From an uncultured Clostridia bacterium (GTDB lineage Bacteria; Bacillota; Clostridia; Christensenellales; UBA1242): 45,658 nt of DNA. The translations under genes were made by a program, and so were the position numbers. Positions 1 to 45,658 of the stretch are shown piece by piece (the first letter of the stretch is position 1; each line of letters starts with the position of its first letter). Below the pieces are notes generated by a model. It was not told where the DNA came from. It made no database searches and saw only the letters and a program-made list of their open reading frames with translations. Location of the stretch: the NCBI GenBank assembly GCA_947626155.1, contig CANQRC010000004.1, positions 1 through 45,658 of the forward strand, read 5' to 3'.

Positions 1-2865
1 CATATCAGCCTCTGGCATAACAATTGAGATACATCCTTTGTTTCCGTAACGGCCACTCATTTTGTCGCCGACAGAGATTTTTCTCTTTTGAGCAATGAAA
101 ACTTTTACAAGTTCGTTTACGCCAGGCTCAAGTTCGTCTTTATTTGCACGTGAGAACACTTGAACATCCACAATAACGCCGCCCTTGCCGTGTTGAACAC
201 GAAGTGAAGTGTCGCGGACTTCTCTTGCCTTTTCGCCGAAGATAGCACGAAGAAGTCTTTCTTCTGGTGAAAGTTCCGTCTCACCCTTTGGAGTAACCTT
301 TCCAACCAAGATGTCGCCAGGCTCAACCTCAGCACCAATTCTAATAATTCCGTTTTCGTCAAGGTTTTTAAGTGCGTCCTCGCCAAGGTTTGGAATATCT
401 CTTGTGATGACCTCGTCGCCAAGTTTGGTTGTTCGGCATTTAAGTTCTTCCACTTTCAAACAGATTGAGGTGAACACGTCGTCTTTAACCAATCTTTCGT
501 TGATGAGGATGGCGTCTTCGTAGTTGTAGCCCTCCCAGTTCATATAGCCAACAAGCACGTTCTTTCCAAGTGCAAGTTCGCCATTTTCTGTGGAGTAGCC
601 GTCAATGATAACTTCGCCTTTCTTCACCTTTTCGCCCTTAACTACGCAAGGTTTCTGGTTGAAGCAGGTTTCGTCATTGGTTTTATCAAATTTAATAAGG
701 TTATATATATCAATATTTCCGTTTATATTCTTAACTCTAACTTCGTCAGCGCTGACATAAACAACTTCGCCGTCCTCTCTTGCAAGAGTTGTGTAGCCGC
801 AGTCATGCGCGACCTTTGCCTCCATGCCCGTTCCAACAATTGGGGCTTCGCTGCGAAGAAGAGGCACTGCCTGACGCTGCATGTTTGCGCCCATAAGCGC
901 TCTGTTTGCCTCGTTGCTGTTTACAAATGGAATAAGGCTTGTAGCAACCGAAATAAACTGTCTTGGAGAAGCGTCCACAAAGTCAACTTGGCTTGCTGGA
1001 ACATCCAAAGCGTAGTCTTTATGGCGGCACATAACTCTCTTATTTATAAACCTGCCCTCTTCGTCAAGAGGCTCAGTTGCCTGAGCAATGTAAGCCTCAT
1101 CCTCAACGTCAGCCATGAAGTATTCGCACTTGTCCGAAACTTTTCCTGTGGCCTTGTCAACTCTTCTGTAAGGGGTTTCAATAAAGCCATATTCGTTAAT
1201 TTTTGCGTAACTTGTAAGTGTGTTAACAAGTCCAATAGCCTGTCCTTCTGGGGTTTCAATAGGGCAAATTCTGCCGTAGTTTGTGTAGTGAATATCACGA
1301 ACTTCTGCGTCTGCTCTTTCCTTCTTAATTCCGCCAGGGCCAACAGCCGAAACACGGCGCTTTTGAGTTATTCCAGAAAGTGGGTTAACTTGGTCCATAA
1401 GTTGGGAAAGTTGGGAAGATGCCACAAAGTCGCGAAGCGCGCGGTTGATAGCCTTTGGATTTATGATTTGTCTTGGAGTAACCTCAGAAAGCTCCTTGCC
1501 CTGCAGGGTTTCTCTGATGTTTGCAACAAGTTTTGTGACGCCAGAGCGGAAGTGGTCATAGAAAAGTTCTCCAACAGTGGCAATTCTCTTATTTGAAAGG
1601 TGTTCAATTTTGTCGGTCTTGCAAATATCTTCCAAAACGTCAAGATACATGCTCATTGATGCCAAAATGTCGTCCATTGTAAGGGTCATAACCATGAGGT
1701 CTTTGGCGTGTTCTTTGATTGCCTGCATTCTCTTTTCTTTTGTCTTGTTGTCTTTAAGAATTTGGGCAAGCACAGGATAATAAACCTCTTCCAAAATTCC
1801 AAGGCTCTTTTCGTCGCAAGGGAAAACGGCAGAAAGTTTAACGCGGTTATTTCCTCTCATCAAATATTTTTTATCCGTGAGTTGAATCCAAACTTCGTTT
1901 ACGCCCGAAGCCTTAATCTTTTGGCAAATGTCAGGCTCGGCAACCGTTCCAGCCTTGGCAATAAGTTCTCCGTCAGGAGAAACAACATCCTCAGCCAAGA
2001 TATGCCCCTCAATTCTTCTTGCAAGGGAGAGTTTTTTGTTTAAGTTGTATCTTCCAACTCTTGAAAGGTTATACCATTGGTCAGAGAAGAACCAAAGGTT
2101 CAAATAACTTCTTGTGGTTTCAGCGGAAGGCACGTCAGCAGGACGAGTTTTTCTTGCAAATTCCAAAAGTGCCTCTTCCTGAGTGTTTTGAGTTTCTTTT
2201 TCAAGCACGTTTTTGATAAGCCTATGTCCGCCGAAGAGTTTTAAAATTTCGTCAGCGGTGTAGCCGAAGCATTTGAGGAAAAGCCCAAGTGTGATTTTGT
2301 GTTTTCTATCAAGCACAACCTTCAAAACTTCGTTTGCGCCCTGTTCAAATTCAATATACATTCCCCTCTTTGGGATGATTTGCCCGTGAAGAGTGGTGTT
2401 GTCTCTTTGTTTGTCACGAACAAGATAGTAGTTTGGAGATTTGATAATTTGGTTTACCACAACTCTTTCAACGCCATTGAAAATGAAAGAGCAATCCTCG
2501 GTCATGTAAGGAATGTCGCCCAAGAACACAACATCTTCAACTGCTTGTCCAGTTTCCTCAACAACAAAGCGCGTTTTTACGTTGAGTGGAATAGAATAAG
2601 TGGCACTTCTTCTTTTGCACTCTTTCTTTGTGTATTTTGGAACTTTGTCAATGACAGGCTCTAGAAAATAGAGCTTTGCCTTTCCAGAATAGTCAACAAC
2701 AGGAGAAAACTCATCAAGGACTTCCTTGATGCCGTTGTCAATAAAATCTTGATAAGAGTTATTTTGAATTTCAAGAAGTGGTGGAATGTCGATATAATCT
2801 TTGAGTTGAGCAAAGGTATATCTCTCAGTTTTTCCAAATTTTTGTTTTTTCATGAATGTGGACAT
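1..2865 (-). CDS. rpoB: DNA-directed RNA polymerase subunit beta (3' end outside window)
   Basis: Catalytic beta subunit of RNA polymerase. About 955 codons are present, so the C-terminal fifth of a roughly 1,200-residue protein and probably rpoC lie beyond the left edge. The reading frame is open to base 1 and is absent from the ORF track, which shows only shadows here. It starts MSTFMKKQKFGKTERY at an ATG preceded by AAGGAG at good spacing. Recognisable blocks include the rifampicin pocket (SQLSQLMDQVNPLSGITQKR), GPGGIKKERAD, ICPIETPEGQAIGL, NRALMGANMQRQAVPLL and GDKMSGRYGNKG near the edge. Residue 501, equivalent to E. coli His526, is Gln. The gene upstream on the same strand is a giant lipoprotein gene, not the usual rplJ-rplL. 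A promoter and a terminator-like hairpin lie in the leader. Identity is certain. Confidence 0.98.
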   Translation of the reverse strand, partial: MSTFMKKQKFGKTERYTFAQLKDYIDIPPLLEIQNNSYQDFIDNGIKEVLDEFSPVVDYSGKAKLYFLEPVIDKVPKYTKKECKRRSATYSIPLNVKTRFVVEETGQAVEDVVFLGDIPYMTEDCSFIFNGVERVVVNQIIKSPNYYLVRDKQRDNTTLHGQIIPKRGMYIEFEQGANEVLKVVLDRKHKITLGLFLKCFGYTADEILKLFGGHRLIKNVLEKETQNTQEEALLEFARKTRPADVPSAETTRSYLNLWFFSDQWYNLSRVGRYNLNKKLSLARRIEGHILAEDVVSPDGELIAKAGTVAEPDICQKIKASGVNEVWIQLTDKKYLMRGNNRVKLSAVFPCDEKSLGILEEVYYPVLAQILKDNKTKEKRMQAIKEHAKDLMVMTLTMDDILASMSMYLDVLEDICKTDKIEHLSNKRIATVGELFYDHFRSGVTKLVANIRETLQGKELSEVTPRQIINPKAINRALRDFVASSQLSQLMDQVNPLSGITQKRRVSAVGPGGIKKERADAEVRDIHYTNYGRICPIETPEGQAIGLVNTLTSYAKINEYGFIETPYRRVDKATGKVSDKCEYFMADVEDEAYIAQATEPLDEEGRFINKRVMCRHKDYALDVPASQVDFVDASPRQFISVATSLIPFVNSNEANRALMGANMQRQAVPLLRSEAPIVGTGMEAKVAHDCGYTTLAREDGEVVYVSADEVRVKNINGNIDIYNLIKFDKTNDETCFNQKPCVVKGEKVKKGEVIIDGYSTENGELALGKNVLVGYMNWEGYNYEDAILINERLVKDDVFTSICLKVEELKCRTTKLGDEVITRDIPNLGEDALKNLDENGIIRIGAEVEPGDILVGKVTPKGETELSPEERLLRAIFGEKAREVRDTSLRVQHGKGGVIVDVQVFSRANKDELEPGVNELVKVFIAQKRKISVGDKMSGRYGNKGCISIVMPEADM

Positions 2866-2882
2866 AGGCTCTCCTTAAATTT

Positions 2883-2924
2883 AAAAAAAGACTCCTTCGG
2901 CAAGAAAAACTCGCCAAAAAAGTC
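2883..2924 (-). terminator. Intrinsic terminator hairpin in the rpoB leader
   Basis: On the minus strand a 15-bp stem (GACTTTTTTGGCGAG with CTTGCCGAAGGAGTC, including G-T pairs) closes a TTTTT loop and is followed by seven T. It lies between a sigma-A-like promoter and the rpoB ribosome binding site. It may end transcripts of the lipoprotein gene, attenuate rpoB, or do both. Confidence 0.75.
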
Positions 2925-2979
2925 CTATTTTAAGTTGTGAATGGCAAAAAATTTCAACATAGCGTTAATTAACTAATTC

Positions 2980-3008
2980 ATTTTATCAAATTTTTTTCTA
3001 AAAGTCAA
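2980..3008 (-). promoter_or_regulatory. Predicted sigma-A promoter for rpoB
   Basis: TTGACT, 17 bases, TAAAAT on the minus strand, about 115 bases upstream of the rpoB start codon and just downstream of the lipoprotein gene stop. A start site near 2973 would place the terminator hairpin about 50 nt into the leader. Confidence 0.7.
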
Positions 3009-3056
3009 TACTTTTTTCAAAAATTTTTGCCATATTTGAAATTTTTTATACTTGTT

Positions 3057-6000
3057 CTAGTTAAATGCAACCGCCGAACCGTAATTTGTGAGGTAAATTT
3101 GCATGGTCTCGCTATTCAATTCAAATTCAACCTTTGCCGAATAAGAGCATTCGCTAGCGCTGAACACATTCTCGTGAACAATAGGCTTGTGTTCGTCCGA
3201 ACTTGTGTGTTCCAAAACAACTTGCTCTCCTCTTAGCGCCGTCTGAATTGACTCTGTCCAATTCTCATTTGCTCCCACGCTTTTAATTGAAGACTTTCCT
3301 GTTATGGAAGAATTTGAATTATCAACATTGTGAGAATATTTAGATTGATTCAAGCCAATTATTGCGCCCAAGTTATAAGAAGCCAAATTGAGCGAATAAA
3401 CCCTAATTTCCATTGAAGCCTCAATGTTAAATTCGTTTCTCACAATTTTTTCATCTTGTATCTTTGTTGCTGTAAGTTTTACAGTGGCCCCTTCGCCAAC
3501 AACTCCCACGAGTCCACCTACGCCGGCCTCTGCAACAGTCAAACCCGTGGCTTTAAGTGAAGCGGAAACATGAATGTCAGCAAAACTTACTCCGCCCGTC
3601 AAAATAGTTCCGCCTACAACGCCTCCCACAAATTCCGTTCCAACAATTGAAATAGAATCAACTGTCACATCCGAAATTGAGGCGCTTCCAACAATCTTTC
3701 CAGCAAATCCGCCAATGTATTTTATTCCTCTTCCTGTGGATATGTCTGTTTCAAAAGGTCTTGTGGAGGTTGTGCTGGCAAGAATATTTTGAGAAACATA
3801 AACTCCTGTCACCTCGCCCGAGTCAATTGTTCCTGCAAAGCCGCCAACGGACTCTGGAACATAAGAGGTTGTCTCAAATGGATTTGAAACGGCAGCCAAG
3901 CCAAACACTTTCACGCCCGAAACATTGCCCCTAGATTGCCCCACAAAAAGCCCTGCAGTTTGTGAGTAAGTTGTAACACGCGTTTCTTCTTGAATATAAA
4001 TTGTCATGTCTTTAACGGTAACACCAGTGTCAATAAGCCCAAACATCAAGCCAACTTTTCCGCCTGTAACGCGAATTTCGTCTTCCAGTTTTGAGAACTT
4101 AATTGTTCCGCTTCCTGTTGCCACGCCAACCAAAGCACCGGCATATGAATATTCGTCAAGAAGAGAGGAATTTTGATTGAAGTTGTTCCCTGCTAAATTT
4201 GGCAAAAATCTTGCTTTTGCAGAGGCAGTTGAGTTGATGTGTGCCATCTCATAATTCCCAACTGCAAGACCAATTACGCCGCCAACAATGTTTGCGCCTT
4301 GCACGGTTATACCACTTTCAGGCAAAACATCCACGTTGAACACTTTTCCGCCATAAAGCCTACCCGCCAAACCACCAACAACGGTGGCATTTGGGAAGTT
4401 TACTTCATTTGGAGTTAAGGTCATGTTCATGACAACGCCAACAGAACTTATGTCGCTGCTTCCAATCTCTGCAAACAGCCCCGCATAGTTTTGTTTGTTG
4501 TTTGAAACAAGTTTAATGTCGGCAATTTCCATATGATTGCCCTCAAAATATCCCAAGAACTTCGTGCTTGAAAGGGCGCTGTTGTCACTGTTTTCGTCGT
4601 ATCTAATGTCAGAAATCAGCCTGTAATATGCTCGGTTTATGTTTACAGAATTGTTTTGTCTTACAACATATTCTTCCAAATCCGTTGCACTGCCAATAAG
4701 AATTGGGTTGTGAATTGCGCCAAGAGCCTCGCAAACTGTTGTATCATAAACATAGTTATAAACAACATTTTCTGCGCCTGTCTCTGGGTCAACAACCGAC
4801 TCAACACTGTCAAGGTTTCGTCTAGAGAACGCAATTATGTTTGGAGAAACAAGTTCCAATCTATTTTTGTTAAACACCGTAGTCCCAAAGTCTCTTGACC
4901 CTGCGTTGCCGTCATTATAGAACCAAACTGCATTTGCGCCTTTTGTGGTCTGATAACTATATGCGTCAAACAGGCTTGTAAAGTCGTCATTTGGGTCAAC
5001 TTGCGCGTCACCCTCTGTGGTCACTTGCTCGCCAAGTTCAAACTGTTTAAGAGTTAATGGCAAAATGATTGCGTTAGGGTCATCCTCAAGGTTTCCAATG
5101 TTCACATTCACGCCATCACTTGTGTCCCCGTTTCCGTCTGGGTCAGGGTCTTGCAGGAAATAGCAATTTGTGATCTTTCCGCCCTCAACATCTTCTGTGT
5201 CAAGTTCGTTAAAGCCCGCAAAGCCATAGCCAGAGTCGTTTCGGTTGTTCAAAACGCTCCAAGAAATGCACCTATCAATTGTGCCCGAATTGGTTATTGT
5301 AAAGCCAGCAACATAAGAGCCGTTTCCCTCCATGTTTATGTTTGTGTAGCAGTCATTTATGACGCCCGAGTTTTCATAAACAAAGCCTGCAATGTTGTTG
5401 TTTGCGTGAAGCGTGTTTTGTGTGCCCTTATAATAAACATCATCTGCGTTTGCCTGTCCGCTAACATAAGAAGAATAAATTTCTCCCGAGTTTTCAATAA
5501 CAAAGCCAGCGGTAAGTTCGGTTGTGCCAAGCGTGTAGTTATACAAACTGCCGCCCTTGTAATAGCAGCCCGCAATTTTGCCCGAGTTGTTTCCCACAAT
5601 GCCGGAAAGGTTGACATTTGCAGATATGTTCAAGTCAGAACGTGAGTTTGTGATAAAGCCAGAGTTTGCCGCGGCAATGCCGGAAACATATGATGCTGAA
5701 ACTGCCTCCGTGCCTCTATAAACCACCGAAAGTGTATGGCCGTTTGACTTAATCACTGCGTTTGCAATTGTTCCCTCGTTCGCCGCTGTCAAAAGTCCTA
5801 TATTATAGGTAGGAGTGTTCACATTTATTGTAACATCTTTTGTTAGGCTGATGGTCATGTTCTTTATAATACAGTTCTCTCTGACCGTGGCAAAAATTCC
5901 AATGTCTGTCAGGTCAGTCATGTTATACTCTCCACCCATGAGAATTTCATAACCATTTCCATCAAACCCTGCAATCTGTGATGTCAAAGGCATAAACTGA

Positions 6001-9000
6001 GAAGTTTGTTCCGCAGTTGCCTGCTCTGTGTTTCTTAAGGTTATGTCGTTTAAGAGGATATACCACTGATTTGAGCCCATGTTCATAAATTCGTCAACTT
6101 TTTCAATTGGCAGAGGGCTTTCCTCTGTGCTCTGCTCATTTACATCAAACGAAAATTCAGTGTAAAATCTGTCAGTTCCAATTGAAGTTGAAGAGTAGAT
6201 GTATGTGCCGCCGTCCATGAGATAATAGCCCGAAACTGAGAAGTGATAGATGTTTGCCGTGTGATTATAAACACGGAGAGGCGTGATTGTCAGCCCGTCA
6301 GCTAGGAAGAAATTCGACCTGTAAGTTTGAGTTTGATTTCCTAAATTAACATCAGGCAAGCCGCTTTCATAAACTGTCCAAACAACTTGGCTTGTCATTC
6401 TTGAAACAAAGTTGTTGACATTTTCAACCACGGCTTGATTGTTCTTGTCATATTCAAGAAAATCAGTAATGGCAAGTTCAAGGGTGTATGGGTTTCCAAT
6501 AGTGTTTGTGATGACGCCGTTTTCCATTCCCCTGACAACATCTTCGTTTACACCCTCGGTGTAGTCATAGTTCATAACAAAGTCCATGACGCAAAGTTTA
6601 AGACTGTCATCAAAAGTTATTCTAACATTGTCCACAATCTTGAAAGCGGAAGTGGTAATTGTCACATAAAGTCCAGGATAACCTTGTTGATAAATGATAA
6701 CATCTGGCGAAATTTGAAGCCTAATTGCTCCGTTTTCCTCAACAACATTTGCAACTTTGGTGTTGGAAGAAGTCATTGTAATTTGCTCTCTTTCAAAGCC
6801 GAAAGAATCCAAAATCAGGCTGTATTCAAGCCCGCGCGCAACATAATAGGTGTTGTCAATGGCATTTTTGCTTGCAAACCTAAGTCTTGCATAGCTTCCA
6901 AGCCTTGTGTAATACATCCTGGTTTCTCTTATGGTTTCTTTGTTTTCTCCGCCATGGACAACAGCAATATCAAATCCCACTGGCACTTTGTCGCTTACGC
7001 TGCTTGCAGGCATAATGTAAGAAATGTAAACTTTTCCGCGGTATCTTGCATCACCTTGCTTATTTAAGAAGTTGATCATTTGCTCATATGTGAATGTCAG
7101 CGAGCCGTCTCTGTAAAGCCCAAAGTTTGGAACGGTCTCATAAACAACACTCCCGTTTTCGTCACTGGTTTCATAAGCAAAGGACAAGGAGATTTCCGTT
7201 GCGCCCTGCTGATAATTTGCGGCGTTGTTTGAAATTGTAAAGGTGTCAAACACGGCCTCAATTGGGTCAAGCGTAACTTCCAAAAGCCCTCTTTGAGATG
7301 GCACAACAACCTCGGCTGTGGTTGAAACATCGTTGATGTTTGAGTAGTTGTTTATGCCAATAAATTTAAGTTCTGCCTCGTCAACATAAACTCTTGTAGA
7401 ACACATCACAGTTGTGCCGTTGTCGTCAATTTTGCTTGAATGAAATTCCAAAATATATTCGCCATAAATTGGGTTTAAATAGCGGTTTTTATATTTGTCG
7501 CTTGTTTGATTTATTGCGCAAACATAACTATATTGTTTGCCCGAAGTTTCTTTAAATGTAAAATCAAACAAATCATTGTTGGTTTCGTTGTTAACATAGT
7601 TTTTCCAAGCATCAATGCTGTTTTGTTCAACTCTTCTGCTTTGAACCGAATTTGGGTCTGTTTGTCCGTTTACAACCTTGTGAATTTCATAATAAACAAA
7701 TTCCACATCGTTTGTCGAGACAATTTCAACATAATCCTCAAAATTTTGATTTGTGGTAATTCTGTGAAGCGTAGAGCCCGTGAAAACTCTTTCTGGACTT
7801 TCTTTGTAGGTCAGTGGCAAGTTGGATAATTTTGCGCCGTCAAGTTCAAACACATAAACTTGTCCCTCAACTTCCACCCTCAAAACAGGCGTAAGAGAAT
7901 AGTTATCAACTGCGTTTTCCACTTCTGGTTTTTTTGTCTTATAAAAGATTACAGTCTGCCCGTCCACCTGCGTCCTTGAGAAACTTCCCTCTTTTGGATC
8001 AACGTCAACGGTGAGGTCTGTATTTGGATTTAGAATATAGTTCTTTCCCTGATAGTTAAGGATGCCGTCTTGTGAAATTGAGAATTCCTTTCCGTCAACG
8101 TCACGAGTTGTCTCGCACAAATAACTTGGTCTAAGATACAATTTAGACTTCTTGTCTCCGCGCAATACATAACTTGTATTGTCGTCAACAACGCTTCCGT
8201 TTATGTTGTTGTCGGCAAAGAACAGCGAAGAGTTTATGTCCTTTTTAAAGTAATTTACAGCCAAAATGTATATTGTCTTTGTTTTGATAACATTCAAAAT
8301 GCTTGAGACATTGAGTTTCGCAAGCCCAGTATTTTTAACTGTTATGTTTGCCGAAACATCCACATTCAAAACGCTTGAAGAGCCAGAAATTGTGATGTCT
8401 GGGTCCAAGTCCAAAGTGCCGCCTGCTGGCTTCAGTGGGTGGAAGTCAGAATTTGTGGTTATGTAGTTGAGCCTTGAAATTTCGTCTTGCGCGTAGCCTG
8501 CCTCCTCAACGCCTACAACGCCTTGAACAGAGAAGTAATACATAAAGAACACATCAACTCCGCTTGCGCCGTCGCTGCTTGACAATTTGAAAGGCGTTTC
8601 TTTTCCAATATTTAGTTCAACTTCTTTGTGTTCAAAAACAAACGAAGAAACATAAGAAATTTTATCAACTGTTTTGTTGACAATCAAAATGTCGCCATAG
8701 AACTTGTCTGTATCTGGGCTCTTTTGGTCAAGTTCGGCGCCGCCGTTTTTTTCTTGCAATGTTCTAGCAAGATAAGATGCCGTTTCAAAAGTGAAAGCGT
8801 CATATTTTCTATCATTTCTATAGGCATTCCCAACAATTCCTGCCACAACAATTTGTTCGTTCAAAAGACCTTGTCGTTGATTTTTAAGACTTTCATCATC
8901 TGGGCTATCTTTTAACTTTTCGTCCAGAGCGTCAATTTTATCTTGAATTGTGTCCAAAAGCCCCGCCCCGTCATTTGTAAGCCCGTCTTTGGCCTGTCTG

Positions 9001-12000
9001 ATAATCATTGAACTTTCAAATATTCCGCCGCCAATATCAACAGCCTCAATTGTGTTTCCGCCAACAGATTGTCCTTTTTCGCTTGAGTAATAAACATTGC
9101 TGCTTCCTTCACTGCTGTGATAATTTTCATAGCCAACAACCGCGCCAACATCGTCAAAACCGCGGAGGAAAGTTCTAATAGTGTTGTTTGAAACAAAGAT
9201 GTCTCTGTTTATGCTTGTAAGCGAGTCTGCATAGCCAACAACTCCCCCAACGCCGCTTGCAGTGCGCGTTCCTGTCACATCAATTGAATCAATAATTCCG
9301 CCCACAAGCAAATTGTCAAGTGCAAAAGAAGTTTGCACTGCCGCCTCGTTGTTCTCTGCAATTTCATTTGGAAGAAGTGAGCCTGTTGCAACATAAGTCA
9401 AAACTCCTGCCACGCCGCCAACATCAACATTTCCATTTGTCTGGCCTGTCACCTTTAAAAGGGTGTAAGAAGTATATTTTGAATAGCCCAAAAGCACCAA
9501 TTCGCCATCTTCAATTCTCTTTATGCCTGAATTTGTTGCCCCAACAACGCCGCCGGCATAAACGTTTCCGCCGTTTGTGTTGATGTTCACATAGTCGTCA
9601 TAATAAGCCATAATTTTTGTTGTTTGCCCAGCAAAATTTTCGGCTTCACGAAGAGGCAAGAAGTATTCAACAACACTGCCCTCTTTGTTGACAGACACTT
9701 TTTTAAATGGAACTTTTTCGTTCTTTTGGTTTACAACATAATATTTTGTGTTGCTGTGTTCGTCAACAACAAACTGGTCTTTGCTGACAAAATATGTGTA
9801 AGATGTGTTATTAACTGTTTCGGTGAAATATTGTCCGCCAAGCCCGTCATCTTGCAACCTTCCATCTTTTTCACTGTCGTAAAGCCTAAAATAGGTTTTT
9901 TCATCATATTTTTCAAAGTTTTGGGTAAGTTGCCCAAAATTAAGCCCTGCCACTGTGCCAAAATAAACAGTGCTGTTTCCAGCATTTATGCTAGAAGCCC
10001 TCGAGCCTTTTTCAATTCTCGTGGCAATGTTCACAAGTGAGCCCTGATTTATTGCCGCCAAAAGCCCAACATAGGCGGTTCCGCTCAATGACAAACTATT
10101 AAATCTGCCCGAGAAGGACACATTTTCAATTGAAGGCAACTCATAGGTGACTTCAGTGCTTCCAACCACATCTGTTTGCGAAGGATTTTGGTTTATTTTT
10201 GCAAAAAGTCCAGCATAAACCTTTCCGCCAACAACCGCCTTGAAATTGGTGTCAGAAATTATAATGTCTGTGATTGAGGCTTGGGAAGTTGTTCCAACAA
10301 TTGTTCCGCTGAAGCCCACAACTTTTCCGTCAACAATTCCAATTGGCGTGGCGTTATTTACTGCCGCCATGCTTATTCTTTCACGCAGTTCATAGTGGCT
10401 TGAAAGTTTTATGTCATTCTTTCCAATATCCAAAACATCTTGAGCCGACCTCAAAAGATAAGGGTTCAGCCTGGAGCCATTTCGATATTGAATGTTAAAG
10501 CAAACAGGATTTTGTGACGAGTCAAGAGAAGTGTAAGAAGTTCCCCACTCGGCAGGATAAATGTAAAGTTTGCCGCTTAAATCTGCGTTAATATTTGTAA
10601 TTTGGTCTTTGTATCTTTCAAAGAACTCTTCAACCGAAAGCGCAATTGTATAAATTCCGTTTCGTCTTTGGGAATCATCAACTGTGTAGGTGAGCATTGA
10701 AGCACTGTATTCGTTTGTTGCATTTGGAATAAATTCTATTCTAATAGAGTTATCTGTTGCGTAAGTAGGATTTGTCAAAACGCCAACCGTCTGCACGAGG
10801 TTTTCGTTTGAAAAATCAATGTCTGCGCTTCCAGACACCCTAGAGATGGTTTTAACTTCAACATATTCTTGAGGAACAATGGTTGCGTCATATCTTTTTG
10901 TGAGGTTTGGCTGTTTTAAAAATGCGCTCAAAACAAAAGGATTTTCCCCAATGGTTTCAAGATAAGATAAAGAGTATTTAAATTCAAAGTTGTCTGGATT
11001 ATAAATTAAAGAGCCAAAACTTCCTGTTTTAAATTCGTTTGACCACTCCGTCCCTCTTTTGAAGTCCACCTCATATTCGTCTCCGTCAAATCCATATGTT
11101 GCTCGTTCTGGCAGATAGAACATAAGCCCTCTGCTTATTGTGAATACAACAGTTTTTGCCAAGCTATCCTCGTCGTTCTTTACTATTCTCATCCTAAAAC
11201 TTACGGCAATTGGTCCCATAGAGTTTGCAATATTGAAATAAACATAATTTTTGTCATAACCTGTTTCGTTGTATTCAAGTTTAATCACGCTATCTTGCTC
11301 GGCGATATTAACGCCCTCTTCATAAGTATAAATTCCGTCTTCGCCGCCACTGCAGTTATCATAAATTCTTGAAATAGACTCGCCGTCCAAAGTGTATCTA
11401 TAGAAATTGGTTGAATTTTCATTGAAAACATTTGGCGTCAATTCCACGGAATAAGAACTGATGCTTCCGCCATAATAAACGGTGTTTGAAAGCGCATAAG
11501 CGTCACCATTTTTCAAATAGAACTCTGAGACAAGAGAATAAGAACTTACATGAATTTTGAAGAGCAAAGATTTTCTTGCCTCCGCAAAGCCATTTGCAAT
11601 TGCAGGCCCGCTGAGGTCAAATTCAAGGTCACACGCCCCATTTATTCTGGTTGTAAGGGTGAAAGTCCAATTTGCCCTATTGGCTGTAACAGAAACAATT
11701 TCATTTGAAGATGGATAAACAACAGAATCATAATTTCCTTTGAATGTAAAGGAAACTGTGCTGCCATAAACGACCTCATCTTTTGATGAAGGGTTTAAAA
11801 TTTCTAGGTTTATGCAGTCTTGATAGTTCAAATCCTCTGCACTAGAAGAAAATTCCGCCTTTGTAACCGCGCTGTTTCCCGTGCTTGTAAATTGAAAAGC
11901 CGTCGTCTCTTCTTTCAAAAGCCTTGTGCAATGAAAAGTCAGCCCGCGGTAGGATGTGCCGTTGTCAAGGAAGAAGTCATACACGCCGTCGCCAAGCCTT

Positions 12001-13937
12001 AAAGGCGTTATCTCCAAATTCAAATAATATTTAACTTCGCCCTCTTCATGTTTTGAGGCAAAACCATTTGTGTAAATTGTTCTAAAACTTAAAATGTTTG
12101 TTCCGCCCCTAAATTCAACCCTAACATCTTTAAAGTTTGCGTTTGCATACAAAACATTGTCAAAAGGCGTCATTCTTCTTTCATAGTCAACAAACAGTTC
12201 GTTCCCTTTTTCAGGGTTTATAAATTGGCTTTCAAGCCTAACTTCGCTTGCGCCATCAATTATGTTTACTTTGATTTCTCTAATAATTTCGTCAACACAC
12301 TCGCCAGTTTCGGCATTATAAATTATTCCCTTGCTAACTGCATGAACTTTAATAAATAAAGGTCCTTTGGCAACGGAATTTGCCGTTCTAACTCTAAAAT
12401 CACCGTTCCAATTTGTCAAAAGGTTGTTTTCCCCATAAACGCCTAAGCTTGTGCTGCCAATCACTGCGTCAAGGCCGTCATCAACCTCAAACCAAAGCCC
12501 GTCAACCTTTGGCAGGCTGCCATAACTTGAAACGACATCAATAGAAAAGTTTACATATCCGTTTGGATAAATTTGGTCGTCATATACATTATAAACTTCA
12601 AGCGCCACATCTTCATTTTCCAGCCCATTTACGCGAATGCTTTGAGGTGCAATCACAATTTTAACATTAAAATTCTGATTTCTGTTTACACTTTCGTCGC
12701 CAAAAATTTGTTTTGCAACTTCATAAAAAATGTTTAAGCCAACAGTAACTTCGTTTTGTTTTTGCGTGCTTTGTGAAATTTTCCAATAAGAAATAACATT
12801 TCCCTCTTCGTCAACTTTGTCCTCGGTGTCCGCAGGGTTTTCATAAAATCTATCAAAATCCACAAAATTTGTGTCCTGGAATTTTTGAATTCCAACAGGG
12901 GTATCAGCGTCAATTCCAGTCATCTGCACTTTTATAATAAAGTCTGTCATTTTAGGGTTATTTGGAACAATTAAAACATCAGCGTCTTTGTCATTGAGTG
13001 GCGTGAATGTTGTCTCTTCCAAAGTCTGATTGCTGTTCATATCAAAATAAGCGCCAAAAAAATTTACATTTAAACTTGGCAAAATGTTTACAGGAACAAC
13101 TTGAGAGATGATATTCTTTTCGCTTTGAAGAGATGGCTGATAAATTGCCAAAATTCTAAATTTGCTTTGACTTACAAACAGTTTGTAGTCCACATCCGTT
13201 GGACTAAGGCTCTTCTGCTGCTGCCCTCCCAAAGTAAACTCAAGCGTTTCGCCAACAAGTTCTGCCCTGTCAAATGCGATAAGGTTCACATGAACATCTC
13301 TGTTCACATTATTGGTCAAGGTTGCCGTTCCGCTTTCCAAATCTAAGTCTTTAACATTCTGCAAATTGTCAACATTTGCCGACTCAACATCTTTTTGAAT
13401 GAGAAAATATGAAACATCTTTTTCGGTTGTGTTGCTGTCAAAATTGAATATGCTTGAAGTTGGAACAAACGCTGTTCCGCCCTTGTTTTCATCTCCGCCG
13501 GAAACATATAACACATCTCCGCCATAACTCATTGTCTTTGAGAATTGCCTTACATCAACCCGAACAGAGCTTTCTTTCGAGCCGTCCAAAAGCTTGACAA
13601 CAAGCTCGGCAGACCCGCCGCTGACAGCAGTTACATTCACGCGAATTCTTGTTTGAGAGATATAAGAATATGTATAGTCAAAAATTTTGCCTTCGCCGCC
13701 GCGTTGCGCAACACTGATTGCGTTGCTTAAGCCGTTCTGATAGCCGTTTATGTCAAAAAGAACACTTGTGCTGCCCAGTTCCTCATCATCTACGGTGAGG
13801 TTGATGCCCTCGGGATGGTCATTTGTCAAATAGACCTTGCCATAGTCCACCCCGCAGCCGGCAAAAAACACCCCTGCAAACAACATTGCAAAGATGCCAA
13901 TCAGCGCTATTAAGGTGTTCCTAACAACTTTTGCCAT
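3057..13937 (-). CDS. Giant surface lipoprotein with GLUG / beta-helix modules (3,626 aa)
   Basis: The N-terminus is a lipoprotein signal: a short basic start, a hydrophobic stretch and FFAGC, so Cys28 should be lipidated and the protein exported by Sec and anchored outside the membrane. Residues about 30-1150 look like serial beta-rich, Ig-like segments. Three similar modules follow at about 1150-1770, 2610-2940 and 3080-3530. Modules 1 and 3 open with NPxL-type motifs (LNPYLLRSAQDV, HNPILIGSATDL), and GFDGN/YFEGN-type motifs occur in modules 2 and 3; all continue into repeats like GGVVG, AGLFA or AGFVIENSGEI, as in the GLUG family of surface proteins. Regions between modules are again beta-rich. 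There is no LPXTG motif. The start ATG has AGAGGAG upstream and lies 17 bases after the VirB4-type gene, so the two should be co-transcribed. A role as adhesin or contact protein is inferred from domain type only. Confidence 0.85.
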   Translation of the reverse strand: MAKVVRNTLIALIGIFAMLFAGVFFAGCGVDYGKVYLTNDHPEGINLTVDDEELGSTSVLFDINGYQNGLSNAISVAQRGGEGKIFDYTYSYISQTRIRVNVTAVSGGSAELVVKLLDGSKESSVRVDVRQFSKTMSYGGDVLYVSGGDENKGGTAFVPTSSIFNFDSNTTEKDVSYFLIQKDVESANVDNLQNVKDLDLESGTATLTNNVNRDVHVNLIAFDRAELVGETLEFTLGGQQQKSLSPTDVDYKLFVSQSKFRILAIYQPSLQSEKNIISQVVPVNILPSLNVNFFGAYFDMNSNQTLEETTFTPLNDKDADVLIVPNNPKMTDFIIKVQMTGIDADTPVGIQKFQDTNFVDFDRFYENPADTEDKVDEEGNVISYWKISQSTQKQNEVTVGLNIFYEVAKQIFGDESVNRNQNFNVKIVIAPQSIRVNGLENEDVALEVYNVYDDQIYPNGYVNFSIDVVSSYGSLPKVDGLWFEVDDGLDAVIGSTSLGVYGENNLLTNWNGDFRVRTANSVAKGPLFIKVHAVSKGIIYNAETGECVDEIIREIKVNIIDGASEVRLESQFINPEKGNELFVDYERRMTPFDNVLYANANFKDVRVEFRGGTNILSFRTIYTNGFASKHEEGEVKYYLNLEITPLRLGDGVYDFFLDNGTSYRGLTFHCTRLLKEETTAFQFTSTGNSAVTKAEFSSSAEDLNYQDCINLEILNPSSKDEVVYGSTVSFTFKGNYDSVVYPSSNEIVSVTANRANWTFTLTTRINGACDLEFDLSGPAIANGFAEARKSLLFKIHVSSYSLVSEFYLKNGDAYALSNTVYYGGSISSYSVELTPNVFNENSTNFYRYTLDGESISRIYDNCSGGEDGIYTYEEGVNIAEQDSVIKLEYNETGYDKNYVYFNIANSMGPIAVSFRMRIVKNDEDSLAKTVVFTISRGLMFYLPERATYGFDGDEYEVDFKRGTEWSNEFKTGSFGSLIYNPDNFEFKYSLSYLETIGENPFVLSAFLKQPNLTKRYDATIVPQEYVEVKTISRVSGSADIDFSNENLVQTVGVLTNPTYATDNSIRIEFIPNATNEYSASMLTYTVDDSQRRNGIYTIALSVEEFFERYKDQITNINADLSGKLYIYPAEWGTSYTSLDSSQNPVCFNIQYRNGSRLNPYLLRSAQDVLDIGKNDIKLSSHYELRERISMAAVNNATPIGIVDGKVVGFSGTIVGTTSQASITDIIISDTNFKAVVGGKVYAGLFAKINQNPSQTDVVGSTEVTYELPSIENVSFSGRFNSLSLSGTAYVGLLAAINQGSLVNIATRIEKGSRASSINAGNSTVYFGTVAGLNFGQLTQNFEKYDEKTYFRLYDSEKDGRLQDDGLGGQYFTETVNNTSYTYFVSKDQFVVDEHSNTKYYVVNQKNEKVPFKKVSVNKEGSVVEYFLPLREAENFAGQTTKIMAYYDDYVNINTNGGNVYAGGVVGATNSGIKRIEDGELVLLGYSKYTSYTLLKVTGQTNGNVDVGGVAGVLTYVATGSLLPNEIAENNEAAVQTSFALDNLLVGGIIDSIDVTGTRTASGVGGVVGYADSLTSINRDIFVSNNTIRTFLRGFDDVGAVVGYENYHSSEGSSNVYYSSEKGQSVGGNTIEAVDIGGGIFESSMIIRQAKDGLTNDGAGLLDTIQDKIDALDEKLKDSPDDESLKNQRQGLLNEQIVVAGIVGNAYRNDRKYDAFTFETASYLARTLQEKNGGAELDQKSPDTDKFYGDILIVNKTVDKISYVSSFVFEHKEVELNIGKETPFKLSSSDGASGVDVFFMYYFSVQGVVGVEEAGYAQDEISRLNYITTNSDFHPLKPAGGTLDLDPDITISGSSSVLNVDVSANITVKNTGLAKLNVSSILNVIKTKTIYILAVNYFKKDINSSLFFADNNINGSVVDDNTSYVLRGDKKSKLYLRPSYLCETTRDVDGKEFSISQDGILNYQGKNYILNPNTDLTVDVDPKEGSFSRTQVDGQTVIFYKTKKPEVENAVDNYSLTPVLRVEVEGQVYVFELDGAKLSNLPLTYKESPERVFTGSTLHRITTNQNFEDYVEIVSTNDVEFVYYEIHKVVNGQTDPNSVQSRRVEQNSIDAWKNYVNNETNNDLFDFTFKETSGKQYSYVCAINQTSDKYKNRYLNPIYGEYILEFHSSKIDDNGTTVMCSTRVYVDEAELKFIGINNYSNINDVSTTAEVVVPSQRGLLEVTLDPIEAVFDTFTISNNAANYQQGATEISLSFAYETSDENGSVVYETVPNFGLYRDGSLTFTYEQMINFLNKQGDARYRGKVYISYIMPASSVSDKVPVGFDIAVVHGGENKETIRETRMYYTRLGSYARLRFASKNAIDNTYYVARGLEYSLILDSFGFEREQITMTSSNTKVANVVEENGAIRLQISPDVIIYQQGYPGLYVTITTSAFKIVDNVRITFDDSLKLCVMDFVMNYDYTEGVNEDVVRGMENGVITNTIGNPYTLELAITDFLEYDKNNQAVVENVNNFVSRMTSQVVWTVYESGLPDVNLGNQTQTYRSNFFLADGLTITPLRVYNHTANIYHFSVSGYYLMDGGTYIYSSTSIGTDRFYTEFSFDVNEQSTEESPLPIEKVDEFMNMGSNQWYILLNDITLRNTEQATAEQTSQFMPLTSQIAGFDGNGYEILMGGEYNMTDLTDIGIFATVRENCIIKNMTISLTKDVTINVNTPTYNIGLLTAANEGTIANAVIKSNGHTLSVVYRGTEAVSASYVSGIAAANSGFITNSRSDLNISANVNLSGIVGNNSGKIAGCYYKGGSLYNYTLGTTELTAGFVIENSGEIYSSYVSGQANADDVYYKGTQNTLHANNNIAGFVYENSGVINDCYTNINMEGNGSYVAGFTITNSGTIDRCISWSVLNNRNDSGYGFAGFNELDTEDVEGGKITNCYFLQDPDPDGNGDTSDGVNVNIGNLEDDPNAIILPLTLKQFELGEQVTTEGDAQVDPNDDFTSLFDAYSYQTTKGANAVWFYNDGNAGSRDFGTTVFNKNRLELVSPNIIAFSRRNLDSVESVVDPETGAENVVYNYVYDTTVCEALGAIHNPILIGSATDLEEYVVRQNNSVNINRAYYRLISDIRYDENSDNSALSSTKFLGYFEGNHMEIADIKLVSNNKQNYAGLFAEIGSSDISSVGVVMNMTLTPNEVNFPNATVVGGLAGRLYGGKVFNVDVLPESGITVQGANIVGGVIGLAVGNYEMAHINSTASAKARFLPNLAGNNFNQNSSLLDEYSYAGALVGVATGSGTIKFSKLEDEIRVTGGKVGLMFGLIDTGVTVKDMTIYIQEETRVTTYSQTAGLFVGQSRGNVSGVKVFGLAAVSNPFETTSYVPESVGGFAGTIDSGEVTGVYVSQNILASTTSTRPFETDISTGRGIKYIGGFAGKIVGSASISDVTVDSISIVGTEFVGGVVGGTILTGGVSFADIHVSASLKATGLTVAEAGVGGLVGVVGEGATVKLTATKIQDEKIVRNEFNIEASMEIRVYSLNLASYNLGAIIGLNQSKYSHNVDNSNSSITGKSSIKSVGANENWTESIQTALRGEQVVLEHTSSDEHKPIVHENVFSASECSYSAKVEFELNSETMQIYLTNYGSAVAFN

Positions 13938-13954
13938 ACCTCTCCTCTAAAATT

Positions 13955-16651
13955 TTAGTTAAACAGTTGTTTTACATATTCAAGAGCATTGATTTGCACG
14001 GTTGTTCTTGAAGTTGGCCCCGTGATTAAGAAGCCTTGACCGACGCCGGCAGTGACAATTGAGTTTTGTTCTTCCTCATTTATTCCGCCGGACTTTTCAT
14101 AAAGTTGAACGAGGTCATTGATATCACTTGGAGAAAGCGAGAAAATAAGTGAATATTGGCAGGCGTTAATAACCGCAGTTGACTGCCTCTTAATTTCATC
14201 CGAGCCCACAAAGTCGGAAATGTTTTGAGTGATGACAATCTGCATTCCGCCATATTTTCTGATACGTTTTGCCATTTGCGCCATGAAGTCCAACGCAATT
14301 GGGTATTTTGGATTGATGAAGATATGCGCCTCATCAACCGCAATGATAATTTTTCTGTTTTTGCGATATTTTCTGTTGAAATCCTTGTTGTTGATGATTT
14401 CATTGTTCAAATATCTAAACACAAGAAGCATTTGTGCGTTTGTAACTTGGGCGTTGTTTCCCGCAACCAAAGATTGGAAGTTGAATGTAACAAAGTTTTC
14501 GTTTGTTTCGATTGATGTCGGTCCGTTCCAAAGAGAACTGTTTCTTCCGCCCGTTGCAAATTTCTTAATGTAAGTTTCAACGGTCATAAGGTTTCTAAGC
14601 GTAAATTCGTCTCTTGCGGTTTTAATTCTTTCCAAAATAAGGTTGTAAAGGTCGTCAAAGGTTGGATAATCCTCAGGCTTAAGTTTTGCAAGTTTTGTTC
14701 TATAATCAATGTTATGTTTTTTATACATATCAATAATAAGCGAGTTCAAAACTTCAAACGCGTCAGAATTTATTCCCTCCAAAATAACTCTAAAAAATTG
14801 CTCCAAGAATTGTAAGTGCTGAGAGAAACTGTCGTCTGCAACCTCTTCTTTTGGTGCTTTTTCAATCAGTCTGCCATAGTCGTCATACTCTTCCTCTTCT
14901 TCCTCTTCGTCTTCACTTGCTTCCAAAGAGGAAATAACGTGGAAAGGATTGATAATTCCGTGAGTTGAAGAGCCAACATCAATAAACTTTCCACCCAAAT
15001 TGTTTGTCAAATCTTGATATTCGTTTTCCGGGTCAAGAATGAATATTTTGCAGTTGTCGGCGGCAAAATTCGTAAGAAGTGTCTTTGTGGCGTAACTCTT
15101 TCCCGAGCCAGATTTTCCAATGACCATCATGTTAGAGTTAACTCTTTCGCGGTCACGCTTAAAGAAGTCCACAAAAACGGGATATTCGTTGTCGCCAATA
15201 TAAATTCCATTAGGGTCTTGAAGTGCGTTTGAAATAAATGGGAATGTTGCGGCAAGCGTGGAAGTTGGAATTCCTCTCAAACTGTTTTTTACGCTGTCTC
15301 TTTTTGAGATGTTTGAAGAGATAAAGCCGTCAATTTGCCTTGAAAACAACTCGGAATATTTAAAGCCTTGTTGTTTAAGCATTGCGCGAACATCTTTCTT
15401 CGCGGCGTCCTCCGCCACAAGATAAGTGTTGACATTGTAAAGTTGTTGGTTGTTGTTTTTAAGGTTTGCCAAAAGTTCTCTCAAAGTGTCAACGTGGGTT
15501 TGCAACTCAATCTGTGTGGAACTTCTGCCCGCCTTATAAAGTTTTGTCTCCATTTCCATGATGGCCTTATCAATTTGCTTTTCAGATTCAAGTTTTGGAA
15601 TTGGATTAAACTTCATGTGAACTCTTGTTCTGTCCAAAAGGAAGAATTGTGCGCCCCAAGCGTTTCCAACTTGCAAAGGATAGTCAACAAGGTTAAAGCA
15701 GCGGTAGCAAGTGTCGTCAACAAAGAAACGACCAATATTAAATCTTATCTTGTTTGGCAAAGCCCAATTTAGGTGTTCCGTGATAGGCAAAACGTCCAAA
15801 TCTCTTTCATCAAAATCCTTCCCAAGGGTGGATTTCAAAAAGACCATAAGGTCATTGCCCGTCACAAGGTTTGCGTTGATAGGGTTCAACGAAGACGCCA
15901 TGGCGGAAATCATGCCCTTTGTTGTCGTTTCAAGAATTTCCCTATCCTTGTCATACACAACAATATAAAAGTGGTCTTTAAACACCTTTGACTGCCTGTT
16001 CATCATCTCATAAAGCGAAACCCTTTCCTCAAAAATAGGTGAGCGCGCGTCAATTTCCTCTTGGGTAATTTGGCCGTCATATTGCATATCATACAAAACA
16101 TCAAACTTGGCGTTTTCATTGTGAATGTAGTTGTCCAAAATCATAGGCTTTGAAATTTTGATAATTGAACAAGTTTGGTCCATGTTCAAACGCCTGAGTG
16201 CATTTGCAAAACTTTCAATAACGTTGTCTTGATAATATTCCGTCAAAAGCGTGAAGAACATTGGCTGAATTTCAATGACCTGAGCATAATAAATCCCAAA
16301 ATTTATAAACCTGTCTTGGTAAACGCCCTCAAAAGGAATCATTTGTCTGATGGAAGACTTCCCGTTTTCGTCGTCGTCATCTTTACCCTTGACAAACTTT
16401 TTCTTTTGGGCGGAATATCTCAAAAGAAAAACGAGAGTGTTGTAAAATCTTACATCATCTGCAAGCTTAAAAAACATTGAAACGGCAATTATGCACCAAG
16501 CAATGCCAATCCAAATATGTAATTCAAAATTTGCCAAAAACAAAAGAATGGCAATCGCCGCAAAAATGAACCCCAAAATCAGGTCCAACCCGGTGACGCC
16601 TCTTACAAACTCGGCTTTTACTTTGGTTCTTCGTGGAATAACTCTTACCAT
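13955..16651 (-). CDS. PrgI-VirB4-type (TraE/ConE-like) secretion ATPase
   Basis: 898-residue protein of the VirB4 family, the cytoplasmic-face ATPases that power type IV secretion and conjugation. Residues about 24-65 contain two membrane segments resembling PrgI, which is often a separate protein, so this looks like a PrgI-VirB4 fusion. Walker A is GKSGSGKS near residue 512 and Walker B is IIIAVDEAHIF near 765; a QIVITQN motif follows, as in VirB4/FtsK-type motors. A very acidic insertion (EDEEEEEEEYDD) sits near residue 580, between the two nucleotide-binding motifs. The start ATG follows AGAGG. The giant lipoprotein gene follows 17 bases downstream. No relaxase, coupling protein, VirB6/VirB8 homologue or integrase is seen in the window, so it is either a remnant of a mobile element or part of a dedicated secretion device. 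Confidence 0.88.
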   Translation of the reverse strand: MVRVIPRRTKVKAEFVRGVTGLDLILGFIFAAIAILLFLANFELHIWIGIAWCIIAVSMFFKLADDVRFYNTLVFLLRYSAQKKKFVKGKDDDDENGKSSIRQMIPFEGVYQDRFINFGIYYAQVIEIQPMFFTLLTEYYQDNVIESFANALRRLNMDQTCSIIKISKPMILDNYIHNENAKFDVLYDMQYDGQITQEEIDARSPIFEERVSLYEMMNRQSKVFKDHFYIVVYDKDREILETTTKGMISAMASSLNPINANLVTGNDLMVFLKSTLGKDFDERDLDVLPITEHLNWALPNKIRFNIGRFFVDDTCYRCFNLVDYPLQVGNAWGAQFFLLDRTRVHMKFNPIPKLESEKQIDKAIMEMETKLYKAGRSSTQIELQTHVDTLRELLANLKNNNQQLYNVNTYLVAEDAAKKDVRAMLKQQGFKYSELFSRQIDGFISSNISKRDSVKNSLRGIPTSTLAATFPFISNALQDPNGIYIGDNEYPVFVDFFKRDRERVNSNMMVIGKSGSGKSYATKTLLTNFAADNCKIFILDPENEYQDLTNNLGGKFIDVGSSTHGIINPFHVISSLEASEDEEEEEEEYDDYGRLIEKAPKEEVADDSFSQHLQFLEQFFRVILEGINSDAFEVLNSLIIDMYKKHNIDYRTKLAKLKPEDYPTFDDLYNLILERIKTARDEFTLRNLMTVETYIKKFATGGRNSSLWNGPTSIETNENFVTFNFQSLVAGNNAQVTNAQMLLVFRYLNNEIINNKDFNRKYRKNRKIIIAVDEAHIFINPKYPIALDFMAQMAKRIRKYGGMQIVITQNISDFVGSDEIKRQSTAVINACQYSLIFSLSPSDINDLVQLYEKSGGINEEEQNSIVTAGVGQGFLITGPTSRTTVQINALEYVKQLFN

Positions 16652-16660
16652 AACAACCTC

Positions 16661-16680
16661 TTGTAGTTATGATACTACAA
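16661..16680. promoter_or_regulatory. Perfect palindrome before the VirB4-type gene
   Basis: TTGTAGT and ACTACAA arms of 7 bp flank 6 bases and end about 10 bases from the start codon, just before the ribosome binding site. It could be an operator or a 5' RNA hairpin. A weak promoter (TTGTAT, 18 bases, TATCAT) would overlap it. Confidence 0.4.
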
Positions 16681-16770
16681 ACCAAAGCAAAAATACAAAT
16701 AAAATGCGCAAAAAACAAAAATAAATATTTATTATTATATATTTTCAACATTTTCCCTCGGGGTTTAAAA

Positions 16771-16778
16771 TTCGACAA
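16771..16778 (-). promoter_or_regulatory. Possible Spo0A box upstream of the VirB4-type operon
   Basis: TTGTCGAA on the minus strand matches the core of the known Spo0A binding site, 120 bases upstream of the VirB4-type start. About two chance matches to this 8-mer are expected in a window of this size and composition, so the call is weak. The rest of the 250-base intergenic stretch is AT-rich and shows no gene. Confidence 0.3.
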
Positions 16779-16845
16779 CAAACAGCAATAAATTATTTTT
16801 TAGGAATTTATTTTTTTAAAAATTCAAAAAATTGATAAAAAAATC

Positions 16846-16895
16846 AAAAAAATAGCAAAAAAATTGAATAAAAACCTAATTTTTTGCTATTTTTC
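16846..16895 (-). terminator. AT-rich terminator after the PRC-barrel gene
   Basis: On the minus strand, AAAAATAGCAAAAAATT pairs with AATTTTTTTGCTATTTTT across a 12-base loop, and more T follows. It lies just past the stop of the PRC-barrel gene. Confidence 0.65.
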
Positions 16896-16902
16896 ACAAT
16901 TT

Positions 16903-17565
16903 TTATCTTTTTATGGCAAAGAAAAGTTGATTTAATTTGTTGTGTCTTTTTGCCTTCTCAAACACCGCTTTTGTGATGACTTCATTCTTCAAAACAATCT
17001 TTTCATTGTTGTAGCCCAAGATGTCCTGTCCGCATATTTTGCCAATGTAAAAGTTGGCTGAAAGGTTTATCTTTTCCGGCCCAGAAACCTTTGGAAAATC
17101 TTGAATGGAAACAACCTCTTCTATGTTCGTTCTAGGAAAAGTCCTTGAAAGTTGGGCGCGCTTTTTCTTAGTTTGAATAAAAACAACATCTTCCCCAACC
17201 TCGCTTACAAACTTTGGCAAAATTTCGCACTTGTCAGTTACAATTTTTGTTATTTTCTGTTTTTGAAACTCCAAATTTTTAATGCAGCCCAAATCCTGGA
17301 AGTTCTCATCCAACACTTGTTTGCCAAGCAGCCCCCTCGTTCTTTGGGCGGTAAATTGCATTGCCCCAACCTCGCCAATCACCACATATTCATCAGTGGC
17401 CATAAGCACATCCTCGCTTTTGACAAAAAACTCACTTTCCGTCTCATCGTCAACCACATAATATCCAACTTTCTTCATGGAAGAAAAATCCAAGGCCACA
17501 TCCAGCACAAAGCCCACTCTTTTGCCCGCACTTTTGTCCAAGACAATCTTTGAAATGTTTTCCAT
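16903..17565 (-). CDS. PRC-barrel domain protein (220 aa)
   Basis: The ORF track starts 60 codons earlier, but the ATG at 17565 (MENISKIVLDK) has GGAGGG just upstream and begins a typical PRC-barrel, so the shorter form is preferred. Two PRC-barrel-like halves are visible: VGFVLDVALDF near residue 18 and GLLGKQVLDENFQDLG near residue 78. A basic stretch (QTKKKRAQLSR) and a non-repetitive C-terminal third follow. PRC-barrels are small beta-barrels found in RimM and in photosynthetic reaction centres; Firmicute versions such as YlmC/YmxH are linked to sporulation, though their role is not settled. It is transcribed divergently from the DUF1858 gene. The function here is unknown. Confidence 0.75.
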   Translation of the reverse strand: MENISKIVLDKSAGKRVGFVLDVALDFSSMKKVGYYVVDDETESEFFVKSEDVLMATDEYVVIGEVGAMQFTAQRTRGLLGKQVLDENFQDLGCIKNLEFQKQKITKIVTDKCEILPKFVSEVGEDVVFIQTKKKRAQLSRTFPRTNIEEVVSIQDFPKVSGPEKINLSANFYIGKICGQDILGYNNEKIVLKNEVITKAVFEKAKRHNKLNQLFFAIKR

Positions 17566-17629
17566 CAGCCCTCCGCCTATTATTGTGATATGTTGCCTGT
17601 CCAAAAAATATGACAAACCGTCGCGGGAG

Positions 17630-17658
17630 TTGACAAACTTAAAAGAAAGTGCTAAAAT
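17630..17658 (+). promoter_or_regulatory. Sigma-A promoter of the DUF1858 gene
   Basis: TTGACA, 17 bases, TAAAAT, followed by GAGGTG and the ATG at 17675. This is the clearest promoter in this part of the window. Confidence 0.85.
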
Positions 17659-17674
17659 CTTAGCGAGGTGAAAA

Positions 17675-17887
17675 ATGAAAAAATCAAAAATAGTTAAAAA
17701 ACCATACACAAAAGATATGACAATTGGCGAAGTTTTAAAAAGCAACCCAAATTTGGAAGAGGTGTTTTTGGGCTTTGGAATGCATTGCGTAGCCTGCCCA
17801 GTCAGCCAAATGGAAACAGTTGAAGAGGCCAGCGCAGTTCATGGGGTTGATGTTGAATTTCTTCTAAAAAAACTAAACGAAGCATAA
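17675..17887 (+). CDS. DUF1858 domain protein (CxxC redox-disulfide type)
   Basis: A 70-residue protein. A short basic start leads into DMTIGEVLKSNPNLEEVFLG, then MHCVACPVS and a helical C-terminus. This matches the DUF1858 family, also called the hybrid-cluster-protein-associated redox disulfide domain, with its conserved CxxC pair (CVAC). Members are thought to take part in redox chemistry or metal handling, but the reaction is not known. The gene is monocistronic, with a consensus promoter and its own terminator. Confidence 0.85.
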   Translation: MKKSKIVKKPYTKDMTIGEVLKSNPNLEEVFLGFGMHCVACPVSQMETVEEASAVHGVDVEFLLKKLNEA

Positions 17888-17891
17888 AAAC

Positions 17892-17914
17892 AAAACTGCA
17901 AAAGTTGCAGTTTT
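17892..17914 (+). terminator. Bidirectional terminator between the DUF1858 gene and hflX
   Basis: AAAACTGCAA pairs with TTGCAGTTTT across a 3-base loop, with a T run beyond on the plus strand and a shorter one on the minus strand. It sits between two convergent genes. Confidence 0.85.
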
Positions 17915-17915
17915 T

Positions 17916-18995
17916 TTATTTATTTAACGCGTTTTTTATGATTTTTTTCAGTTTTTCAGCGTTATTTTTATCTTTTATGTTAAAAAGCACTTCGTTTTGT
18001 CCTATCTCAATTGGAGCTTTTAATAGGTCGCTCTTGTTCAAAATCACAAGGCGATTTTTTGTTGCCCCAAGGTCATCCAAAATTTCATTTGTGATTTCAA
18101 TGTTCTTCTTATAAAACTTGTCGGAGACATCCACAACATGAAGCAAAAGGTCGGCGTTTTTCACCTCTTCCAAAGTGGACGAGAAACTCTCCACAAGTTC
18201 ATGCGGCAACTTGCTGATAAATCCAACCGTATCCGTGAGGAGGCAAAACTGCCCGTCGTCCAAATACATCCTTCGGCTTGTGGTGTCAAGCGTGGCAAAA
18301 AGTTTGTCGTCGGCATAGATGTTTTCCTTGGTCAACAAATTGAAAATTGAGCTTTTTCCGGCGTTGGTGTAGCCGCCCAGCACAACGCTTTTAATCCCCG
18401 TCTTTTCACGAAGAACCTTGTTTTGTTTTCTGCTGTTTTTGATTTTTTCAATCTCCGCTTGAAGGGTGACAATTTCTTTTTCAAGTTTTCGGCGATCAAG
18501 TTCAAGTTTGGTCTCGCCGGGGCCTCTCATTCCCGCACCCTTGCCGCCAAATCTGCCCGCGCTGCCCTGCAAAGAGGAAAGCCTTGTAAGAAGATAACGG
18601 TTTTGGGCAAGCTTAACCTCAATTTTGCCCTCGCTGGATTTTGCGTTAAGCGCAAAAATGTCTATGATAAGCAAAATTCTATCCAAAACTTTTATGCCAA
18701 TTTCGTCAGACAAATTCCTAAGTTGAGAGCCTGTAAGTTGGAAGTCAACAACCAAACAATCGCAAGGATTTTGCGCAAGAAAGTCCTTGATTTCTTGAAG
18801 TTTTCCTGAGCCCATTATTGTTCGCCTGTTGAAAGCGTCAAGGCTTTGGCTGAAAATATGTTCAACTTCAAGCCCCGCAGAAAAACAAAGTCTGCTTATT
18901 TCCGCAAACTGATAATCCTTGTCCTCATCCTTCTTGATAGGGCAAAAAACAATTGCTTTTTCAATTTCTTCTTTCGTCTCAAAAACCTGTTTCAT
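17916..18995 (-). CDS. hflX: GTPase HflX
   Basis: Ribosome-associated GTPase that splits or rescues stalled 70S ribosomes under stress. About 359 residues from the ATG at 18995 (MKQVFETKEE). The family N-terminal domain has GSGKLQEI, the glycine-rich linker contains GPGETKLELDRR, and the G domain has GYTNAGKSS (G1), DTVGFI (G3) and NKSD (G4). The ORF track starts at a TTG 12 codons upstream, but that TTG is part of the predicted -35 box. The ATG has no ribosome binding site, and the -10 box ends 6 bases before it, so the mRNA is probably leaderless. Convergent with the DUF1858 gene. Confidence 0.95.
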   Translation of the reverse strand: MKQVFETKEEIEKAIVFCPIKKDEDKDYQFAEISRLCFSAGLEVEHIFSQSLDAFNRRTIMGSGKLQEIKDFLAQNPCDCLVVDFQLTGSQLRNLSDEIGIKVLDRILLIIDIFALNAKSSEGKIEVKLAQNRYLLTRLSSLQGSAGRFGGKGAGMRGPGETKLELDRRKLEKEIVTLQAEIEKIKNSRKQNKVLREKTGIKSVVLGGYTNAGKSSIFNLLTKENIYADDKLFATLDTTSRRMYLDDGQFCLLTDTVGFISKLPHELVESFSSTLEEVKNADLLLHVVDVSDKFYKKNIEITNEILDDLGATKNRLVILNKSDLLKAPIEIGQNEVLFNIKDKNNAEKLKKIIKNALNK

Positions 18996-19001
18996 ATTTT
19001 G

Positions 19002-19031
19002 ATAATAACAAAAAAATATGCAAAAAGTCAA
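19002..19031 (-). promoter_or_regulatory. hflX promoter giving a leaderless mRNA
   Basis: TTGACT, 18 bases, TATTAT on the minus strand, then CAAAAT and the ATG. The expected start site is the A of the start codon. Confidence 0.65.
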
Positions 19032-19066
19032 TTTTTTGAATATAAAAAGCCTATTTTTTTGAATTT

Positions 19067-19735
19067 TTACTCACTTTTTGTTAAAATTGAGCCATCTTCT
19101 GTGGAAATTATCACCGAATAATCTTTGCCGTCCGTGTTGAAAATTGTGAAGCACCAATAGGTTTCTTCAAGCCCATTTTGCCTCTTGTCAATCACTCTCA
19201 AATAGCACTCGCCATTTAGATTTGTAAACTTTTTCTTCTCCAAAATTTTTGCTTCAAGTTCTTTGCACGCAATTTCCACCGCCTTTTTGCTGTCAATTTT
19301 AAAGTCGTTTGAAATTGGATAAAGTGCCACTTCCTGCCCCTCAAACTTTGCCGAAATTTTCTCCTGCCCCGTCAATTTTTTTTCCAAATCAAGCATATAT
19401 GCGCCGTTGTTCAAGTTAAGCAAAATTTCAAGTTCCTGCTCGTTGTCATCAACAGAAAGGGTCAATTTTTTCAGTTCATCTGCGCTCTTTCTCGTTGGCT
19501 TCAAGGTCAAAAGACAAAAGTCCACATTGTCACCACTTTTGCCGTCAACTTTATACTCGTTTTCCCTCTGCCCATAAGCAATTGAAATTGCAAAGTCCTC
19601 ATTCTCGCCGTAGTAATAAACCTGTGTCACCTCAGACATATTCTCCCGCACAAGTTTAAGCGTGTCAATCCCACACCCAAAACACATCACCGTCACCGCC
19701 GCAAGCAAACACCCCAAAAATATTTTCTTTTTCAT
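19067..19735 (-). CDS. Small lipoprotein with a C-terminal PepSY-like segment
   Basis: The preferred start is the ATG at 19735 (MKKKIFLGCLLAAVT), with AGGAGGTGAT directly before it; the ORF track begins 11 codons upstream. The product is 222 residues. The signal peptide ends at CFGC, a lipobox, so it should be anchored on the outer face of the membrane. The C-terminal part (AVEIACKELEAKI, then DGKDYSVIISTEDGSIL) resembles PepSY-type domains, which are found in protease inhibitors and cell-surface regulators. No enzyme motif is seen. It has its own consensus promoter and is divergent from the aldolase gene. The specific function is unknown. Confidence 0.75.
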   Translation of the reverse strand: MKKKIFLGCLLAAVTVMCFGCGIDTLKLVRENMSEVTQVYYYGENEDFAISIAYGQRENEYKVDGKSGDNVDFCLLTLKPTRKSADELKKLTLSVDDNEQELEILLNLNNGAYMLDLEKKLTGQEKISAKFEGQEVALYPISNDFKIDSKKAVEIACKELEAKILEKKKFTNLNGECYLRVIDKRQNGLEETYWCFTIFNTDGKDYSVIISTEDGSILTKSE

Positions 19736-19758
19736 ATCACCTCCTAAAATTCTTGGAC

Positions 19759-19787
19759 AATATAACAATATGTTTGTTTTTTCTCAA
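19759..19787 (-). promoter_or_regulatory. Promoter of the 222-aa lipoprotein gene
   Basis: TTGAGA, 17 bases, TATATT on the minus strand. A weaker plus-strand promoter for the aldolase gene (TTGTTT, 16 bases, TAAAAT, 19774-19801) overlaps it, so the two divergent genes may compete for polymerase. Confidence 0.65.
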
Positions 19788-19830
19788 AAATGTGATAAAA
19801 TAAGACAACAAGACTTTTTAGGAGAAAAAG

Positions 19831-20751
19831 ATGAAAACACTAAATTTTTATTTTAAAGATTGCGTAAAAAATGGATATGTTATTGGCGCTTACAACTTCA
19901 ACAATTTGGAAACGCTAAAAGGGATTTGCCTAGGCTGTAAAAAGACAAGTTCGCCAGCAATAGTTGCGCTGAGCGAGGGTGCATTTTCTTATCTTGGCGA
20001 GAATTTTATCAAAAACACCTTTGAAAGCGCAAAAAAAGAGTATAAAATTCCACTTTTTTTGCATTTAGACCACGGAAAAAGTTTTGAAATGTGCAAAAAA
20101 GCCGTTGACCTCGGCTTTGACAGCGTAATGATTGATGCCAGCGCCTTGCCATTTGAAGAAAATGTGAAACTGACAAAAAAAGTTGTTGCTTATGCTCACA
20201 AAAAAGGCGTTTTGGTTGAGGCGGAACTTGGAGTTCTCTCCGGCGTTGAGGACAATGTCAGCGCCCAAGCCGACCACTTCACAAACCCTCAAAAGGCAAA
20301 AGAATTTGTTGAGAAAACTGGTTGTGACACCCTGGCGGTTTCCATTGGCACAAGCCATGGTGCTTATAAATATAAGGGCGAACAAAAAATTCACTTTGAT
20401 GTCCTCAAAAAAATTGAGGCAGAAATTCCAAACACCCCACTTGTCCTGCACGGCGCATCCAGCGTTCCACAAGAATATGTTGAAACAATAAACAAGTTTG
20501 GCGGAAGCATCAAGGGCGCAAACGGAACAAACGAAAGCACCCTCAAAAAACTTGCCACAAAACATCATATTTACAAAATCAACACTGACACGGATATTCG
20601 CCTCTGCTATATGGCAGCCTTGCGAAAATTTTTGTGTGAGCAGCCCGAAGTTTTTGACCCAAGAGTGCCAAATGGCAAGATAATTGAAGAAATTTCAAAA
20701 TTGGTTGAGCATAAAAATAAAAAAGTTTTTATGTGTGAAAACAAAAAATAG
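19831..20751 (+). CDS. fba: Class II fructose-bisphosphate aldolase
   Basis: Zinc-dependent aldolase that cleaves fructose-1,6-bisphosphate to dihydroxyacetone phosphate and glyceraldehyde-3-phosphate in glycolysis, and runs in reverse for gluconeogenesis. The 306 residues are normal for the family. Motifs are LHLDHGKSFE (zinc ligand and catalytic Asp region), EAELGVLSG, GTSHGAYK, VLHGASSVP and INTDTD, the phosphate-binding segment. The ATG follows AGGAG at proper spacing. It stands alone, with a terminator overlapping its stop codon. Tagatose-bisphosphate aldolase is a close relative, but fructose-bisphosphate activity is more likely for a single chromosomal copy. Confidence 0.93.
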   Translation: MKTLNFYFKDCVKNGYVIGAYNFNNLETLKGICLGCKKTSSPAIVALSEGAFSYLGENFIKNTFESAKKEYKIPLFLHLDHGKSFEMCKKAVDLGFDSVMIDASALPFEENVKLTKKVVAYAHKKGVLVEAELGVLSGVEDNVSAQADHFTNPQKAKEFVEKTGCDTLAVSIGTSHGAYKYKGEQKIHFDVLKKIEAEIPNTPLVLHGASSVPQEYVETINKFGGSIKGANGTNESTLKKLATKHHIYKINTDTDIRLCYMAALRKFLCEQPEVFDPRVPNGKIIEEISKLVEHKNKKVFMCENKK

Positions 20752-20773
20752 CACCAAAAATGCTATTTTTTTT
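20744..20773 (+). terminator. Terminator of the aldolase gene
   Basis: AAAAATAGCA pairs with TGCTATTTTT across a 7-base loop, followed by T. The stop codon TAG lies inside the stem. It may also serve the convergent walJ gene. Confidence 0.8.
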
Positions 20774-20848
20774 AATTTTTCTATTTTTTTTGCTATTTTT
20801 AAGGATTTTTTTGTGATTTTTAATTATTTTCCATTATTTTTGCCATTT

Positions 20849-21646
20849 TTATTTTTTATCATTTTTTATTTTAAACAAAGTTGTTGGCTCGGTGAGGGCA
20901 ACATCAATCCTAAAACCCTCGCCTTCATTGAAGCCGTGAGATGAGAGAATTTTTGTTATGTAATTGAATGCAAATTCGGGCGAATTGTTTTCTTTGCTCA
21001 AATGCGCAAGCACAATTTGTCGTGTGCCAGAAGTGACAAGTTTTTCAATCATCTGCTCACTTGCATCGTTGGACAAGTGTCCATTTTTGCCCGCAATTCT
21101 CATTCTAAGGCTGAGCGGATATTTTTCGCAGTTTCTCAGCATGGAAATGTCGTGGTTTGCCTCCAAATAAACAAGTTGGCTGCCCTTTATTTTGTTGTAA
21201 ATTTCGTCAGTCGTGTGGCCCAAATCGGTGACAATGCTTATTTTTTTATCATCCTCAGAAATGGAAAATCCAAAACATTTCACATCGTGTGGAACTTCAA
21301 CCGGGTCAATCACCAAATCTTTAATTGCAAAGGCATCTGTGAAAATTTTCCTGTTTTTTTCGCTAACTTTTTCAAGCTTGTCGCCCAAGCCACTTGCCCA
21401 AACTTTATTGTGCGCATAGACGGGGATGTCATATTTTTTGCTGAAATTGTTTATGCCCTTAATGTGGTCTGTATGCTCGTGAGTAACAACAATTCCGTCA
21501 AGCTGTCCGCCGCCAATTCCAAGAAGTGAAAGCCTGTTTTCGGTTTCTTTGCATGAAAGACCATCATCCACAATAATTCGTGCATTTTCGCTTTCAATAT
21601 AAGTCAAATTGCCGTCACTTCCCGACGAAAGATTGATAACTCTCAT
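20849..21646 (-). CDS. walJ: MBL-fold metallo-hydrolase, WalJ/YycJ type
   Basis: 265-residue metallo-beta-lactamase-fold protein. Metal ligands are visible in THEHTDHIKG, in DLGHT, in NGHLSNDAS and in LAHLSKENN. The opening SSGSDGNLTYIE is typical of WalJ/YycJ, an exonuclease-like enzyme implicated in DNA repair and often encoded near the walRK system, although no walRK is seen here. The ATG has no ribosome binding site; a consensus promoter ends 6 bases upstream, so the mRNA is probably leaderless. It follows uvrA on the same strand but has its own promoter. Family is sure; the exact orthology is likely. Confidence 0.85.
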   Translation of the reverse strand: MRVINLSSGSDGNLTYIESENARIIVDDGLSCKETENRLSLLGIGGGQLDGIVVTHEHTDHIKGINNFSKKYDIPVYAHNKVWASGLGDKLEKVSEKNRKIFTDAFAIKDLVIDPVEVPHDVKCFGFSISEDDKKISIVTDLGHTTDEIYNKIKGSQLVYLEANHDISMLRNCEKYPLSLRMRIAGKNGHLSNDASEQMIEKLVTSGTRQIVLAHLSKENNSPEFAFNYITKILSSHGFNEGEGFRIDVALTEPTTLFKIKNDKK

Positions 21647-21652
21647 ACAAGT

Positions 21653-21681
21653 ATTCTAACAAATTAACGCGTTTTTGTCAA
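21653..21681 (-). promoter_or_regulatory. walJ promoter giving a leaderless mRNA
   Basis: TTGACA, 17 bases, TAGAAT on the minus strand, then ACTTGT and the ATG. It starts just past the uvrA stop codon. Confidence 0.7.
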
Positions 21682-21690
21682 TAACAGGCG

Positions 21691-24513
21691 CTATTTTTGC
21701 GCGTCCAAAATCTTTTTTAAAAACTGTCCGGTGTAACTTTTCTTGTTTTTCGCAATTTCTTCTGGCGTGCCTGTGGCAACAATTGTTCCGCCCTCGTCGC
21801 CGCCCTCTGGCCCCATGTCTATAATGTAGTCGGCGCACTTTATCACATCAAGATTATGCTCAATCACAACAACTGAGTTCCCCTTGCCAATCAACCTTTG
21901 CAAAATTTTGATAAGTTTTCTAACATCATAAGAGTGCAGTCCCGTGGTTGGCTCGTCAAGAATATACATGGTTTTGCCGGTGTCCTTTCTTGAAAGTTCG
22001 GTTGCAAGTTTAACACGTTGCGCCTCGCCGCCCGAAAGCGTTGTTGCCGGCTGCCCAAGTTTGATGTATGAAAGCCCAACATCATAAAGCGCCTGCATTT
22101 TGCTCTTTATGGTTGGAATATTCTCAAAGAATTTCAGCGCCTCCTCCACGGTCATGTCCAAAACGTCGCTGATTGTTTTGCCCTTGTATTTTACTTCAAG
22201 CGTTTCTCGGTTGTAGCGCTTGCCCTTGCACACTTCACAAGGCACAGTTATGTCTGGCAAGAAATACATTTCAATTTCTTTCACGCCTGCGCCCTCACAG
22301 GTCTCGCATCTTCCGCCGCGAACATTAAACGAAAATCTGCCCGGCCCAAAGCCTCTCGCCTTCGCATCTGGGGTTGAAGCAAACAAATCTCTTATCGCGT
22401 TGAAAACGCCGGTGTAGGTGGCAGGATTAGAACGTGGCGTTCTGCCAATAGGCGCCTGGTCTATGCTGATAACTTTGTCCAAAACTTCGGCATTTTTTAT
22501 CTCTTTAAACTTTCCAAGTTCCAACTTGCTGTTGTTTAAGAGGTTTGAAAGATAAGGATAAAGCACGCCATTTATAAGGCTGCTCTTTCCGCCTCCCGAA
22601 ACGCCGGTGACAAGCGTCAAGATGCCCGTTGGAATCTTGACATCAATGTTTTTGAGGTTGTTTTCATTTGCCCCAATAATTTCAATGAAATCCTTTGGCT
22701 TTTGCCTTGTAGCAGGAATTTCAATCTTCTCGTCGCCACGCAAAAACGCTGCCGTGATTGACTTTTTGTTCTTCATCACCTGCTCAACCGTGCCTGCGGC
22801 AACAATTTCGCCACCATGAACCCCGGCAAGCGGCCCAACGTCCACCAAATAATCCGCGGCGCGCATGGTATCCTCATCATGCTCCACAACAATAAGCGTA
22901 TTTCCAAGCGACTGCAACTTTTTAAGCGTATTTAGAAGTTTTTCATTGTCGCGCTGATGCAGCCCAATTGATGGCTCGTCCAAAATGTAAAGCACGCCCA
23001 CAAGCCCGCTTCCAATTTGGGTTGCAAGTCTTATTCTTTGCGCCTCGCCACCCGAAAGTGTCTCCGCCGAACGGCTTAAAGTGAGATAAGAAAGCCCCAC
23101 GTCCTGCAAGAAATAAAGCCTTGAGAGGACTTCTTTCAAAATTGGCTCGGCAATTTGCGCCTTAGTCTTAGAAAGCTCAAGATTTTCAAAAAGAGGAATC
23201 AAATTTTTGACACTTTTTGAACAATAGTCGTCAATGTCCAACCTGTTAATCTTCACCGAAAGTGCCGCCTCGTTCAGCCTTTTTCCGTGGCAAACGGAAC
23301 AGGTCTGCTCATGCATAAATCTTCCAATTTCAAATCTCACAAACTCGCTGTTCGTCTCTTTATATCTTCTTCTAAGATTGTTGATGATGCCCTCAAAATT
23401 AACTTCCACCTTATGTCTGCCAAATTTGTTGTCAACATCCACCAAAATCTTCTCGTCGCCCGTGCCGTAAAGCAAAATTTTAAGTTTTTCTTTTGGAAGT
23501 TTGTTTACTGGCTTGTCTAAATCTATGCCATACTGCTTTGAAAGCGCAACGAAATAACTTTTTGCCATGGAGCCGTCTTCCATTCGCCAGCCCGTGTTGT
23601 TGAAAGCGCCGCCATTAATTGAAAGGTCGGCGTTCTTCAAAACCAAGCCCTCGTCAATGTCCAAAATGTAGCCAAGGCCGGTGCAGTTTGGGCAAGACCC
23701 ATAAGGCGCGTTGAAAGAGAAGATTCTTGGGCTGATTTCTTCAAGCGTCCAGCCGCACTCTGGGCAGGCGTAATTTGTGGAATAGGTCTCGCTCTTTTCG
23801 TCAGTTTCAACCACAACCAGCCCGTCGGCAAGTTTAAGCGCCGTCTCCAAACTTCCAGAAAGGCGCGTGTCCTTGCCCTCTTTGAGGACAATTCTGTCCA
23901 CCACAACGCTTATGTTGTGCTTGATGTTTTTGTCAAGCGTGATTGTCTCATCAAGTGTGAAAATGTTGCCGTCCACCTCAACCCTAACATAGCCGCTTCG
24001 TTTGAGGCTATCAAAAAGTTTTTCGTGACGTCCCTTTTGCCCGCGAATGACAGGCGCAAGAATGGTGATTTTTGTGCCTTCGCCCAAAAGTTTTATGTCG
24101 TCAACAATTTGGTCAATTGACTGCTGTTTCACCTCACGGTGGCAGTGCGGACAATAAGGCGTTCCCACCCTCGCAAACAAAAGCCTGAGATAGTCATAAA
24201 TCTCGGTCACCGTTCCAACCGTTGACCTAGGGTTTCGGTTCGTGGTTTTTTGGTCAATTGAAATTGCGGGAGAAAGCCCCTCAATAACTTCCACATCCGG
24301 CTTTTGCGCAGCGCCCAAAAATTGGCGTGCATAAGAAGAAAGGCTTTCAATATATCTTCTCTGCCCCTCCGCAAAAATAGTGCCAAAGGCAAGCGAGGAC
24401 TTTCCCGAGCCGCTCACCCCCGTAAAAACAATAAACTTATCTCTTGGCAAAGTCAAACTTACATTTTTTAGGTTGTTTTCCTTTGCGCCCTTAATCACAA
24501 TTTCATTTTTCAT
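21691..24513 (-). CDS. uvrA: Excinuclease ABC subunit A
   Basis: DNA damage sensor of nucleotide excision repair; a dimeric ABC ATPase that hands lesions to UvrB. The 940 residues are full length. The first Walker A is [12 protein letters not shown] near residue 32 and the second is [11 protein letters not shown] near residue 640. Zinc-binding cysteines appear as [18 protein letters not shown] and CETCEGAG. Two ABC signatures (LSGGEAQRI and LSGGEAQRV) are present. The ATG is preceded by AGAGG and, further up, an extended -10 box. A gene for a 140-residue protein separates it from uvrB. Confidence 0.98.
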
Positions 24514-24530
24514 TTCTTTTGCCTCTTAAA

Positions 24531-24539
24531 ATTATATCA
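24531..24539 (-). promoter_or_regulatory. Extended -10 promoter element of uvrA
   Basis: TGATATAAT on the minus strand, 18 bases before the uvrA start codon. No convincing -35 box is seen, which suits an extended -10 promoter. Confidence 0.5.
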
Positions 24540-24567
24540 CATTTTAAACAATCTTAAAAGAAAATAT

Positions 24568-24590
24568 CAAAAAAAGCAACCGAAGTTGCT
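24568..24590 (-). terminator. Terminator with TTCG tetraloop
   Basis: AGCAAC-TTCG-GTTGCT followed by a T run on the minus strand. It overlaps the stop codon of the 140-residue gene. Confidence 0.85.
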
Positions 24591-25011
24591 ATTTTGTTTT
24601 TGCTTGACGGTTGTCAATTTTTGAAGCGTTCTTCTCGCCGAAAAGATGAACTTTTGCATCAAGGAAATCACTTGTGTAAAGTTCTAAAATGTCTTCTTTT
24701 GGATATTCAACTTCAACATAATAAGCCGAAGCGCCTTTCAAATCTCTGTTTGAAAGTTGTGCGAAAACAATCTTAGGCGTAACAAGCACATTCCCCTTGT
24801 AGCCACAAGTTGGAACTCGTATTTCAACCTCTTTGATTTTGCTTAAACCTTTTGCAACACAAACAGGAACTTCCTTTCTGTAGTCGTCGTCAGCCGGCGT
24901 TAAAGTTGTATAACACAACTTTCCAAAAAAGCCTTTTTTGACAAGTGGTCTGACTTTTTTATTCAATTCTTCAATTTGTGCATCGCTTCTATTATAATTT
25001 ATAGTAAACAT
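24589..25011 (-). CDS. Conserved-looking hypothetical protein (140 aa)
   Basis: Not recognised. The product is soluble, of mixed helix and strand, with no signal peptide or membrane segment. A helical start (SDAQIEELNKKVRPLVKK) leads to strand-rich sequence (VEIRVPTCGYKGNVLV, ASAYYVEVEYP). The start ATG has GGAGG at 5 bases, a perfect promoter lies upstream and a terminator overlaps the stop, so it is a genuine monocistronic gene. It sits between uvrB and uvrA on the same strand, but separate promoter signals give no evidence that it works with them. Confidence 0.75.
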   Translation of the reverse strand: MFTINYNRSDAQIEELNKKVRPLVKKGFFGKLCYTTLTPADDDYRKEVPVCVAKGLSKIKEVEIRVPTCGYKGNVLVTPKIVFAQLSNRDLKGASAYYVEVEYPKEDILELYTSDFLDAKVHLFGEKNASKIDNRQAKTK

Positions 25012-25035
25012 TTTGCCTCCAGTTTTATGGCTTTT

Positions 25036-25064
25036 ATTATAACAAATAAGTGTGTCAAAGTCAA
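25036..25064 (-). promoter_or_regulatory. Promoter of the 140-aa gene
   Basis: TTGACT, 17 bases, TATAAT on the minus strand, 24 bases before the start codon. Confidence 0.85.
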
Positions 25065-25086
25065 GACCAAAAAGAAAAAAATTTGT

Positions 25087-27054
25087 CTAAATTTCGTCTT
25101 TTTTCCCAAGGCGTTTTTTAAGCGTGGCAATTTTATTTCTAAGTTCAATTGCGCGCTCAAAATCAAGTTGAGATGAGGCAATTTTCATCATGGAAGTCAG
25201 GCGGTCAATCTCTTTTGGAATGTCCTTTTTGGAGATTGAATTGTCTCCAACTTTCTTGGCAATGTCAAGCGTGTTCTTAATCTCTTTTATGATTGTTTTT
25301 GGAGTAATGTTGTGCGCCTTGTTATATTCTTCTTGCAATTTTCGCCTTCGCTCTGTCTCGTCAATAGCCCGCCTCATGCTGTCGGTTATTGTGTCGGCAA
25401 ACATAATCACCCTGCCGTTTTCATTTCTTGCCGCGCGGCCAATTGTTTGAATCAGCGCCCCCTCGCTTCTTAGGAAGCCCTCTTTGTCGGCGTCGAGGAT
25501 GCATACAAGTTCCACTTCTGGCATATCAAGCCCCTCACGCAGCAAGTTTATTCCCACGAGGATGTCAAATTCGCCCTGCCTGAGGCCGTTTATGATGTCA
25601 ACACGCTCCAGCGTGTCAATTTCGCTGTGGAGATATTTCACCTTGAAGTGCCTGTCGCCAAGATAAGTGGTCAAACTTTCAGCCATTTTCTTTGTCAAAG
25701 TGGTAACAAGCACGCGCGCGTTGCGTTCAATTGCCTTTTTGCACTCCAACATAAGCTCTTCAACCTGATTTTTTATTGGGCGAACCTCAATTTTAGGGTC
25801 AAGCAGCCCTGTTGGGCGAATAACTTGCTCCACGACTTGCCCTGCCTTGTCAAGTTCATATTTCGACGGCGTGGCAGAAACATAAATTGTCTGCTTTAAC
25901 TTCTTCTCAAACTCTTCAAATTTAAGCGGCCTATTGTCTTTTGCCGCCTCCAAGCGGAAGCCGTAGTCCACAAGCGAGGCCTTTCGCGCCTTGTCGCCGT
26001 TATACATTGCGCGAATTTGAGGGATTGTCATGTGGCTTTCATCAATAATTGTCAAAAAGTCCTTTGGAAAGTAGTCAATAAGCGTGTATGGCGCTTCGCC
26101 CGGCTTTCTGCCGTCAAAATAGCGCGAATAGTTTTCAATTCCGCTGCAATAGCCCACTTCTTTCATCATCTCAATGTCATAAGCAACGCGCTGCCCAATC
26201 CTCTCCGCTTCAAGAGGCTTGCCGTGCGCCTCAAAGTCCCTAATCGCCTTTTCGCGGTCAATGGAAATTTGCTCAATGGCGTTTTGAAGTGTGTTCGAGC
26301 CGACTGCGTAGTGCGTTGCAGGGTAAATTGCAACAAAACTCACTTCGTTCAGCAAGTTGCCGCTCACAGGGTCAAATTCATAAATTTTTTCAATTTCGTC
26401 GCCAAAAAATCTGACTTTAATTGCCATTTCGCTTGTGTTGGCAGGAAAAATGTCCACAACATCCCCGTTCACCCTAAAAGTTGTGCGCTTAAAGTCAATG
26501 TCGTTTCGCGTGTATTGAATTGCAATAAGGTGGCTTATAAGTTCGTCGCGGTCAAACTCCTCGCCCTCGCGAAGGGCAATGTGCAAATTGTGATATTCTT
26601 CAGGGCTGCCCAGGCCATAAATGCAAGAAACTGACGCAACAACAATTGTGTCCTTTCTTTCAAGCAAAGAAGATGTGGCAGAGGAGCGGAGTTTATCAAT
26701 GTCCTCATTCACTGCCATGTCTTTTTCAATGTAGGTGTCGGTAGAGACAATGTATGCCTCTGGCTGATAATAATCATAATAAGAAACAAAATATTCCACG
26801 CGGTTGTTTGGGAAAAACTCGCGGAACTCGTTGCAAAGTTGCGCCGCCAAGGTCTTGTTGTGGGCAATAACAAGTGTAGGCTTGTTCACTTTTGCAATTA
26901 TGTTTGCCATGGTGAAAGTTTTGCCCGAACCCGTAACGCCCAAAAGCACTTGGTCCTTCAGCCCGTCCTCAATCCCCTCAACCAACTTTTCAATTGCCTG
27001 AGGCTGGTCGCCCGCCGGCTTATATTTTGACTGCAAATCAAATTTCTCTTCCAT
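25087..27054 (-). CDS. uvrB: Excinuclease ABC subunit B
   Basis: Helicase-like subunit that verifies DNA damage and recruits UvrC. The preferred start is the ATG at 27054 ([17 protein letters not shown]), which gives 655 residues and the normal family N-terminus; the ORF track begins 10 codons earlier. Motifs are [12 protein letters not shown] (Walker A), [13 protein letters not shown] (beta-hairpin that inserts into DNA), DESHMTIPQ (Walker B region), [10 protein letters not shown] and QTIGRAARN (helicase motifs V and VI), and a C-terminal UVR helix ([13 protein letters not shown]). The start has no proper ribosome binding site, and a promoter ends 7 bases upstream, so the mRNA is probably leaderless. 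Confidence 0.98.
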
Positions 27055-27061
27055 AACCCTT

Positions 27062-27090
27062 ATTTTACCACAAAACTCTCCCATTTACAA
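27062..27090 (-). promoter_or_regulatory. uvrB promoter giving a leaderless mRNA
   Basis: TTGTAA, 17 bases, TAAAAT on the minus strand, then AAGGGTT and the ATG. AAGGG is too close to the ATG to act as a normal ribosome binding site. Confidence 0.6.
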
Positions 27091-27146
27091 TAAATTTTAT
27101 AGAATTATAAAACAAAAAAAGATGCTTTCGCTTTATTTGATTGATA

Positions 27147-27200
27147 TGTAGAAGATATGAGGCAAAGCGAGGAAGTGTCCGCGCCTCCGTATCTCCCACC
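27147..27200 (-). repeat. tRNA-Val-like mini-hairpin, unit 1 (degenerate)
   Basis: On the minus strand it opens with GGGAGAT, the 5' acceptor strand of the nearby tRNA-Val, and its 3' arm ATCTTCT can pair with it using G-T pairs. The inner stem is GAGGC/GCCTC. It shares the first 29 bases (from GGTGGGAG to ACACTTC) exactly with unit 2. The 3' end reads ACA, not ACCA. A decayed GAAA-loop hairpin with a T run follows at about 27113-27131. Confidence 0.6.
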
Positions 27201-27231
27201 AAATTCAGCCAAGCTGTTGCAAAGCAAAAAC

Positions 27232-27258
27232 AAAAAACACGACTTTCGTCGTGTTTTT
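27232..27258 (-). terminator. Terminator after mini-hairpin unit 2
   Basis: AACACGAC-GAAA-GTCGTGTT followed by T on the minus strand. It lies 3 bases after the CCA end of unit 2, much as the tRNA-Val is followed by its own hairpin. Confidence 0.75.
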
Positions 27259-27261
27259 ATT

Positions 27262-27313
27262 TGGTGGGAGTTATGAGGCAGGGCGAAGAAGTGTCCGCGC
27301 CTCCGTATCTCCC
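27262..27313 (-). repeat. tRNA-Val-like mini-hairpin, unit 2 (52 nt, ends in ACCA)
   Basis: On the minus strand it begins GGGAGAT and ends CTCCCACCA, both as in the nearby tRNA-Val, so it has an acceptor-like stem with one mismatch and an encoded CCA tail. The body lacks D, anticodon and T arms and instead forms a GAGGC/GCCTC stem with an inner GCG/CGC pairing. A CCATGC-GGA-GCATGG hairpin precedes it. It could be a tRNA remnant, a small RNA, or a small inverted-repeat element with GGTGGGAG ends. Confidence 0.65.
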
Positions 27314-27351
27314 ACCCCATGCTCCGCATGGCTTGTTTTGTGAAACAAAAC

Positions 27352-27377
27352 AAAAAAAAGATGCTTTCGCATCTTTT
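27352..27377 (-). terminator. Terminator of tRNA-Val
   Basis: GATGC-GAAA-GCATC followed by eight T on the minus strand, starting directly after the tRNA CCA end. Confidence 0.85.
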
Positions 27378-27453
27378 TGGTGGGAGATATAGGGCTCGAA
27401 CCTATGACCCTCTGCTTGTAAGGCAGGTACTCTACCAACTGAGCTAATCTCCC
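27378..27453 (-). tRNA. tRNA-Val (anticodon TAC)
   Basis: 76-nt tRNA with encoded CCA. Acceptor stem GGGAGAT/ATCTCCC, D arm GCTCAGTTGGTAGAGT, anticodon loop CTTACAA (TAC, reads GTA codons) and T arm ATAGGTTCGAGCCCTAT. There is a weak C-A pair at the base of the anticodon stem. Confidence 0.96.
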
Positions 27454-27466
27454 AGAAGACTTTCTA

Positions 27467-27496
27467 AGTGTAACACACCCAAAAAGTCTATGTCAA
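27467..27496 (-). promoter_or_regulatory. Promoter of tRNA-Val
   Basis: TTGACA, 18 bases, TACACT on the minus strand, about 14 bases upstream of the mature 5' end. Confidence 0.65.
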
Positions 27497-27522
27497 CTAA
27501 TTTTCAAAAGTTTTTTAAATTT

Positions 27523-29223
27523 TTATTCAGCCTTTGCAAACCATAATTCAACTGTAGTACCAAAATTCTTAATTGAAATTTGATTTGTTGCCTTATCAAT
27601 TTCATATTGTTTTGCCAATTGTGGGTCTGCATGCATTGCTTCAATCAAATCATTTGCAGTGTTGTCGTCCAATGTAAGATTTGTGATGTCCTCTCCAGCA
27701 ATGCGGATGGCTTTGAATTGCAATTCATTTCTTGTTCCCTTATCAGCGCTGTCATAAACAACCGTATCATTTACCAAGCCAAAGAAGTCTCTAAGGGATG
27801 TTGTTCCAACAAGGTAATTGTTTGTGTGTTTGCCAACTGGTTCTCCATTTTCATGGTAAACATCGCCTACACTAATTGCATCAATAGCATTTTTACATTC
27901 AATAACCCCACTGCCATCAACTCTTATTTTATACTCTGTTTCAAATTCTGCGTTGAAGTTAAGAGTTGCTGTTTCGTGTTTATTTGCATCAATCAAAGCG
28001 TTCAAAGCGGTTGTGAGAGCATCTCCGCTAGATTTAATCAGTTCGCCTTCGCCAGCCTTAATTCCGCTAAATTCATAGAAGAAGTATTCTTTGTCATAAC
28101 TCTCTTCATTGAAGAATGCGTCAAACTTGCTTCCATCTTCAACATCATCTACAGTAAACTGAATTGATTGTCCTTGATATGTTGCGCCTTTTGTTTCAGA
28201 AATTTGAGCGGTGTATGTTACGGCCTCACTCGTTACAAAAACGTCAACGCTGAACACATTTTCAAAATCTTGTGCCGTGAAATCGTTTTCGGCAACAGCT
28301 TGGAAGCTACCGCCAATATATCTGTTAAATTCGCCCCATTTATAGCCCTTTGCAAGTTTGTCATCTACATTTACACCCTTATCTTGCAACAAAGCGTCAA
28401 ATCTTGTTTCGTAAGTGTAGGCCTTTGAACTTTCATCACTCTTAGCAAATCTATCAGTTACAATTGCGGTTTTTCCAGAATTGTTCCTGTCTTCATATTT
28501 ATAATAGTTGACAGTGAACATTTCTTTTGCAGCCCAATCATATGTCAAAGTAACATTTCTATCCTTGCGAGCAAGGTCATTTCCGTTAGCATCTTTAAAC
28601 TCTGCACGAGTATAGTGTCTTGTTAAAATGGCACCCTCACCATTATGCAAACACCATCCATTATCAATGTATCCCGTTGCCTTTGCAGCGTCCAAATGTT
28701 CCAATTCTTGCCCATAAATAAGTGTGCTTTGTGACGTTTCGTGGTCAGTTGGGTCTTTTGTTTCAGTTCTTTGTCCCATGTTGTCATCTGGGTCAACGAC
28801 ATAGTTCCAACTTGCAGTATATTTGATAACTTCAAAAACGGCAATATAAGATTTTCCGTTCTCCATTTTTGCTGTAAGCTTGTTTCCATCAGCCAAGTTG
28901 TCTTGGTCTTTCATTTCGTCTGTGTAAGTCTCACCTTCATACCAGCCTACAAAATCATAGCCAACGCTTGAAGCCTCAAGTGTGATTGTGTCCAAGTGGC
29001 TTTGAGAAATTTGGAAATTATTTCTTGTAACAAGTTCTCCGTTATACTTAACGCCCGCAACGGCATCACTTCCTTCAGCGGCCTTATCGCCAGAGATGAG
29101 GATTGTGATGTTTATTACGGCATCAACAGAGTAATATGCAGCAAAAGCCGTGCCAACAACGGTGAGTGGCAAAAGCACAACCAAAGCGCATATAACCAAG
29201 ATTTTAGATAATGTTCTTGACAT
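27523..29223 (-). CDS. Secreted protein with InlB-type beta repeat (566 aa)
   Basis: The Sec signal peptide is clear (MSRTLSKILVICALVVLL, with likely cleavage after AFA). The mature part is acidic and strand-rich, with YDFVGWYEGETYTDE near residue 90 matching the Listeria-Bacteroides InlB B-repeat core (F-x-GW). Further repeat-like segments such as YTASWNYVVD and FTVNYYKYED follow. No LPXTG motif, lipobox, C-terminal membrane segment or cell-wall-binding domain is seen, so how it stays at the cell surface, if it does, is unclear. It is monocistronic, with an AGGAGG ribosome binding site and a strong promoter. A role in surface contact is a family-level guess. Confidence 0.8.
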   Translation of the reverse strand: MSRTLSKILVICALVVLLPLTVVGTAFAAYYSVDAVINITILISGDKAAEGSDAVAGVKYNGELVTRNNFQISQSHLDTITLEASSVGYDFVGWYEGETYTDEMKDQDNLADGNKLTAKMENGKSYIAVFEVIKYTASWNYVVDPDDNMGQRTETKDPTDHETSQSTLIYGQELEHLDAAKATGYIDNGWCLHNGEGAILTRHYTRAEFKDANGNDLARKDRNVTLTYDWAAKEMFTVNYYKYEDRNNSGKTAIVTDRFAKSDESSKAYTYETRFDALLQDKGVNVDDKLAKGYKWGEFNRYIGGSFQAVAENDFTAQDFENVFSVDVFVTSEAVTYTAQISETKGATYQGQSIQFTVDDVEDGSKFDAFFNEESYDKEYFFYEFSGIKAGEGELIKSSGDALTTALNALIDANKHETATLNFNAEFETEYKIRVDGSGVIECKNAIDAISVGDVYHENGEPVGKHTNNYLVGTTSLRDFFGLVNDTVVYDSADKGTRNELQFKAIRIAGEDITNLTLDDNTANDLIEAMHADPQLAKQYEIDKATNQISIKNFGTTVELWFAKAE

Positions 29224-29245
29224 AAAAACCTCCTAATTTGCCCTT

Positions 29246-29274
29246 ATTATAACACATCATTTTCCTTAATTCAA
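29246..29274 (-). promoter_or_regulatory. Promoter of the InlB-repeat protein gene
   Basis: TTGAAT, 17 bases, TATAAT on the minus strand, with AGGAGG and the ATG following. Confidence 0.85.
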
Positions 29275-29363
29275 TAGCAAAATGAAAATTTTTTGAAAAA
29301 TTTTGAGATTTTTTTGCCAAGATGTCAAAATCAAGCCAAATTTCGCCCCTTTCCAAGGCAAAA

Positions 29364-30107
29364 TCAGCCGTCCATAATCATTTTGTCCGCAATTAAGGCA
29401 ATGAGTTCGCCATTTGTAGGCTTCTCATTTCTATTATATATCTTCAAACCAAAAATATTGTTAATATTTTCAATTTTGCCCCTGTTCCAAGCCACTTCAA
29501 TGGCATGACGCATCCCTCTTTCAACCTTGCTTGAACTTGTTTCAAAGCGCTCGGCAATGGTTGGATAAAGTTTTTTGGTGATTGAGCCAATAATCTCAGG
29601 CTCCTCCACGGCAAGTTTAACCGCCTCCCTCAAGAATTGGTAGCCTTTGATGTGGGCAGGAATGCCAATACTTATAAATATATTAGAAATTTTCTCGTCA
29701 AGTTGTTTATTCTCATTTTGGGACTTCCCGTTGCTTAGGACCTCAACAATGCGGCTTTCCAAGTTTTCTGGCGAGACAGGTTTCACCATAAAATAACTTG
29801 CGCCCGACTGAATTGCCTTTGTTACAAAGCCACTATGAGAGAGGTTTGAGACAAAGAAAATTTTGGGCATTTTGTCTTTAAGCTGCCTTATTTTTTCAAG
29901 CACGGCAAAGCCGTCAAGGCCAGAGAGCATAACTTCCATAACCAAAACGTCTGGCTTTAAAGAAAGAACGTCTTCGCTCACCTTTTTTCCGTCGGCACTT
30001 GAACCAACAAACTCAAAATTTTCGTTCTGTTTAAAGTAGTTTACAATTTCATCCGTTGTGTCTGCGATGTAAATTTTTGGCAAATTTGTTTCTTTAATCT
30101 TTTCCAT
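29364..30107 (-). CDS. spo0A: Spo0A-type sporulation regulator with an altered phosphorylation site
   Basis: Master transcription factor for sporulation. The ATG at 30107 (MEKIKETNLPKIYIAD) has AAGGAG upstream, giving 247 residues; the ORF track start is 58 codons too early. The C-terminal DNA-binding domain (about 140-247) is well conserved: IGIPAHIKGYQFLREA, GSITKKLYPTIAERF, the recognition helix SSKVERGMRHAIEVAW and KPTNGELIA. The receiver domain is degenerate: the phosphoacceptor Asp is Glu58 (VMEVMLSGLDG against LDIIMPHLDG in Bacillus) and one acidic-pocket Asp is Thr17. The switch Ser87 and Lys109 are kept. If Glu mimics phosphate the protein may be active without a phosphorelay; alternatively it is a second, divergent paralogue. 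Two 0A-like boxes lie upstream. Confidence 0.93.
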   Translation of the reverse strand: MEKIKETNLPKIYIADTTDEIVNYFKQNENFEFVGSSADGKKVSEDVLSLKPDVLVMEVMLSGLDGFAVLEKIRQLKDKMPKIFFVSNLSHSGFVTKAIQSGASYFMVKPVSPENLESRIVEVLSNGKSQNENKQLDEKISNIFISIGIPAHIKGYQFLREAVKLAVEEPEIIGSITKKLYPTIAERFETSSSKVERGMRHAIEVAWNRGKIENINNIFGLKIYNRNEKPTNGELIALIADKMIMDG

Positions 30108-30194
30108 AAAAATCTCCTTTAAAATAAGTGTTCTGCAAAACAAGAAAAGATTAACACAAAACATCTCAAATAAAAAACGGAAATTTGCTTGATA

Positions 30195-30222
30195 TTGTCG
30201 CAAGTAAAACAAACTTGTCGAA
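30195..30222. promoter_or_regulatory. Two tandem Spo0A boxes upstream of spo0A
   Basis: TTGTCGAA (30215-30222) fits the known 0A box exactly and TTGTCGCAA (30195-30203) differs at one core base. They have the same orientation and are 20 bases apart, about two helical turns, roughly 90-115 bases upstream of the spo0A start. This suggests autoregulation. No clear sigma-A or sigma-H promoter was found nearby. Confidence 0.5.
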
Positions 30223-30293
30223 ACAACACAAAAAATTCCAAAGAATAAGAAAATAACAAGAAAATCCTCAACACAAGTCAAAACTTATCAAAT

Positions 30294-30336
30294 TTTGCCT
30301 TACTTTTCTTTTGGAGAAAAGAAAAGTAAGCAAAAG
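30294..30336. repeat. Long perfect hairpin upstream of spo0A
   Basis: CTTACTTTTCTTTT and AAAAGAAAAGTAAG (14 bp) flank GGAG; the stem extends by about 5 bp with a bulge. No T run follows on either strand, so it is not an obvious terminator. Confidence 0.7.
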
Positions 30337-30360
30337 AAAATCAATTACCCTTAACGCGAA

Positions 30361-30849
30361 GGGACTCATTCTGCTTTTTCTGTCATTCTGAGTATCCCCA
30401 TGCTGTCATTCTGCTCATTGTTGTCATCCTGAGCAACGCGAAGGATCTCAACCACTTTTATTGTTGTCATCCTGCATCGCGAAGCAATCTCGCTGACGGG
30501 CTTTCGGGCGTTGGCGCTGCGGAGTGTAACGCAGTCGAAGGATCTCATACCTATTATGAAAAGATTCTTCCTCTCCGCTTCGCTCCGCGTCAGAATGACA
30601 GCAGGGCGGAGATTCCCTCGAAGACGGGCTTTCACATCCCAAATCGGCCATAAAATTTTGGAGAGAAAGGGCTTTGCCTGCTCTTCAAAATTTTATGGCA
30701 CTTCTACCGATGAAAAATGTCCAGCGGAATTTTTCGAGGTGCGGAAAGGGGTCTTTGTGGGGAAAACGAATTTTAGCGGTTAAAAAAGCACAGCAGTTGC
30801 TGTGCTTTTTGTGTCCGCGTCAAAAATTCTAGTTGTCCCCACACCCACA
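30361..30849. repeat. Intergenic dispersed repeat cluster, copy A
   Basis: No gene is supported in this stretch. It holds several GTCAT(T/C)CTGAGCAACGCGAAG-type repeats, a block at 30466-30521 that recurs inverted in copy B, an inverted repeat CCATAAAATTTTG...CAAAATTTTATGG (about 30648-30698), and the short motifs CGAATTTTAGCGG and TGTCCGCGT followed by ATTCTAGT, all shared with copy B. It ends at the rpsI stop. The ORF-track entries here are chance frames through the repeats. Confidence 0.7.
30782..30810 (-). terminator. Terminator of the rplM-rpsI operon
   Basis: AAAAAGCACAGC-AACT-GCTGTGCTTTTT on the minus strand with a T run, inside repeat cluster A and about 40 bases past the rpsI stop. 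It could work in both directions. Confidence 0.85.
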
Positions 30850-31257
30850 TTATCTCTTTGAGAATTGTGGTGCTTTTCTTGCTTTTTTGAGGCCGTATTT
30901 CTTTCTTTCCTTCATTCTTGGGTCACGAGTAAGGAAGCCAGCGTCTTTAAGTTCTTTCCTGTAAGTTTCGTTTGAAAGAACAAGCGCTCTTGCAATGCCG
31001 TGGCAGATTGCCCCAGCCTGTCCAGAAATTCCGCCGCCAACAACATTGACAGAGATGTCAAATTTGTCAGCAGTTCCTGTAAGAGCAAGTGGTTGTTTAG
31101 CAATTAAAAGAAGTGTGTCTCTTTGAAGATATTCAGCAACATCTTTTCCATTGACCTCAAACTTACCTGTTCCAGCAGTCAAGCGAACTCTTGCGATTGA
31201 TTTTTTTCTTCTTCCCGTAGCAACAAAAGTGCCTTTGTTTTGTTTCTTTTCAGCCAT
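30850..31257 (-). CDS. rpsI: 30S ribosomal protein S9
   Basis: 135 residues, normal length. The motifs [36 protein letters not shown] and the basic tail [17 protein letters not shown], which reaches the ribosomal P site, are all present. Its ATG overlaps the rplM stop (TAATG), implying translational coupling, the usual arrangement of this operon. Confidence 0.98.
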
Positions 31258-31700
31258 TATTCAATCACTCCTTTTAAGGTAATAAGTTCTGGGTTTTGAG
31301 CCTGTTGTTTATGATTTGCGTCTTTGTAAACATGAAGTCTTGTGAATTGTTTTCTTCCCAAAGTTGTTTTTGGAAGCATTCCCTTAACTGCAAGTTCAAT
31401 TGCTCTGTCAGACTTTTCAGCCATCATTCTGTCATATCCAACTTCTTTAAGTCCGCCAATGTAACCTGTGTGGTAACGGTGAACTTTTTGCTCTAATTTC
31501 TTGCCTGTAAGCACAACCTTGTCAGAGTTGATAACAACAACAAAGTCTCCTGTATCAACATGAGGTGTGTAAATTGTTTTATTTTTTCCAGTCAAAATGT
31601 CGGCAACTTGGCTAGCAAGGCGTCCAAGTGGCATATTGGTGGCGTCAACAAGATACCATTTCCTTTCGACAGTGGCTGGATTTGCCATATAAGTTTTCAT
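31257..31700 (-). CDS. rplM: 50S ribosomal protein L13
   Basis: 147 residues. The N-terminus ([20 protein letters not shown]) fits the family, and [13 protein letters not shown] and [15 protein letters not shown] are typical blocks. The ATG has AGGAG upstream. First gene of the rplM-rpsI operon, with its own promoter and a leader of about 115 nt. Confidence 0.98.
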
Positions 31701-31850
31701 TTTGTTCTCCTAAAAATTATTGCACAACACTTTGCCAGTATAAGGTCATGCGGTCAAACCTAAAAACGCGAATTTCATTGGGGCTAACAATAAAAACGCC
31801 TTTTTAAGCAAAGACGTTTATATTTTATAGATTTAAACATTATTTGTCAA
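31701..31850 (-). promoter_or_regulatory. rplM promoter and structured leader
   Basis: The promoter is TTGACA (31845-31850), 17 bases, TAAAAT (31822-31827). A 10-bp hairpin (AAACGTCTTT with AAAGGCGTTT, 31794-31819) followed by TTTTTATT lies at the predicted 5' end. Further in, AGGTTTGACCGCATGACCT can fold. L13 leaders that regulate this operon are known in Firmicutes; whether this is one needs a covariance-model search. The hairpin could instead end the upstream gene. Confidence 0.6.
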
Positions 31851-31876
31851 GTGTTTATTCAAAATTTCTTGAAAAA

Positions 31877-32518
31877 TTATGCAAAAGCCCTCTCTGTTTG
31901 GGTTTGTATCTTTGTGGCAGCCACTGTTGAGATGCCCTCGGCGTGCATTTTGTCGTTTTGAATAAGTTTTGCATAAGCAATGTTGAGGTTCACAAGGCTA
32001 TTGAAAATTGTTTGCTTGTCCTCAAGTGAGCCTTCCCCACCAAGATAGTCCGCAATTCTTTTGTCAATTGCGTCCTCATATGTAGCGGCAAGTTTGTTTA
32101 ATTTATAATTTTCTTCCAAGGTGTTTTTAACTTCCCCAAACTTCATTTTTTCATACACGCTTCCAACAAGAGGCGTCATTTCATTCAAAAGCATCAAAAG
32201 CCCCTTTTCAGTTGCCATGGTAAGGCGGCTTAAATCTTTAATCTCGCTCACGCAGTTGTCCATGATGGTTTGAAGTGCGGCAGAATAATCCCCGCCCTTT
32301 TCAACATCCTGCAAAATTTGCGAGAGGTCCTTTCTAAAAAAGTCGGATGGCTTTTCTTTCTTTTGAATAAGAAAGTTTCTATTATATTTTGTAAGCATAT
32401 ATAAATAGTTAGATTGTGCCTGCTTCAAGCCCACAATCATCTGCCCGTCCTTGTAAACAGGTTTGATATGTCCTGCATCATCAAAATCCATCAATCCATA
32501 CATATTTACAAAACTCAT
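31877..32518 (-). CDS. Hypothetical helical cytosolic protein (213 aa)
   Basis: Not recognised. The product has no signal peptide or membrane segment and is almost all helical after residue 30 (LKQAQSNYLYMLTKYNRN, KNTLEENYKLNKLAATYEDA). A short strand-like start (MYGLMDFDDAGHIKPVYKDG) precedes the helices. The ATG has AAAGGAG at good spacing. It is flanked by rplM on one side and the mur genes on the other, with gaps on both sides, so it seems to be a single-gene unit. No function can be given. Confidence 0.7.
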   Translation of the reverse strand: MSFVNMYGLMDFDDAGHIKPVYKDGQMIVGLKQAQSNYLYMLTKYNRNFLIQKKEKPSDFFRKDLSQILQDVEKGGDYSAALQTIMDNCVSEIKDLSRLTMATEKGLLMLLNEMTPLVGSVYEKMKFGEVKNTLEENYKLNKLAATYEDAIDKRIADYLGGEGSLEDKQTIFNSLVNLNIAYAKLIQNDKMHAEGISTVAATKIQTQTERAFA

Positions 32519-32661
32519 AGCACACTCTCCTTTTATCTGTTTTCATTTTAACACAACAAAATGAATAAACCAAACAATTTTTGAATATTTATTCATTTTT
32601 TTGAAAAAATTTTTCTATGAATTTTGTAAAATCAATATATTGTGTAGTTAAAATTTTTGAA

Positions 32662-34065
32662 CTACTTTATGTTGTCTGGGAAGTCATTTTCAAAAAGCAC
32701 AACATCGCCCTTTTGAATAATTTTTTTTAAAATTTCCTGTTGTTGAAGCCGCGTTTTGGCAAAATAAATCTCAGGAACATCTGCCGCGCCAGAGAAAAGC
32801 GCCTCCCTGTTCGTCTCGTTCATAATCACAAAAATGTCACAAACTTTGCCTGCCATTTTTCCAACCTCAACATTGGCAGAGTATTGTTCTTTTCCAAGTT
32901 CCACAATCCCCGGCGACACCAAAATTTTGCGCCCCGGAAAACTTGAAAGCACCGTGAGCGCCTCCTTGAAGCCGTCGAGGTTGGAGTTGTAACTGTCATC
33001 CAAACAGGTTATAAAATCGGTCTTAATAAGTTCCAAGCGGTGGGCAATCGGGCTTGCGTTCTCAATTCCCCTGACAATTCCAAACACAGTCTCCCCCAAA
33101 AGGTAAGCCATGGAGGCTGCCACAACAATGTTGTCAATGTTTGCCTTGCCCAAAAGTTTTGTCTTGCAAAAACATTCCTTCCCGTCCAAAACAAGCGTGA
33201 AGTGTGAGCCTTCGGTTGTGCTTTCTATGTTTTTGGCGTAGGCAAAACTGCCCTCCTCACAAACCAAGTACTTCCGCCTTGAAAAACGCTTGTAAAGTTT
33301 TTTGGTTGACTTGCTTTTGCCGTTGAACACAACAAATTCTTTTGCGTTGTCGCAAAGTTCATATTTTGTGTTCTCAATGTTTTCAACGCTTCCAAAAGTT
33401 TGGAGATGGCAGTTTCCAATTGGGGTTAAAATTCCAAAGTCCACGCCCACAAGTTTTGACAAAAACTCAATGTCGCCACTCTGCCTTGCGCCAAACTCCA
33501 CAATAAAAAAGTCGTCGGTCTCTTTCAAATCTTCAAGAATGGTTTTGCAAATCCCCATGGGCGTGTTGAAACTTTTTGGCGTTGCGCAAACATCAAATTC
33601 AACTTTCAAAATGTCATACAAAATATGTTTGGTTGTGGTTTTGCCAAAACTTCCTGTGATGGCAATTTTTTTGCAGCGCATCCTCGAAAGCTTCTTTTTT
33701 GCTTTTCTAATAAAACTTTTTTTAATTAAATTTTCAATTGGAAGAGAGATTAAAAAGGAAAGAAAAATTGTCAGTGGGCTTAAAATTAAAAGAATGGTCG
33801 CGCACAAGAATTGCAGCCAAAAAATTGGAATAATTCCAAAAATCATCAAAAAAATGCCAATTTTTAGCAAAAAATCGCAAAAAAACAGTCTTTTTATGCG
33901 TTTTGTTATGTTTAGCGGCGTTTTATGTCCAAATGCAAAATCAAATTTTATTGTCTTAAAAAGCATATTTTTCAGCTTGTAATTTTCAAGTTGATAGGTT
34001 TTTATGTAAATTAAATCCAGAGCAAAATTCACACAAGAAAACAAAAGCGCATAAACAAAAAACAT
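32662..34065 (-). CDS. Membrane-anchored MurF-like Mur ligase
   Basis: 467 residues. MurF joins D-Ala-D-Ala to the UDP-MurNAc-tripeptide. The catalytic and C-terminal domains look like MurF: ITGSFGKTTT (P-loop, about 137-145), SFNTPMGICKTILE, VEFGARQSGDIEFL, PIGNCHLQTFGSVENI, SPIAHRLEL, DDSYNSNLDGFKEAL and SPGIVELG. The normal N-terminal UDP-sugar-binding domain is replaced by about 130 residues with three predicted membrane segments (about 1-20, 63-82 and 84-108). The gene is last in an apparent operon with murC and a hydrolase. It could be the cell's real MurF, a membrane-bound variant, or a ligase for another peptide polymer, as in PgsB/CapB, although the motifs favour MurF. Confidence 0.8.
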   Translation of the reverse strand: MFFVYALLFSCVNFALDLIYIKTYQLENYKLKNMLFKTIKFDFAFGHKTPLNITKRIKRLFFCDFLLKIGIFLMIFGIIPIFWLQFLCATILLILSPLTIFLSFLISLPIENLIKKSFIRKAKKKLSRMRCKKIAITGSFGKTTTKHILYDILKVEFDVCATPKSFNTPMGICKTILEDLKETDDFFIVEFGARQSGDIEFLSKLVGVDFGILTPIGNCHLQTFGSVENIENTKYELCDNAKEFVVFNGKSKSTKKLYKRFSRRKYLVCEEGSFAYAKNIESTTEGSHFTLVLDGKECFCKTKLLGKANIDNIVVAASMAYLLGETVFGIVRGIENASPIAHRLELIKTDFITCLDDSYNSNLDGFKEALTVLSSFPGRKILVSPGIVELGKEQYSANVEVGKMAGKVCDIFVIMNETNREALFSGAADVPEIYFAKTRLQQQEILKKIIQKGDVVLFENDFPDNIK

Positions 34066-34074
34066 ATTTCCTCC

Positions 34075-34791
34075 TTAGTTTAAAAAGTTTTTTAACGCCG
34101 CCACAAATTCAAGCCGCTTGTCAATAAAGCAAAAGTGTCCGCAGCCCGGCAAAAGCAAAAGCTTGCTGTTTTTTATTTTTTTGTTCAACTTTTTTGCCAT
34201 GTAAACGGGCGTCACATCATCCTCCTCCCCAAAAACAATAAGTGTCTCGGCGGTGATGAAAGGCAAAAAGTCGTCAAGGTGGGTGTTCACAACGCTGGTG
34301 AAAATTTTCCTCATGTTCTCCGGCAGGGCAAGATAGTCAGTGCTGCCACATTTTGAGGTGTCCATGCCAAACTTTTTCTTGAATTTGTATGTCCAAACTT
34401 TAAGATAATAACTTGGCTTGCGCTTGGGCTTCAAGCCGGCGCTGTCCACGAGCACAAGTTTGTTTGTCTGCGCCTTGCAAACCGCTGCCATGATGATTGC
34501 CACACGCCCTCCAAAAGAATGCCCAATAAGGTTGAACTTTTTAATATTGAGATGTTGGCATAAAGATATGACCATGTTTGCATATGTAAAAATTGTCCAA
34601 TCGCGGATGTCTTTGCTGCTTCTTCCAAAAGGCGGAAAATCCACAAACAAGCAACTTCCACTTACGGCTTTGTTTGAAAACATCAAACTTTTGTGGTCAC
34701 ACCCCCACCCGTGCAGAAAGATGTTTACAACTTCGCTTTTGCGGTCAAAAAACCTATAAAAAATTGTTGCGTCACGAAAGTTTTTGTTCAT
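34075..34791 (-). CDS. Alpha/beta hydrolase
   Basis: 238 residues with the classic fold motifs: LHGWGCD (oxyanion hole), GHSFGG (nucleophile Ser), GEEDDVTP (acid) and GCGHFCF (His). No signal peptide. It lies between murC (9 bases upstream) and the MurF-like gene (9 bases downstream) on the same strand, so it is co-transcribed with them. The ribosome binding site is weak, which suggests coupling to murC. The substrate is unknown; the place in a mur operon hints at a role in envelope precursor or lipid processing, by context only. Confidence 0.88.
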   Translation of the reverse strand: MNKNFRDATIFYRFFDRKSEVVNIFLHGWGCDHKSLMFSNKAVSGSCLFVDFPPFGRSSKDIRDWTIFTYANMVISLCQHLNIKKFNLIGHSFGGRVAIIMAAVCKAQTNKLVLVDSAGLKPKRKPSYYLKVWTYKFKKKFGMDTSKCGSTDYLALPENMRKIFTSVVNTHLDDFLPFITAETLIVFGEEDDVTPVYMAKKLNKKIKNSKLLLLPGCGHFCFIDKRLEFVAALKNFLN

Positions 34792-34800
34792 AAATCCATT

Positions 34801-36078
34801 TTATGTAATAAATTGTTTTTTGTGAAGGATGTCGGGCAGGTCGCCTGCGCCCAAAAACAAAAGCACCGGATTTTGCCCTTTTAAACTTTCGAGGAATGCG
34901 CTCAAATCCTCAAAACAATCAAAATATCTCGCGTTTTTGTTGAACTTAAAAACTTCCTCGCAAAGGTCTTGGCTGCTAAGCCCCTCGCTTGGCTTCTCCC
35001 TTGCGGAATAGGTTTTGAAAAACAGCGGAGTGTCCACCTTTTTAAAAACTGTCACAAAGTCGCCCAAGAGACTTTGCGTTCGTGAATAAGTATGCGGCTG
35101 AAAAATTGTCACAAGGCGGCGCTTTTTAAAAATTTTCTGCGCAGTTTTAATTGCCTTTTCAATTTCGGTTGGATGGTGCGCATAATCACAAAAAACGGTT
35201 TCAAAGTCGGGCGAATTCACCTTTTCAAAGCGCGTGTGCGTTCCCAAAAAACTTTCCAGCCCCTGCTTGATAAAACAGTCATCAATTCCAAGTTTTTTGC
35301 AGGCAAGATAAGCATAAATGCAGTTTTCCTTGTTCACCTCTTCGCACAGGTGCAAATGCAGGTGCATAATTTTTTCGCTTCCATCAAATAGGTTAAAAAT
35401 TAGGCCGCCGCTTTTGTCGTGCCTCACATTTTTTGCGCAAATGCCGCCAAAATCTTCAATCACATAGGTGCATCTTTTCTTAAACTTTTCAAACGCCTCT
35501 TTTTCATTTGAAAAGGTCTTAAAAAAATCCAAATGCTCCTTTTCAACATTGGTCACAATACCAAGAAATGGGCGAAGAAACAAAAAGTTGTTGTGATATT
35601 CGCAGGCCTCCGTGACAAAAAATTCCTTTTCTCCAATTTGGAAGTTTTTGTTGTCCAAAATTTTATAGCCGCCAAGGTGCAAAGTGGGCTTCTTGCCTGC
35701 AACAGAAAGAATGTTCTCAATCATGGCGGTTGTGGTGGTTTTCCCGTGCGAGCCCGCCACCGCCACAACTTTTTCATAATCCCCACTTATTTCTCCCAGA
35801 AGTTGGCCACGGGAGATGATTTTTTTGTTCAGTTTCTTCGCCAAAACAAAATGCGGGTCGTCATCTTTAATTGCGGCGGAACGCACAATCACATCCGCGC
35901 CAGCAATCCCCTCTTCGTTAAGCCCAAAATCCACCGCAATGCCATTTCCCGCCAAAATGTCTGTGCCACGCCCCTGCCTTTCGTCGCTTCCGCTCACCCA
36001 AAAGCCCTTGTTTTTCAAAAGAATTGCAAGTGCAGACATGGAAACTCCGCCAATGCCAAGAAAATAATATCTTTTCAT
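34801..36078 (-). CDS. murC: UDP-N-acetylmuramate--L-alanine ligase
   Basis: 425 residues. Adds L-Ala to UDP-MurNAc in the cytosol, the first peptide step of peptidoglycan synthesis. Motifs are GIGGVSMSALAILL (UDP-sugar domain), AGSHGKTTTTAMIE (P-loop), DYAHHPTEIEKAI and FQPHTYSRTQSL. The ATG has no ribosome binding site and a promoter ends 7 bases upstream, suggesting a leaderless mRNA. It is the first gene of the murC / hydrolase / MurF-like operon and is divergent from spoVG. Confidence 0.97.
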   Translation of the reverse strand: MKRYYFLGIGGVSMSALAILLKNKGFWVSGSDERQGRGTDILAGNGIAVDFGLNEEGIAGADVIVRSAAIKDDDPHFVLAKKLNKKIISRGQLLGEISGDYEKVVAVAGSHGKTTTTAMIENILSVAGKKPTLHLGGYKILDNKNFQIGEKEFFVTEACEYHNNFLFLRPFLGIVTNVEKEHLDFFKTFSNEKEAFEKFKKRCTYVIEDFGGICAKNVRHDKSGGLIFNLFDGSEKIMHLHLHLCEEVNKENCIYAYLACKKLGIDDCFIKQGLESFLGTHTRFEKVNSPDFETVFCDYAHHPTEIEKAIKTAQKIFKKRRLVTIFQPHTYSRTQSLLGDFVTVFKKVDTPLFFKTYSAREKPSEGLSSQDLCEEVFKFNKNARYFDCFEDLSAFLESLKGQNPVLLFLGAGDLPDILHKKQFIT

Positions 36079-36085
36079 AGTCTTG

Positions 36086-36115
36086 TTTATGAAATTTTTA
36101 AAATTTTATTGTCAA
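36086..36115 (-). promoter_or_regulatory. murC promoter
   Basis: TTGACA, 18 bases, CATAAA on the minus strand, 7 bases before the ATG. The -10 box is weak (4 of 6 matches). Confidence 0.5.
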
Positions 36116-36129
36116 ATGCTTAAAATGTT

Positions 36130-36157
36130 TTGTAAAAATTTTGCTTGATGCTATAAT
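36130..36157 (+). promoter_or_regulatory. Promoter of spoVG
   Basis: TTGTAA, 16 bases, TATAAT, followed by a short inverted repeat ACCTTGAAAAGGT. It looks like a sigma-A promoter; the sigma-H motif known upstream of Bacillus spoVG was not found. Confidence 0.65.
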
Positions 36158-36204
36158 GATATTGACCTTGAAAAGGTTAATTTAAAAAAGGAAGGTAAAA
36201 GAAC

Positions 36205-36474
36205 TTGAAAATTACGGACATTAGAGTTAGGATTGTAAACAACGGAAACGACAAACTCAAAGCAGTTGCATCAATCACAATTGATGACGAACTTGTGGTT
36301 CACGACATCAAAGTGATAAACGGCAAAGATGGTTACTTTCTTTCAATGCCAAGCAGAAAGACGACCGAAGGCGAGTTTAAAGACATTGTTCACCCAATCA
36401 AGACAGAAGTTAGAGAAATGTTGAAAGAAAAAATTCTTGCCGCATACGAAGAAGCACTCAAAACCCAAGAATAA
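36205..36474 (+). CDS. spoVG: SpoVG family regulator
   Basis: 89-residue protein of the SpoVG family, nucleic-acid-binding regulators first linked to asymmetric division and cortex formation. It opens MKITDIRVRIV, continues ASITIDDELVVHDIKVINGKDGYFLSMPSRK, and has a helical C-terminus. The start is TTG with AAGGAAGGT 8 bases upstream; no other start fits the family. It is a single gene with its own promoter and terminator, divergent from murC. Confidence 0.96.
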   Translation: MKITDIRVRIVNNGNDKLKAVASITIDDELVVHDIKVINGKDGYFLSMPSRKTTEGEFKDIVHPIKTEVREMLKEKILAAYEEALKTQE

Positions 36475-36478
36475 AGAT

Positions 36479-36505
36479 AAAACCGCTCGAAAGAGTGGTT
36501 TTTTA
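36479..36505 (+). terminator. Terminator of spoVG
   Basis: AAAACCGCTC-GAAA-GAGTGGTTTT (10 bp with one G-T pair), then T. Confidence 0.9.
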
Positions 36506-36539
36506 TTGTAAAAAAACAAAAATTTGCAAAAAATTATTA

Positions 36540-36568
36540 TTGACAACACAATAATTATGGGTTATAAT
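36540..36568 (+). promoter_or_regulatory. Consensus promoter of the nrnB-like gene
   Basis: TTGACA, exactly 17 bases, TATAAT: the perfect sigma-A consensus. Confidence 0.9.
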
Positions 36569-36587
36569 ACGCTTAGGAGATATGATT

Positions 36588-37607
36588 ATGAAGAAAGTTC
36601 TTTTATTTACACACGGAATTGATATTGACGGCTACGGTTGTGCAATTTTGGCAAAACTCGCTTTTGGCAATGATGTTGAGATACATTATGCCGACAATTT
36701 TGAACTTGACGAAAAATTTGCTCAGCGCGTTTATGGTGTTTCTGCCAAGCAAGTTTTGGAAGATACTGCCGACAAAAAACACCTTTTTGAAACTGCCAAG
36801 ACAAATTTGCAAGATTTTGAGAAAATTTACATAACTGACCACTGTTTAAGTTATCCACTTTGTCAGTTTGTGGATGAAGACAAAGAAACCGTTTCAAAAC
36901 TTCTTGTTTTAGACCACCATGAATCTCGCAAGGCCGAACAAGGAAAATTTGACTGGGTTAAAATTGTTGAAAATATAAGAGAAAACAATAAGGCTTGCGG
37001 GACAAATTTGTTTTATTTCCACCTGATAAATCAAGGAAAAATTTTCCCATCCTACGCAATTGCAAGATGGGCAAGGCTTACCACTCTTTGCGACACTTGG
37101 ACATGGAAAGGCTCTCCTTGTGAAGATGATTGCATTAAACTTGACATCTTGGGAAAAGCCCTTGGCAGAGAAAAATATGTTGAACATTTTACAGAAAAAC
37201 TGTTTAAAGAGATGTCAAAATCTCAGCCTTCTTTTGAGTTTTCGTCTGAAGAAAAGAATTTGATTGAAGAATATCAAGTTGCATATTCTAAAAAGCTGGA
37301 TGAATATGTGTCAAAAATAAAAATAGTTGACTTTGATGGAATGAAAGCCGGATTTGTGCATATAAAGGATTTGTTCAAAAATGATATTGCTGAAAAGGTC
37401 CGCTCCTTGCCTCTCGCACAAAAAGTTGACTTTTTGCTTATGCCTGTTGACGACAGAGAAAGTGTCTCTCTTCGCAACATAAACCCAAATTGTGACGTTT
37501 CAAAAATTGCGCAAGCACATGGCGGCGGCGGACACTTTGCAGCGGCAAGCATTCCAAAAGAAAATTTGAAAGGACTTGTTGACGACAAAAATCTTGGAGC
37601 CAATTAG
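36588..37607 (+). CDS. nrnB: DHH-family phosphoesterase, NrnB-like
   Basis: 339 residues from the ATG at 36588 (MKKVLLFTHGIDIDGYG), which has AGGAG at 8 bases; the ATG 6 bases earlier is too close to it. The gene resembles NrnB (YngD) of Bacillus, which degrades short RNAs or cyclic-nucleotide products. Motifs are LAKLAFGNDVEIHY, YITDHC, LVLDHHESRKA (the DHH motif), CDTWTWKG and the DHHA1 segment AHGGGGHFAAASI. The first metal motif reads THGIDIDGYG, one residue longer between His and the first Asp than the HxDxDG form I would expect for this family. It is followed closely by an unknown gene. Confidence 0.82.
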   Translation: MKKVLLFTHGIDIDGYGCAILAKLAFGNDVEIHYADNFELDEKFAQRVYGVSAKQVLEDTADKKHLFETAKTNLQDFEKIYITDHCLSYPLCQFVDEDKETVSKLLVLDHHESRKAEQGKFDWVKIVENIRENNKACGTNLFYFHLINQGKIFPSYAIARWARLTTLCDTWTWKGSPCEDDCIKLDILGKALGREKYVEHFTEKLFKEMSKSQPSFEFSSEEKNLIEEYQVAYSKKLDEYVSKIKIVDFDGMKAGFVHIKDLFKNDIAEKVRSLPLAQKVDFLLMPVDDRESVSLRNINPNCDVSKIAQAHGGGGHFAAASIPKENLKGLVDDKNLGAN

Positions 37608-37626
37608 TTTAGGAGATTTACAGTCT

Positions 37627-38250
37627 ATGGGAATTTTTGACATTTTTAAAAAGGGAATAAAACGCGCGCCAAGAGACTGGCAGTTTTACACAAAAACCTC
37701 ATCTGTGGATTTTCAAATGAAAACAAAAAGCCCTTATGAAACTTATGATGAAGAGGCTGAAAAACTTAGAATGTATGCGTTCTCAAATATGCTCTCTCAT
37801 GGCGGAAGACAGCAAGGCAAGGAAAGTTTTACTTGTGCAACCTCAAAAAAGTTGGTGCTTTATATCTATCATTTTGATGACGGAAGAAAAGATGATGCTG
37901 GCAGGTGGATTTCAAATTGGCTGATGGTGTTTTTAACGCCGGAAGAGGCAAAAAGATATACTCCAAAAGATTTTGCAGAAGAGATTTATGCCAAAAAGGC
38001 AAGTTTGGGGCTAACCTACCCAACCGGCTTTGATTTTGCAAACAAATTTTCCGTTGTTTGGGATGAAGAAAAGATTATGGAAAGCAACGACCCTCTGTTC
38101 TTAAAAAATCATAAAAAGGCACACGGCGGAAGTTTTGCAATTTCAAAGAAGACTTTTCAAAAACAAAACTTGGCTTGGCAAGCAAGCAAAAAAGAGGATG
38201 CAACTTTTCTTACAACAACTTACATTCCAGAAAAGCCAAAGAACAAATAA
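37627..38250 (+). CDS. Hypothetical protein (207 aa)
   Basis: Not recognised. The preferred start is the ATG at 37627 (MGIFDIFKKGIKRAPRD), with AGGAG 11 bases upstream; the ORF-track start lies inside the nrnB-like gene. The product is soluble, with an amphipathic start, a mixed central region (KKLVLYIYHFDDGRK, NWLMVFLTPEEA) and a basic C-terminus. It begins 19 bases after the nrnB-like stop, so the two are probably one transcript. A terminator overlaps its stop. The function is unknown. Confidence 0.72.
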   Translation: MGIFDIFKKGIKRAPRDWQFYTKTSSVDFQMKTKSPYETYDEEAEKLRMYAFSNMLSHGGRQQGKESFTCATSKKLVLYIYHFDDGRKDDAGRWISNWLMVFLTPEEAKRYTPKDFAEEIYAKKASLGLTYPTGFDFANKFSVVWDEEKIMESNDPLFLKNHKKAHGGSFAISKKTFQKQNLAWQASKKEDATFLTTTYIPEKPKNK

Positions 38251-38277
38251 AAAAGATGCAGTTTTTGCATCTTTTTT
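38249..38277 (+). terminator. Bidirectional terminator between the 207-aa gene and ypeB
   Basis: AAAAAAGATGCA pairs with TGCATCTTTTTT across a 5-base loop, between two convergent genes whose stop codons touch it. Confidence 0.9.
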
Positions 38278-39729
38278 TTACATAAGTTTTGAACTGTCTT
38301 GCGTTTCCACGACCTTTAAGATATTTTCTTCCGTTCCGTCTTGCGCATTGAAATATATGTAATATGTTGCGCCGTCTCTTTCACAGACATATTCAAAGCA
38401 AAGCACTTGCCTGTTGTAGTCAAGAGGTGCAAGCACAAGCCTGCTGCCCTTTATCTCAAAAGAGTTGTCAATGCTTGATTTCAACTGTTCGCCGTCAAAT
38501 TTTGGCGTGGCAAGACTTCTGTTTGTGTGATTTGTAAAGTAGGCAATTGCGTCATAGCCAATCACAACTCCCTTTTCCATGTCAACTTTCACTTTTACAA
38601 GGTCAGGATACAACACAACCCCGTTTTGTGTTGGGGTGATGTTGAAAAATGCTTGCGAATTCAACATTTCGTGCCAAACAACGGCTGGCTTTTCAATCCC
38701 ATTTTCCTTTGCAAAGTCAAGCGCAATTTTTTCGGCCTGGTCAAGTTCAATGTTTTTCTCGTCACTGTCCACATTTCCGCTGATAGTCAAAATGTTTCCG
38801 CCAATTTTTGTAACTTGAACATAAAGCCTCTTTTGGTCGGAATTTTTTATTGAAAAATTGTAGGTATCAAACTTGCCCTCGGTCTGCCCCTCAAAATTTA
38901 TTGAAGAGAGGTTTTTAAAAGTCTTGTCAACTTTTTGATAGGCCTCGTCTTTGGACACTTCGCTCCCTTTAAGCCCAACAATTTTTTGATTGACCACACT
39001 GTCCGAAAATGGTCCGTCATAAATCATGGACGGATAATCAGTGTCTGTGGTCTTAATTCCAGAGAAGTTTAGCGTGAAGTCGTCAATTTCGCCGTTCGCG
39101 CGCGAAGAGGCCTCAACAATGCTATAACCCATAATGATTTTTTCAGACATTTGATTTAAATATTGTTTCATTTCGGTCAGGGATTGGTGCATTTCTTTCA
39201 GGGTTGAGATGTCGCCCTCAGTAAGCGCGCCGCCCTTTGCAAGTTTCTCCTCCAAAACTTGTGTGTAGCCCGACATTTGATTGATAAATCTCACGCTTTG
39301 CACAATGTTGTCATTCGAAAGCGGAAGCGCGGCAATATTGGCCTGCATATCCTTTGAGGCGTCCGCAATTTCGCCAAGCATTTTTGCCTGATAATTTTCA
39401 CTGCTCGACGCAAGAAGTTTGCTGATTTTCATGTCCGCGTTGTTAACATTGTCCACAAGTTCATAATAGTTTCTTTTATAAACACTGTCAAGTTGAAGGG
39501 AATATTCGTTTGCCTGCGCCTGCGTCACCCCATAAGCAATCCCAAGCCCAAGAGTGGTTGCGCCCAAAATTCCTGTGGAAATTGCAAGCCCAATCACGGC
39601 GGCTCTCATGCCTTTTTTGCCACTTTTTTCATGTTTTTGCTGATTTTTTTGCATTTTTTGCTCATTTTTAGCATAATTTTTTGAGTTTTTTTGATTTTGT
39701 TCATTATTTTTCATTTCTTTATTTTCCAT
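38278..39729 (-). CDS. ypeB: Germination protein YpeB
   Basis: Partner of the cortex lytic enzyme SleB; it protects and places SleB in the spore. The 483 residues have an unusually long, Lys/Asn/Gln-rich cytoplasmic N-terminus (about 40 residues), one membrane segment (AAVIGLAISTGILGATTLGL) and a long outer part with the family's typical helical N-terminal region and PepSY-like C-terminal repeats (AEKIALDFAKENGI, VKVDMEKGVVIGYDAIAY). The ATG has GAGGTG upstream. It lies 10 bases after sleB, the classic sleB-ypeB pair. Confidence 0.93.
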   Translation of the reverse strand: MENKEMKNNEQNQKNSKNYAKNEQKMQKNQQKHEKSGKKGMRAAVIGLAISTGILGATTLGLGIAYGVTQAQANEYSLQLDSVYKRNYYELVDNVNNADMKISKLLASSSENYQAKMLGEIADASKDMQANIAALPLSNDNIVQSVRFINQMSGYTQVLEEKLAKGGALTEGDISTLKEMHQSLTEMKQYLNQMSEKIIMGYSIVEASSRANGEIDDFTLNFSGIKTTDTDYPSMIYDGPFSDSVVNQKIVGLKGSEVSKDEAYQKVDKTFKNLSSINFEGQTEGKFDTYNFSIKNSDQKRLYVQVTKIGGNILTISGNVDSDEKNIELDQAEKIALDFAKENGIEKPAVVWHEMLNSQAFFNITPTQNGVVLYPDLVKVKVDMEKGVVIGYDAIAYFTNHTNRSLATPKFDGEQLKSSIDNSFEIKGSRLVLAPLDYNRQVLCFEYVCERDGATYYIYFNAQDGTEENILKVVETQDSSKLM

Positions 39730-39739
39730 AACTCACCTC

Positions 39740-40414
39740 TTAAATTGCAAACACATGATGCCCAATTGTGACAACAGTTTTCTTATTGTAAATCCACTTG
39801 TTTGTTGCAGTGCCGGCGTTGTAATAGTAAAGGCAGCCATAAGTTGGGTCCCAGCCGTTCAGAGCATCACGCGCCGCATTTATTGCAGTTTGATTTGGTG
39901 TCAAATTTATCTGCCCGTCATTGACGCAGGTGAACGCCCAAGGCTGATAGATCACACCAGCAATTGTGTTTGGAAAATCTGGGCTTTTCACCCTGTTCAA
40001 TATGACCGCTGCAACCGCCACTTGCCCCGTGTAACTTTCCCCTCGCGCCTCAGCATAAACGCAGTGCGCAAGCAGGTTTAGGTCGTTGCTTGATGTTGTG
40101 CTGTTGTCAGATCCAGAAAGCGACATTCCAAGCGCCTTTGCAGTTTTTGGTCCAACAATCCCGTCAACCGCAAGCCCGTTCTTTTGCTGGAAATATCTCA
40201 CCGCTTTTCTTGTAAGATTTCCATAAATTCCGTCAACCGTGCCGGTGTAGTAGCCCCACCTTTTAAGTTTTGTCTGCACGGTTCTGGTTTGACTTGTCGT
40301 CAAGGCCTCCGCCACCTCAACATTTATGTAGTTCAGTGCAAGAACGCTCGTTCCTGCCACACCCATAAATGCGAACGCGAATGCAAAAATAAGTGAAACA
40401 ATTTTTTTCTTCAT
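39740..40414 (-). CDS. sleB: Spore cortex-lytic enzyme SleB
   Basis: Lytic transglycosylase that breaks down spore cortex peptidoglycan at germination. 224 residues from the ATG at 40414 (MKKKIVSLIFAFAFAF), with CGGAGG at 7 bases. A signal peptide is followed by a peptidoglycan-binding domain (VQTKLKRWGYYTGTVDGIYG, AVDGIVGPKTAKALG) and the SleB catalytic domain with YAEARGESYTGQVAVAAV, which contains the catalytic Glu, then VILNRVKSPDFPNTI and GWDPTYGCLYYYN. Operon with ypeB downstream and spoIIR upstream. Confidence 0.96.
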   Translation of the reverse strand: MKKKIVSLIFAFAFAFMGVAGTSVLALNYINVEVAEALTTSQTRTVQTKLKRWGYYTGTVDGIYGNLTRKAVRYFQQKNGLAVDGIVGPKTAKALGMSLSGSDNSTTSSNDLNLLAHCVYAEARGESYTGQVAVAAVILNRVKSPDFPNTIAGVIYQPWAFTCVNDGQINLTPNQTAINAARDALNGWDPTYGCLYYYNAGTATNKWIYNKKTVVTIGHHVFAI

Positions 40415-40443
40415 TCTTTTCCTCCGTTTTTTGATAAATAAAA

Positions 40444-40968
40444 TCAAATTACATTAGATAGAATATCCCAAATTCGTGATTTATACTCAAAACTTTGAAA
40501 ATTTTTTGTGGAAGTGAAGCAAACGGATGGAAAAACCACGCACCACCAATTGTCACCACCGCCCCTGCCAAGTTGAATTTTCAAACTGTCATAAACGCCC
40601 TCTTCAAAAACGTTTTCGCCATAAACGCGCGCGGGCATTTCCTCTTTCGTCAAAGTTATCTTCGCCCCATAGCCAACTTTTTTGTCTTTAAGCGCAAGAG
40701 AAACAACCTCTTCCACTTTTTCAATGTTCGCGCCAAGAAAATTTTTCACTTCGCCTCCGTCAGAAAAGTTTTCAAGTTCCTTTTCAAGATAGGTGACCAC
40801 AACATCCTTGACGAAGTATTTCACTTCCTCGTCATATGCCGAATTTGAGTTTGCCACAACATGAATTCTAACAACTTCCTCTTCTTGCGTTTTTGGCTTT
40901 TGTCCGCCAAACAAAACCACCGCCAAAACAATCAATCCAACTCCAAAAAATGAAATTACATATTTCAT
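40444..40968 (-). CDS. spoIIR: Stage II sporulation protein R
   Basis: Forespore signal protein that crosses the septum and triggers processing of pro-sigma-E in the mother cell. The preferred start is the ATG at 40968 (MKYVISFFGVGLIVLAVVLF), with GGAGAGG upstream, giving 174 residues; the ORF-track start is 67 codons earlier and lacks support. After the membrane or signal segment come VRIHVVANSNSAYDEEVKYF and DNWWCVVFPSVCF, the family hallmarks. In Bacillus the gene is sigma-F dependent; no such promoter could be named here. It is the first gene before sleB-ypeB, 29 bases apart. Confidence 0.92.
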   Translation of the reverse strand: MKYVISFFGVGLIVLAVVLFGGQKPKTQEEEVVRIHVVANSNSAYDEEVKYFVKDVVVTYLEKELENFSDGGEVKNFLGANIEKVEEVVSLALKDKKVGYGAKITLTKEEMPARVYGENVFEEGVYDSLKIQLGRGGGDNWWCVVFPSVCFTSTKNFQSFEYKSRIWDILSNVI

Positions 40969-41002
40969 AACAACCTCTCCTGCAAACATTTTTGACAGGA
41001 AA

Positions 41003-41046
41003 ATAATAAAAAAACTCAAAAATTTGGCATTTTTTTGAGTTTTTTT
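41003..41046 (-). terminator. Terminator after the SPOCS/LysM gene
   Basis: A 15-bp AT-rich stem (AAAAAAACTCAAAAA with TTTTTGAGTTTTTTT) and T-rich end on the minus strand, between the SPOCS gene and spoIIR. It separates spoIIR-sleB-ypeB from the gene upstream. Confidence 0.8.
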
Positions 41047-41074
41047 TGAAAAAATAGGGGTTTTTAAGAAGATT

Positions 41075-42586
41075 TTAGTATTTTTGATAAAACACAACAA
41101 TGTTTTCATCTTGTGCAAGCGGAAACGCAACTTCTGGATTTTGAAGCGTGATAACCTCTTCTCTGACATTCACCGTCTTTGCAATATCCCAAGCACTTTG
41201 GCCGCTCTTAGCAAACACAAGCTCAATGGCACATTCCCTCTCTGGCAACTGACCGCCTTGCTCAACATTTGAAATCACTGCGCCATATTCGTCACAGTCG
41301 CACTGCGCCCTAACTTTCACTTTTGCGTCAAAGAAGAATTCTCTTCCTTTCTTAACCGCAACATCCACATCCGTCAAAATTGCTCCCACGCAAACTCTTG
41401 CGCTATCCTCACACTGAGTTTTGTCAGAGATGACAAAAGGCACAACAATTTCCACGCTATTCAAAGAATTGGTCTCGTCATTAAGATAGATCACATTCGT
41501 TTTGGTCACACCCTCAACAAAAATTTCGCCGTCTTTAATATAAGAATTTGTCACATTCAAATTCGAGCCGCCAACAAACATAATTTTGTCAACTCTTGGC
41601 TGATTTTCATCCAAGGTCAGCGAGCCGTCAATCTTGCTTTCAAAAGCCTCGCCCTGGCACTGCCTGGTCATGTCAAAAGAGGAAGTTGTCAGTTGCAAAT
41701 CACAGTCCGTGCTATAAACATCCACTGCCACAACCACATTTTTTTGCGCATAAGCAGTCACAAGCACCTCAACTGGAACAGAAACTTTTACATTTACGCC
41801 TTTTTCGGTGTTTTCAACTTCGCATTTGACCGAGCTTCTTTTTATGCAAGCGGTCGCCTCGCAAACGCTTTCCCTTGTCACGCCTTCAAGTTCAACCTCT
41901 TCCTTAAAGTTTTCTGTCACATAAGAAGTCTCAAAGCGGTCATTTTCAGTGAGGTACAAAAGCTTTGTTATCACCTCGCCTGTCACCGAAACAAAATTCA
42001 CGCCGCTTTCAACGTCCCTCACGCTGACCTGGCTGTCGCTTGCCACAACTTTTCTAACCGGCTCTTTGATTGAGAAGTCGCTTGTGACAACAAAAGTCTC
42101 TTTTGCCTGGCCAAGCAAAGTGTTCACCAAAAGTTCGTCCTCTTTGACGCACATATTTTCGTCGCCCGTGGTGATGTTTGAAACTTCTCTGCTTCCAACC
42201 AGCACGCAAGACTGCTCGCAAGTGCAATTAAGTTTGATGTTTGAACTTGTGATGTTCTCAACAGAATAATCCTCAACGTCAACTTTTATAAACGCCTTGT
42301 CGCCAACCTGAATTTCTCCACTTTCAAACTTAGAAGAAAATGGACAAGCCGAATTGATTGTGCCAATTTCGCCATCAACCGTGAGATAAATCAGGCAGAC
42401 ATCCAAACAGCCCGTGTAATTTATCACGCCATTAAGCACCTCAACATTTTCTGGCTCGGCGCTGTGGCAAACGGACAAAATTTTGTCAATTTCCACATTC
42501 GTCTCTAGGTTGCATTCCACATTAAAAGTGCTTTTTTCCAATCGTATTTTTTTGCTGACATCAAATTTGTTTGTTTCAAAAGCCAT
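41075..42586 (-). CDS. SPOCS (DUF3794) and LysM domain protein
   Basis: 503 residues from the ATG at 42586 (MAFETNKFDVSKKIRLEK), with GGAGG at 5 bases. Three SPOCS/DUF3794-type beta-rich segments are visible (about 30-140, 170-290 and 320-430), followed by a C-terminal LysM (FAKSGQSAWDIAKTVNVREE, then PLAQDENIVVFYQK). SPOCS domains occur in spore coat and morphogenesis proteins (SpoVID, CotE-associated types) in Clostridia, and LysM binds peptidoglycan, so a spore-envelope role is likely. It has many Cys, including pairs in CTCEQSC and CDCDE. It is the gene upstream of spoIIR, with a terminator between. Confidence 0.88.
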   Translation of the reverse strand: MAFETNKFDVSKKIRLEKSTFNVECNLETNVEIDKILSVCHSAEPENVEVLNGVINYTGCLDVCLIYLTVDGEIGTINSACPFSSKFESGEIQVGDKAFIKVDVEDYSVENITSSNIKLNCTCEQSCVLVGSREVSNITTGDENMCVKEDELLVNTLLGQAKETFVVTSDFSIKEPVRKVVASDSQVSVRDVESGVNFVSVTGEVITKLLYLTENDRFETSYVTENFKEEVELEGVTRESVCEATACIKRSSVKCEVENTEKGVNVKVSVPVEVLVTAYAQKNVVVAVDVYSTDCDLQLTTSSFDMTRQCQGEAFESKIDGSLTLDENQPRVDKIMFVGGSNLNVTNSYIKDGEIFVEGVTKTNVIYLNDETNSLNSVEIVVPFVISDKTQCEDSARVCVGAILTDVDVAVKKGREFFFDAKVKVRAQCDCDEYGAVISNVEQGGQLPERECAIELVFAKSGQSAWDIAKTVNVREEVITLQNPEVAFPLAQDENIVVFYQKY

Positions 42587-42698
42587 AAACCCCTCCAAAT
42601 TTTCTACTCATGATATAATACTTGCCCAACACAAAAGTTAGAACAAAAATTTGAATAAAGTTTAAAATGTTTGTCAAAAATTGGCATAAGGAGAGATT

Positions 42699-42929
42699 AT
42701 GAGAAAAATAAATTATGGACTTGAAGATATCAAGTTGAAAATAAAGAACCTAAAAGGGCAAAACATTCAAATGAGCATAAATAGGGGCAGAAAAAAGATT
42801 GAGTTTGTCACCGCAACAATAAAAGATGTTTATCCAAGCGTGTTTACAATAAAGACGCCCGACGAGAAACTTCAAACCTTTTCCTATTTTGACGTCCTCT
42901 GCGGAAACGTTGTCTTTTCGGATGAATAA
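42699..42929 (+). CDS. veg: Veg family protein
   Basis: 76 residues. The sequence LKGQNIQMSINRGRKKIEF, then VYPSVFTIKTPDEKLQTFSYFDVLCG, matches Veg (DUF1021), a small abundant protein that in Bacillus stimulates biofilm formation and affects spore germination. The ATG has AAGGAGAG at proper spacing. It is divergent from the SPOCS gene and convergent with the next small gene. The Veg family is usually near the sspF or ispE region in Bacillus. Confidence 0.9.
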   Translation: MRKINYGLEDIKLKIKNLKGQNIQMSINRGRKKIEFVTATIKDVYPSVFTIKTPDEKLQTFSYFDVLCGNVVFSDE

Positions 42930-42931
42930 GC

Positions 42932-43159
42932 TTAAAAATTTTTCGTTTGGCTAATAAATCTCAAAACAAAATCAATAACCTTTTTATCGTGTTCAACAGA
43001 ATTTTTCGTCAAAGTGGAGATTATGGAAAAATATAAATTCTTTTGTTTTTCAGATAAAGAATTTAACAGTTCGTTTTCCTTTTTTATTAAATCTTCTCGC
43101 TTTTCTCCATATTTTTCTATGGAATATTCATTATAGATTATATCTATTAAACTATTCAT
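42932..43159 (-). CDS. Small helical protein (75 aa) divergent from a regulator
   Basis: Not recognised. The ATG at 43159 (MNSLIDIIYNEYSIEKYG) has GAGGTG 8 bases upstream; a GTG start three codons earlier is possible. The product is charged and helical (EDLIKKENELLNSLSEKQKN), with no signal peptide or membrane segment. It ends 2 bases from the veg stop. It has its own promoter (TTGACT, 18 bases, TATAAT) in the intergenic region shared with the tandem-HTH gene, so that regulator may control it. Small genes paired with such regulators are common in mobile-element-derived modules, but nothing here proves that. Confidence 0.65.
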   Translation of the reverse strand: MNSLIDIIYNEYSIEKYGEKREDLIKKENELLNSLSEKQKNLYFSIISTLTKNSVEHDKKVIDFVLRFISQTKNF

Positions 43160-43177
43160 ATACTTCACCTCAACTTA

Positions 43178-43258
43178 ATTATATACTTGTGTTACTCTTA
43201 AAGTCAACAAAAAAGTTAAGAAAAACACTAAAATTGCTCTTAGGAGAATACTTGTGTT
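43178..43258. promoter_or_regulatory. Divergent promoter region with an 11-bp direct repeat
   Basis: The minus-strand promoter is TTGACT (43202-43207), 18 bases, TATAAT (43178-43183). ATACTTGTGTT occurs exactly at 43183-43193, next to that -10 box, and at 43248-43258, over the start codon of the tandem-HTH gene. The repeat copies are candidate operators for that regulator. Confidence 0.5.
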
Positions 43259-43673
43259 TGACTTATTTTTAGAAGGTTTAAAAGAAAAAGGTAAAAGCAT
43301 ATCAGATTTAGAAAAAGATGGAGTTTTGAATAAAAACATTTTTTATGGCTTTAAAAAGTATTGCCCTTCTTTGTTAAATGCAATCAAGGTGGCAAACTAT
43401 CTTGGCTTATCTTTGGACTATATTTTGGAAAGGACTTCTGAAAATAAATTTAAAGAATACTCTTTAGACCAAATCGGGGTTTATGCCAAAATACAAGATA
43501 TAATGGATTCACAAAACCTCACACCCTATAAAGTGAGCAAAGCACTAAACATTGCCCAATCTAATTTTACAGATTGGAAAAGAGGCGCGCAGCCAAAACT
43601 ATCAACGCTTATCTCAATAGTCGATTTTCTACATTGTGATTTAGATGATGTCTTGATTCTTAAAAACAAATAA
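43254..43673 (+). CDS. Tandem XRE-type HTH regulator (139 aa)
   Basis: The start is GTG at 43254, 7 bases after AGGAG. Two helix-turn-helix domains are seen: the first (about 8-62) carries KSISDLEKDGVLNKNIFYGF and SLLNAIKVANYLGLSLDYIL; the second (about 80-136) carries LTPYKVSKALNIAQSNFTDW and LSTLISIVDFLHCDLDDVL, each followed by the helices typical of XRE/Cro repressors. Such proteins usually bind palindromes or direct repeats near their own promoters. It is divergent from the 75-residue gene, and one copy of an 11-bp repeat covers its start. A terminator follows. The module resembles a phage- or element-derived regulator. Confidence 0.8.
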   Translation: MFDLFLEGLKEKGKSISDLEKDGVLNKNIFYGFKKYCPSLLNAIKVANYLGLSLDYILERTSENKFKEYSLDQIGVYAKIQDIMDSQNLTPYKVSKALNIAQSNFTDWKRGAQPKLSTLISIVDFLHCDLDDVLILKNK

Positions 43674-43699
43674 AAATAAGAGGTTGACCTCTTATTTTT
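43672..43699 (+). terminator. Terminator of the tandem-HTH gene
   Basis: AAAAATAAGAGG-TTGA-CCTCTTATTTTT, directly after the stop codon. Confidence 0.85.
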
Positions 43700-43730
43700 T
43701 CATAAATTACTCTTTTCGTCCAACATTGCA

Positions 43731-44344
43731 ACGGGCTTTTTTGTCATTCCGAGCAACGCGAAGGATCTCAATCACTTAATCACGCCCGAGATTCTTCACT
43801 CCACTCCGTTTCGCAGCGCCAACGCCCGCCAGCCCGTCAGCGAGATTGCTTCGCAATGCAGAATGACAGCACTAGGGCAGAATGACAGCGGGCGGACAAA
43901 AAACATACAGAAGAAAAGAAGAGGACATAACATCCTCTTTTTTTATAAAAAACTAATTGTCTTCGAAGCCCCACTTCGCAAGAAAGTCGAGACCAACGCC
44001 AAGCTTTCACACTTCCAAGTCCGCCATAAAATTTTGGAGAGAAAGGGTTTTGCCCTGCACAGGCGCGCCTGTTTCTATTTTTTATGTGCAAGGTGTTCAC
44101 TTGGGGCCCCCGAAAGTGCTTGCCACTTTTGGGGAAAAGGAGCGACCAAAAATTCGGGCGACGCTTTTTGACACGAAGTGGCAAAAACAAGCAATATGTG
44201 TAGGTCGCGACGCGGGCTCGCGGGAGAAACGAATTTTAGCGGCCAAACCCGAGATGTTTCGCTTCGCTCAACATGACAGCGGGCTTATGAGACAACAACA
44301 AAGACATTCCAAAACAACGGGCGGGTTGTCCGCGTTAAGAAATT
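43731..44344. repeat. Intergenic dispersed repeat cluster, copy B
   Basis: No gene is supported. It shares with copy A: GAGCAACGCGAAGGATCTCA (43748 on), a block of about 57 bp at 43812-43868 in inverted orientation, GCCATAAAATTTTGGAGAGA with flanks (about 44010-44060), ACGAATTTTAGCGG, and TGTCCGCGT followed by ATTCTAGT next to the neighbouring gene's stop. It also holds a hairpin CCCCGAAAGTG/CACTTTTGGGG, a 14-bp palindrome ACAGGCGCGCCTGT and a GAGGA...TCCTC hairpin near 43920-43940. ORF-track entries at 43837-44445 run through these repeats and are not genes. Confidence 0.7.
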
Positions 44345-44360
44345 CTAGTGTCCACCGCGA

Positions 44361-45658
44361 TTATTTGGAGAAAAGTCCTTTTTTCTTGCGTGGATATCTG
44401 ATTGCAGCCTGTGCAGCAGCAAGACGAGCAATAGGCACACGATAAGGTGAGCAAGAAACATAGTTAAGCCCAACTCTGTGGCAGAATTCAACAGATGATG
44501 GGTCTCCGCCATGTTCGCCGCAAATTCCAAGTTTGATGTCTGGACGAGTAGATCTTCCAAGTTCAGCAGCAATGCGAACAAGTTTGCCTACGCCGTTTTG
44601 GTCAAGCCTAGCAAATGGGTCGCTTTCAAAAATCTTCTTTTCATAGTATGTGTCAAGGAACTTGCCTGCGTCATCACGAGAGAAGCCGAATGTCATTTGT
44701 GTGAGGTCATTTGTTCCAAATGAGAAGAATTCTGCATACTTAGCAATTTGGTCAGCAGTGATTGCTGCTCTTGGAATTTCAATCATAGTGCCGACTTTGT
44801 ATTTCATGTCAACTTTGTTTTCTTTCAAAACTCTGTCAGCGGTTGTTGTGACAATGTCCTTAACATACTTAAATTCAACGCTGTCGCAAGTGAGAGGAAT
44901 CATGATTTCAGGAACAACATTAAGTTTGTCTTCTTTCATAACCTCAATAGCGGCCTTGATAACAGCCTCTGTTTGCATTTCAGCAATTTCAGGATAAGTT
45001 ACTGCAAGACGAAGTCCGCGGTGACCCATCATTGGGTTGAATTCATGCAAACTATTAACAGTTGCTTTAAGCGCCTCAAAAGTCAAGCCCATTTCCTTTG
45101 CAAGAGCCTTGATTTCGGCGTCCTCGTGTGGAAGGAATTCATGAAGAGGTGGATCCAAGAAACGAATTGTAACTGGGCGACCCTTCATAGCCTTGAAGAT
45201 GCCTTTGAAGTCTTTTTGTTGCATTGGAAGAAGTTTTTTGAGCGCTTTCTTTCTTTCCTCAGTGGTTGTGGAAACAATCATTTCTCTCACTGCAGGAATT
45301 CTGTCAGCGTCAAAGAACATATGTTCTGTTCTGCAAAGTCCAACGCCCTCTGCGCCAAAGTTGAAGGCAACTTCGGTGTCGCGTGGATTATCAGCGTTTG
45401 TTCTAATCATCAAATCTCTGTATTTATCAGCCCATTCCATAATGGTTGCAAATTCGCCAGAGATTGTTGCGTCAACAGTGGCAACTTCACCGTCATAAAT
45501 CTTTCCTGTTGAGCCGTCGAAAGAGATAACGTCCCCTTCTTTATATTTCTTACCGTTAAGTGTGAAGGATTTTCCGTCATCAGCAAACTTGATTGCAGAG
45601 CAGCCTGCAACGCAGCAAGTTCCCATTCCGCGAGCGACAACTGCGGCGTGAGAAGTCA
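44361..45658 (-). CDS. ppdK: Pyruvate, phosphate dikinase (5' end outside window)
   Basis: Interconverts pyruvate + ATP + phosphate with phosphoenolpyruvate + AMP + pyrophosphate. The C-terminal half is present (about 431 codons); the start lies past the right edge. The frame runs to the edge with TSHAAVVARGMGTCCVAGC, holding the catalytic phospho-His. The PEP-binding domain has NFGAEGVGLCRTEHMFF, FLDPPLHEF, NPMMGHRGLRL, GTMIEIPRAA, FGTNDLTQ and GICGEHGGDP with its catalytic Cys. The ORF track begins at an internal Met of this frame. PEP-utilising EI enzymes are related, but these motifs are those of PPDK. Confidence 0.97.
   Translation of the reverse strand, partial: TSHAAVVARGMGTCCVAGCSAIKFADDGKSFTLNGKKYKEGDVISFDGSTGKIYDGEVATVDATISGEFATIMEWADKYRDLMIRTNADNPRDTEVAFNFGAEGVGLCRTEHMFFDADRIPAVREMIVSTTTEERKKALKKLLPMQQKDFKGIFKAMKGRPVTIRFLDPPLHEFLPHEDAEIKALAKEMGLTFEALKATVNSLHEFNPMMGHRGLRLAVTYPEIAEMQTEAVIKAAIEVMKEDKLNVVPEIMIPLTCDSVEFKYVKDIVTTTADRVLKENKVDMKYKVGTMIEIPRAAITADQIAKYAEFFSFGTNDLTQMTFGFSRDDAGKFLDTYYEKKIFESDPFARLDQNGVGKLVRIAAELGRSTRPDIKLGICGEHGGDPSSVEFCHRVGLNYVSCSPYRVPIARLAAAQAAIRYPRKKKGLFSK

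Follow-up and report, generated by a model that had tools for sequence, protein, structure and literature searches.

The locus raises the question of how a Spo0A protein can govern sporulation when the aspartate that normally receives the phosphoryl group has been replaced. The window, the whole stretch of 45,658 nucleotides that was analysed, belongs to a metagenome-assembled genome (MAG) of 1.02 Mb that is 96.6% complete; the genomes compared with it are MAGs as well. The first-pass annotation had read one of its genes as spo0A, and reading frame, coordinates and identity are borne out. The open reading frame starts with ATG at 30107, preceded by AAGGAG, and ends with a stop codon at 29364. 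The protein scores 229 bits against TIGR02875, the NCBI equivalog model for Spo0A (cut-off 200), which places it among the Spo0A proteins, and both halves are recognized by Pfam (PF08769 131 bits, PF00072 58 bits). The predicted model has a mean pLDDT of 87.6 with a receiver fold close to 1qmp; in the fold search it resembled phosphorylated and activated receivers alike and does not discriminate the state. With a receiver fold and a glutamate, E58, in place of the aspartate, the domain falls among the aspartate-less receivers. Since Glu58 replaces the phosphorylatable residue, the sequence describes a Spo0A homologue with a pseudo-receiver rather than a canonical phosphorylated response regulator. 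The positions of the features are collected in Table 1.

Table 1. Features of the window that bear on Spo0A and sporulation
Feature	Positions	Strand	Remarks
spo0A	29364..30107	-	247 aa; predicted pseudo-receiver at about residues 10-126, Spo0A_C DNA-binding domain at 140-242
Glu58 codon (GAA)	29934..29936	-	Stands at phosphoacceptor Asp56 of Bacillus Spo0A
Asp16 and Thr17 codons	30057..30062	-	Asp16 kept in 113/113 loci; Thr17 marks a lost acidic-pocket Asp, column free in the genus
Ser87 codon (switch Ser/Thr)	29847..29849	-	99 Ser and 14 Thr in 113 loci
Lys109 codon	29781..29783	-	Invariant in the genus, 113/113 loci
0A box TTGTCGAA (TTCGACAA in spo0A direction)	30215..30222	+	About 115 bp upstream of the start
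ypeB-like germination gene	38278..39729	-	PF14620, PF20769
SleB-like cortex hydrolase gene	39740..40447	-	PF07486 and PF01471

The residues of the phosphorylation site were placed by aligning the protein, with HMMER, to the Bacillus Spo0A receiver of known structure. The stretch KPDVLVMEVMLSGLDGFAVL aligns on PDVLVLDIIMPHLDGLAVL, which puts E58 on D56, as the first-pass annotation had it from the codon. Asp16 falls on Asp10 and Thr17 on Asp11, Ser87 on the switch threonine and Lys109 on K108, in agreement with its further claims that one acidic-pocket aspartate is a threonine and that the switch residue, the lysine and the DNA-binding domain are kept. The DNA-binding half aligns to 1lq1 and 1fc3 at E values of about 1e-36; for the DNA-bound structure 1lq1 the value is 2.2e-36 with a TM-score of 0.92 over the target, so that the domain that carries the recognition helix is retained. 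By these residues the magnesium pocket of the Spo0A of the genus is half dismantled. Retention of the first pocket acid and the lysine with loss of the second acid is the usual pattern of aspartate-less receivers, in which glutamate is also the commonest replacement (26%; PMC4395418), and the Spo0A of the genus follows it.

The protein, the only full-length Spo0A of the genus, is probably a pseudo-receiver Spo0A that is active without phosphoryl transfer, is still the DNA-binding regulator of sporulation, and is controlled by autoregulation of its level or by some other input. Glu58, held by Asp16, Lys109 and Ser87, would keep the receiver wholly or partly in a phosphorylation-like state, in which Spo0A would bind 0A boxes with no phosphoryl group transferred to it. 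The sporulation decision would be set by the amount of Spo0A, with the conserved 0A boxes ahead of spo0A as the site of feedback, a step inferred from the DNA motifs, and stand-alone Spo0A_C proteins would possibly tune this feedback by competing for the same boxes. Glutamate is known to mimic phospho-aspartate in NtrC and some other proteins, and that Glu58 does the same is put forward as a hypothesis. Caution is needed because two members of the genus have Asp and no HisKA kinase, because one genome of another family (G055) has Glu together with kinases, and because the change from Asp to Glu alone is not enough to activate Bacillus Spo0A, according to the part of PMC4395418 that cites Green 1991. 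The same change is likewise insufficient in CheY or PhoB (PMC4395418), and changing the residue equivalent to the phosphosite had no effect in some pseudo-receivers (PMC12632262).

A different role for the glutamate follows if the pseudo-receiver has acquired a new input. A small molecule or a partner protein on the conserved faces would then control dimerisation and DNA binding, and Glu58 would be structural, in a salt bridge with Lys109, rather than a permanent on-signal. Within the genus 23 receiver columns are invariant, several of them different from Bacillus Spo0A (H91, G93, F94, R119, F85), which argues that some function beyond that of a passive spacer has been selected, and pseudo-receivers controlled by ligands exist elsewhere (PMC12632262). 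Synteny around spo0A is fluid, however, with no constant neighbour save a repeat protein found beside it in 35 of the 80 loci, and the reading is on the unlikely side.

The history of the glutamate was followed by scanning 85,462 species genomes and by searching the window's own genome together with 60 relatives, 61 in all. This gave 113 loci with full Spo0A in the genus and its close relatives, some of them in duplicate; removal of duplicates left 86 distinct sequences. Column 58 holds Glu in 110 and Asp in three of the 113 loci, duplicates included. The first-pass annotation had allowed that the column might vary among relatives with no functional meaning; in the genus the distinct sequences give Glu in 84 and Asp in two, with the codons GAA (58), GAG (26), GAT (1) and GAC (1). 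That Glu58 is a quirk of one odd MAG is ruled out by these 86 sequences, which come from many samples. In a Spo0A tree built without column 58, from a quick search on this single protein, the genus comes out as a supported clade; each of the two Asp sequences is a lone tip nested among Glu sequences, so that both are most simply taken as likely reversions. On this tree column 58 has undergone at least 22 codon changes, almost all between GAA and GAG, against two amino-acid changes, both to Asp. The median receiver column has 10 amino-acid changes, and pocket column 17 has changed at least 23 times. The codon has thus changed often with the residue left as it was, and Glu is therefore held by selection; drift of the column is ruled out by the count. 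What is constrained at the column may be its acidity and not the glutamate itself, since the two Asp-bearing relatives also are without a HisKA kinase.

The codon count also bears on the view that the receiver is degenerating, with the kinases lost, Glu58 a harmless leftover and the DNA-binding domain working alone. The receiver does evolve much faster than the DNA-binding domain (mean column entropy in the genus 1.21 against 0.15 bits), residue 17 is free, the phosphosite of other families in the order is occupied by C, Q or N, and the stand-alone Spo0A_C proteins are examples of the domain occurring with no receiver. A drifting site would not have stayed acidic, however, and Lys109 and Asp16 never change; for column 58 degeneration is largely refuted, and as an account of the protein it is very improbable.

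The window's genome (in a MAG of the completeness given above) has no HisKA match, and its sole receiver domain (PF00072) is Spo0A itself, so that no Spo0F-like receiver was found. Its four HATPase_c matches are, by sequence, GyrB, a second subunit of the GyrB/ParE type, MutL and SpoIIAB. A second full-length spo0A was searched for in the genome and none was found, which speaks against the gene being a paralogue of a canonical copy. The suggestion of the first-pass annotation that this Spo0A does not need a phosphorelay is supported by these absences together with the constraint on column 58. Independence from a phosphorelay is well supported, and it comes close to being shown that the Spo0A of the window's genome has no kinase of its own to act on it. 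That Spo0A is still modified, on the glutamate itself or at a different residue, with acetyl phosphate, a serine/threonine kinase or some other enzyme responsible, is hardly to be expected: pseudo-receivers are in principle modifiable at other residues (PMC4395418), but without the second pocket acid a metal-dependent transfer of the phosphoryl group is unlikely.

The state of the window's genome is shared by most of the genus. HisKA is absent in 34 of 37 genus genomes and present in 23 of 24 other families of the order (Fisher p ~1.5e-12, kinship uncorrected), and exactly one receiver was found in 29 of the 37. The three exceptions (G004, G009 and G012) have one HisKA kinase each, with a receiver about 1 kb away as in an ordinary pair. 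Extra HATPase_c matches that are unexplained occur in G002, G008, G015, G016 and G028, and for this reason a lack of kinases of every type is asserted for the window's genome and for the majority of the genus, but not for each of its members. The Spo0E phosphatase is absent from all 61 genomes of the order sample and is uninformative as a discriminating marker. Full-length Spo0A was not found in G006, G012, G017 and G032, which keep SpoIVA and stand-alone Spo0A_C; these could be MAG gaps or true losses, and a true loss is not claimed since about 2.2 missing are expected from incompleteness alone.

Other families of the order mostly keep Asp at column 58, with Glu, Cys, Gln and Asn also occurring. 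Glu recurs in G045, G063 and G070 and, in a different family, in a large genus (f20/g20). The branches with strong support require the Glu label to have changed at least four times, and Glu arose in other lineages of the order as well. Loss of the kinases is not a precondition for Glu, because G055, the one genome of family f20 that was searched for HisKA, keeps histidine kinases. The Glu clade of f20/g20 comprises L117, L165-L172, L176, L179, L180 and L182, and both acidic-pocket residues are lost in it (GQ). In G061, from another family, two full-length Spo0As are found (L160 and L161), one with Asp and the other with Cys at the phosphoacceptor.

Between the 0A box of Table 1 and spo0A stands a second CGACA element, 20 bp closer to the gene. 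Among 80 loci a perfect 0A box occurs at -94 to -138 of spo0A in 51, nearly always in the same orientation, against 2.6 expected from shuffling. Where the box is present the second CGACA follows at the fixed step of 20 bp, and its last two bases are invariant in 47 loci. Because of the conserved upstream box and the nearly unchanging DNA-binding half, the Spo0A of the genus has very probably kept both its binding to 0A boxes and its action on its own gene. Genome-wide TTGTCGAA is enriched (48 occurrences, against 20 for the reversed control); a genome-wide regulon is not claimed, as just 10 of 44 examined sites fall between genes. Elsewhere in the window a perfect 0A-type box (16771-16778, minus strand) lies about 120 bp before an open reading frame for a TraG/VirB4-like ATPase (13955-16651), which precedes one of 3626 aa (3057-13937).

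The DNA-binding domain also occurs in proteins of its own. The window's genome encodes two receiver-less Spo0A_C proteins of about 125-136 aa (L002:1420-1830, G000:C38; L003:1471-1848, G000:C17), the first with a 0A box about 70-96 bp upstream of its gene. Most genomes of the genus carry one to four such proteins, and the VER..R core of their recognition helix is for the most part retained. An upstream 0A box is present in 6 of 22 loci against 0.4 expected, the 22 including one truncated protein and one full Spo0A that has no box and was picked up by mistake. It is a guess that these proteins compete with Spo0A or relay it.

Compared with known systems, the protein shares with the Spo0A of Bacillus and Clostridia (TIGR02875) the two-domain layout, the length, the DNA-binding domain, the 0A box at its own gene, the lysine, the Ser/Thr and the first pocket aspartate. 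It differs in having no phosphorylatable aspartate and no second pocket aspartate, and in a genome where no kinase and no second receiver (no Spo0F) was found. The direct phosphorylation of Spo0A by an orphan kinase in Clostridia likewise does without Spo0F, but that design needs the orphan kinase, of which none was found here. If Spo0A is read correctly here, it shares its independence of phosphorylation with the engineered constitutive form sad67; that form, an internal deletion in the receiver, was made in the laboratory, whereas the present change arose in nature and affects the phosphoacceptor directly. The phospho-aspartate is also replaced in the pseudo-receivers ChxR, RitR, HP1043 and GlnR, which, unlike the present case, are not Spo0A proteins. 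A literature search, thin on subscription journals, gave no report of an aspartate-less receiver in Spo0A or of D56E in Spo0A, nor of an aspartate-less receiver fixed in a genus that has lost nearly all two-component signalling. Such receivers are thus known as a kind, and their occurrence in Spo0A, as read from these sequences, appears new.

A 2024 review holds that sporulation begins in every endospore former with Spo0A, which is activated when a conserved aspartate is phosphorylated (PMC11210211), and an orphan kinase was present in 47 of 48 surveyed spore-formers (PMC6136694). A natural, genus-wide Spo0A without the aspartate, in genomes without kinases, is a counter-example to the statement of the review. 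Because the phosphosite is replaced throughout the genus and the kinases are lost in most of its genomes, spore formation probably starts here in a way not yet described. The wider proposal leans towards this gut genus of uncultured Clostridia with very small genomes, probably of the order Christensenellales, starting its endospores, in most genomes, without any two-component signalling, through a Spo0A that is active free of phosphate, its level or an input still to be identified deciding, and towards the order having moved there more than once. On the question of how pseudo-receivers are switched on and off, still unsettled according to PMC12632262, the genus amounts to an evolutionary experiment with independent lineages that can be compared.

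Core sporulation genes are kept in these putative spore formers. SpoIVA was found in 36 of the 37 genus genomes, the spoIIAA-spoIIAB-sigF operon is intact in the window's genome, and the window itself carries the germination and cortex hydrolase genes of Table 1. Directly downstream of spo0A lies the gene of a secreted-looking repeat protein of 566 aa (27523-29223), placed likewise in 35 of 80 relatives. Intergenic repeats of the type GTCATTCTGAGC...CGAAGGATCTC are found at 30366-30640 of the window and upstream of spoIIAA in L155, and are apparently a dispersed repeat of the window's genome.
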